A DNA stretch of 64,000 bases, taken from Hydractinia symbiolongicarpus (taxonomy: Eukaryota > Cnidaria > Hydrozoa > Anthoathecata > Hydractiniidae). The stretch is from NCBI RefSeq assembly GCF_029227915.1, contig NC_079876.1:23622001-23686000 (forward strand), in the 5' to 3' direction. The notes beneath the pieces are model-generated. The model did not search any database. It had not been told where the DNA came from and saw nothing but the letters and a program-made list of their open reading frames with translations. The position numbers were made by a program, and so were the translations under genes. Of the stretch, positions 1 to 64,000 are shown in pieces. Each line of letters starts with the position of its first letter. Position 1 is the stretch's first letter.

Positions 1-74
1 ATATTTTTTTTTTATTTTCCTAATTAAAATATAGCTCACAAAATTTGAGGTTTCTGGTTCCTCTTCACATAACG

Positions 75-145
75 TTGGGATTAATTAGCCCAGTTGGTTG
101 GAGCGCTGAAGTTAAGTGTAGAAGCCCCGAGTTTAAACCCATGAT
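75..145 (+). repeat. tRNA-derived SINE head or tRNA pseudogene
   Basis: The stretch contains an A-box-like TAGCCCAGTTGG near 86-97, followed by a D-loop-like GGTTGGAGCGC, and a degenerate B-box-like GAGTTTAAACCC at 129-140. Spacing and order match an RNA polymerase III internal promoter of tRNA type. The B box is altered from the GGTTCRANNCC consensus and I cannot fold a clean cloverleaf, so a tRNA-derived SINE relic or tRNA pseudogene is more likely than a working tRNA gene. Confidence 0.45.
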
Positions 146-358
146 ACCTGATAGATTGTTGTGTTTTTATAATTTCTTTTATTTTGATCTCCTGGTTATG
201 TTTCTTTTTAAAATGGTTTAGCTGTCTGCTTAAAAGATCAGCGAGGCTAAGTTTAATTCACAACCGCTACAGCAACATTATAGAAGGTCAATTTAAACCA
301 TAAATGTGTAACCCTAAATTAAGAAAATTTTGTTACGAGTTATTTTGTTACAAAACAA

Positions 359-436
359 TAGTGGTGCAAGTTCGACAATGGTGCAAGCTCGATAATGGTG
401 CAAGCTCAATAATGGTGCAAGTTCGACAATGGTGAT
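359..436. repeat. 17-bp tandem repeat, about 4 copies
   Basis: Four near-identical 17-bp units of the form GGTGCAAGYTCRAYAAT follow one another, with a partial fifth. The period is not a multiple of three and nothing around it suggests coding. It is a small minisatellite in the region downstream of the recognised NFI exons. Confidence 0.8.
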
Positions 437-3258
437 CTTTTTTGACGGTGATGCACCTAAAAGGCTTTAAACAAAATTTTTGCAAATTTTTGAAATCCTG
501 AGATAAGATTGTTATCGTTATCTGTGTTGTGATATGATTGTTAAGTCATTAAAATGCTTGTTCATCACAAATGCATTCTTTTTTTAATGAATCAAAAGTA
601 ATTGGCCACCATTTCCGATGTTGCATGGTACTGACGTCAAAGAGACAATATCATACTTCCTCGCATTCTTGCGAAGCTCCACGGAAAAAACAGTTCACTT
701 TGTTCTTAGTCTTTGTTGTTAAGCTGTTGTGTTTTTAAGGCGACGTCGACGTTGCCGTATTTGCTGTCGTTATTTTTAAGAACTGGTTTTAAATATGGAT
801 ATATTTCACTGGATTGAAACTTGTTGATTTCTTTTTTATTTTTAAAAGATTAAAATACTGTCAAACTAAACATACACATGAAACTTACACACGCCTACCT
901 ACGCTAATTACAAATATTTGTTTGTCCTGCGTCACGACGAGCTGAAAAACATTCGCACATGCGCACAAGATAAGGAAGTCTAAATTCCCTAGAGCAATCG
1001 CATCAGAGTAAACGCTTTTAAATGAAATAAGGAAACATGAATAAACATATAAAGAAAATAAAAATTTAAAAAACAGGAGCTAAATTAGTGAAATAAATAT
1101 GTTTGATACTTTGCAAAGTTCAGACGAGTTTGTCTTTAATATTTGCATAATAGAATGTTACCGTTTATTTTGTTTGCTTGTTTGTTTGTTTGTAACTTGA
1201 ATCGTAGGCAGCAAAAAGATACTCCTTCTTATAGCAGAGGTTCGTTTTTCCCTAGCTTATAACTTATTGTTTTCGATACTCAAAACATTTCACTGCCAAC
1301 ACCCTTAATTCATGTCGGTTGGTCAGCGCTGTTTTTGTTGAGAAAGATAATTCAAATGTATTATTTTGCAATAATTAAAAGGTTTGGTTAAAAAGCGTAG
1401 GCACGCAAAATCACCTGCGATTAGCCTATCCACACCAAACCACTGGCAATTAGCCTATCCTACACATCAATTCATATCATATCTTTGATTATTCTTGTTT
1501 TACAGTTATCTGATTAACCTTTTTTTCCTTAATTATTTTGTTTCTATCTGTGAGAAATTTCAGAAATAACTCCAGCTTATCCTTAACCAGTTTTATCTTT
1601 TAAGGATATGTTTTATTATGCTTTATGATTAGTTTTTCACGAATGACATGCAATACAGAGATATTTCTGAATGTCGATACAAACGCCTTATTTTTGAAGT
1701 AGTTGTTTATCTACGTGTAATTTGATGCTTTCTCAATAATTTCTCAATAAGTCCAAAGTAATTTTTGCACTTAATTAGACCTATCTAAATTTATGCATAA
1801 AACTTTAGTTTCGTATACCTTGTAGAAATCAAAATGACGAGAAAATTTCAAAATATTCAAAGAATCGCAGCAATATAATGAAAAAAAATTAGCAAAAATG
1901 TTTTGAACTGGCAGAAAAAACTTCCAATATGACGGATAAAAAAACATAAATATTTGATTAATTTGAATTTTAAATTTACTTGAAAACTGAAAGGCCTGTT
2001 CAACGGGTTTCATATATTTCATTGTTAATTGTTCTGTGTTTATTTGCTTATTTATTTGCATTGTTGTCTCACTCACTTTTGCTACGTGAAGTTATTTCAA
2101 GAATTTTTTACTTGCGTTTTTGTTCGATTTCATGAATGCTCAGAACCTTTTGATCGTGAACTCTCAATGTGGATCAATTGTTTAAGGGTGATATTTTCCA
2201 AGTTAAATTTAAGAGCCTTCATTACATTTGAGAAGAAAAATTAAAAATCGCATGTGAGTAAAAAAAAACACCAATTGAGTTGTCATTTTTTTCTTTTTTT
2301 TTTAACTAAAAATGAAAACAATTTTCTTTATATGAAACCAGTAACCGTAATTGAAAAACAGTTTTTGAGAGTTCTTTCAAACATTACAAAATTTGTGTTT
2401 ACTTTAATTGAAAAAAAATGTTTCGAAACCATACTCTGTTTTCATATCAAAGTATATACAAACAATTATATCTTGAGAGGTTTGACCACAAAAAAGTTTA
2501 TGAAGCGGGCAATCTTCTTTGGAAGCTTATAAAACTAACTATTAAGAGTGTTGTGTTACCGGATATGGTTTGAAAAGATGACCTTTTAACCTACGTAGGT
2601 TAGTTACCTGTGCAAACGAGACAGAGTTGGAATTTGGGATTCTCTTAATTAGGCATTGTTGTCTTGAACTAATCAATAACTCATTGTTTTTAAGTAGTTT
2701 AATCTTTGTCTCTTGTCACTGCTGCAAAAAAGGGTGTTTTTTTATAGGAAAGGGGCGTGACATTTTTAACGCACCCCCCCCCTCACCCTAATGCACCCCC
2801 CCTGATTTTTTGTACAGCCCAGATTACGTTTAGCTTCTTTTAAATACAATTTTTTATCTTTACACCTAAATCCATTTGATAGCAGGCTACATCTTTTAGT
2901 GCCAAGACCAAGTTGGCAACCAAAGTGGAAATAAAATACTGGAGAAAAACACCAACAAGAAACGGTGTGTAAGGACAGGCTATGTACAATAGTTCCCTTC
3001 CTCATTATGTTTTAATGATTTTATTGGTGATAGATTATCTCCCTAATTATTTCCCTTCTAACTGTCAATAATTTGATTGGCCAAATGTGTCATCATGCAA
3101 TTTCCGGACATGGAAGGAACACCAAATAAAAAAAACATTGAAAGTGATTTGTTATTCCTATGGTTACGCAATATAATCCGAATATGTAAAAAATAAAAAA
3201 TAATAATAATAAACGGTATAATCAATCAATCAATAAATTAAAAAGTAGATAATGGTAC

Positions 3259-6200
3259 CTCGTGCATATCTGTCTAATTCTTTTCTGCTGAATACACCTG
3301 ATGTTAAAATGTTCGGTTCACCTTCTAAGCCTAAAGAAAGAAAATCGTGTCTAATTAATGCAACTTGTATTTTTCGATTCTAGAAAATAAAATTGAAAGA
3401 AAGAAAAACGCTACAATTAATACAAGAGATACGAGGTTACAAAATTATCCCTGTCTAAATTTTCGCTTCTTTTGTTTTTTTATTTTTATTTTATTATTTA
3501 AGAATAGCATATCCTACAACTTAAATTAACAATTTATAGATTTTTTTTTGGTTCTCGTGGTATAGTGACGTCAGTGAATCGTTTTTTATCAACTTCTAAT
3601 CTCTACTGTTTAGTTAAGCCTGTAAAAGTTTTTGAAGTTTCAAGTAGCTGCTATATAACAAAATATTTGCAGCTTGAGTGTTCACGCTTAATCCAAACCA
3701 ATTGAAAGCGAAGCTGCAACGTCATTGGGTCATTTACTTGAAGTCGGGGTTATAGCTTAGCGGAGAATTTTTCATTACTCGCTATTGTTGCTTAAAGAAT
3801 AGGATTTTATATAAAAGAGGTAAGTTTTTTTCGTGCAAGAACAGTTTTGTGATTGGTTAAATTCAGACTTTCTTGTGAATGGCTACATTCAAAGTAATGA
3901 TTCGTGATAATTGGTTAAATGTTTGAAATATCAAGGTTTGATTGGTTTGTTAAGAAAACATTACAGTGTTTGCTTAAACGCTCTTATTGACGTCATTGCG
4001 ATGAAAAAGTAAATGTGATTTCGTTTTATACTCTACTTCATTTTAAATATGTCCTCACTTGAAAATGTTCTCAAAATAAAGAAAAATAAACACAGTGGTC
4101 TTCCGTAAAGGAAAACGCCTTGTATTATTTCGGCTTTTTTTTTTGTCTTAGGTAAACACACAGACTTAAGAAAGTGGTCAATTACGTACACTCAGTATTT
4201 ATGTGACAGTGACGAAGTTTTTCGCACAGCATAGTAAAAATGTGTCGTTTTTAGGGATTTCCTTGTTAATATTTGAAACTCTGCGTTAATAAGAGCCAAT
4301 GGAGAAGGACTTGGTGAGGTATATTTGTGCACTGCCTAATTCCAAACTGACAGGCTTTGTCACGCAAAATTGCGTACACAACTCCGGAATTTATTTCGTG
4401 CATGTTTACATGAAAACATAAGCGTACCTCTTTGCGGCAGGTAATTGGATAAAAAGAGATCTAACTCTTTTGCCACTATACAAATATGAGATGGATTCAC
4501 GCATAAAATGCGGTGTTTGCAGCGAGCAATCTTTCCAAGACGCTCTCCATCTGTGCTCTCCAGTGGGGTGGCGTGAAATAATATCATCATAACTAAATCC
4601 AATCTAAAATTTAAACAAAAATCGATTAAAAATGAAAAATACTGTAATTCATATTTGTATAACATCATCTTCCTTGATTAATTCCCGTGCATCGGTTTTG
4701 CATCCGTTCTTCGTGATTGGAGCTTTGCGTTACTTAGCAACTTGAACAGCAAGAACAACAACAATTGATATGCCACAATCAGCCTTCTGTGTTTCAAAGA
4801 CTATCAACGGCGCCTATACTCCGGATAGCGTGAATGCATCTCATAAATGCATTTCAGGTGCCACATTTTAAATGACAGCCCGAGGCTTTTTTTTTAAAAA
4901 AAGAAACTGTTTCGTACCTCCATACTTTATCAGCTTGTCGAAGACAGTCTATTCTTCTCATTTTCCCTTTCTGATCAGGATTGGAAATAATACACTCAGT
5001 GTTTTCTTTACCTGTAACCGCTGCAATAAATTCACTCCTATGAAAAGAAAACACGAAAGAATGTTTATTCTTTAAGGTTTTAGTGTTTGGATAAAAATTT
5101 ACTTCGAAAGAAGTTTATAGCTTATACTTTAGGTCTGTGTTATCTCAGCAACAGCAATCGCGGGACTCGCGAAGGGATGATTTCATTCATGCATTTTAGG
5201 TGCGCAAACTAAAAATGGCGTTTAATTTGAGCATTACTACTGATTACTCTTGCGCAGTTTGTTATAAAAAATTTAATACCTCATTATTGGTTTGCATTAA
5301 GGTTTTTCAAATTACTCTGTCATTCTTGGAATTAAGATTAAGTGTCTCATCCATACTCTATTGACGCCTGGTCATGCGTCACTGAGCAACATCAATGAAG
5401 CGCGAAAGTCAACAAAACACGCGTGTAAAAGATGAATTGTAAATACATAAGAACGTCTTTTTGTTCTTTACGGTCTATAGTAAAAATGACAAAGTCTTAT
5501 TGACGTCAGTTGCGATGTATTTTCGTTAAAATTTTGGAATAGAATCGCAAAAAATACAACACTCTGACGTAATCGTCTTCGCGATGAAATTGTTCGCCAA
5601 AAGGCTGGTACATCTATTTTTAGCCATGCCCCGTTTGTTTGTTTTTTGGTTACTTTTTTTTGGTAATCGACCAATTCTTTAGCAATTTTGATTTTTCTCT
5701 AACCAAGAATCGTGTTCCCTAATCAAGAATCGTGTTTTCCCCAAATAAGAAACGCCAACAAAAGCCGCAAATCGTAATTTTCTTAGCAGTATCGCGGATC
5801 ATCTTCGAAAATTAAGCAAATTATTTATTCCCTGTCGCAACAAGAGCGCATAACTTATTTACGAGTTTTGACATTAAATTATCTCTCATAAACAGATTTT
5901 TAATTTCCTATTCCTTCTCTAACTACCGCTTTAACTAACTAACATTTTAATTGTTAATGACCTATGAACCTTCTCTATCTTCCCTTCACCAAACAAATGT
6001 TCTCTTTTTTTCGATTATGCTATCGCTGTGACCTGGCGTGTGGGTTATGCGAGCATAAGGTGAAAAATAGAAGTGCGCGATCGCGTGATGACCTATGACG
6101 CAGTTAAACATCTTTTTTTACATTCAATATTGCAACTTTCGTTAATGACTTAATTAGAAGTAATCTTTTGAACACAAACTTGCAATGTTATAATATGTTA

Positions 6201-7791
6201 TAATATTTTGCAGATTGATTTATAAAAGCCTGGGTTCGAAAACCGCACTACCTGTAACATGCACATCTTTTGCGCGGAGTAATCGTAACGATCGCTAATT
6301 ATTTCTCGACTAACCTGCATTCTGGTTTAATGTCTTTTCGTAGTTTTGCTAACAATCTCGACGCCCACTTTTGTTTTACATCGTAAGGTTGATTTTCTAA
6401 CTCGTCTTTAGTTTCACGTAACAACTCCATACTCATTTTGGAGTCGTGTTTCTTGAAATGTTTACGCTTTCTTGCTTGCATGTTGAACCATGTGTAGGAA
6501 AATGTCTTCACCAACGGCAAGCATTGTTCGATGAATGGGTGGTAATCCTCCTGCGAGAGAAATTTTTATTAGTGAACGTTAAACATGTGGGATAAAAAAC
6601 TAAATACCCCTAGATATAAATGCTCTAGAAGTCAATCGGCATTTATGTCGTTTTTCCATTCAGCTCTTCTAAAATTTTCTTTAAATACACGCCAAGAATT
6701 GTGGTGTCAACCGAATACTTCGCAATGACTCCGCCTTAGATGCATTGCGTTATGTAAAATGAGAATCCAAACCAGTGTTAAACTTGATTTGTAAAGCTTA
6801 ACTTAAAAACAAAGTTAGTATAACATAGACAAATAAATAAAAGCATGAATATACTTTATTGAGTTGTGATTGGATGTGGTTAAACTGTTCCATGATGAAG
6901 TGAAGTACCTCTCACATCAGATGCAACCTGATAATGCATTGTCTTATCCTAACCCCCACCAATATATATACTGTTACGGTTAATCCGATATTATATCCGT
7001 TTTAATCGGATGCGGAATGATTACTTCATCCGCGAGAAGAATGGTTTTGGATGTTCTCATTTTGATGAGCGTTTAAGGAGAGAAATTAATTGGATGACAT
7101 GATTTGACGCCGTGTCAATCATGCGGATGAATGTATGCGGAACAAAATGTACTCAATATACCAACCGCGGAAGAATTTTTGGTGTTTAAATTTACTTAAT
7201 ATTCAATAACTTATTAAGATTGCCAGAAAATAAAGCGTAATTAATTTCTGTTCTTGGAAAAGTAAAAAACAATGTAACATTTCCAGCAAAAATATGCGAA
7301 GTGCGGTTATCTATGATTACAAAGAATTCGGTGTATTTTCCATCTGACTTACCACACTGCCGCTTTTAACTAATTTACGACTGCAAAGCTGAAAGTTCCT
7401 AAAATCTAAATTTGTAAAATCATTTTTGGACTATTTCGTAACTTGTAACTCTTTTTTCTCTCGAATTAAAATTACTTGCAGTATTATAAGGGACCTTGTA
7501 AAGCACCCAGCTGCGATTAAACCTAATTAAATAGGAATGGAAAACGCAACTAATTTTTTTGTGTCAAGAGAAAATCAGTAAGTAAACAAAAAAATATCCC
7601 TCTGCGTTAACGCACAGTCTCAAAAGTACGTTTTTTACTTCATCAAAACTTTGTTTTGTTGATTTATGCTTTTGCAACCAAATAATGACATTAGCAACAT
7701 AAGGAAAGCAAAACTTCAGCACGTAAACAAGAAATAAATAAATCAATCATATAATAGATGTAAATTAAAAATGGCGGCCTACCTCAGCCAT
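3259..7791 (-). CDS. NFI: Nuclear Factor I transcription factor, N-terminal and DNA-binding exons (partial)
   Basis: Minus-strand exons: 7783-7791 (ATG, Met-Ala-Glu), 6315-6550, 4918-5037, 4428-4603 and 3259-3330. All have GT-AG borders with matching phases (0, 2, 2, 1, 1), giving 204 codons plus one base. The joined protein carries the CTF/NF-I DNA-binding domain: [50 protein letters not shown] and [12 protein letters not shown]. The Cys residues in TEC, IDC, ARC and ILC match positions conserved in the family. The last exon carries [12 protein letters not shown], matching the conserved TSGVFS block after the domain. NFI proteins bind TTGGC(N5)GCCAA in the nucleus as dimers. Vertebrates encode most of this domain in one large exon, whereas here it is split over three. 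The gene continues to the left. Family assignment is very secure; the nine-base first coding exon is inferred from phase and donor. Confidence 0.93.
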
Positions 7792-9195
7792 GACTTGTGT
7801 TTGTAGGAGCATGTTTAAACTTCTCGTGCATTTAAAGTTTGTTTATGTTTCGCGTCCGAGTTGTATTAAATGATCTTACACATCAATGTCAATGTAAATA
7901 AAAGTCCATTATGTTCATTTTATTACATGTTTTTAACCAATTGAATTTGAAATGACGTAGATAAGAACCAATCAAATTTGTGTAATAAATAAATTGATGT
8001 CGATTGGATTAATAGCTATAGAATTGTTTGCATTAAAAAGGGAATGGCGCCAATTTGAAAATTGTTTTCCTGGTTGATTAGAGTTTGTGTTGCGTAGCCC
8101 GATAATGACGATTTTACCCGAGGTTTTTTAACATTTTATCATAACAGCGCTGAATATTTTCTCGTTTGAATGAATCAGATTTTGGTAAGTTTGTTTTGAT
8201 TGGTAAGATATGTGAGTAAAACATCATAACCCTACAAACAAAACACGTACACGCAATCCATGCGCCTGTTAAAGGCTGTCTGCAAGATCACGTGAATTCT
8301 CCATTGACGTCACAAAGCGACTTCGTTACTAGTACTATTTACTTAAAAATATGCAGAGCTTTATAAAACACTTGGACCAGTGTTGGAATTTTGTTTATTT
8401 TTTTCTTATATTGCTATGTCTGTTTTTGGTTGTCATAGGTTACCAATTATGCACCGATTCATATTGAATTAATCTGTCACTTTCATGACGTCAGCAAGCG
8501 TTGCATGCAGTTGGAAAAAAATGGATATTGTCTGAAAAGGAAATTTAACAGTATGTCAGACTTTATACGAAAATGCAAGTTCGAGAAATAAACGTCGCCG
8601 CTAATGGTAAACAAACAAAAACTCGGATTAGGGACGTGTTGACGTCAACAGTTTTCATTCCAGTCTGTTGTGTATCTTTGCTTTGCACAGTTCTATCTGC
8701 AATTAATCCGCCCAAAACTAGTTTGTTACAACTTTATTATTGGTGCGGTTGACTGTTGATCACCTTTAACTTACTTACATTCGTAGCAGAGCTGCACATT
8801 GTATTGTTTTGGCTTGCTCTCCTGCAAACTAACCTATAATTCAATGGAAGCCCTCAAATGGATTAATAATTCACAACATTCCAATTCACAGTGTACTGAA
8901 GTAGGGACTGAACTTGCAACCTTATGATGACTAGAACAAACAGTTATTGAAGTGAATAGTCGTCTGAAATCGGCTGCTGCAAACCAACTAATATGCTTAG
9001 GTTGGCTTTACACGTTGACAAAAAACAACTTACAACGTAACCACAATAAAAAAACAAACGATTTAATAATTATGTAATTCCCAAGTACCATTCATTTTTC
9101 CGATATATTATTAGTTTAATTGGTTTTTTCACGTGACATTTTTTTATTCATTTCTATCCTGTACAAATTTTGTTTTCTCCCTTTTTTAATAACTA

Positions 9196-9332
9196 GTCGT
9201 TAGCCCGTGGAAAAATCCCCGGGTTCGCCCGCTCTTTTTATACCTTACCGCGTGCGTCTCGCTACTTGCGCAGCTAAGCTACCATTTTGCGTGACAGACG
9301 GACAGACGTATACGGGTATTATAATATAGATG
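9196..9332. repeat. Dispersed repeat relic, GCCCGTG family, copy 1
   Basis: The motif CTAGTCGTTAGCCCGTGG is followed by AAAAATCCCCGGGTTCGCCC, then, about 90 bp later, a GACAGACGGACAGACG tract and an AT-rich end. The core CCCGTGG/CCCCGGG can form an imperfect hairpin, and GGGTTCGCCC resembles a polymerase III B box. Related cores occur at about 14238 and 14748, so this is a dispersed family, probably a non-autonomous element. Confidence 0.5.
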
Positions 9333-12300
9333 GATGAATAACTGCAACTGCGCTTCTCCTGAGCATATATTACAAAAAAAAGCAGACAATAATCAGTCAT
9401 CCACACAATTTGTTGTTAAATTCCCATTCACATTCTCGATAGCAAAATTTTATTTTTTAAGGAAAAGAGGAATGAAACAATCTCATAAATATCGAGTATT
9501 TTTCATAAACCTTCATAAGATGTTTTCATTCCACTAATATTATTGGTTTAGAAGCAATATTTCCTGCTGAGTGGACAATTTAAACATGGCTTAAAGAAAA
9601 CCTCTTAACTAAATGCTTTTTAGGGTCTAGCGCGACATTCTGTGCAGCGTGGCTCGTGTGAATTGAACTACCGCTTGGAGAAACATTGATGTGTGTGTTC
9701 CTATGGTTGTCACACGGTGTTAAGAACTTTATGGTAAATCAGGAACGAAAATTCCTTGTTGTCATTAATTAAAACGTCACTGATTAGATATGCACTTTTA
9801 ACGAGTTAATTAACAACATTTTATTCACGTGATACTGATGAAAAAATTGACGAGTTTTCGTGTCTACACATCTTATGTATGCGATTAAAATATTCCTAGG
9901 CACCAACATTAAACATTAAAGGCACCATTATCGAGATATTTATAGGATATGACGTCAACAAATGTTGATTTCTTTTCTTATTTTAAGCTCCCTGGTTATT
10001 TTGTTGCATTTTGACAAGCGCCGTTTAGCCTACGCAAATATGAATCAGCAAGATTTTAATGTTAATGCGCATGTCTCAATAACCCTGTTATGTTAAGTAG
10101 CCACATACGATAGCGAAAGATCGAGCAAGTTTTAGCGTGAATATTTTTTCCGCCATTTTTAATTGCAATTTTCCCTTCCATATAAACCCCTGGAGGAAAT
10201 AACTAGTAAAGTTAATCATCCGTGAAGCAAAGGTGATAGTAGAAGAACATGGAAGAGAAGCAATCAGTAATGAATTGGGGTCCATAGTAACAGTGTTTAC
10301 TTTTCCCCTTGGAATAGAAGAAATTTGCGTCACAAAAAGAACGTCTTTGATATTCATAGTATTATGGAGGTGTAGGCTTCAGCCGCGGACGGTAATACGT
10401 ATTTGCTTTTCCGGAACATATTCTTACTGTAAGCAGAATAATAGCCAGGAAGTTGAAAGCGTGTGAATTAATTATGTGGATAGATCTGCAAAAAAAGTAA
10501 TAATCTTTTCCGATCAATGTACGATTTTCCGATTCTGAAGTCACGTCGGCAAAAAATGATTACACTTTTACTGATGCGTTTTTTTGGTCAGTCATGCGCT
10601 AAATATAACATTGTACGTTAATAACCAATTAGATATTGTTGAATTTGAAATCATCTTTTCATATTACCTTAGCACGCCATTTTTCATCCTACATAAATTG
10701 ATAACTCATATTCGTAGAAAACTTTTAATTGTTTTTCCTTGTGGCTAGCACAAACGAAAAATGCGTAAAATTTGTGAGCAAAGTATCGTCGTTTTTGCTG
10801 AATGCGTTTAGGAAATTTCCATACGCTCTCTGCTTGAAATTGCGTACTATCTATCAAAACATTGAGATATGGTCTCTATTTTTCGTCATTTTTTGTAAAA
10901 AGTCTCATATGATCAAAAGAGTGTAGGGCGCCAAACAGCCTCTATTTAGTTGGATCATGATTTCAAAACTTCGAAACAAATTTTAAAATAAGAAGGTCTC
11001 ACAGCTGTTCCAAGTTGTTTTGTAACAAACGTTTGTTTGGACACTTTATCGTTAAGACCGTTTAACCGTGAGCATATTCACGTAAGAGATAGGCTAGATT
11101 TTTTCACGAGCAATGAGGTAAGCTTTGCACATGAACCTGCTGAAGCTCTAAAATGCGGAAAATGCACCATTTGAACCTGTTTTAACAAAAGTGTCATAAC
11201 TTTTAAGTTGAACTGTGCAAACAAGCATGTTTGATGTCTTGACAAGCAGCACAAGACATGCTGAAACGCATCGTTTCTCATTAGTGACTTCTTATAAGTA
11301 CATCAATTACACGGTCATACCTGTAAAAAAAGAAGACATTTATAAAAAACTAAGCCTCAATAAAGCTTAAAACTTTTGATAAGGTCGATGTTATGTATGG
11401 TATAAAGAAGGTAGAACTTTATATTTTTAAAGAGGCTACAAATTTTTATGCTACTTCTATTCGATATATTGTCAAAGTAACCTTTTTATACTATTCTCGA
11501 AGTCGACAGTCCGTTTCGTAGTCTCTTTTTATTTATATTTATTTTTAATATACAGAGCTATTATTTCTGTTTTGATTTGGTATCTTATAAACTTTTTAAG
11601 CTCTCCCTCTGCAATGTTATTTCAGGCGAACTCGTGATGCAATTTTGCTTCGTACAGTATTATTGTCTTGGTTACGGCCTTTGAGGTTACACTAAATGTG
11701 AAAAGGAGACCATAATGGCGCAGTTAATCCTGTATAGACTGAAGATGAAACCTAGTGACCTTTTCTCCCTTAATTGCGTAATTTTAACATTGAGCATCTG
11801 AGAAAAATAGGAAAAGTCTGACTTTGCGTTTTCTAGCAGTTCCTTCGTGGGATGAAAAAACCCGCAACTGTAAAATAGGTGAGCGATACTGTCTCAAATT
11901 AAGTTCTATCGATTTAACCAGGCATTATTATTTCAAAACAATAAAACTGTACCAATTCTTAACTCAAAGTGGGTTTCTTTTTCTAATAGAGTCTTTTGAC
12001 CTTTTACTGTTTTTTTATATAAAGCCGTTTGTTCTTTAGCTGTAACCAGGTCTGCGTTTGCAGGAAAGCCATGACAACCTATTGCGTCAATGGTTGCTAC
12101 CATATAAATTATCTGTTAGATTAGAAACCTCTTAAATGGCCGCGCCTGTGCGAACATTGCTGGAATTTTGTTGACCAATTATAAAGAAACAAATTGCAAT
12201 CACGCTCCGAATCCTTTTTGTCTCAGTCATTTTCTTGCCTCGACTACTCAGTTTTCTTTTGTCATCAATTTTTTGTTGATCCAAACTTTACAAAACAACG

Positions 12301-13087
12301 AAATAGGAAATAACAAATAAAATATATGAATTAAAATAAATAAATAAATAAATAAAATTTGTTCGCATTTCTATTATATCAAGTTTTATCTTTACGTGGT
12401 ATTCGAAACCATGTTATTTTCAGCTATCAAAGTACACAGCTGGAAAACAAATAAGATCGTTATAAGAATTTCTAAAAATCATTTTTGGGTTGGTTAAGCA
12501 GTATATATATAGCTTGATTTTTGTTTACATTGAGTGGAATCTGTAGCTCTTGCCAACATAAACAACACATCATATGTCAACGTTTTGCATAATTTACAAT
12601 GTCTGAAAACAAATCAATAAATTAAAACAAGTGACACATAAGGGACGTGGAAATTGTAATGACATGTCTGACTTTTTTTTAGTTATTTCTATTTTCTATT
12701 TATTTGTTTATTTATTTAGCCTCGACAGAGGATAAAATGAATATAAAATATATAATACTATAATAATAGAAACATTCGTGCACTCATTATATGCATTTTC
12801 TCACTTCACAATCCTTAAAAAGTATGAATAATTCTCATTGGAGACGTAATCAGGAAAACACTACAAGTCATGTGAATTGAAAATTAGATACGTAAACTCA
12901 AAGTGCTGTGCAACCTAAAATCCGTAAAAGCCGTTTTTTAAAAAGATTCCTTTTTTCTGTCAACAAATAATCAACTTCTCGAAACTTGAGCCGCGCTTGG
13001 TGGATGAGAAAAAGCCTGAAGAGTAATTGTGGTCCACGAAAAATACACGTTGCATTTTTAGTTTTCAGGACGCGACAAATCACTACG

Positions 13088-13185
13088 TCACGACAACTCG
13101 CAATGTTACGACAACTCGCAATGTTACGACAACTCGCAATGTTACGACAACTCGCTATGTTACGACAACTCGCGACATTACATTG
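13088..13185. repeat. 18-bp tandem repeat, about 5 copies
   Basis: About five consecutive copies of CGACAACTCGCAATGTTA, the later ones diverged, form a short array. The 18-bp period keeps several frames open on both strands, which creates short repetitive peptide frames that I do not regard as genes. Confidence 0.85.
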
Positions 13186-14237
13186 GCTACCCTTAAAATT
13201 TTCACCAAAATTATTTGGAGAGAAATAATACACGGATTTGGTGTGGTTGGGATATTGAAATATGGCTGATCGCACGCCTGGATATACATTTTTATGATGA
13301 AAAGGATTACATTTTTATTATAATCATCTAATTGAATAAAACAGACCTTTTTTTAGAAATAACTGATATCTTTTTGAAAAAAACTTTGTGAGACAAAAGA
13401 TAGAACAAGATTTTCTCAAAGTAATGACGAACATTTTTTCTTCAGTGAAACGACAGGATTAGGACGCGATATAGCAAAAAAAAAACAATTATTTTAAAAT
13501 TACCATATACCATTAAAACTTTGTGATGCAAAAAATAATAGATGGAGAAAAAATGAATATATCTGTTGATTTTAATTTTGTGCAATGTTAAAATTGTCAA
13601 TGGAGTTGAAATATAACTCTTGCATCGACGTCAAGAAAAGCAAAAAAATCTGCCCTCCAATATTTGACTCGCTGCACGAAATGTTATGCTCATTATGTCA
13701 TGCGCATTAAACCCTTTTAAACAGCCGCCACCCACCTCCACGTGAAAAAACAGTCCCCTCATTTCTCCCACCACATGTCAAAATGCACTACGAATTATAC
13801 TAACACAGCTATAAGATATTTGAGAACAAGAATCAATTCAATAAGTCGACCACATGCAAGTTTATTTTATCAATTTTACCGCAAAATTAGCAAGTGGTAT
13901 ATTTTAGAAGTTATTTTTAAGGTATAACATGCCTGTGGTTGTAAAGTTACGTAAAGAATAAGAAATAAATAGTATAGTATTATACACAAAAATTTGTTTT
14001 GCGAGATATGTTTAAAAATAATAGCTCTTGATCTAACGGGTGATTATTCTCATTGCTAACTACATCCCCTTTTACCCTAACATAAATGTTAAAACTTTGC
14101 AATGATCGGGTCTAACGTGGCATATTTCTTTGACAAAAATTAATCACCGCAAACTTATACTTTTTTTATTATTTTTTTTCACATAAAACTAAAATCAGTT
14201 TCTTGGTAACGATGTAACTTAATATAAAAAATTAATC

Positions 14238-14273
14238 TTTGCCCGTGAAAAAATTCACGGGTTCGCCCTTTAG
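14238..14273. repeat. Dispersed repeat relic, GCCCGTG family, copy 2
   Basis: The segment TTTGCCCGTGAAAAAATTCA followed by CGGGTTCGCCC shares the core of the copy at 9.2 kb. Here the hairpin is better preserved: CCCGTGAA pairs with TTCACGGG across a short A-rich loop. Only the core is recognisable. Confidence 0.45.
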
Positions 14274-14747
14274 CAAATTATTTACTCTGCAGAGGACCCT
14301 AAAACGAACATGAGCGCAACTATCTTGAACACACAAAATAATAATACGGATGTTCCAACAAACTGACTTTCATATTTTGGTGTCATCAACTATTCGGTAT
14401 TTCTTAAATTCTTCAGCTCAAAATTGACGAAATTTTAAGTAGGTAACAAATACACGAGCCGAGACGAATACAGAGTGTCACCAAAAACTTACGCTCGGGA
14501 AGGTTTAGATTGATAACGTATTCTGAAATCTCAATGTTCTGTCCCATCGACATTTTATCATAATATTTTATAATATTCTTGTTATTAACAACACATAAGT
14601 GAAGTCAAATTCGAGACTAAGCGCACATTCCTGCCTAAAAAAGTTTTGGAATAGATTTTTCGTCACTGTAATTTTCATCGCTTGTTGCCGAAACGTAGAA
14701 TCAATATCCTTGTGACGAAATGTTTCAAAGATTATGTATTAAAAAAT

Positions 14748-14793
14748 GACTAGCCGTTGGCCTGTTAAAAATTCACTGGTTTGTCGTACATAC
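14748..14793. repeat. Dispersed repeat relic, GCCCGTG family, degraded copy 3
   Basis: The start GACTAGCCGTTGGCCTGTTA matches the CTAGTCGTTAGCCCGTG start of the 9.2-kb copy with several substitutions, and a weak match to the second hairpin arm follows. I treat it as an older relic of the same family. Confidence 0.35.
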
Positions 14794-15040
14794 TTTGGAA
14801 ATCAAATTTTTTTTTATATCATTACATTTCCCGGGCCCATCACTTTGTAAATCGTCAACAAAAAAGATGCAGCTATTATTATGGAGATAATAACAATTAT
14901 TTATACCAAAGAGCAACGAATCTCCCTTATTTTCAAAATTTATATTCGGACAATAAGCTTTAATGCAACTTCTAGAACTTTGAAGGTGTTATTTTGTTAA
15001 CTTCAATTACGCACCAATATCTGACTAATTAAATCACAAT

Positions 15041-15113
15041 TTCAACACGGAACTATTTCAACACGGAACTTTATCAACACGGTAATATATTTCAACACGG
15101 ACACCGTGTTGAA
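15041..15113. repeat. TTCAACACGG direct repeats ending in a hairpin
   Basis: TTCAACACGG occurs at 15041, 15057 and 15091, with a one-base variant (TATCAACACGG) near 15072. The last copy is followed after three bases by its exact reverse complement CCGTGTTGAA (15104-15113), forming a perfect 10-bp stem with a 3-base loop. Confidence 0.85.
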
Positions 15114-18100
15114 TTAAAAGGTATGCGGCAGATTAATGTGTGGAAATTGCAGGAGGTATGGCCATAAAAACTATATGGCTTATCTTGTTCAGAGAAATAT
15201 CAAGATAAAAACAACGGATAAACGGAAAAATCCTTGTATTTAAATTCCGGTATTAAACGAGATAACATTTCTTTTGATGAATAAATTTTCATATTATAAT
15301 TTAATTATAACCCGATTATTTTGGATAAAATCAACTGATTTTAGTTTTTCTTTCCATGAGGCCTAAGGTAATTTTTTAGCATTAATTATGAAAAAGAAAA
15401 CAACATCAATAGCAGCCTATTTTCCGCATTCCTTGACAATGTTGCTACATGGAGAATTTATCCTTTGATTAGTTCATTAGGTATACAGAAAATGAAATTT
15501 CAACGATCGGCGTTACTGTTAACAACGTACCTAATACGATGAAATATTTGGATGATTTTTAGCACACTCTTAGCAAAACTTTTTTTCTGCAATGAGTTGT
15601 AAAAAGTTCAAATCTTTAAATATGACATATTAAGTATATGTTAAAAAAACGCAAATAAAATATATGGTCAAGCAATGTACAACACATCAAATGTACAACA
15701 AAATAAAAGGATAGCAAGAGTAGTGAAGGATAGCAAACTTAACAAGCATCATCAGTTTTTTCTTTGCATTGCAGAGTTATGTTTAAGGCGTTCAATTAAT
15801 CAAAAAATTCTGTCCTATATTGAAGAGGGTAGCTAGTATGCACACTAAGAGTAAAAAATTTGTTGCAATAAATTACAGAAGATATGAAAACAGTAAAAGA
15901 AATCACTGCAGCATTACGAATGTGAGAGTGTGGCAAAAACATGCTGCAGTATCAAATGATTCTTTATTTAAACTAGCGAAAACTAGTGTTGCCTTGTTTC
16001 TTTTAGGAATATTTGGCAGCAAATATCTGCTCTTTTCCCTTACATCCTTTTTTCTTTGCACGAAAATAAATTATATAAAAAAAAGCAACTCATTTGCATT
16101 GATATGTTCGTATGCATTATCTTGAACCGCGTTTTAAGCTCTTTCAGCTGAGGAAATGCCAAATATCTCTGTAAAAATGTATCTTCAACAAATCCTACAT
16201 TTTCAAAACAATTTCTATTGTGCAAAGTGCATGCTTTCATATTAGAAATAAATTTTCGGAATTTAAGAAACTGCAAAACATTCAGTTTTTATCAGTTTGC
16301 TGAAAAGTAGCATTTATATATAGCATTTGATTTCTCTACTTGATCAACCAAGTTAAAATCAATCATGAACCAAATATAATAAAAACCCGTAAAAGTAATA
16401 ATCGAACCCTTTTTGTTCGTGGCAATGTTAGATTCGTACAAATGATTTCAACAAGATAATATAAGTATGTATGTAGAGAGGATGTTTGGTAAGTGTTGCA
16501 ATTATTGCTTGTAAATATAATTTCTAAAATGTCATGCTTTGTTGTAAAAACATCTACACTCTGAAAGTACTGAAACTGTGCAATGTTTTTTCCAGGTTGT
16601 GAACTTTCACCGTGCACGATTTTAACAGACAATCACGATTGATTCCTCTATTTGTGGTTTTAACCACTATTCAACTGTCAGTATGGAACCACGTGGAATG
16701 ATAATTCGTTATTTAAATTTATGTTATTGACGAATTTGTGAAGGAAGTTTGTATGGTACTCAAAAACTTGATGATTTTTTGTGAAAATGAAAACGTGTCA
16801 TGCATAATGAATATAAATGTTTCTCACATAAGGGTTGGTAAAAAACTTTTATTCGGACAATAAAAAAATAAATAAAAAGTCACTTACAAAGTCAAATGAG
16901 CTAAAAGCCATAATTTTAAAGGATTGAGTTATATAAATGTATAGTGCGCATCAAATAGATCTTCCTTTAATCTTGAAAATCCTTTAAAGTTTTATTTAAA
17001 GTGTCATTAGTTGATTTACTTAAATATACTGGTAAGTCAAACGTCACAATTTCGTGTGTTTTTCACATCAAAACATTTCTTTGAAAAAAATCACCTTTTT
17101 GAACTTGGACTAAAAATAACGCTCTAAAATTTGATTAATGACGTCATATTGTGTTGATTAGCCTAAATAATGGAAAATTATGTAACACTTTAGTGTAACA
17201 TCATGTTTCGTGACTCTTTTGACGAACATAACTTTTCTCTATAGAACGTTATCATGCGAGAGCAACTCAGCCCTCTCCTGCGTCACACGCAGGAAAGTGG
17301 CAGACACGATGTGCGTTACACATAGCGTAAAGAAAACATGGAAAAGTAATTTTTTCCGCAATGAATTGATTCATTATCTTTGCTTTGTTTTTTTTTTTGT
17401 TAGCTTGTTAATATTTGTTTGTCTATTTTGGTTATTAATTTTTTGATGTTATTAACCACACGAGACAAGTGATTTCCTTCTAACGACCATAATGGTATTT
17501 CTAAAAATACGTCCACACACTAAAAACATCTCATGCAGCTAGACAATTCATATAGTGCGATGACGAACCATGAAAAAGTTTGGTGTGGTGACGCTTTTTG
17601 TGTTCGGTTAGTTAATAAATATCTACTTGAGTGGGAACGATTGTTGAATATGGTCACTGTCCAGCTATATTTAAGTGATGCTATTAGATACTGTATTAAG
17701 AGAAAGGATAATTCAAATACAAAATTTCCCAGTTTAACAACAATATAATACAAAGAAACTGCATATTTTGAGAACCATTCCCTTGTTTCGTCATCAAACT
17801 TTAAATTAGTTGTGTAGGATATGCTAAAAATTTTTAAATGATTTTAGTGTTGAATTATTATTTCTTTATTAGTAGTATATTATCATTATTATATTTAATA
17901 TTATTATTCCAAGCAGGGAGTTGGCAATTGAACTGGGATACGTATTTTCACTATTAATTTTGAAAGACAATATAATGTTTACAATCTTGAAATTGGACCA
18001 TAGCTATGTTTTGAGAACACGATTTCACTTAAAGCTCATAAAAACACAAGACCATGCGGGGTTAATTAGAGCAACTCCTTCTGTTCGCATCGGCAAGCTT

Positions 18101-21100
18101 TTTTACGAGATCTTGCAACTCGTCAATCATTTATTTTGAATTCTATTTTGCAAATAGATTAATAAAAATAATAATAAGCATTGTAAGGGAAGCGAAAAAA
18201 TCTGCATTATCATATTTACAACAGTTTGATAACTGTACTTTCATCCACACAGTGGATTTTACCTATCTCGAGTCTTTTTATATCGAATAGCTATCTCCCT
18301 ATCTGAAATAGACATCCCAGTGTAATAACTCTTTCTTGAACAATCTTTTTAGTCCATGGCCGCTTTTCTGTCTGTATTTGGAACTGAACCATTCTACACC
18401 AACTTAGAACACGTTCAATTTTTTAAAAACAGCTTTTTTTAAAAAAAATAGCACGCAAAAGGACAAAGAGAACAAAAAAAGGTTTTTAAATTGCTGGTGG
18501 TTAGCCATAGCTAGTGGGCTGCTCTTTTTAAAAAATAAACCATCATAAAAAAATAACGGCCTGTACAGTCATGAAGGAGATAATAAAACAAATTTTCAAA
18601 TGCGTGACACAGAACGATTAAATTCATTCGAACAAAAGGAAATTACATTTGGGGATAAAGAACTGTTTTCAAAATCGAAAAATAATTATAATAAGCTTTG
18701 CCTTGTACACATAGGCTAACCCGCTGTCATATTGTTTCTTGAGTGTAGGACATAGTGTCCACTACATACACATATATCCATAAAAGCATGTTATAAAATA
18801 TGACAGCAAAAAAACCTACCCTGACTGTAGCTGTACCAACCATGATTATATCTTTCTGTACTTTTTCTGATTTTTTTTTTTTTTTTTGCGAGATAAATTT
18901 CTCTCTGTGTCTCTCTCTCTTTCTTCGAAATATAATCATCAAGTTTTGTGTGCAATTTTAAGTGGGACCTGGTTTTTATCTCTGGCCATGACTTTTGCAA
19001 GTATTTCTTCGAGTGATATGCGTATAAAAACAACAAAACAAAGATGACAGCATCAACGAAGATTCCGATGACGGGACAACGAGAATACCGACGGTAACAA
19101 GAACGGCGTTGACCGCAATACAACTTGAACCTTAGTAAATTGTCTGAGGACTATATTCGGGGTTTTGTAGCATGTCAATTTTTGTTAATATTGTGCATTG
19201 TTTGTCAAAAATAGTATATGATGTAGAATAGAATATTTTTTTATTTATTTCTTTATGATGTATTTTTAAAAAATCCACATTCTTTTCACCGATGTTTATA
19301 TAATTGATACAATGCAGCAAATGTTTATTTTACACAACAAAAGGGGAAAAATTAAGCCCAATATTGATCCACAATATTTGCAAAGTCGCATTTGCAGTAC
19401 ACTTCTTTATGTTATATAATATGGCGAAGTAAAGTTTCTTGTTAAAACACATTATGACTTAATGTTTTATTATAATGTAAAAGAAATGATGTATCGTACA
19501 ATAAATGTCTTAATAACAAACTTAACGTCAGAGGCTACATATGCAAAAGTTTGAACTAAACGTTAGTTGAAGATAAGTTCAACTTAAAGAAAGATTACAA
19601 TGAAAGGGCTGGGAGCTACGGAAGGGAGTTCTAGAACAACGAAAGTCATTGTGGAGCATGTTTGAGCTGAATGCATGTTGTCAAAGTAATTTTAAATACA
19701 AATTTAATCAAATAGATCAGATAGAAGATTATTGAATAATATAAATATTATAATGTTATTAAAAAGTGAGTTTATTCCAAGCTAAATTTTCGCCAGCTAT
19801 AGCTGTCACCGAGACGTTTGTTTTCCCGAATGTTTTTAATCTTCGATCCCGCAAAAAAGAGGACGGAGACGCAGTTATGTTTGTAGCTACCTTATTTTAG
19901 GACAGGTTAAGGGAGGAAATTACAACAATTTTTGAAGCAAGTATTGGAACCGTAAGTTTTAAGTTTCACTACGACACGTGGAAACCAGGAAGCGAATAAG
20001 TTTATCATATTAATATCCTGCTTTGAATCCAATTTTTTGTTTACATTATTTGCGAATGTAAAGAAGATAAAACTTTTTTGTAATTAATTTCTTTACAGAA
20101 CGCGTTTGTTTACTTTGTTCTGTTTGTTTTAAATTTCAAGTCAGGTCCTAGATCGTAACAATATTTCAAGAAACACTTGAGCTAAGTTATAATTTGATAT
20201 CTTGGTTTATTGCAGAGAAGTTTCGTGTTTTCACGTGCACACAAAATCCCGCCCTAAAATATATTCTTGTAACACTTACGCTCATACGTGCTTCAAGCAC
20301 ACGATTTTTTATAAGAAAATCAGGCTGGTTTTCAGGTTAAGGACATTAGGTGTATCGTTCAGAACAACAGAAGAAGAATAACCAGCCTGGTTAGGATTTT
20401 GGTGTTCACATAAAAAAGTCTGTTTGTAAATCTTCCAAAAATGAGTTACGGAAATATGTAACCGAAATTTTTTACCTTAATATTTTTTTAGGCTCTGCCA
20501 TCTGAGAGAGCAAGCCTTAAAAACATTAGAGGGTCTGTTAGAACGTGCATTTATAAGGTCTGTTAGACCATGCATTTAGAAGTTCTTTGAAACATACTGC
20601 GCCTAATTATCTCCTTAAATGAACGACTCCACCTCTCCTAATCTGCGCAGTATAAACATATTATGATTTTTATTTTTTATATAATGGTTGTACTGCTATA
20701 GTAAATTCGCAGAAAAATCTTTTCCTAAAAAATGTTTTGTTAGCTGCTGTTACGAAACAGTCTTTTCGCAAATAAATTAACAAAATGTATACGGATATGC
20801 ATAGTACGTTTTTTAAATCTTCGATTGATTTTTTTGGTATATGTGCCAAAAACTCCCTCTATAATTGCGTGATGTGATTATAAAAACTGAAAGCTGATGT
20901 AACAGCTCTGTTACTCATTACTGGAGATTACCATGTTTGTTCTAGACATAACTAGAAAGTTAACTTCAACTTCGTTCGCAGAGCCTCTTACCTGCACAAC
21001 TTTAGTAAATATACAAGATTCGCCGGAGACGAGGTCGAACTTAAGTTGCATAATATTAAAAATCGCATGAGAAGCTTACCGGGGATTACAAAAAATGCAC

Positions 21101-23504
21101 CGTTAGTTCCTTCTAGCTAACGCTTTCTATTCTCCAAGAGAGTTAAAAATTACAGAGAGCAAATCCATGAGATTAATTATTGACAAAACGTATTGAGGAG
21201 GAGTGTGATTGAAGAGCACGCAGTATCTTTGTTTTTGGACAATTTGGTAATCGAATTATTTTCGTCATCTAGCTTGCCATCATTCCGCATACCACTTTCG
21301 TGCGTAGAAGATTTTATTCCCACCCCTATTCATTTTTTTTCATTCATACAACCCTTAGTACCAGTATCGGCCTTCCTTGATGCACTTAAAAGTTACTAAA
21401 TAAAGTCTATAAAATCCTGAATCGTTTGCTTATTAAAAATAGCCCAAAATAAAAAAGGTTTTCCTCTACAAACTACTAACATCTAAAAACATGCATTCTC
21501 ATGATATTAGAAGGACAGTATTTGGACTGAATGTGTTACCAGGGTCGAAACAAAACGTGGCAAAAAACATTGGTTTAAAACTTAATTTTTTGCTAATCCC
21601 ATCAATTAGACCTCCATGTAAATAATGCGCTCAGCCGCGGATAATTAAGGTGTAGTCGTTTTTTTTGTTTGTGTGTTGAATTACCTGCCTGTATCCATGG
21701 TAACGTCCTACGAATCCTGTTTAAGTACCCTATCAACCAATCAACTAAGAAACAGCGTGCGTGCATATGTTCAGAATCTAATATAGAAATGATTTAAAAA
21801 AACATGGCTGACGTCAGATTGACGTAAGAGGCGGTATGAAAAACACATGTAGACAAATAAAAAAGAATCTAATTAGTACGTACTTGACAGCAGAAAACAA
21901 GAAGAAGAAAGTCTCCAGAGGATTAAAAATGTCCGCTTTTTTAGCGTATTTTTAGATTTTTTTTAAATGTTCGTCATTTTAAATCGAGGTATGCTACTAA
22001 ATAAATAACCTCTCTTTTTTATAATATAAAATGAAATTATAAATAAGATCATAAATAAAATTAGTAAAATATAAATTGACTGTTAGTGCCCCACTTTTCG
22101 GCGATGACGGTATGTAGTGAGACACGAGGAACAAGAAAATAATAGTTTAACTTGGAAAGAAGAATTATCTGAGAAATAATAATTAGAATAATAAAAAATC
22201 CTAAGTTTACAAAAAAATGAAAAAACATCGGTACATGCAGATTAAATTTTATCCTGACGAAATTCCCAGGTTATATACTTCTTTAATAAGAACAAATTTT
22301 ATAAGAACAATCAGGCTGGGAATAGCTGATAAGAAAAACAATGGCAAACCTAAAGTTTTCACGATGTTCTCTTTTTTGCTGTAAAAGAAAAAAAAGATAT
22401 GGGAAAATACAATATTTTGAAATAGAGGATATTTAGCTGAACTGTCAGCAACATTTGTCTTCCATTATTTTCTAAAAATGTAAAAGCGTTTTGGACCAGT
22501 CATGCGCACTGCGTAATGTCATTGACAACGTGTGTACTTTTAGGTTAGCTGTAAGACAGTTTGAGGTAACACGAGAAAAATGTTACTACAATCACGGACA
22601 AAATGTAATAATAATTGCGGACGTCAGCACGATTGTTCATCCTGAATTTTAGGACGTTCATGGGGCCTGACGAGGATTATTTCATTGTACAGATGCTCTA
22701 GTGAATATCACTAGCAAATTTCTAACGCTTCTCACCTGGTCTACACTTGCGCAAAAGTGGCGTGTTTGCAAGATGCTGGATGCAGAGTTATGACAATTTG
22801 ACTTTTGGTCGTGTTTAAAAAATGACGAAAACAATGTTTTTGTTTCAGTAATTTTATCCACGATTGTAGACTTTCTAGTACCCAGAGCACTGAGGACATT
22901 GCATCATAATGGAGAGACTTTGCTGCAGGTTTTATCCAGTGTTCTTTTACCCAAAGCTAACTACAAAGCCTACAAATTTCAACCAATAAAACGGTATTCT
23001 TTAGAGGTTATTACAAAAAATTGTGACCTTGCTCAAATAATGTTAACTACTTCGGCTAACAACAGATAATAACCGCATACATAACTGTTAGAGAACTGTC
23101 AGTTCTCAAAAAGCAGGACAAATCTGAATTCTTCAATCTTCTCTTTCCATGGTGGACAGATATCAAAATAAGTTTGTAAGAAAGTGACGTAAAGAAAAGT
23201 GTTGGCTTGCAGAACATTTGATTCTTTATCGAGTGGACAGGTAGTAATGGTCTACTTCTGTACGGTAACCTGTCGTTCTAGTTTCCATAAAAAGTCCAAA
23301 GGTGAATATGGAGCAAGAAAATAGTTACGTATCAACTGGCCAGAGTAAAACATTAACACAGGTTACCAAATCAATTCAGCTATATTAATATATCACATCA
23401 CAAACACAAAAACATCTGAGAAATTTTTAATAATTTGTTCATAGCTGGTTTAGCACAATAGAAATCTGCTTATTTTCTATTTAGCTAGGTGCAGCTTAGT
23501 TAAT

Positions 23505-23670
23505 GTTATCGATGGGCGATGGTAGCAACGTATTATGTCATCGATGGACGATGGTAGCAACTATCATGTTATCGATAGACAATGGTAGCAACGTTATCAT
23601 GTTATCGATTGACGATGGTGGAAACGTATTTTATTGTTGATAGGTGATGGTAAGAAAGTATCATTTTATT
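23505..23670. repeat. Degenerate tandem repeat with ATCGAT cores
   Basis: About five imperfect units of roughly 35 bp contain a GTTATCGATGGACGATGG-like core followed by TAGCAAC. Divergence increases toward the right end. There is no coding signal. Confidence 0.65.
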
Positions 23671-24949
23671 AAGGAATCATTATTCAACCAGCAGGTTATT
23701 AATGCAAGGTCGTAACAATAAAATTATGGAGGTAGAAAACAAGACGATTAAAGAAAGTATCGACAACCTAATATCGTGTTTTGGCAGGAAGATATTGAAA
23801 GTTGTTATATTATTGTAAAATGTTGCGACAAGTACAGATTAAGACTTGGATTAATTTATTTATTTACTTATTCATTGAAAATGAGCTAATTCATTTCTAT
23901 ATTATTTCTTTGTAAATATTTTCTTCTATTATACCGATGGATTAGTAATTATTTTAAGGTCAAGAAAAAAAATTCATATTGTTCAAAACCTTGTCTTGAT
24001 TTACAGATAACATTGATGCTAGAAGGATTTGTTAGAAGATTTTCAGACAATTACGCACGAAGTTTAACATATCTATTCTATTTACTAAGACAGACGGACC
24101 ATCCGTTTTAAAACACTTTATTACGTCACTATTTTTATTCATTTCTTCTTGTACGTGATTTATGCTGACGTCAACATGCTGATTGTAATCTCTTTTCTAT
24201 TCGTGTATTATTACGCAAAGCAGTGTAGTTGTGACATGCTTAAATCCGTGTAAACGAAGTCTCCAACATTTTATATGACTAACTATTTTATATTTTTTCC
24301 TTTGTAAGATTTCTAGTCCGCTTTTCATGGACAAAACAAACAAACAAACAAACGAACAAGGAAACAAGGAAACTCTCGGGAAAGCAGGTCCATCGGTTGC
24401 AAAAAAATTGCTAAAAATATGGCAACCAATTAATATTTGGGTAATGACAGGTTGACACGATAAATAACCGTTTCCATCCATCCTGAATAGATTTCCTACA
24501 GTTTTGTTTAGGAGCACCAAAGCTGCAGAAACACAACGCTAAATAAATTACTAGTTTTCTTGCACCAAGAGGTACCTTATATAGAGTAATCCCAAACAGA
24601 TATGATTGATAAGTACTAAAAAAAATAGGAGCACAATACACAAAATATTGTTAAGTACTTTGATAATAATAATGATTTGTCTGAGCAAGGAGGTTTAAAA
24701 AGAAGGAGAGAGAACTCTTTTATTTCTATTGAAATCATCCGTGTCTCATGTTTACTTTTCTCTATTGTTCTTACATCGAATTCTGTCAATCAAAATTTGA
24801 AATCTCGCGCTTAAATTAATAAATTAGCCGTTGTCTTTTGTTACTATTTGCATAAATTATGAGCCCGCGGCTATTTTTCTCTCAGCGGTAAATGCTTGTT
24901 AGTTGATAAATTTGTCGTTTTTACATATCATAAACAAGCAAGAAGCGAA

Positions 24950-26092
24950 ATGGCAGGCGAAGACGTTAAAAATATAATAGAATTGGATGATGACTTTTTT
25001 GTGACGGAAGAAATGTTGTCAGATTTTACTGTTTACGAAAGTTGTGAGGTGGAAGTATCGTTTGTGGAAGATCTGTTGGAAGAAGAAAATGAAGTAGATG
25101 CTGGATATTTGGGTATTCCTCAAATAGTATTCGTTGATGAAGAAGATGTGGACATGGTGGTTGATAACAACAGTACCAAAAATGTGAAGTTTGTGTGCAG
25201 CAAGTGCAAAAAACAGTATTTTAAAGAAGCTTACTACAAGAAACATACTCTGATATGTAAAAAGCCAACAGGTAATGCTTCAGTTTAATAAAGTCATGTT
25301 TTCTTTAAAACACCATTAGCTAGCTAGCTATAATGTTTTGTTTTTTGACTCTGCATGTAGATTTCATAGAAAAGCTATTGTATTATCATCATTTGATATG
25401 CTTTTTGTTGTTGTTGTCTTGTTTTGTTATCACAACTGTGTTCTGATGTCAACTCTGTATTCCAATAATAGATCCAGAAACAACAACAGTGGCAAGAAAA
25501 ACTCTTGATGACTCAAAAAATAAATCAACTACAACAATTTCCACAAAACAAGTTAAATCAAAATCGAATCGTAAGTATTCATTCATGAACTCTGAGAACA
25601 TAAGGAATTTTTTTTTGCTATATATAGAGCAAAATATTGTGAACTGGTGGTATAAACCTTTTTTTTTGCACCCTTTTAGAATCTTTATCCATCACCGATC
25701 ATGAGCTGCAGCAAGAAAAAATGAATTTTGTTCGTGATGCTATGGTTAAAATTTCAAAAGACCCAATCAATAACATTGTTGTGAAAGGATTCAAAACACC
25801 TGGAAATCGTGTCAAAGAATTAGCCAACTCAATTTTGAATGCTGGGAGTGATGTTTTGGACATTATTTCTGAAAATGTAGTGTGTCGCATATTTAAAGAA
25901 TTGCAAAAATCTAACCTACTGACTGGTTCAGGAAAAGAATCTCTTTGGAGAAAAGTGCATGAACTTGCACAAGACGATAAATTCAGACAACATTGGAAAC
26001 ATGTATTACCTAAAGGATACTGCATTGACTTGGTCCTTGGTCTGAGACGTAAATGGCCTACACACTCGGAGGTTTTAAAATGCTTTCTGTGA
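24950..26092 (+). CDS. Unknown acidic protein with CCHC-like finger and conserved-looking C-terminal domain
   Basis: Exons 24950-25271, 25472-25570 and 25680-26092 join in matching phases (1, 1) into 278 codons including TGA, or 277 residues. The first ATG in frame is used; it is preceded by GCGAA. The N-terminal 85 residues are strongly acidic. Residues around 85-105 hold FVCSKCKKQYFKEAYYKKHT then LIC, a CxxC...HxxxC pattern, a single C2HC finger. A Ser/Thr/Lys linker follows. The last 125 residues form a compact mixed-charge helical-looking domain (for example NRVKELANSILNAGSDVLDI and WRKVHELAQDDKFRQHW). I do not recognise the C-terminal domain. A chromatin-binding or transposon-derived role is possible but unsupported. 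An AATAAA at 26431 could end the transcript. Confidence 0.72.
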
Positions 26093-27163
26093 GAAAGCAG
26101 AAAAAACATTTTAATTTAGACGAAGGATTGTAATTGCAACTTTACAAATTTCCCTGGTTTTGCCCCAAATCAATGTTAGTGTGGTCTATGGACATTTTCA
26201 CCAATATTTTTTTCAAATATGCTAGGGGAAAAAATGAAAACAGTTCCAGTGGAATGATGTGTAGTGTCTTTTATGTCATAATATTTTGTTTATTGATTGG
26301 CTGTACATAATTTTCTGTGGTGGTTAAGAAATTCAAGTGTTTAAAAGGGACGCGGTGTGGGTAGAAAGATGACCAAAGGAACAAGTCATTTCTTCCGATG
26401 TCGCCTTTTATCTGGATGGCCATACTGATTAATAAAACTAATAAAAACGAATTACACAGCCGCCAGCTTTAACGATATTCACGAAAAAAATTAATCACTG
26501 AAATATGTTATGAACAACTGAAATTCTATTTTAGAGAATCACAGCTTATCTTCGATTTAATAACTACACTAAATTCAGACCAGAGGAAAAAATGTTGAAT
26601 GTTTAGCTTGGACATAGGTAAAGACGTATCATTCATCCTTTAAGGTGACTTTTATTTTTATTTCCACTATAAAGAAGTGATTATTATAAAATGTCCTTTT
26701 AAAAAAAGGACACGAGAGTTGTACAGCTCCTCAGGGTTTTTCTACGAAAGAGTCCTCTTTTGAGAGGCGCCCACTATAAAGAGGTTTCATTGTAATTTCG
26801 ATATCAAGGGACAAACGCACTGAAAATTTTTTCGCCCTAATGATCTTTTGACTTTTCCACTGAATTGAACTTAAATGCAAGCCTGCAAGGAAGGAGGATA
26901 GTCGAAAAATAAAGAACTCCCATTGCTTTTTAGTTAACATCAATTCTCTATTTCTGCTTTGAAATCGTTTCTAAATTGCATAATGTCATGTAAAAGTGTG
27001 GATGGATCAAAGTTTTACAAGGACAAAGCATTGCTAAATTAAAAGAGACAGGTCTATTTGTATACAATGTATAAGTTAATATGTCTATAACTATTCTGGC
27101 GCTTCATAGATGTCTTTGGGAGCCATCAACAATAATAAAAGATTCTATGTGACAAAGATAAGC

Positions 27164-27210
27164 GAAAGCCACGTCATAAAATATACAATATACTTTATGA
27201 CGTGACTTTC
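27164..27210. repeat. 17-bp inverted repeat with CRE half-sites
   Basis: GAAAGCCACGTCATAAA (27164-27180) is mirrored by TTTATGACGTGACTTTC (27194-27210) with one mismatch across a 13-base AT-rich loop. Both arms contain TGACGTG/CACGTCA, a half CRE/E-box-like site. It is either a small hairpin element or a paired binding site. Confidence 0.8.
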
Positions 27211-28495
27211 AGGCTAGACATGCTGCATATACTCTCATCAATCAAAACAGACTTGTGCTTTTACGCTTTTCATCTTTTTTGTTACGTGATGTGCGCTGAC
27301 GTCAGCATTTTATTGTTGGTTTTTTAAAAACAAAATTAACTCTTATTGGATGTTTTTGATGAAGTAGATAGCAGTTATAACAGTGCGTAAATAGAAGAAA
27401 GCCACAAATTGTTTGATTTGGATGTCATGTTTGATGACATATATACGTTCAATTCGTTCCCAAAGATGAAGGAGATATGCTTCGTGAGAACGAGGTTGAC
27501 ATGTGCGCGTATGTTAAATCAAGCGCTGCAATGAAGGTTATGTCCATTAAAAATTTTGCACGTTATCAATCTCAACTAACACGTTTTGCTTCATATATGA
27601 GAATTATCAGTTCAAAAGTTACGTTTATCTTTAGCTAATTGACATTGCGAACCTAAAAGCGTGATTGGTGCTAGTTATTGGTAGGAATTATCCGAAATTA
27701 GGAATTATCAAATATCCGAAAAAATATGTCTACGAAAACTGAGAGTAGTAAAAGAGGGAAATTTATAAATCGATTTGATTGGTTGAAATTGAGGCTATTC
27801 TATGTCTTATCTGCAGCACCCCCTGCACTCATTCCAGCGAGTCTGACTTTGCTGTGTTTACCACCAGTGCATTTTTTACCTTGTAACCATCAGCGTTAAA
27901 GATATCTCGCAATTTGTACTTTGAAAGTATCATTGGTAGGTGCGTTTTCTTCCAGTGTGCAGTCATCTCTGGTGTGCATGAGTTTGCTTTACCTGACACC
28001 ATCTTAAATGTGACATTATTCCGTGCCTTCCATTTGTCAACCTATCCATTCAATGCTTTAAAATCATTTTACCTAGTGTATTTGCTAAATCACTTGTTTT
28101 CTCTTGAAGGACTAGTGCACTTACAGGTATGTTATTCGATCTAAGAGACATAAACCACTTAAAACAGCTTTGCCTAAGTTTTCATGATTTCCTGCTTTGA
28201 CATTCTTTCTTCTCAAGCTAATCGTTCCAGAGGAAAATGCAGCAATTATCTTCTCTTTACTTGCAGGTAAATGTCATGTGGGATAGTGCTTCTTGGCACA
28301 CTATACTTTTGAGCTTCTAATGACTTAAGTAAGTTGTCCACTTTCTATTTCTTGTAACACCTTCATTTTTTTTCGATGGAAGTTTTTTTTTTTGGCGAAG
28401 TCCACTTTTTCTTGTTATAAATTCGAATACATGCTTTTGGTAAACTTGAAACTTTCGAATGTTCAAAACGTTCGAATTTCGAGTTAGAGATCGAC

Positions 28496-28898
28496 ATGGA
28501 TTGTTTCTTATTTCAAAAAGAATTGCCAGTGCTTGTGCAAGAATATGAAGTAAACACGTTTGTGATAGGCTACCATGAGTATCGCGAATCATGGACTCCT
28601 ATCGTTGGAGACTTCTTACAATACCAAATAACGCAAGACAATGCTGTAGATAAATGTGCAGTAGCAGGGATGAATAAAGATAGAGTTGTTGAACACTTGA
28701 TAAAAGGGAAAAGCAGGAAAATTGCTGTGTTCTTTTTTCTGAGAGCAGATGTTTGCAATATGCCAACAGTGGAAATAAATGGAAAGGCTGTAAACAAAGG
28801 GAAATGGAAAGGGAATGGAAGTTCCCTTTACAATAACGTTCACTGATAGTAAGCAAATGTTAAGCAAACTAAAAGAAGTTTTTGAAAATTGTGATGTT
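28496..28898 (+). pseudogene. HIRAN-like domain ORF, frameshifted
   Basis: The frame begins at ATG 28496 and contains VIGYHEYRESWTPIVGDFLQ, then NAVDKCAVAG, then FFFLRAD and a GKAVNKG block. This series resembles a HIRAN-like domain that I associate with repeat-borne ORFs in cnidarian genomes. Around 28800-28815 an extra base shifts the frame: the current frame ends at 28846, while the next frame continues as GMEVPFTITFTDSKQML and onward to a stop near 28900, as the family pattern would predict. It is best read as a recently decayed copy. The domain assignment is by pattern memory only. Confidence 0.45.
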
Positions 28899-30648
28899 TA
28901 ATTGAAAAAAAATGTTTTTTAATACACGAATAATTTTCTTATTTTCCAGAATTCTACATCAATAACTGTCCGAAATATCGAGGGTATTCATTTGAAGGAA
29001 TGTTTGAAAAATCGGGGAATTCGAAAAACCGAAGTTCGAAAAATCCGAGGGAATATAAAAGGCGTCTAGGGACCAAAGAAATAATTCGAAAAATTGTGGA
29101 ATTTCAATAATCCCTTTTTCGAAAAATTGGGATTGAATTGTAATTCATTCGGTGTGAATGTCGGAGTGGATTTCCTTCCATATTTTTGTATTAATTTATA
29201 TGGTATCAAGGCATGACAAAATGCTTTGCTTAAAGGATAAATTGAAAAAATCCGTTTTTTCAATTAAAATAATAAACCGAAAAAAATTGTGTTTTGCTGT
29301 TTCTTAAATAAACAACGCATTCTTTTTATCACCTCCATGATCTTATTTTCTTACAAAACTCAAATTATTGAACGTTCCAAACAAGAAGCGTTTCTATATG
29401 TTTATATCATGGCCGACTTAATTTACAGTCCACAAAGTGTGCAAATTGAATGTGGAGCTTTGGTGCAATACGATTGATGTTGAATTCTTTTTTTAACAAT
29501 CACAAAATTAAACAAATAAAAAAATAAAAAAAGAAATATCGCTAATATATACAAAGCATTTTAAAATTCTAAAAAATGTGGTTAAAAAAAGAATGTTTCA
29601 ACTGTCGTACAGCTGCTAAAAAATATTTAGTTAACGGAGTTAGGGATGCAAGTTGAAATGTTAAAAAAGAAGAAGAAAAGAAAGAAAAGGGTACCAGCAT
29701 TGAGCATATTTTAGGCACATTTTATGGAAACACAGATGTGGGTGCAGCTATATGTTTGTATCACGAGAGGAATACTTTCGAAAAAAGGATTCATTGAATA
29801 AAAAATTCACATTTGTTTTAAAATACCAAAAATCAAGAAATATATTAAGACAAACTATACAGAAACATAAATACACGTGAAATACGTTTTGCAAAACACA
29901 AAAAACGCGCTAAACGAAGACGACCAGTGAAAAAAAATGGTCAAGTACGAATCACAACATACACGCTAATTTCTGATCTTAATTTTATAGCCTGACTTGA
30001 TCTGATTTTGTTTTTGTTCATAATATCACGAACACCACATCAAATCTTAATTTTTTCTTAGATTTCTTCGAAATTTGTGCTTATACAAAAATAGGCGATT
30101 TTTTGTTACCAATTAAGACCGAGAAACGCCCACAAACAATCATTCGTTTGAGAGACTATTAAAAGACAATTTCCATTTAGAATTGTTTTTATTTTTGAAA
30201 ACAATAGTACTGTCCTTACTTTGTTCTAAATTATTCTTATATACATAAAACAAGTGTAATACACACACAACAAGCGCTAGCATTAAACACAATTGATCAT
30301 TCAGTTTGCAAGTCGCACAAAGTATTACGAAGATAGTGTTACGTTGATATACTAAGTGCAGCGATCAAGAGTAACTTCCAACTGAACAACTGCCTTCCAG
30401 TTTCAAAAAGTAAAAATTCGTCTCGACAATGAAAGCCGGAGATAGCAGCTAGCATTTCTACATATGGGTAGCTGCACTCTAGGAGCAAAATACAAAATTA
30501 ACCTTGTAATTTGTTAATTTAACTACAAAATATATACAGGAGTGTGTAAGGACACGTTCAGTTTACACATTACTTGGATTTTTTCGAGTTTTTAAGAAAG
30601 CGTATTTCATCATCAGAGGTTTGGAGTTTAGGTTGGTAGCTAAAAGAT

Positions 30649-30661
30649 TTTATTTTTTATT
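30649..30661 (-). terminator. Candidate polyadenylation signals of TRIM-like gene 1
   Basis: On the minus strand two overlapping AATAAA hexamers lie about 300 bases downstream of the stop codon at 30962-30964. They are the nearest canonical hexamers I noticed and fit a 3' UTR of about 320 bases. No transcript data are available to confirm them. Confidence 0.4.
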
Positions 30662-30961
30662 TCAGCAGAAATATAATCTGATCATAAATCAATTTTTTAA
30701 ATTTTGGTGAGTGTTTAGTAACAAAATGTAATGTTTGTCTAAGTTTTACATCGATTTGGTACACATTTGGTTTTTAAATAAAGTTTCCAAATTCTAGTAG
30801 CCTAAAAAATAGACAACGACTTGATGCACACTTCAGCAAAAGAATCATTCAACTTATTATTTGAAAGACCTTTAAGCAGGGCAGTGTTCTCTCCTAATAG
30901 CTGCTTTATAGGAAGCAGCAGCTGTAGGAGAATAGGAGATGGAATTAGAGGAGGTATAAAG

Positions 30962-33900
30962 TTACTTACTTAAGAAGTCGCTGTCAAGAAAAGAACTGTC
31001 GTCATATTGCAACATATCAACTTCTGATGACTTCACATTTTCTGCCGTCTGCAATCAAAAGTAAAATTATAATGCATAAATTAGCGATTCAAATTTTGAA
31101 AATGTTTTTGAGTAAAATTCTAACTTTTCTAGCTATTTTCACACTTGTAAAGTGTAGAGTACACAAGGTACTGGAGAGCTGCGGCTGGCGCTCTCCACCG
31201 CTGCATTATTGCGTGGACTTTAAAACAGTTGTTTAAAATAATTTAAAAAGGTTTTAAACTTCGAATATGAAATAATTAATAGAATAATTTTCTTCAGATA
31301 TAAGATAGAGAAATGGAAAAATGTATTCTTAATGAAACAGATCAATAAAACATGCAAACAAAATGCAGGACTTACAGGTAACTGCGGGTTGCTATTTCCA
31401 CTCAACTTAGATATGTCTTGAAAATAGAAGTTATCTGTAGTAGGTGCTGCAAAAGAAAAGTAGAAGAAATAATATATACTATATATATTAGTCATATTTT
31501 ATCTCACACGAATCCAGACGACAAATACGAATCCTTAACCCTTTAATTGCAATCCCAAATTCAACACACACCGCGGCACCTTTTCACCTTCGATCTACTT
31601 TGTAGACATAACAAAAATTTCCACTAGCAACGGTGTCATTGCTCGTTAAATTCGAATCTCCTTTGACACAAAGAGTAGTTAAGCCAACCGAGCAGGAATG
31701 AAAGTTTGATGAAATACGTGACGACATACTGTTGACCCTTTCTATTTCGAATCTCTATAATTACCACATCTCTAAATTCGAACAAATTTAAAGCTATCCT
31801 GAAATTATCTTATAAATAATATGCGATGATACATGTTGCGATGAAGGTTTCAACGTGACCTGATGTCAAAAGTTAAAAATGGTGGCATGATGTAAAAAAT
31901 CAACAAAGTAGAATAGAGAAAATAAACTGACACAGAGTTTTATATATTTAACAAAACAATTACACAAAAACAGAGATGTGACAGAACTTAGAGAAGTAAA
32001 TTGCTAGCTCGAAAGTTTTGAAATATATTGTTAGGTAACCAGCTAGCTACACACGCATTTTTGCATGCTTTAAATTGCCTGAGTTTTGTGGCATATAAAA
32101 TTATTTACTTAAAAATTTATGGACAAGTTAGCTTTTATTTATTTTACACTAGCATGCCGTGTAGTAACGCACTTGTACCCACCATTTTGTTTTTTAGAGG
32201 AGGGATTCGCAGAAAACCCACAGCTGGTTGTTGTTGTTGTTCTTATTGTTGCAACACGTATGCCTTGTGAAGAATCTTGTTGACATTTCTCGGAAAAAAC
32301 ATTTTTTGCGTAGTCCATGTATCATCTATCATGGCATATTACCTTTAAAAAGCTTTTATATTTTTCTTTCTGTAATTCGGATTTCTTTACTTCAAAAACT
32401 TCCATAATTAGAATAAAAGTCTTTCCAAAAAATTCTCTCTGCGATTCGAATGTAGTGTTATCAGCATCAAAGTTGGGATTTTTGATAATTTGGTCTATAC
32501 TAGTTAAATTGTTTTTTCTCTTTGTTCTTTTTGCGCAATTTGGTCAAAATCAAAATATACAGAATTCTCCAACTCGAATTTTAAATTTTGTTTACAAGAT
32601 TCGAATTAGAGACAGAGCCAACCGTATTTTCATTAGCAGGGATTGAAAAAATGTCTCGTTTTTCGTCCCCCAATCAAAAAAATAATTTGAGATTGTCGAT
32701 TTCACCTAATCTAAACGGACTCTATGTCACTTCTTCATAATGAAACACCGTATACTTTCTCTCAACGAATAAGTAAATATGTCCGAAAAAATATGGAAAA
32801 AATAAACGAAACTAACAGCGTTTTAAAAATAGATGAAACTTGAGAGAACTCGGAAATAAATATTTTAAGTGCAAAATCGATTTAGCAAATTGAGACAGAA
32901 GTAAAAAAGAATTCTTCGGTTTTCTTGTGATTTCTAAACTTTTTTAACAACAACTAAGGCTGGTTCTGATTCCTGGGAGAGTTGCAACGCCAACATTTCA
33001 CACAACATTACTTTAATAAACCAAATCCCTATTAAATAATTTATAGTGTTGTGCTTAGTGTACGAAAGTTATTTTCGTGTCCCTCGATAAATTAAATTTC
33101 GTTACCTGTTTTACCAAACTCAAAGAATGAATCATATGACTTTACATCAATGTTGTCAAGTTTACGCGCAGTAGTGGAAGTACGCGATGACATTCTTGTG
33201 GAATCAGAGGTAAATGCACCAGGTGTGTTAAATGGTGACCAAAAACTTGAATCAAACCCAGATGCTCCTGTAGTTCCAAATGTTAGAGCACGTGTAGTGA
33301 AATGGTTAGGTGCATTTGTTGAGCCAAGCGTAGATGAACCAGTGGATCCAAAAGAAGAACCAACACCAAATGCTCCTGCAGTTCCAAATGTAGGAGCACG
33401 TGTAGTGAAAGGGTTAGGTGGATTTGTTGAGCCAAACGTAGATGAACCACCAATGGATCCAAAAGAAGAACCAACACCAAATGCTCCTGCAGTTCCAAAT
33501 GTTGGAGCACGTGTAGTGAAAGGGCTAGGTGCATTTGTTGAGCCGAATGTAGATGAACCAGTGGATCCAAAAGAAGAACCAGCACCAAATGCTCCTGCAG
33601 TTCCAAATGTAGGCGCACTTGTGAAACCAAAACCAGTGAAATCAAAAGAAGTTAAAGCGGTAGCAGAACTTGATGCAATGTTTGGATATCCAAAACGTGT
33701 TTTCTAAATATATGTCAATAAAAATAATATGACAATGTGTGTTGAGGTTTAATCTCATCAAAAGAACACATTTTACCCAACGCCACATTGTATATGTCCA
33801 GGACAAGCATTTGGAACTATTTTGTGTATAATCCTTCTCTTGTGTAGTTTTAGCCTAAATTTTATTGCTTTCAAACATGGTCATATCACATCAACAAATT

Positions 33901-36858
33901 GTGGGTATGTGCTTTTTTATTGATTTTTTGGGTTGCATAATTACTAGCTCGGTTGCTAGGATAGTTTTAATATACAACTACTAACTAACTAACTAACTAA
34001 CGACGTTCGAAATGGTACATTTCCACGTCATTAACTAGCTTTTATAACAAAAAAAAAGTTTAATTTTAGAAAACGGTTCCTCGGGGATCCAACCAGCACT
34101 GCGGAATGTCATCGCGTTTAAGTACAACACGCTAATCAACTGGGGTATTGCGACAGAACAAATTTGTGAATACAGGGAACAAAGTATAAAAGCCAATTTG
34201 TAAAACTGAGTTGTTATTAGAATAGATTCAAAAGAAAAAACAGAATGAAATTGTGAATACTTGATTTTCTTAAAAATAAAGCTTGATATAAAAAAGTAAA
34301 AAAACATTTCATATATTCTTGATGGGGGCTTTCTTTTAACAAAAAGATTGCAGTTCCAAAATAAAAGATAAAGTTATTTATGTGTTATTGTTATGCGCTG
34401 TTCAAGTTATTCGATTTACTTCTGGATGATATTGCGTAATTCCTTGTGGACCAGAACATGTCTTTAGACAACCATTTATTTGTAATGGCGAGTTTGTGCA
34501 GAGCAGGTTTGCCTTCCCTCCCACTATCCTAAACATTAATTTACAGTCAAGTGGAGCTATTTCAATCCAAATTTGACGGGCGAGGCAACGGAGTTACCCA
34601 GGAAATAAAAATAAAACAAAATAGTTAAGCAAAACACTCACCTGTTTAAGGAATGGAATATCTAAAAACAACGCTCTGAGATTAATACTCTAGGACAGTA
34701 ACATTTTAAGCAATGTTTGTTAGAACAGCAATTCGACAAATCAAAACATTTTTTCGAGCTGGTATTAATGTCTTTGTTGATCGGCCCTTTTTCCTCTCAA
34801 CTATAACCTAGCTTAACGCGATATAATAGTTGTTACATCTCTATGCCTAGCTACATTACAAGACACGCACAGCATTTCTCTGATATGCTGCTAAACATTT
34901 TGGGCAGACGATTACTCCAAGTGAACTTACAAAACTACAGCTATGGTACGCTAGAGTAGACATTGGAATCTGTAAGATATTTTAAAACTTACCAGACTTT
35001 AAAATTTTCGATAAATTAAAAATGTTATAATCTTGTAAACGTAGTTCCTGAAAACAAAACAAAAAAAAAAAGAAATAAACAGACAAGCAAGGAATATAAA
35101 TGAACACATAAGAACGAAAAATAAATATTACCTCCACAGAAAAATGTTTGTATTCATCCATTGGCTGAATGCATTGAAATCGTGCCTTGACAGTACTTTC
35201 AGTACTTGTTACAGGCTATATAAAGAAAAAAAACAAAAAGAGGGAATCAAGGACGTTGCATTCAGACACTGTTGAAGCATTAACACTAAAAAACAAACCT
35301 TAAAACGTGCTTTAAATGTCCCTTTAGCTGAAGAACGAAGAAGAACTATAAAAAAACCATTAATTAACCATGAATTCGTAAGTAACTTTTCTAATTTTTT
35401 ATTCAACAATATACATATAGGTAAAATAAGTACGAAAATCGTGAATATCAACAGATAGCAACAAGAAAAAAAAACCTTTTTTGAGATTCTCTGAAGCAGT
35501 TTTTTCCCATCGCACATATTGATTTAAACTGTCATTCAAAGGTATTTCTTGAAAAGTAACACTTAATTTTCCAAGGGGATTACATTCAAACGTATTATCT
35601 TCAACATCTTTTAGCACAGCTTGCATTTGGGGGACATTTTGTGGAATTAAACTCTTCAGTCTTTCTGCAATGTTGACTTTACCAGCGACAATAAAATAAT
35701 CTCCTTTGCTCTTCACCTTCTCAAAATAACGTGAAATCACATTGCTTACTTTCGATGATTCGTCAAAAATTTCGACTTCTGCTTTTAGCCGATTAACAAA
35801 ATGTTGCCATTCGTCGAGAATCCTTTTCTTTTCATCCTCCAGAAAGGTAAAGTATTTGCTAAGCCGTGTTTGCACGCGTCTGTCTAGCTCAGTACTAAAC
35901 TCATCCATTGACATTTTGATATCATCGATTTGCTTGTGACAGCCTTGAATCAAAATCTTCGCTCTTTGTCGTTTCTTTTCGCCATCTTCTACTTGCTTTA
36001 AAAGACTATGCTTTATTTTCCCAGCTTCTGTTTGTATTGTGTCACTTTTATGACCTACATGGGTTCGATGCTGGCAATATCTGCAGATGTATGCACCATC
36101 ACAATCAGAGCAAATCACATTAGCTATGCTGCGATGACTTGTACAAAAAGGTAGGATGGTTTGTGCTCTCCTGTGAAATATGATTGGGGTGTAATCAGCA
36201 TCAACGCAATCATGTGAAAGCCAACAATCATCGCAAGTGTTGGTTTGACATTTTGTACATGACCTCGTCACGGATGATTTACAATTGGAACTTTCTTCGC
36301 ACAAATACTTTGTGTTCTCATGTGACCTAAAATATCATTTATATCATTTTTTTTAGTTATTAAAATAAACCATTCAAAGTAAAGTTTTGGTACATGTAAA
36401 TATTGAAAATAGTTGGTTCCTATGGCATTGGGAAGTAAGTTTGCAATAGGTCTTCCGAAAGAATCGCAGGAAATTAAAATTAATTAGTGACAATCAAGAC
36501 TACAAAGTTTGCAAGGAGCAACACATTAAGTAATTGTTCCTATAGCGTAGGACGGAATTTAAAAGAACTCTGCAATTGACGAAAATACTCACAGACTTTT
36601 CACAACAGCCGACATATTGTGATTTGTTGCAAGAGAGTTTGTAGTTTCACTGGATTCTAATGATGTCTCTTCTTCACAGAGTTCTTCAGGACATTGTATG
36701 GTAGCGCTCCCATTATGTCTAAACACCAGCAAGCCATCAAGACATTCTTTACAAAAGGTATCGTTACAATCTAAAATTTTTGGTTCCTCTAATGTTTGAC
36801 TGCAGTAGCTACATTTAACAGCGTCAAGTAAGTGCAAGTTTTCTGTTGATAAATTCAT
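30962..36858 (-). CDS. TRIM-like gene 1: RING, B-boxes, coiled coil and FG repeats
   Basis: Nine minus-strand exons: 36593-36858, 35476-36326, 35299-35345, 35132-35215, 34993-35047, 34642-34661, 33106-33703, 31376-31446 and 30962-31048. Every junction is GT-AG with matching phase, and the total is 693 codons (692 residues). RING at residues 16-61 has C16, C19, C31, C36, C39, C56 and C61; the expected His is Asp33, and the last Cys pair is spaced CPEELC rather than CxxC. B-box1-like and B-box2 (PFCTSHRSIANVICSDC, CRYCQHRTHVGH) lie at about 98-180. A charged coiled coil runs to about 290. Then come the CIQPMDEYKHFSVE-ELRLQDY module, a 20-bp microexon (DIPFLKQ), about 200 residues with 15 FG motifs, and an acidic Phe-rich tail ending FLDSDFLSK. 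RING/B-box proteins are typically E3 ligases; activity is uncertain given Asp33. It is paralogous to the next two genes. Confidence 0.82.
33106..33703 (-). other. FG-repeat exon of TRIM-like gene 1
   Basis: This 598-bp exon starts at a TTTAG acceptor and ends at a CAG|GTAACG donor. Read on the minus strand it gives KTRFGYPN, then three 36-37-residue units containing RAPTFGTAGAFGVGSSFGST and STFGSTNAPNPF, then a degenerate fourth unit and a non-repetitive end (SYDSFFEFGKT). Spacers are rich in Ser, Thr, Gly, Ala and Asn with almost no acidic residues, as in FG nucleoporin domains. There is no ATG to start a frame here. The plus strand is open too, but the minus reading is the one compatible with flanking exon phases. 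Confidence 0.8.
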
Positions 36859-38732
36859 TTTGTTTTAATACTAAACAGACCGTGTAAATCTTCAATAAAC
36901 AAATTAAAATAAATATCCCTGATGCAGCTGTCAAACCTAGTTTCAATGTTGAAGTAAATCCAAAAATTTACATTCAGATAATGATGGCCGTACGACCATA
37001 TCTATCTGACTGTCAGCCAAAATGCTAGCAACAAGTAGTGACGTGTCACTGTGGATCTTCCATGGGAAGTAACAAAGAAGCGACTAGTAACAAAACAATT
37101 CTAACAACAAAAACTCTAATTGTAAGAAAAAATAAACGGTGCAATTTTAAAGAAATAATTATGTACATTAATCACAATTTTAACATGCATCATACATCAT
37201 ATGAAAAAATTATATATTTATATATATAATAGATAGATACATATACAAAACGTAAACCAGTTAATTCGATTAAAATTGACAAGAGGTTTTTTTAAACGCA
37301 TCGTCGTCATTAGTCACTTTCAATTTCCTCCTCTGTCAGCAACTTTATAACCTGCTTAAATTATATAACATGACTCTAACTTAGATGACTATCACAAAGG
37401 TTGGTTCCCAATCTTTAAATAATAATCCCAACATGGGACTCATAGTGAAAAATTGCAGTTACAAAAGAAGTGCGCTTAATAGAAGTCATTGTTGTGCGGA
37501 ACGACTGCTTAAAAACATTGATTCTTGTTTATAAGACATAGAACACAATATAAGATCAATAACACATTCTTATACTTTTTAAATAATAACTATTTCCTAT
37601 TTATTATTTACTTATTTACTGCATAAATTCCTCTATTTACATCTTTCAGGTTGTAAGACATATTAAGTCAAAATTGGTACAAAGAGGCAGAATTAAATAC
37701 GCATGATGCTTTGTGAGGGACATTACGTACATTCCACAATTTCACTTTCACGCAACGTTTTATGCATTTATTTTGCCAAAAATATTCTTGAATAAACAAC
37801 AAAGATTGAAATACAAAACTGTAGATTATTATAACTTGGACATTTTACTTCCACATTAGTATTTATCAACACAAAGAGATTACCATGTTGAAAAACCCAG
37901 TAAGAGACCCTATTAGACTACTGCTTATTAATAAACATAACATAATGCAAACTTTAAAAATTGACAAATCATTTGTTTCCATTCCTGGAACGTTAAAGTA
38001 AGTGTGGTGTATCATTTCGACAGATTGTTTCGACGAAATAACCAGAACATTTTATTATCATTTCGATAGATTGTTTCGACGAAATAAGAAGAACATTTTA
38101 TCATCATTTCGATAGATTGTTTCGACGAAATAACCAGAACATTTATTATCATTTTGATAGATTGTATCGACGAAATAACCAGAACATTTTATTTTCATTT
38201 CGAGAGCTTGTTTCCACGAAATAACCAGAACATTTTATTTTCATTTCGAGAACTTGTTACGACAAATTTCCGAGAACATTTGATCAAAGTTTAATGTCAA
38301 GTCAACTTGATAGACTACTGGTTACCACTTCGAAGAACGCACACGTCTTCCTGAAACGTGAATGTGTTAAGATAAACATTTATATTGTTTCCTAAGGCGT
38401 GTCTCATACATCGAAAACTACACGCTAAACATCTTTTGATTTTCCAATACTTCATATTTGGAAACATAGATTTTTATGAGACCAGAAATAACCTTCAACT
38501 TATTTGTCCTTTGTTCGCTTTGTATACGACTGTTTGTATGAGCGCTTTGGAAAGAAAAAATATTAATTTAAATATCACATTCTTCGATTTTAACTTTCAG
38601 TGTATAAAGGGAGGGAGTAAAATTTACACGTCACCTTGGCGTTCAGCTCACACTTTTGATATGTAAGTCATCCCTAAGTACAAGCTATATAATATAGCTA
38701 ATAAATGAATGAAAACCATTAAGAATTTCCTT
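36859..38732. other. Intergenic segment between TRIM-like genes 1 and 2
   Basis: This stretch contains the promoter side of gene 1 and the 3' side of gene 2. It holds a TA-rich tract near 37200, a 46-bp tandem array at 38005-38275 and no gene I can support. An open frame at 38385-38666 (plus) is conserved in the second copy, but only because the whole block is duplicated. Confidence 0.5.
38005..38275. repeat. 46-bp tandem repeat with TTTCGA dyads, copy A
   Basis: About six units of roughly 46 bp each contain CATTTCGATAGATTG then TTTCGACGAAATAACCAGAA. Each unit contains ATTTCG and CGAAAT arms facing each other, so every unit can form a small hairpin. The last two units are degraded. Confidence 0.8.
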
Positions 38733-39605
38733 TTAAATCTTACTTCTTCCAAATGTAGGAGGACGTGTAGTGAAAGGGTTAGGTGCATTTGTTGAGCCAA
38801 ACGTAGATGAACCAGTGGATCCAAAAGAAGAACCAACACCAAATGCTCCTGCAGTTCCAAATGTTGCAGCACGTGTAGTGAAAGGGTTAGATGCATTTGT
38901 TGAGCCAAACGTAGATGAACCAGTGGATCCAAAAGAAGAACCAACACCAAATGCTCCTGCAGTTCCAAATGTTGGAGCACATGTAGTTAAGGGGTTAGGT
39001 GCATTTGTTGAGCCAAACGTAGATGAACCAGTGGATCCAAAAGAAGAACCAACACCAAATGCTCCTGGAGTTCCAAAAGTTGGAGCACGTGTAGTGAAAG
39101 GGTTAGGTGCATTTGTTGAGCCAAACGTAGATGAACCAGTGGATCCAAAAGAAGAACCAACACCAAATGCTCCTGCAGTTCCAAATGTAGGAGCACGTGT
39201 AGTGAAAGGGTTAGGTGGATTTGTTGAGCCAAACGTAGATGAACCAGTGGATCCAAAAGAAGAACCAACACCAAATGATCCTGCAGTTCCAAATGTTGCA
39301 GCACGTGTAGTGAAAGGGTTAGGTGCATTTGTTGAGCCGAATGTAGATGAACCAGTGGATCCAAAAGAAGAACCAGCACCAAATGCTCCTGCAGTTCCAA
39401 ATGTTGCAGCACGTGTAGTGAAAGGGTTAGGTGCGTTTGTTGAGCCGAATGTAGATGAACCAGTGGATCCAAAAGAAGAACCAGCACCAAATGCTCCAGC
39501 AGTTCCAAATGTAGGCGCACTTGTGAAACCAAAACCAGTGAAATTAAAAGAAGTTAAAGGGGTAGCAGAACTTGATGCAATGTTTGGATATCTAAAACGT
39601 GTTTT
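38733..39605 (-). other. FG-repeat exon of TRIM-like gene 2, seven units
   Basis: This 873-bp terminal exon begins after a TTTAG acceptor with KTRFRYPN (one Gly to Arg change from gene 1) and continues through seven 108-bp units without a stop on the minus strand. Each unit contributes four FG motifs (two TFG, one AFG or variant, one SFG) separated by Ser/Thr/Gly/Ala/Asn-rich spacers. One unit has lost a Phe and an Arg (NPLTTCAP). It ends in frame at a TAA that lies outside the repeat. Confidence 0.8.
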
Positions 39606-42600
39606 CTAAATATATGTCAATAAAAATAATATGACAATGTGTGTTGAGGTTTAATCTTATCAAAGGAACACATTTTACCCAACGCCACATTGTATATGTC
39701 CAGGGCAAGCATTTTGAACTATTTTGTGTATAATCCTTCTCTTGTGTAGTTTTAGCCTAAATTTTATTGCTTTCAAACATGGTCATATCACATCAACAAA
39801 TTGTGGGTATGTGCTTTTTTTATTGATTTTTTGGGTTGCATAATTACTAGCTCGGTTGCTAGGATAGTTTTAATATACAACTACTAACTAACGACGTCCG
39901 AAATGGCACATTTCCACGTCATTAACTAGCTTTCATAACAAAAAAAAGTTTAATTTTAGAAAACGATTCCTCGGGGATCCAACCAGCACTGCAGAATGTC
40001 ATCGCGTTTAAGTACAACGCGCTAATCAACTGGGGTATTGCGACAGAACAAATTTGTGAATATTTTTAACATTTTTAATTTAAAATTATTTCATCTGCTA
40101 AAAATTTTTGTTCTATATTTAGTCGAGAAAAGTTTTTGCTATTCGGTCATATTGGGTTATTCTGTTATACTGTCATAGGGGCTCTACATAAGTTATCAAA
40201 CGGTTTTTTTAAAAAACCAATTTTTCCCCAGCGTTTTTTTTAATCACCCAAGTAAAGAGGTTATTCTCTTAGCTTACTTTTCATATAAGTAGCACAGGGA
40301 ACAAAGTATAAAAGCCAATTTGTAAAACTGAGTTGTTATTAGAATAGATTCAAAAGAAAAAACAGAATGAAATTGTGAATACTTGATTTTCCTAAAAATA
40401 AAGCTTGATATAAAAAAGTAAAAAAGCATTTCATATATTCTTGATGGAGGCTTTCTTTTAACAAAAAGATTGCAGTTCCAAAATAAAAGATAAAGTTATT
40501 TATGTGTTATTGTTATGCGCTGTTCAAGTTATTCGATTTACTTCTGAATGATATTGCGTAATTCCTTGTGGACCAGAACATGTCTTTAGACAACCATTTC
40601 ATAGTTATTTGTGCATAACATATATGTCCAACAAAAGTACAAAGAAAAAAAATTACTTTCCAGCGATGTGACTCTGCGCATCGAATGACCAAGCTGTATT
40701 TACTGTTATTAGAACTTGTTTGCCCAGAAAATAATTTCTTAAAAAATCCGTCTTGGGTCCCATTGTAGTACTGCAAATTTTTTTACTCAAAGGATTATTC
40801 TTAAATGAAAGGAGAGCACAAAAAAGCAGATCGTTATAAATATATATTTCTTACAGAAAAAAAATTGCAGAATTGGGTGTTTCACTATTATCGATGTTTC
40901 ACAGTTGTATATTGGAAATGGCGAGTTTGTGCAGAGCAGGTTTGTCTTCCCTCCCACTATCCTAAACATTAATTTACAGTCGAGTGGAGCTATTTCAATC
41001 CAAATTTGACGGGCGAGGCAACAGAGTTACCCAGGAAATAAAAATAAAACAAAATAGTTAACCAAAACACTCACCTGTTTAAGGAATGGAATATCTAAAA
41101 ACAACGCTCTGAGATTAATACTCTAGGACAGTAACATTTCAAGCAATGTTTGTTAGAACAGCAATTCGACAAATCAAAACATTTTTTCGAGCTGGTATTA
41201 ATGTCTTTGTTGATCGGCCCTTTTTCCTCTCAACTATAACCTAGCTTAACGCGATATAATAGTTGTTACATCTCTATGCCTAGCTACATTACAAGACACG
41301 CACAGCATTTCTCTGATATGCTGCTAAACATTTTGAACAGACGATTACTCCAAGTGAACTTACAAAACTACAGCTATGGTACGCTAGAGTAGACATTGGA
41401 ATCTGTAAGATATTTTAAAACTTACCAGACTTAGAAATTTCTGATAAATTAAAAATGTTATAATCTTGCAAACGTAGTTCCTGAAAACAAAACAAAACAA
41501 AAGAAATAAACAGACAAGCAAGGTATATAAATGAACACATAAGAACGAAAAATAAGTATTACCTCCACAGAAAAATGTTTGTATTCATCCATTATCCGAA
41601 TGCATTGATATTGTGTATTGATAGTCATTGATACACCACTTTTTTGGGTTCCTTCCAAACCCGTTACAGGCTATATAAAGAAAAAAGACACAAAAAGAGG
41701 AAATCAAGGACATTGCATTTAGACACTGTTGAAGCATTAATACTAAAAAACAAACCTTAAAACGTGCTTTGAATGTCCCTTTAGCTGAAGAACGAAGAAG
41801 AACTATAAAATAAACCATTTGTAATTCATTCGTAAATAAGCAATTTTGTGCCAGCTTTTTCAGCCATAACTTTTCTAATTTTTTATTTAACATAAAAATA
41901 AAAAGTACGGAAATCGTAAATATCAGCAGATAGCAAACAGAAAAAATAACCTTTTTTGAGATTCTCTGAAGCAGTTTTTTCCCATCGCACATATTGATTC
42001 ATACTATTATTTATAGGTATTTCTTGAACAGTAACACTTAATTTACCAAGGGGATTACATTCAAACGTATTATCTTCAACATCGTTTAGCACAGCTTGCA
42101 TTTGGGGGACATTTTGTGGAATTAAACTCTTCAGTCTTTCTGCAATGTTGACTTTACCAGCGACAATAAAATAATCTCCTTTGCTTTTCACCTTCTCAAA
42201 ATAACGTGAAATGATATTGCTTACTTTTGATGATTCGTCAAAAATTTCGACTTCTGCTTTTAGCCGATTAACAAAATGTTGAAATTCATCGACGATCCTT
42301 TTCTTCTCATTCTCCAAGAAGGTAAAGTATTTGCTAAGCCGTGTTTGCACGCGTCTGTCTAACTCAACACTAAACTCGCCCATTGACATTTCGATATCAT
42401 CGATTTGCTTGTGACAGCCTTGAATCAAAAGCTTCGCTCTTTGTCGTTTCTTTTCGCCATCTTCTACTTGCTTTAAAAGACTATGCTTTATTTTCCCAGC
42501 TTCTGTTTGTATTGTGTCACTTTCATGACCTACATGGGTTCGATGCTGGCAATATCTGCAGATGTATGCACCATCACAATCAGAGCAAATCACATTAGCT

Positions 42601-43332
42601 ATGCTGCGATGACTTGTACAAAAAGGTAGGATGGTTTGTGCTCTCCTGTGAAATATGATTGGGGTGTAATCAGCATCAACGCAATCATGTGAAAGCCAAC
42701 AATCATCGCAAGTGTTGGTTTGACATTTTGTACATGACCTCGTCACGGATGATTTACAATTGGAACTTTCTTCGCACAAATACTTTGTGTTCTCATGTGA
42801 CCTAAAATATCATTTATATCATTTTTTTAGTTATTAAAATAAACCATTCAAAGTAAAGTTTTGGTACATGTAAATATTGAAAATAGTTGGTTCCTATGGC
42901 ATTGGGAAGAAAGTTTGCAATAGGTCTTCCGAAAGAATCGCAGGAAATTAAAATTAATTAGTGACAATCAAGACTACAAAGTTTGCAAGGAGCAACACAT
43001 TAAGTAATTGTTCCTATAGCGTAGGACGGAAATTAAAAGAACTCTGCAATTGACGGAAATACTCACAGACTTTTCACAACAGCCGACATATTGTGATTTG
43101 TTGCAAGAGAGTTTGTAGTTTCACTGGATTCTAATGATGTCTCTTCTTCACAGAGTTCTTCAGGACATTGTATGGTAGCGCTCCCATTATGTCTAAACAC
43201 CAGCAAGCCATCAAGACATTCTTTACAAAAGGTATGGTTACATTCTAAAATTTTTGGTTCCTCTAATGTTTGACTGCAGTAGCTACATTTAACAGCGTCA
43301 AGTAAGTGCAAGTTTTCTGTTGATAAATTCAT
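38733..43332 (-). CDS. TRIM-like gene 2: RING, B-boxes, coiled coil, long FG-repeat end
   Basis: Seven minus-strand exons: 43067-43332, 41951-42801, 41756-41802, 41563-41670, 41426-41480, 41075-41094 and 38733-39605. GT-AG borders and phases agree, giving 740 codons (739 residues). The N-terminal half is nearly identical to gene 1, but the RING here has the canonical CNHTFC His. Exon 4 is 24 bases longer than in gene 1 (36 versus 28 codons). The FG exon carries seven units of 36 residues with about 30 FG motifs, then ends abruptly as TFGRSKI-stop. The last RSKI and the stop belong to sequence homologous to the end of gene 3, not gene 1. The C-terminal exons of gene 1 are absent. A multivalent RING scaffold or ligase is the likely type; function is inferred from domains only. 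Confidence 0.82.
40063..40293. repeat. Insertion present only in the right duplicate (about 230 bp)
   Basis: In the left copy GTGAATACAGGGAAC is continuous near 34167, while in the right copy about 230 AT-rich bases intervene between GTGAATA and CACAGGGAAC. I see no clear terminal repeats, so it could equally be a deletion in the left copy. It lies in the intron before the gene 2 FG exon. Confidence 0.65.
40600..40915. repeat. Second insertion present only in the right duplicate (about 320 bp)
   Basis: The left copy reads CAACCATTTATTTGTAATGG near 34470, while the right copy has about 320 extra bases between CAACCATTT and AAATGGCGAG. No gene or clear terminal inverted repeat is visible. It lies in the same intron of gene 2 as the first insertion. 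Confidence 0.65.
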
Positions 43333-45205
43333 TTTGTTTTAATACTAAACAGACCGTGTAAATCTTCAATAAACAAATTAAAATAAATATCCCTGATGCA
43401 GCTGTCAAACCTAGTTTCAATGTTGAAGTAAATCCAAAATTTTACATTCAGATAATGATGGCCGTACGACCATATCTATCTGACTGTCAGCCAAAATGCT
43501 AGCAACAAGTAGTGACGTGTCACTGTGGATCTTCCATGGGAAGTAACAAAGAAGCGACTAGTAACAAAACAATTTTAACAACAAAAGCTCTAATTGTAAG
43601 AAAAAATAAACGGTGCAATTTTAAAGAAATAATTATGTACATTAATCACAATTTTAACATGCATCATACATCATATGAAAAAATTATATATTTATATATA
43701 TAATAGATAGATACATATACAAAACGTAAACCAGTTAATTCGATTAAAATTGACAAGAGGTTTTTTTAATAGCATCGTCGTCATTAGTCACTTTCAATTT
43801 CCTCCTCTGTCAGCAACTTTATAACCTGCTTAAATTATATAACATGACTCTAACTTAGATGACTATCACAAAGGTTGGTTCCCAATCTTTAAATAATAAT
43901 CCCAACATGGGACTCATAGTGAAAAATTGCAGTTACAAAAGAAGTGCGCTTAATAGAAGTCATTGTTGTGCGGAACGACTGCTTAAAAACATTGATTCTT
44001 GTTTATAGACATAGAACACAATATAAGATCAATAACACATTCTTATACTTTTTAAATAATAACTATTTCCTATTTATTATTTACTTATTTACTGCATAAA
44101 TTCCTCTATTTACATCTTTCAGGTTGTAAGACATATTACGTCAAAATTGGTACAAAGAGGCAGAATTAAATACGCATGATGCTTTGTGAGAGACATTACG
44201 TACATTCCACAATTTCACTTTCACGCAACGTTTTATGCATTTATTTTGCCAAAAATATTCTTGAATAAACAACAAAGATTGAAATACAAAACTGTAGATT
44301 ATTATAACTTGGACATTTTACTTCCACATTAGTATTTATCAACACAAAGAGATTACCATGTTGAAAAACCCAGTAAGAGACCCTATTAGACTACTGCTTA
44401 TTAATAAACATAACATAATGCAAACTTTAAAAATTGACAAATCATTTGTTTCCATTCCTGGAACGTTAAAGTAAGTGTGGTGTATCATTTCGACAGATTG
44501 TTTCGACGAAATAACCAGAACATTTTATTATCATTTCGATAGATTGTTTCGACGAAATAAGAAGAACATTTTATCATCATTTCGATAGATTGTTTCGACG
44601 AAATAACCAGAACATTTATTATCATTTTGATAGATTGTATCGACGAAATAACCAGAACATTTTATTTTCATTTCGAGAGCTTGTTTCCACGAAATAACCA
44701 GAACATTTTATTTTCATTTCGAGAACTTGTTACGACAAATTACCGAGAACATTTGATCAAAGTTTAATGTCAAGTCAACTTGATAGACTACTGGTTACCA
44801 CTTCGAAGAACGCACACGTCTTCCTAAAACGTGAATGTGTTAAGATAAACATTTATATTGTTTCCTAAGGCGTGTCTCATACATCGAAAACTACACGCTA
44901 AACATCTTTTGATTTTCCAATATTTCATATTTGGAAACATAGATTTTTATGAGACCAGAAATAACCTTCAACTTATTTGTCCTCTGTTCGCTTTGTATAC
45001 GAACATTTGTATGAGCGCTTTGGAAAGAAAAAATATTAATTTAAATATTACATTCTTCGATTTTAACTTTCAGTGTATAAAGGGAGGGAGTAAAATTTAC
45101 ACGTCACCTTGGCGTTCAGCTCACACTTTTGATATGTAAGTCATCCCTAAGTACAAGCTATATAATATAGCTAATAAATAAATGAAAACCATTAAGAATT
45201 TCCTT
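43333..45205. other. Intergenic segment between TRIM-like genes 2 and 3
   Basis: This is the duplicate of 36859-38732, differing by a few substitutions and one- or two-base indels. It contains the second 46-bp array and no supported gene. As the upstream DNA of gene 2 it probably carries the same promoter as gene 1. Confidence 0.5.
44478..44748. repeat. 46-bp tandem repeat with TTTCGA dyads, copy B
   Basis: This array is the duplicate of the one at 38005-38275, with the same unit number and the same internal variants, showing that it predates the segmental duplication and has not changed in copy number since. Confidence 0.8.
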
Positions 45206-48200
45206 TTAAATCTTACTTCTTCTCCCATTACAATTGGATGTTAAAAAACTAGTGTTGGAGAACAAAATCGGTTTTTCTGGACTTTGCATTTTCACATCAG
45301 CAACATCTGTGAACGATAAATTTTCCAGATCAGGTGATAACATGCTGGAGAAGTCATAACCACTGCATATCTAAAGATATTAGGTTATAAAGGATTGCAT
45401 CTGTTGTCTTCTTCGTCATGCCATAAAATGTTATGATTTAAGAACACGAAGTAGTAGAAGCACAAACGCAAATCATTCTTGTATGTAATTCCTCTTATTT
45501 ATTTGAGAAAAAAATGCGTTGTTACAATCTACCATTAAATACAATAACCATACATACATCTTTCTTTTTCTTCTTTTCATCTTCTAAATAAAAACATCAT
45601 GAGAATATCAAGAAATTCGGCACACATAGATTTGCAAGTACATGCTTTTTGGTGAGAGTGAATCAATGGCTTTGTTTTATCTCCAAATACTTTTCTCTTA
45701 ATTCGATTCCATTGCAAATGTTTGTAGTTGAAGAAGGTATTTCGGTAGAAAGCGTCATAAGAAGTGTATTGTAAAGTTGATCAGTGCTGTTTTTCTGTTT
45801 TACCTTAGATCAAACAGAATAACCTTGCAAGGGACGCCATGCAGTTACTCTATTTGAGAGTAACTTAAAAACAATCTTCTTGGCGTAGGTGTGCAACAGA
45901 TTCGTTTCAGATTGGTAAATGTTATTTTATATTTTTATGTCTTTTTTTTAAAAAAAAAAGGAAAGGGCACATCAATAAACATTAGTACAGTTGATGCATC
46001 TGCGTTAACAGTGCTTCCTAATTCAAAACATTTTTCACGTGCACATGAAGTTCGCACCATAAAAGGTAATTAAACCTTAGAGCAGCTGTTTTGTGATGTT
46101 GACACTGCGACATAAGGAAATGATCAGGTGGAATGCTCTTTTCAGTGAATTTGACAACAAGATTGAGATGAAAATCCCAGCTGTCAAAAATTTATTCGGA
46201 ACACTCACTTCTGACGTAACGGCAAAATAAAGGGAGCATTTTAAGATTTTATTAAAAGTAATCTCAATGAAGAAACTTATGGAAAATATTCACAAATAAA
46301 TACCGACCACAAAGTAGCCATTTTCAAAATAAAATGTGAACAGTTGAGGTGTAAAAATATAGGAAGAAGGGGTAGAATAATTTTTGTAACTCGCATTCCC
46401 GATTTGACTGCCAAAAGTGCAACAAAAAGACAATAAAATACATACCAGAGGGATGTACATTTTTTCTCGAAGGAAAACCCTTCCTCTTCAGTATATAATC
46501 AACTAAACGCAACTCCTAAAAAATAAGAAAGAGGCTCAGTAAATATTAGACAGAAAAAATTAGTACAAAAATCTCACAGGAATAATATCAACGTGATAAT
46601 TCATTCTTTTATAAGCTTTTATACAATCATACATGGTTCTGGATAATTGTATCAATAGTAGTTAGTTTTGCATAATTGCATCAATAGTAGTTGGTTTTGG
46701 ATAATTGTATCAATAGTAGTTAGTTTTGCATAATTGTATCAATAGTAGTTGGTTTTATATAATTGTATCAATAGTAGTTGGTTTTGGATAATTGTATGAA
46801 TAGTAGTTGGTTTGGCATAATTGCATCAATAGTAGTTGGTTTTGGATAATTGTATCAATAGTAGTTAGTTTTGCATAATTGTATCAATAGTAGTTGGTTT
46901 TGTATAATTGTATGAATAGTATTTGGTTTTGGATAATCGTATGAATAGTAGTTGGTTTTGTATAATTGCATCAATAGTAGTTGGTTTTGGATAATTGTAT
47001 CAATAGTAGTTGGTTTTGTATAAATGTATGAATAGTAGTTGGTTTTGGATAACTGTATCAATAGTAGTTGGTTTTGTATAATTGTATCAATAGTATTTGA
47101 TTTTGGATAATTGTATGAATAGTAGTTGGTTTTGTATAATTGTATCAATAGTAGTTGGTTTTGTATAATTGTATCAATAGTAGTTGGTTTGGCATAATTG
47201 CATCAATAGTAGTTGGTTTTGGATAATTGTATGAATAGTAGTTGGTTTTGGATAACTGTATCAATAGTAGTTGGTTTTGCATAATTGCATCAATAGTAGT
47301 TGGTTTTGTATAATTGTATGAATAGTAGTTGGTTTTGGATAATTGTATCAATAGTAGTTGGTTTTGGATAATTGTATGAATAGTAGTTGGTTTTGCATAA
47401 TTGCATCAATAGTAGTTGGTTTTGGATAACTGTATCAATAGTAGTTGGTTTTGTATAATTGTATCAATAGTAGTTGGTTTTGGATAATTGTATGAATAGT
47501 AGTTGGTTTTGCATAATTGCATCAATAGTAGTTGGTTTTGGATAATTGTATCAATAGTAGTTGGTTTTGTATAATTGTATTAATAGTAGTTGCTTTTGTA
47601 TAATTGTATGAATAGTAGTTGGTTTTGCATAATTGTATTAATGGTAGTTGGTTTTGGATAATTGTATGAATAGTAGTTGGTTTTGGATAATTGTATGAAT
47701 AGTAGTTGGTTTTGCATAATTGCATCAATAGTAGTTGGTTTTGGATAATTGTATTAATAGTAGTTGGTTTTGTATAATTGTATCAATAGTAGTTGGTTTT
47801 GTATAATTGTATCAATAGTAGTTGGTTTTGTATAATTGTATCAATAGTAGTTGGTTTTATATAATTGTATCAATAGTAGTTGGTTTTGTATAATTGTATC
47901 AATAGTAGTTGGCTTTGTATAATTGTATCAATAGTGGTTGGCTTTGTATAATTGGTTTTGTATAATTGTATCAATAGTAGTTGGTTTTGTATAATCGTAT
48001 CAATAGTAGTTGGTTTTGTATAAGTGTATCAATAGTAGTTGGCTTTGTATAATTGTATCAATAGTAGTTGGTTTTGTATAATTGTATCAATAGTAGTTGG
48101 TTTTGTATAATTGTATCAATAGTAGTTGACTTGTATAATTGTATCAATAGTAGTTGGCTTTGTATAATTGTATCAATAGTAGTTGGCTTTGTATAATTGT

Positions 48201-51200
48201 ATCAATAGTAGTTGGCTTTGTATAATTGTATCAATAGTAGTTGGCTTTGTATAATTGTATCAATAGTAGTTGGCTTTGTATAATTGTATAAATAGTAGTT
48301 GGTTTTGGATAATTGTATCAATAGTAGTTGGTTTTGTATAATTGCATCAATAGTAGTTGGCTTTGTATAATTGTATCAATAGTAGTTGGTTTTGTATAAG
48401 TGTATCAATAGTAGTTGGCTTTGTATAATTGTATCAATAGTAGTTGGTGTTGTATAATTGTATCAATAGTAGTTGGTTTTGTATAATTGTATCAATAGTA
48501 GTTGGCTTTGTATAATTGTATCAATAGTAGTTGGTTTTGTATAAGTGTATCAATAGTAGTTGGCTTTGTATAATTGTATAAATAGTAGTTGGCTTTGTGT
48601 AATTGTATCAATAGTAGTTGGCTTTGTATAATTGTATCAATAGTAGTTGGCTTTGTATAATTGTATAAATAGTAGTTGGCTTTGTGTAATTGTATCAATA
48701 GTAGTTGGCTTTGTATAATTGTATCAATAGTAGTTGGCTTTGTATAATTGTATCAATAGTAGTTGGTTTTGTATAAGTGTATCAATAGTAGTTGGCTTTG
48801 CATAATTGTATCAATAGTAGTTGGTGTTGTATAATTGTATCAATAGTAGTTGGTTTTGTATAATTGTATCAATAGTAGTTGGCTTTGTATAATTGTATCA
48901 ATAGTAGTTGGCTTTGTATAATTGTATCAATAGTAGTTGGCTTTGTATAATTGTATCAATAGTAGTTGGCTTTGTATAATTGTATCAATAGTAGTTGGTT
49001 TGCATAATTGCATCAATAGTAGTTAGTTTTGCATAATTGTATCAATAGTAGTTGGTTTTGGATAATTGTATCAATAGTAGTTAGTTTTGTATAATTGTAT
49101 CAATAGAACAGAGATCATATGGCTTCGATAACCAAATTAAAAAAAAACGAAACATCTTGTAGGAGTAATTTTTGAAATTATATATAGCACTTTTTATGTT
49201 TTGCAGCATGTTTCTTAAAAAAATTTGAGAATATAACTTTTTAGATAAAAATGGCTATACATAACTTTAATTAATTAGTTAGCTCATCGATAGTAGCCCG
49301 AGACAAATCAGGTTTTACTCGTGGTATTTTTTAATAATTGATATGCTAGGACTACAGGGGTTAATTTAATCATGCATAAAATCTATTACTGAATTAGTTT
49401 TTTAAATTTGTTGATATAATTTGTGATATTTTCCCTTCCATATATAAACATATATATACCTTAGTTTGAATCCTAAACTCAATTTTTTTCTAATTCCCAT
49501 TTTTGCTAATTTTCTGTTCATAGTCTGCTATTCGATTCTTATTTTCTTTTCTTTCTTTTTTTCTAACATTCTCATAATTTTATATATATTATTTATAAAC
49601 AAAAAACAATTTTTGGCTCTTTGTTTACTTTGTTTATTTTTGTTTTAACAGGTCACTTGTTGATAACAGTGGAGATATATTATATCATAGTGAAGATGTA
49701 AACCTGTATAAATATGATTAATAATAAATAATAACAGCTGTTCATGTTAGTGCTCTAAAATAATAAAGCACAGAGTAATACATACCTCAAGTGAGTATTG
49801 ACTGTACTCATCCATCATTGTGATACAATTTGCCATGTCATGCCCAAATTGAACATCTATTGGCACTCGCTAAAACTCAAAATATACAATAAATTCCAAC
49901 CAAATAAATATAGAATACAACTCATCCAATTAAAGAGCAAAAAAAACAACACCTATTTCCCATCTCTTTGGTCTTTTGAATAAATTTAGATTAAAAGGTC
50001 TAAAGATGAAAAATCTGAATAGGCACAGGTGAGACAAAATTCAGCGCATAACCTTTTAAAAATCTATTTATATTTATCTGCCTGTGACAAACGGTTTTAT
50101 GCTGCACAGTTTAAGATAGAAAGAAATTTTTTGTTATTTTAGTTTCATATCCAGATTTTTAACTAGCTACTGCTATCTACGTTTAATATACTTTGGCTAT
50201 GCTAAATAATTAACATTTTCGCATACACACCTGATATCTTACAACTGTCCCTTCATTCTCATGCTTTCCAAACTCTAAAAGACAATAAAAAGTGTATTTT
50301 TACTGTAAAAAAAATTTTTTTAAAAGAAATACCATTTGTCACTTACTGTCCAGCAGTAAAGGAAATTGTTTCAACTTTCTAGCAGCATTCGAATACACAT
50401 TCGACATCTCAATGTTTTTCATCTTGCACTGCACAAAGCTAGTCAGAGATTTCTTAGGTTCGTTCTGTCTTTCGACATCTAACACCCCTAAGTATTGTCT
50501 ATAAGAGTTAGGCACTGGTTGAATATCACCTAAATTTACATTCAGTGTGGGAACTGTAGATGAAAGGAGCTTATCTATCTTTGATTTTACGCGTTTTGTT
50601 GATTTTATAACGCAGAAATCCTCCTTGTTTTTTATCTCCGTTAAAAATTCCAAACTTTCTTTCAGTTTGCCTTTATCCAAAAAAAGAGCAATTTCATTGT
50701 AAAATGTTCGAACTTCATCATCAAATGTTTTCAAGATTGTACTCTCTTCTTTGGCTAAAGATTCAAGAAGATCTTTTGCAATTGTTATTTCGCGGTTTCT
50801 TAACTCTTGAAAAAGTAACATGCGTGTTTTTTGGAATTCAGTTATAGATAATTTGAGTATTGCTTTTAATTCTGAGGAGTCTTCCTCTTCTGTTGTAGCC
50901 GTTTCAAGTTTTGAATCAATAAAATTTCGAATAGCTTTAGCTGCACTTTTAACAGATGAAAAATCATGCCCTAAGTGTAATCGATGTTTACAATAGATAC
51001 AAACAAAGCAATTTTTGCATGTCTTGCAAAGGTGATGGGCGATAGTGGAATGTTTTTCACAATATGGTTGAAAACAACCTGTCTTTACATCAAATGTTAT
51101 TGGAGTGTATCTTGCACTTTCATTGCTCCCATCTTTCCTTCTCAAAACTTGAGGCATGGTACCATTACATAAATGCTTTGACCAGCAAATCTTACAAGTC

Positions 51201-53207
51201 TTAACGTTGCATTCTGCACAATATCTGCTGATCTCAGATGTACAATTTTCGTCTGCTTTGCATGTTCTGCTATTTGAGCTAAGAAAATAATTAACAAAAA
51301 AATATAAATCAATTTAATGTAAACAGATTTAAAACATAAGCTTTGTTATTCCTTTGGAAAATATTAGTTGAAATAGTGAAACTTAAATTAAGTAACCTTT
51401 GCAAAAATTTATTTTTCTATTTCTTTATTTCAGGACATTAACAGCACAAAAATAAGTTAATTTAAAAAAAATTTACGCTCTGTTTAGACAATGTAATAAC
51501 AATTTTACGAATAGGGTATACCCTTTGAGCATGATTTTTTAAATTGCAATTTTTTCAGTGGCAATAAATCAAAGTTTATTCATTCAAAAATAATTTTGAA
51601 ATCCCTATCAAATGTTAAAATAATAATTTCAAAATTTTTAACTTGTAGAAAATACAGAAACATTTTTGAAGCATAACCTGCCTGCAGAAAAATGAAAAAG
51701 CTAGTTTACTCCCAACTCTCATTCAATGTTCTTTAGATATGTGATAAATGTAGAAAATACAGTTTTGTAACTATTCTCAACCAAGCCTCAATTTTTTATT
51801 TATTTTTTACTTTTTAATTTTATTATTCAACACGAACTATCCTTATTGGGATGTAATATCTAGGGAATATAAAAATCTTTTTCGAAGAAAAAAAAACGTT
51901 TTGTTGGCTTTAACATTTCAGTGCTCTTGCAGAGTTTCTGTAAATTTTTAAAAAGAATTTAAAATGTAATAGAGGGTGTATATAAAAAAGGAAAGAGATT
52001 TTTCAAAATATCACACCTTTTAAACATACTCATGATCTTCTTATTTTAGGAGTACACCCCCCCCCCCTTAGCCTAATTTTTTCAAGCTCACACTATTATC
52101 TTCATCCTGTATTGGATATGTAACGCACAAACACTCTATACCATTGAAATCAAACCTAAATTATTGTTTAAAAGCCATGTTAACTGCTAGAAGTGATTCT
52201 ATTTTTAAAAAACATAGTCATTTCTTTTAATTTTGATGAAAAGAGGAAAGTCTTCTAAATCCACTCATAACTACTATTTAATTTTAATATCAAAAATGTC
52301 TCAATTATTTACAAATGTCATGTCAAATTACAGAAGGAACTTTTGAAAAACAGTGGTACACCCATTGCCACGATTTCAGAAACAAATCAAAAGAAAAATC
52401 GACAGAACTGTCAAAACATATCTGGAGTTTGAAAAAAGCAGGAACACTGCCAATTTTGAAATTCACCACGCCCCTGCATACAGAAACGGTGGCAAAACAT
52501 GTAATTTATGCATCGCTGAAAAATACCATATAATAACATCCAAACTGAAATTACTAAACAAAAGAACAGAATTAATAAGTGTCCTCATAGCAACAAGTTT
52601 TATTTTCAGACAAATAGTTTTATACGTCTTTCTTTTAACTGCTTTTATCAATTGTATTACTCTTTTATGTCTATAACTTGTACATATTCCCACCGGATTT
52701 ACACATTTTTCACAGTTTTTAAATTGAAGTAGTTTATCACTGTACATTTGATAATCGTTTAGCATGAAACTGACAGTTATGTAATTTTAACTTATTTTCA
52801 AATACATTAAATTTTAAAATCGCTCTACTTCATTTTTGTTGGCATTGAGCACTTTCCCAACAGAAACAACTTTTGAAAACTAATTTTAATACAGAAAAAC
52901 ATCAATATGTATATGGTTGTACTCACCTAGACAACACATCAATGACACTTGCAAGATTGTAATTTGGTGGCAAATCATTGGTAGTGCCTGTTAATGTAAT
53001 GTTAGTCAATTCTGCGCACATCAATGGGCATTTTATAGTACCAGCACCACTATATTCCCATTGGATTACGTGGTCCAGACAATCTTTACAGAAGGTATGA
53101 AAACATTGCAATATTTTAGGATTGCATAGTTGCTCGAGACATACATTACACTTGATGGCTTCATTTAATCTTGCATTAGTGTCATTCTCTTTTGTTGACT
53201 GAGCCAT
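45206..53207 (-). CDS. TRIM-like gene 3: RING, B-boxes, coiled coil, no FG exon
   Basis: Seven minus-strand exons: 52927-53207, 50347-51278, 50231-50274, 49786-49869, 46446-46515, 45558-45583 and 45206-45370. All are GT-AG with matching phases and total 534 codons (533 residues). RING residues include C20, C23, C35, H37, C40 and C43, with the last pair as CPLMC. B-box1-like (YCAECNVKTCKICWSKH) is followed by B-box2 (YCEKHSTIAHHLCKTC, CIYCKHRLHLGH) and a coiled coil. It shares the CITMMDEYSQYSLE-ELRLVDY module with genes 1 and 2 at equivalent exon borders. In place of the 20-bp microexon and FG exon there is a 26-bp lysine-rich microexon (EDEKKKKKD) and a short tail ending GRRSKI. The last two exons are weaker predictions. 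Intron 5 holds a large minisatellite. It is divergent from CHP. Confidence 0.8.
46635..49106. repeat. 29-bp minisatellite, about 85 copies, in intron 5 of gene 3
   Basis: The 29-bp unit contains ATAATTGTATCAATAGTAG followed by TTGGTTTTGT. About 2470 bp gives near 85 copies. Unit variants are not randomly mixed: the left half has many GGATAATTGTATGAATAG and GCATAATTGCATC units, while the right half is dominated by GGCTTTGTATAATTG units with longer-range repeats. One unit near 47948 is truncated. Long open frames across the array arise because the unit lacks stops on the minus strand and are not genes. Confidence 0.95.
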
Positions 53208-54680
53208 GATTTTTAAATTCCTTGTGGAATTATTTTTTAACCAGTTGTCTTATTTTTCATTCTAAGCTAATAAAGCGTAAGTATATATAAATCTAAAACT
53301 TAAGAACTAAAATGATGCTGAATTATAAATGAAATATTAATACATATACTTAGATAGCAGTAAATCACTGGTTGGGCATAAAGTAAAAAACATACATAGT
53401 TAGTTTTAATAAATAATAAATAGTAACACACAGATTTTAACAGTAGATAAAGTTACTGAACTATGTCTGGCCATTAAAATTTATAGCGACATAGCAACAA
53501 TTTAAACAAGAATACTATATATATACACTGTAATATATCAAAAAGCCAAGTCAACTTTTTAAAAGTTTGTACAAAGTAAACCAACAAAGTAAATTTTGGA
53601 GTATATTCGAAAGGAAATTCTAGCTGTTCACGGAAAACCAAGATTTTCTGTAGGAAAGAAACTAGTAACTTAGTGAGTACATGGAATGAAAAAAGTAACA
53701 AAATGTAAAAGGAGGGCAGAATTTTAAAATTTGTAAGCACAAGCAGTTGAGAAAACTGCTTCTGCATAAGTAGCACACACTGAACTTGTCAAGGTTAGGA
53801 TTTAGGATTTTAGGTTATTTGGTTGAATTCAAAATCCTAAGGGGTACTAATTTTTGCTGATATCAGCATGCCCCAATTCCCTGATTTTTTTAACCTTTTT
53901 GGATCATAAAGTAAATTGTTGCAAAATGCCGATATTGTGAAAAAGTTCAGCTGGTGCATTTTGACCTTACTTACTTAGCTACCACTTGCCAAAGTAAAAC
54001 TGTCCAGTTTGGCCATTAAAAGAAATATTCAAAACTGACTTTTTCACAAGTATTATGTACAGAGTTGTAGCTACCTTGTTGACTAGCTTTTGTTTTGCAC
54101 CAAAATTAGTAATTTTGAAACTAGCTATACATAGCGACGAGACAGTCAAATACAGATGCTCGATAACATTAATAATACTTACTATATACTTTAAAGTATA
54201 TCTGTAGCTAGCACAATAAAGTATATTTATAAAAAACTCAAGATGTCAGGTCATTCAGGAATGCTCGCTGAAACTTTGTTTTGGTAGCATTAAATAACAG
54301 AAAATACGCCTCGGAAATTTCTCGGAATTAGTGGTTGTCAACAGGTTGTATTTAATGTGTGTTTATGAAGCTGCAAATAAAAATTTTATAATTAAATATT
54401 ATATCTACTTAAAATTAGTTAAAACAAAAAGATTTGAAATTATAACAGAAAAAATTATTATCTTTTGTCTAAGAAAAAAAACACTATGGTGCAAGACAAC
54501 GTAAGGTGAACCCCCTGGTTTCTTATTAGATTGCATATTGGATAGCCCGCTGCCGGTAGCGAAACTTCAAAACAACACAAAAGAAAATAGAAAATATTGC
54601 ACCGTCACTGAAATGAAAAGGGACTTCTGACTGTCTGACTGCTTCATTTATTTCATTTTTTAAAAAAATACACATCTAAT
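53208..54680. promoter_or_regulatory. Shared upstream region between gene 3 and CHP
   Basis: The start codons of gene 3 (minus) and CHP (plus) face away from each other across about 1.47 kb. Both promoters must lie here or in unannotated upstream exons. The DNA is AT-rich and I identified no definite core promoter element. Confidence 0.4.
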
Positions 54681-57600
54681 ATGGGTTCAAAATGCTCGAC
54701 AATTCAGCTAGACGAATCAGATATCGAGGAAATACAAAAAGAAACTGGCTGTAAGTATTTAAACGAATTTATGAATCGCTGTATTGCTGTGTAGCTTTAG
54801 CTAAAGCGCGTTCCTTCTTTTTGTAAGCTAGGATTTAGCATTTCGTATTGTAATTGGGGAGAATTGGGTGGCTTTTTATTCTTTGATGGCTCGCTGGGGT
54901 ATTCACATTGCACCAAATGGGGGGGGGGGGGGGGGGGGTTGTCTATATAATATGTGTGGGGTGAAGGAAGCCTTTGCTGTCCTTCCAAGTGGGAGAAGAG
55001 TGCTGTTAAAAAACTAAAATAAACTTATGAGCTTATGAGAGAAGGGCGATGTTACACAAGTAGTTTTAACAAAGAGAGAAAGGAAACAACAACAAGTTGT
55101 AAAAAAGAGAAAAAGGAACCAACAACAAGTTGTAAAAAAAGAGAAAGGAAACAACAATAACTTGTAAACAAGAGATAGAAAGCAAACAACAAGAAATTTT
55201 TTAAAAAATATTGAGAAAATAAAAAAGGAGAAGTTGTAAAAAATTACGAAAAGGTAACAACGTTAACTTGATCGAGACAAGATAAGTTAGTGTTATGACT
55301 CATGATGCTCAATGAGACTAAGATAGAGGAGAGTGTTATTAATTTGGGTATATGACAGGAAAGTTTTGTTTATTTTTGCTTGGCAAACGTCCCTACCCCT
55401 TTTCACCAAATATCCCTTTATATTGACATGTAAACATTGTTAATTGCAGGGGCTAAACCCTCTGCCATGCTCCCACATAAGAGGATTGTTAGATATAGAT
55501 AGGGCAGAGGGACAACTTTCCAATGGTAGTTAAATAGCTTTGTCAAGGTAGCCAAGGTATGAGCACAAGACAACCAAAGATGAAAATTCAAAAAGTTAAA
55601 AATATGATTGATTAGCATCACCCGACACACTTTGCAGGACATAATCCAAGTGCTGCTTAATGTTGGCATTTAGTACAACATATATGAACTCTTTTCTTTT
55701 CAAAAATAAGTTGCAAGAATTTAAATTGTATATATATAAATAACTTTTTTTACTGGATTTACTTTGTCATTGTGGCTATGGTGGCAAAACTGACAAAATA
55801 TAGAAAAAAAAAGAAAATATTATGTTATACATATATCCAAAAAAATAGTGTTATGAAATTTGGCCTTTGATTCAGTTTAAAAAGTTCTATGACCTCATAA
55901 GTTTATACAAAATCATGTTTATATCCATAAAAAATCTAAATTTTAACTTGCATGTCAATCTCTCTCTTTAAATGAAAAAAAAAACACGAAAACTAAGTAT
56001 GGACATATAGAATTATGGTAAAAAAGCTATTCGAACGCAGTTTAATGAATTTTAACCTTTTTAAAAGCTATATTTTGCAAAAATTCTGGTAAAGCATCTG
56101 TCTTTTAATAAGGGTAATTTCCTTTCACAGATTTCATGCTTTGTGGTTATGGGGAGCAATTCAACAATATAAAAAACCTTTAACGAAAAAAAAAAATATA
56201 GAAATATCTATACTTGTATTAATATAAATTTACAGCTTTCAAATTACAGGAAATTTGTATTTTTAGTTTCACCAAGTCAAATCAAACGTTTGTATAGTAG
56301 ATTTTCCAATCTGGATAAAGACAACAACGCCTTTCTCAGGTTAGTATAGAATTGTGTACGAAAGTTGACGATATAAAAAAGCTGCTTTTTTCTACACTGT
56401 TATTTGTAATGGGTTTCATGTCATGCATATTGATAATTTTTTGTGATGAAGGTGCCATAAAACAGGAACTAATGTGACATGTATACCTTCAAACAGAAAG
56501 TTTGAAGGTATACAGATACTAGTTGTTGAGAAGTTAAAATTGTTTTGAATAACAGTTTAAAAGAAGTATTTCACCACGTTTCCCTGTCTTTAGGTAAATA
56601 TGAATTCTAATTGTACATCAAATCACCTATATTGTAGATACAGTCTCCTATATCATGGGATGATTAATTTATTTTTAGTCGAAATGACCTACTTAGAATT
56701 CCAGAGTTAGCAATAAACCCCCTGGGGAGAAGAATAATTGACTCTTTTTTTGTGTAAGTAAAATTGTGTTTGTTTTTTGTTTGGTTGTGTTTATATTTTT
56801 ATACATTTAAAGGTCCTGGAATTATCTTGAGTATTAAAAAGTAGAACATATGCTTACAACAGGAACGTATAACAAACCATATGATAAACAAAAATGAAGC
56901 TTGGTCAATGTTTTTGGCTTGAAGACTTTGTGCGCAACTATAAAATTGTAATTCTTTTCTCCTCTCTAGTTCAACAGAAGATGAAGGAATAAACTTCAGT
57001 CAATTTGTAGGAGTTCTTTCACGCTTCAGAAGATGTGAGGAAAAGACACAGTGTCAACTCAACACACGTGAAAACAAATTAAAATGTAAGTTTTTTTGTG
57101 GTGCTTGTTGGTATCCTCCCCCCCCCAGGCATGGTCAGAGTTAAGATCAAAGCTAGGATTAGAACCTTATTGTGTGTTTTATTTAGATGCATTCAAAATG
57201 TATGATATCGACAATACTGGTATGATTTCCAAACAAAACATAGAACATGTATGTATAACATATCAAATAGTTCTATAATACTCTATATATTATATGTACC
57301 TTGAAACTAAAGAAAGTAGAAACTAAGCCACGCCAGCTTTAACAGTGTATAGGACAAATATTTAGAGTCAATTAACCCTTAGACTATGATAGTATGCCCA
57401 CTGGCATCACAGCAAAGTCAAAATACCAACATGGCATCAATTTGCAATAACTTGTGATCCCTTAACTTTGAAGTGTCAAAATACGATCACATTTGGAATT
57501 TAAATTGTATATCCGGCAGTGTCCAATTTTGTCAATGTCAGAATGGTCAGAAATCTCGCCTAATAGCGAAAAATTGTCGGCGATGAAACATGGATATTTC

Positions 57601-58526
57601 AAGTTTTTTGTAAAAAAAATGCTTTGGAGTCTCAGGGTTAAAAACATTTTGTGATTCAAACGTTTGGTATGCAAAGAACAATGGTTAATAGACCAAACAA
57701 CCGTGTTTACACTCTTCTCTTTCACTTTAACGATCAGAAACACACGGTGACTGGTTTTGTCATTTCTAAGAACTTCTCATATTCCTTGCTGCTTCTTTAT
57801 CTCTTATTGCGGAATTTACTTTTTTTGGTATGATTTGTCTGAAAGTTTGTTTTGTTGTTTGTGTTTGTTTTTAAATTATTTATTTGCATTGTTTCCCAGA
57901 TGTTAACTCTCATGGTTGGTTCGAATAAATCCAGTGAACAGTTAACTGCGATAGCTGATCGTACAATGCAAGAAGCAGACGAAGACAAGGATGGATACCT
58001 CTCTTATGAAGAGTTCAGTAAGGTAACAGACAAAACAATTTTTTTAAACGAGCGTTGAAAATTTCCCATGTCTTTCTGAAAATTTGGAATTGTGCAGGAG
58101 TCAATTATAGAAAGTGTGCGATGTTAGTATTGTATCTTCTGCCTGGTTTAATGGGTTTAATTCTGAGTTATATCTCTCAATTACTAAGAAAAATATGACG
58201 TCATGTTTCCGGTATTGTTTAAAACATAAAATAGCGGCGAGCGCTCGTACGATTTAGTCCATGTTTGTGAATCAAACTTTTTGGACTGTCGGTTAGAATT
58301 GATGGTAATTTTTTGATAGTTAACAAAATTGATTCTTCTTCTGCCTTGACGGCTAAAATTGTATAGGGCACTTTTGATATACATTCGACGAGTTGGATGT
58401 TGTGTGACAATTATTTAGTTTATCTGCAGCTTAAACTTGGTTTGTTGTGAATTAATCATATTTATTTTGCAGGCTATGGATAAAGTTGACTTCCAATCAA
58501 AGATGAGCATACGTTTCTTAGCATGA
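54681..58526 (+). CDS. CHP1: Calcineurin B homologous protein (CHP1-like)
   Basis: Exons 54681-54750, 56267-56339, 56679-56753, 56970-57085, 57187-57248, 57900-58022 and 58473-58526 join in matching phases (1, 2, 2, 1, 0, 0) to 191 codons (190 residues; human CHP1 is about 195). The N-terminus MGSKCST fits N-myristoylation at Gly2. Family landmarks are EEIQKETGFSPSQIKRLYSR, IPELAINPLGRRII, AFKMYDIDNTGMI, ADRTMQEADEDKDGYLSYEE and the C-terminal KMSIRFLA. The fourth EF-hand loop (DEDKDGYLSYEE) is canonical; the third (DIDNTGMISKQN) has Asn where Glu is expected at position 12. CHP proteins bind Na+/H+ exchangers and influence membrane traffic and calcineurin. AATAAA at 59077 or 59205 may end the transcript. 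Confidence 0.96.
54919..54938 (+). repeat. Poly-G tract in CHP intron 1
   Basis: Twenty consecutive G residues occur in an otherwise AT-rich intron. Such a run can form a G-quadruplex and is prone to sequencing and assembly error, so its length is uncertain. Confidence 0.85.
55065..55200. repeat. Imperfect tandem repeat with AACAACAAGTTGTAAA units
   Basis: About four imperfect units of roughly 33 bp with AACAACAAGTTGTAAAAAAG and GAGAAAGGAA occur in CHP intron 1. The AACAAGTTGT core is a palindrome-like dyad. No coding role is evident. Confidence 0.6.
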
Positions 58527-61065
58527 ACAGGATGTAATCTTTCAAATATTTTTGTGTCTTATTATTTACATTCGTTCCAGCAAAAACGAGGCTGACTCAT
58601 AATGGAGAAAACAAGTAACATTTCGTATGACTGACGAGTCATTCTACTTATTGTCATGCTGGAATTTTCATGTGATGTTTTTGGTTTTACGAAAATACAG
58701 CAAACTGCAGTGTAGTTAAAAGATAATTGAATTTAATCAAATGTCTATTTTGTTGCTATAGCTGCGAGCATTGTTTTTTAGTTCCGTGGTAATTTATATT
58801 TGTAATTTTTATATTTACGTTCATCGTTTGTGGTAACGGCGTGCCTGCTTTTGTAATCCAACATCCGCAATGCCATCATGACGGCACCATTAACAACGCC
58901 GTCAACGAGTTTGACTGTTGAAACGCGTCAATTTAAAGCGCCTTCTGTTTTTTGAATTTTGTAACGTTCAACAAGTCTTACTTATCCATTTCTGTGGAAC
59001 ACGCCTTCGTGGAAACGTTTTAGATTTCGTGAGAAAAAGTTTCCTAATTTATAAAACATCATAGAGGAGTAGTGTCAATAAAAGAGTAACTTCTTTCCGC
59101 GAGCCTTAGCAAACTATTTTTGTATAGCGGTTATTATTACAGTAAGGTTTTGGTGCTGAGGTTTATTCGTTGTTTATTTATAAATTGTATTATAGTTTAA
59201 TTGCAATAAAAAAAATTTTTTATGACGAAAATTGTTTAATGAATACGGTTTCTTGTTTTTAACACGCCAGATTCTGTGAAACGAGATTTGTTCTTTTTTA
59301 TCAGCCAAGCATTTTTTCTCTTTTCTCATTATGCATTTTTTTGTTACTGCTGGGTTCTTACAAAGCAAATGTTCTTATTCCAATTCACTGCGACCTTTAA
59401 ATATATTTCAATCGTTGTCATAAAATTACATTCGGATGGGAGAAAAAGAAATCAATAGAATAAAATCACTAAACACTTCTTGTTATACTTTTTTATAATT
59501 GTTCTGTCCAACCTCGCTTTAGAGATCAAGTTTTCTTTTAAAAGAAACCATGCAAACGGCCAACTGGTAAAATAAAAATCATAAATTCTGACATTATTTT
59601 ACTCGAAAAAGTTTCTCAATAATTTTGACGCGTTGTTTGAAAGGGTTTTCCACAAGGATTAGAGGGATTTTTAAAAAAGCTTCCATCGGCATTTAAAGAA
59701 GAAAAAATGAAGTAATGCCTTTTCGACTTTTATATGATGCCTTCTTTTGTTAATATCGTCAATCGTTATACACAAATGATTTTGTAAAAAAGGTTTTTTA
59801 CAAAATATTTACAATTATACATGCGACTAAAGTTTGGAAGGCGACTAGTCAGTTTCTTATAAAGTGGTTTCTTGTAAGAAAATGCGTATCACGATATTGC
59901 CGTGTAATGGTTATAATTGATCCCTCTCGTTGCTCTCCTACGCTCTCCTGCGATGATCTGCTTTATCATGGTATTTCGTGTCATAAGCTCTTTGCAACCT
60001 TTCTTCCGACACTAAATTTCGTGGCTTAAGAAAATTATTGACAGGGTGAAGGAGAGTGTAAATAAGCACACTACCAAGTTCTCTATGAACTTAGTAAAAG
60101 TGCCGCCCACCATCAATGCACAAAACAAATGCATGCAATGAAAACTATCTGTCCTTTGAGAACTACTTGAAAACTACATGCTCTCTGCTTCTTGGATCTT
60201 AGACGTGAACTCATGTTGTTAAAACACCCGATTTTTACACCGGTTCTAACGAAATTTAGTTACAAACCATTGTGAAAAGTTTACTAGGATTCAAAAAACA
60301 TTTTTTCACAGACGAACTCAATTGCTAAACAAACTCGTTCCCAGGTTATTTTGCCTTTTGATGAATTTAATAGTGGCGCTCAGTAAAAACGGCTCAGTGG
60401 CCACAAGTCCCTGGGGATGAGGCTGGATTGCTAAAGTGAGAAAGGATAACCGAATTTTTTTTTTAAAAAAAACAAAAAAGCATAGGTAAATTTTTATTGC
60501 AACGGTGCATACTTTGAAGTGAGTCGATTTTCCGGAGAGAGAAACCCTTTGTACCCGAAAGGAAACATTTTTGGCGAAAGACAAAAAAAAGGTTTTTGTT
60601 GGCAATTTTCAGAACGCTTTTTCACGCAAATTTTTTTAGGGCAAAAATTTATTATCACATATTTATTATCAAATTAGTTTCACTTGCAAGTATTTTTTTT
60701 TTGATTCGAAGGTATGAAGACCTATTACGAAAGAGTATCGAGGTTTTAATCAATGGTAAATGGACTGAAAAGAGGTTTGTATCTGAAGCTCTCCATCATG
60801 GAGAGTGAAAGGATGTACTTGTGTGATTACAAACTTTGCAGTGGAGTTGGAGAACCACAAAAAATAGCCTGATTTAATTTTTCGTGGAAAAAAGATAATC
60901 TGCTCAGGACGACCTAAAAAATAGTGTTTTAAGATATCTATTCAGTCGTATTTTAGCATCAGCAGTAGTTGTTTTAAGTAGTAAAACATGGGATGTTAAA
61001 AGGGGACGAAAAAAGACTGGCATGTATTGCTCCATTGGCTAAAGAGCAGTATATATTGTTGTCAA
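58527..61065. other. Convergent intergenic region between CHP and TTC4
   Basis: The 3' ends of CHP (plus) and TTC4 (minus) face each other here. I see candidate CHP polyadenylation signals at 59077 and 59205 and a small inverted-repeat element at 60334-60421. No supported gene was found. Confidence 0.5.
60334..60421. mobile_element. Short MITE-like element with inverted termini
   Basis: The left end CTCGTTCCCAGG (60334-60345) and the right end CCTGGGGATGAG (60410-60421) are inverted copies matching at 10 of 12 positions, enclosing about 64 bp with no coding sequence. Size and ends fit a non-autonomous DNA transposon relic. No target-site duplication was confirmed. Confidence 0.45.
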
Positions 61066-63967
61066 CTATACAAATTCTTCAGATTTTTGATTTTCAAATG
61101 TTTGTTGATAGAATTCCGTTTTCGTCGATAACAACATAAAGGCTGGGCACCCACCACGTAGTTGAAATCTAAACAAAAATAATAAACAAAAATAATAAAC
61201 AAATAAATAAACAAACTACCTAAGAAACAAACAAACAGAGAGACAAATAAACAAACAAAGAAGCTATAAAATAGTTACACATTTTTGATGGAAGGGTATT
61301 TATAAGAAGCAGGTAATATCAACTGCTCACTGGATAAGCATTGCAGAAATGGAAAAAAATAAATTTGTAAATTGACGAGGAACTCGCTAAATAAAACTTT
61401 TTTCTATTCACTTTGAATTTATACTCAAATAGCCAAAACCTCAGTTACACTTCGCCTACGTTAACGCATGTCATATATTATACACACCTCTTATCAGAGA
61501 GAACCTTTTGAAGAGTGAGCTCCGGTTTAATATGTACCAGTAAACTTCTTTTACGATCTTCAAAATAAATCTGAAATATAACAAAATATATGAGGCAATA
61601 GTGACACCATACATACCAACATTGTCCAGTTGATAGGCCTATTATAAATACGCGCATGCATCATCATTCATCATCATCATTCTCGGCTTAACGTCCGTTT
61701 TCCATGCTAGCATGGGTTGGACGGGGTATATTAATGACCCTCTTCCAATCTGATCTAGACTGTGTTAGATCTAAACTCAACTTCCTCTCTATCAAGTCTG
61801 TCCTTATAACCTCCTGCCAAGTCTTTCTCGGTCTGCCTCTGGGCTTTGCCCCAGGAACTATTAAGTCTCTACACTTTCTTACCCAATTATCCTCCTCCAT
61901 TCTTTCCAAGTGCCCCCGCCAATTCAATCTTCTTATCTGGATAACATCTTTAATTCTACGGAGACTTAGCCTGCTTCTTAGCTCATCTGAACTCTTTCTG
62001 TCTCTTAGACTGGCATTACACATCCACCTAACCATTCTCATATCATTCCTTTCTAAACGGTCAAGATCTTCCTGCTTCACTGCCCATGTCTCACTACCGT
62101 ACAACATAACACTTCTTACACAGGCCTCATACAACCTACCTTTTACCTCAATTGACAGGACTCTGCTAACCTCAATTGACAGGACTCTGCTAGTCAATAA
62201 AGGAAGTAACTCTCTAAACTTTTTCCAAACAGAACCTATCCTGCAAGTAACACTTCTTCCAACACCCCCTTCACTGCCCAACATATCACCTAAGTAACAG
62301 AAGTTCTTAACTATCTCTAACGAGCCACTGTTGTACTGCTCTCAAATCCATAGCCTCCATGCACACCTCTATAACCTTCAGATGACTTCCCAACATGGCC
62401 ATTAAAGTCGCCGCCCACCATGACAAGTTCAGTGTCTCCAAACTTTGATGTGACTGCTATTAACTATCATAAAACTTATCTTTATCTTCCTCACTGTGTC
62501 CACACTGTGGGGCATAAACTGACAGAAAAGTGACAATCCTATTACCTATCAAAAACTTTATCACTATAATACGACTATTAACACGCATAACATCTATTAC
62601 TTTTTCTACCCACTTCTCTGCAACGAATATGCCAACTCCTCCATATCCATCACTATTACCAATCCAAAAAAGCTTATACCTTGCCCTCCTACCTTCCATA
62701 AATCTCACTGAAGCTCCTCTCCACTTAACTTCCTGAACACAACACATATCAACAGATCTACGTTCTAACATTTCAACTACTTCATCTGCTTTACCTCTCA
62801 GAGTACCAACATTTACACTAGCCATCCTCAACCTAGTGTTATCTACCTTGTGATGTGATAGCTGGGTAACGGTCTGACGATGCTCACATCTGACATCTGT
62901 CCTACCGTGCGCGACACCTTCACCCCTTAGAGTTCCAGCCCCGTTTACGCAGTTTGTCTGATCAACTATTCCTACGGCCATTAATAAAGAGTTTTGGCAG
63001 TGTTTTACAGCTGGATGCCCTTCCTAGCGCCAACCGTTCAGACCGGACTGGGTGTTTTTTAAAGTGACACCATCACTATGTGGCATTTCATGGGACTTCC
63101 ACAATCGCCCCTTTAAACTAAGGTATGGTGGAGGACGTTCAACTCCTCTCTTGTCTCTTAAGGAGACCCTTCACCATAAATGCGCGATACAATATTCTAC
63201 CGTTTGCGCTGCCGCATAAGTTTTCCCTGTGTCGCCAATTTAATTAAATTCGTTTTTTCGCAGCAAAATCTCTATAATTCCATAAAGAAAATTTGAATGT
63301 TCCCATATGAGACCTACTTGCACGTTCTCCAACACATAATTTTTGTTTATATCCCAACTTGGAAGTGTTTCGAATACCATAGCCATTTGATCAATGAATC
63401 TATGAAGAAGGACATAGCTATAAAATATTTAAGGATACTTCAATGGTTCAGACATTATTAAGTATATTCATTATTTCTCAAACGTTGTTTTTTTTACAAA
63501 ATTATTTATTTGATAAAAAAGCAAATTAAATTGGTTATGAAATAATATAAATATGAAATTTAATTTTTTTCCAGGTAGTCATAAGTCTACATTTTTGTTT
63601 TTCATTAAAAGTCCAAACCTTCCCCCCTCACTTAATATTTTATTGTGTAATATTTATCAATCAGTTCAGCATTATCATAGCAACAATGCTTCGCCACATT
63701 GTTTTCAAAAAAGCGGGTTGTTCGTTTTTATTTAAAAATTCGTGAATGTAACCGCAAGAACGCATACCTCATGTTTTCGTTAAAGTCCTCCAAGAAATCT
63801 GATTGGTTATATTCCGGATAAAGAAAATAAACCGGCCAATGAAGCGCATTGTTTTCGTCTAAATATATCTTTCCACTATGAGGCGCGTTATTGTCCATTA
63901 GTAGCATTTCTAAGTTCTTCCGTGTCGATATATCCTTATCCGGGCGTTCCAAGTTGATGTTTCGAGA
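61066..63967 (-). CDS. TTC4: TTC4 homologue, C-terminal exons (partial)
   Basis: Minus-strand exons 63768-63967, 63318-63399, 61488-61570 and 61066-61168 join in matching phases into 156 codons ending in TAG. The sequence contains NALHWPVYFLYPEYNQSDFL, RFIDQMAMVFETLPSWD, then IYFEDRKRSLLVHI, TLQKVLSDKR and a terminal CPAFMLLS block. These match the C-terminal domain that follows the TPR repeats in tetratricopeptide repeat protein 4, an HSP90/HSP70 co-chaperone. The TPR-bearing 5' exons lie beyond the right edge. The intron between the second and third exons here is about 1.7 kb and hosts an internally deleted retrotransposon in the same orientation. The terminal exon is the least certain. Confidence 0.9.
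61656..63200 (-). mobile_element. Internally deleted non-LTR retrotransposon (LINE) in TTC4 intron
   Basis: On the minus strand, 62981 down to about 62340 encodes an endonuclease/exonuclease/phosphatase-type domain: MASVNVGTLRGKADEVVEML, CCVQEVKW, GVGIFVAEKW, FLSVYAPQ and GGDFNGHVG. It is broken by a one-base deletion near 62455. It jumps directly to a reverse-transcriptase C-terminal end (FCYLGDML, RSVMLYGSETWAVKQEDLDR, LNWRGHLERM) from about 62335 to 61688. The catalytic reverse transcriptase core is missing. The 3' end is GGAAAACGGACGTTAAGCCG with a (GATGAT)-like tail. The 5' side includes TTTTACAGCTGGATGCCCTT, which I associate with repeats of this group. It is dead and non-autonomous. 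Clade (RTE- or CR1-like) is uncertain. Confidence 0.8.
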
Positions 63968-64000
63968 CTAAAAAAGTTATTGAAGGCTTGTATAAATTAA

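Follow-up and report, generated by a model that had tools for sequence, protein, structure and literature searches.

Tandem arrays of a 108-bp unit lie among TRIM-like genes in the window (the whole 64,000-nt stretch of Hydractinia symbiolongicarpus DNA that was analysed), where a first-pass annotation had described FG-nucleoporin-like repeats spliced onto RING/B-box proteins of the minus strand. We favour another reading, with about even confidence and ahead of both an FG exon and a non-coding minisatellite: the array would encode a repeat protein on the plus strand. Most likely a small gene on the plus strand has it as its last exon and ends in a compact poly(A) site of its own; this gene would lie within or next to, and antisense to, a TRIM-like gene that belongs to a large B-box/ankyrin family. 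The FG appearance would then mirror, codon by codon, an open frame on the opposite strand. Transcription of either strand is a prediction. The locus serves as a caution: Pro-Asn and Pro-Lys repeats in wobble-on-wobble register become FG repeats on the opposite strand, so any FG-rich frame that is predicted in silico should first be backed by evidence on the strand. Features are listed in Table 1.

Table 1. Features of the 108-bp arrays and the surrounding TRIM-like genes; coordinates are positions in the window.
Feature	Coordinates	Strand	Basis and remarks
Copy A array	33258..33622	.	Tandem Repeats Finder; about 3.4 units
Copy B array	38747..39524	.	Tandem Repeats Finder and duplication alignment; about 7.2 units; truncated near 38,747 by the junction of the segmental duplication
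Plus last exon (favoured reading)	33126..33707	+	Open frame 33096-33707; unit PNAPAVPNVGARVVKGLGAFVEPNVDEPVDPKEEPT; Pro/Val/Glu/Lys-rich; end ...FGYPKRVF*
Plus frame, copy B	38737..39609	+	Plus-5' part not duplicated; same AATAAA and GT-rich element downstream
AATAAA and GT-rich element	33717..33748	+	AATAAA 10 nt past the plus stop (33705-33707), then TGTGTGTTGAGG; identical in copy B
FG exon, copy A (rival reading)	33106..33703	-	15 FG in the whole frame
FG exon, copy B (rival reading)	38733..39605	-	30 FG; stops at chance GRSKI* across the duplication junction
Gene 1 RING exon	36593..36858	-	PF00097; Asp (CNDTFC) where copy B has His (CNHTFC)
Gene 1 B-box exon (36326-35476) and four short exons down to 34642	34642..36326	-	A/B alignment, exon joining
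Gene 1 candidate tail exons (31446-31376, 31048-30962)	30962..31446	-	Open, splice-like flanks; putative members of gene 1
Gene 2, tandem duplicate of gene 1: RING 43332-43067, B-box 42801-41951, four short exons	41075..43332	-	
Gene 2 candidate further exon (YYNGTQDGFF...)	40657..40770	-	Inside 311-nt stretch missing in copy A; doubtful
Gene 3, diverged paralogue, same cluster	45209..53249	-	RING 53.2 kb, B-box-like exon 51.3-50.3 kb, candidate last exon 45370-45209

The minus strand of the 108-bp repeats does read as FG, as had been described: the minus ORF of copy A (33092-33703) contains 15 FG motifs and that of copy B (38733-39605) contains 30. The accompanying description of spacers nearly free of acidic residues holds for copy B, which has no Asp or Glu, but not for copy A, in which there are eight. 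FG motifs are mostly restricted to the 108-bp unit; the unique flanks of the FG frame in copy A, with 2 FG in 71 residues, hardly look like FG sequence. Three of the six frames, one plus and two minus, are open across most of array A, and both of its unique flanks (about 44 and 27 codons) are free of stops on both strands in a region that is AT-rich. A tryptic peptide of the plus unit would be GLGAFVEPNVDEPVDPK, and one of the minus unit APTFGTAGAFGVGSSFGSTGSSTFGSTNAPNPFTTR. Several further tandem arrays were found near the 108-bp arrays, and 46-bp tandem repeats lie upstream of both duplicated genes (38010-38281 and 44483-44754). By eye, we also noted a stretch at 34060-34180, GGTTGGATCCCCGA, that resembles a tRNA and may derive from a SINE; it lies in the intron next to array A. 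Also noted by eye were LINE-like pieces on the minus strand (61688-63023), with an endonuclease domain, PF03372, at 62460-63023.

The minus FG frame is arranged wobble-on-wobble against the plus frame 33096-33707: their third codon positions coincide. In this register, plus CC-AA becomes minus FG if the Pro codon ends in A or G, while plus GA (Asp/Glu) becomes Ser, plus GT (Val) becomes Thr, and plus TC (Ser) becomes Asp or Glu. Every minus FG is a plus CCR-AAN, that is, Pro-Asn or Pro-Lys (15 of 15 in copy A, 30 of 30 in copy B), and minus Asp/Glu residues and plus TCN codons number eight and eight in copy A, and zero and zero in copy B. Given this mirror, composition alone cannot tell the coding strand. 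If the plus protein contains much Pro-Asn/Pro-Lys, Val, Glu/Asp and Ala but little Tyr, His, Gln and TCN-encoded Ser, the minus strand comes out stop-free, with FG, Thr, Ser, Ala and few acidic residues.

Two properties of the unit nevertheless count in favour of the FG reading, both to be taken with the qualification that repeat units are not independent: FG pairing within the unit is non-random (four pairs, shuffle P 0.002), which an FG function would explain directly, and Pro codons before Asn or Lys end in A or G in 15 of 15 cases in copy A compared with 15 of 28 for reference exons. Back-translating the plus protein at random gave mean FG counts of 7.1 and 14.1, about half of the observed 15 and 30, because every Pro codon before Asn or Lys here ends in A or G. 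The remaining Pro codons of the copy A plus frame also lean to A or G (11 of 16).

The sequence that follows the plus stop favours the plus strand. It has a poly(A)-like context in which AATAAA is followed by an element with 11 of 12 letters G or T. Among 876 open runs of at least 60 codons on both strands of 282 kb, 67 had AATAAA within 40 nt of the stop, and only eight stops had AATAAA together with an equally G/T-rich element; two of those eight are this site in copies A and B. The 36-residue plus unit places a cationic amphipathic segment, NVGARVVKGLGAFV, beside an acidic Pro-rich spacer. This 14-residue segment has a moment of 0.541, with P 0.009 when its own residues were shuffled and 0.064 after searching the unit; unit-searched windows of 11 and 18 residues gave P 0.039 and 0.028. 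In the minus unit, no window of the amphipathicity scan stood out. The plus product would perhaps be a multi-copy secreted precursor.

The 5' end of the plus gene is the weak part of the model, and its structure is conjectural. Position 33126 is the only AG usable as an acceptor in the open frame and is of median quality, and the in-frame ATG at 33150 comes after out-of-frame ATGs at 33127 and 33136. A plus ORF at 31102-31170, one of six crude hits, begins like a signal peptide and has a fair donor whose phase fits 33126; it is a possible first exon. In searches of the animal's own genome (480.9 Mb, 76 contigs), the plus repeat protein had three matches, all inside arrays A and B. Searches of viral contigs and plasmids gave no relatives of the plus frame. 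The YDF-SMLS resemblance of the plus frame to the candidate last exon of gene 3 (E 0.6-2.4) was put down to chance.

Self-comparison and the alignment of copies A and B revealed a single tandem segmental duplication, its unit about 6.47 kb long, pairing 33.25-38.75 kb with 38.75-45.22 kb; the copies differ by 0.87% substitutions in their common intergenic part. The junction falls inside array B, and copy B is without the array's unique end and without the tail exons. Its FG frame closes on GRSKI*, and the few bases concerned are also those that end gene 3's candidate last exon at 45.2 kb. Through the duplication the TRIM-like gene was copied together with part of the array, and the plus frame of copy B therefore lacks its 5' part. 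The minus FG frame had been said to match the phase of the TRIM-like exons in two independent copies; the phases do fit, but the copies are the halves of a single duplication, so that the match counts as one observation. Complete models of 692 and 739 residues had been proposed, and open models of 686 and 733 residues can indeed be joined; since array B is cut at the junction, however, the gene 2 model ends in a chance stop. The two downstream exons of gene 1 that had been placed in phase are open and have splice-like flanks, but would belong to gene 1 only by conjecture.

The two copies also differ in ways that touch the genes themselves. A 311-nt stretch of copy B, which holds a candidate exon there, is missing from copy A; from the alignment we read this as a probable deletion in copy A. 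Divergence between 35050-35950 and 41500-42430 is patchy: intron 2 differs by 16.6%, exon 4 by 17.9% and exon 5 by 9.1%, with a 24-nt in-frame indel in exon 4, while intron 5 and the intergenic DNA of the duplicates differ by 0.9%. The B-box exon has 14 replacement and nine silent codon differences. Diversifying selection, or else gene conversion by a paralogue, may underlie this patchiness. Three A/B differences fall in the unique 3' part of the plus frame, and each changes a residue on both strands.

The N-terminal C3HC4 RING domain (PF00097) scored above the Pfam cut-off in genes 1, 2 and 3, with 25.5 bits in gene 1 against 34.0 bits in gene 2. Because gene 1 has Asp at a RING His position, copy A may be a dead ligase. 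The B-box (PF00643) reached 22.0 and 21.9 bits, under the cut-off of 24.1, and the B-box-like exon of gene 3 matched no Pfam family at E 0.1. About 85 copies of a 29-bp repeat (46634-49106) lie within what is presumed to be a long intron of gene 3.

Searching the genome with the B-box exon gave 87 matches; three of these are the window's own, and 77 are on one contig (C1). The family is spread over four contigs (C1-C4), and several of the matches contain stops. We read 5-6 kb downstream of the exon at nine loci outside the window, four chosen for low E values and five picked by hand across C1, C2 and C4. Ankyrin repeats were found downstream of the B-box exon at eight of the nine (tblastn, E 1e-4) and were confirmed by Pfam in four of four loci tested; at the ninth, on C4 (L033), tblastn at E 1e-4 found none. 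None of the nine loci had an open run of at least 40 codons with more than two FG, and an FG domain would thus, so far as was read, be private to the duplicated pair. The RING exons that belong to these relatives lay beyond the stretches read, except for one that belongs to a neighbouring gene at L031. Ankyrin queries against the window gave no convincing match, and the only ankyrin match at E below 0.1 in 282 kb was 21 kb past the window end. Viral contigs and prokaryote genome contigs held no relatives of the B-box frame. With 87 exon matches, the B-box/ankyrin family is a sizeable expansion in itself.

Substitutions and codon usage do not settle the strand. Across nine full units, with one 3-nt insertion taken out, 21 distinct variants were scored: seven were synonymous on the plus strand against 5.4 expected, and six on the minus strand against 5.8 expected. 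Purifying selection was thus not visible on either strand in this low-powered test. Codon usage leaned toward the plus strand by 4.9 bits over 107 codons (likelihood ratio 2.0; training set of 3,933 codons). An earlier score of 13.8 bits for plus (bootstrap mean, about 1,100 training codons) shrank to this value with the larger set, and codon usage is therefore not relied on. Single-sequence AlphaFold2 models had a mean pLDDT of 43.8 for the plus reading, with three weak helices and no residue at or above 70, and of 37.6 for the minus reading; with values this low for both, the structures are unfit for fold search.

We consider it unlikely that the array is a minus coding exon of the TRIM-like gene, in which a disordered FG domain would stand C-terminal to the RING, B-box and helical segments and is predicted to self-associate or bind transport receptors. 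The models built with it are open, and its phases, 0 at entry and 1 at exit, both fit; gene 1 joined without it runs into three stops in the tail. Its acceptor ranks in the top 3.9-4.3% of window AGs and its donor in the top 6.5-9.6% of window GTs (3.9% and 6.5% initially; 4.3% and 9.6% with hand-corrected training sites and exon 40770-40657 excluded). However, the T-rich tract of the acceptor and the plus AATAAA stretch are complementary, which means that the acceptor and poly(A) signals share letters in part, the GT-rich element being separate. Both strands of the window were divided into 38 blocks of 3.16 kb, the FG exon itself perhaps among them; 15 of the blocks had a candidate exon of fitting phase with equally good sites, yet only two had a comparable candidate of at least 300 nt. 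Another candidate exon, 34268-34094, lies in the same intron. To the non-random FG pairing, which this reading would explain, are opposed the single duplication event with its truncated copy B, the nine outside loci devoid of an FG-rich frame, and a minus frame in which synonymous changes are as frequent as expected. The FG frame had no match beyond the arrays in 282 kb, none in the gene 3 region, and no relatives in viral contigs and phages. Pfam returned no nucleoporin family for either copy, no family at all for copy A at E 1, and an unrelated peptidase domain as the best hit for copy B (E 0.046), and a PDB search with copy B gave no match at E 1; composition filters may hide matches in these searches. 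What stands of the proposed splicing of FG repeats onto RING/B-box proteins is thus a real RING, fair splice sites and a fitting phase, whereas the fusion to the neighbouring TRIM-like genes is unproven from DNA alone. If the FG exon were spliced in, ubiquitin-ligase modules would be joined to a nuclear-pore-like, possibly phase-separating domain.

Much the same low probability attaches to the view that neither strand is translated and that the array is an intronic or intergenic minisatellite. A unit of 108 bp is divisible by three, so any open frame would remain open in each copy, and the neutral-looking substitution pattern on both strands, the three frames open over most of array A and the other tandem arrays close by would all be expected. 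It accounts less well for unique flanks that stay open on both strands despite the AT-rich surroundings, or for the strong poly(A)-like context after the plus stop. Highly improbable, in our estimate, is a two-strand coding minisatellite, in which one branch of the B-box/ankyrin family would have had its C-terminal part replaced by a tandem-repeat FG domain, yielding an FG-bearing ligase from the minus strand and an amphipathic repeat protein from the plus strand of the same DNA. The plus-strand repeat protein remains the reading that we prefer.

Compared with TRIM/RBCC ubiquitin ligases, the genes of this cluster are alike in having a RING exon followed by an exon with a putative B-box and in occurring as tandem copies. 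They are unlike them in a B-box below the Pfam cut-off, in the gene 1 RING with Asp at a His position, and in that eight of nine relatives in this genome carry ankyrin repeats downstream of the B-box exon. The first-pass annotation knew of no TRIM family with an FG-repeat domain; among titles and abstract openings retrieved for TRIM or E3 ligases with FG repeats, no such fusion appeared, and in the main text of a paper on TRIM ligase origin (PMC3503706) the word nucleoporin is absent.

With FG nucleoporins, the minus reading shares dense FG motifs in low-charge Ser/Thr/Gly/Ala/Asn spacers, a likeness that the plus mirror explains equally well; it differs in lacking a nucleoporin match in Pfam (both copies) or PDB (copy B), and in the confinement of FG mostly to the 108-bp unit. 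RanBP2 is an FG-bearing SUMO ligase, and the minus reading resembles it in the same motifs and Ser/Thr/Gly/Ala/Asn spacers. Unlike in RanBP2 and the FG nucleoporins, each FG here mirrors a plus Pro-Asn or Pro-Lys. Cnidarian neuropeptide precursors carry repeated GR/GKR cleavage signals (PMC8638164). The plus frames differ from them in having no repeated GR/GKR/GRR sites (GR 0 and 1, GK 0 and 0, KR 1 and 1 in the two copies) and a signal peptide that is only a candidate, but like the multi-copy precursors of cnidarians, the plus reading consists of near-identical tandem units in which a basic segment accompanies acidic and X-Pro spacers.
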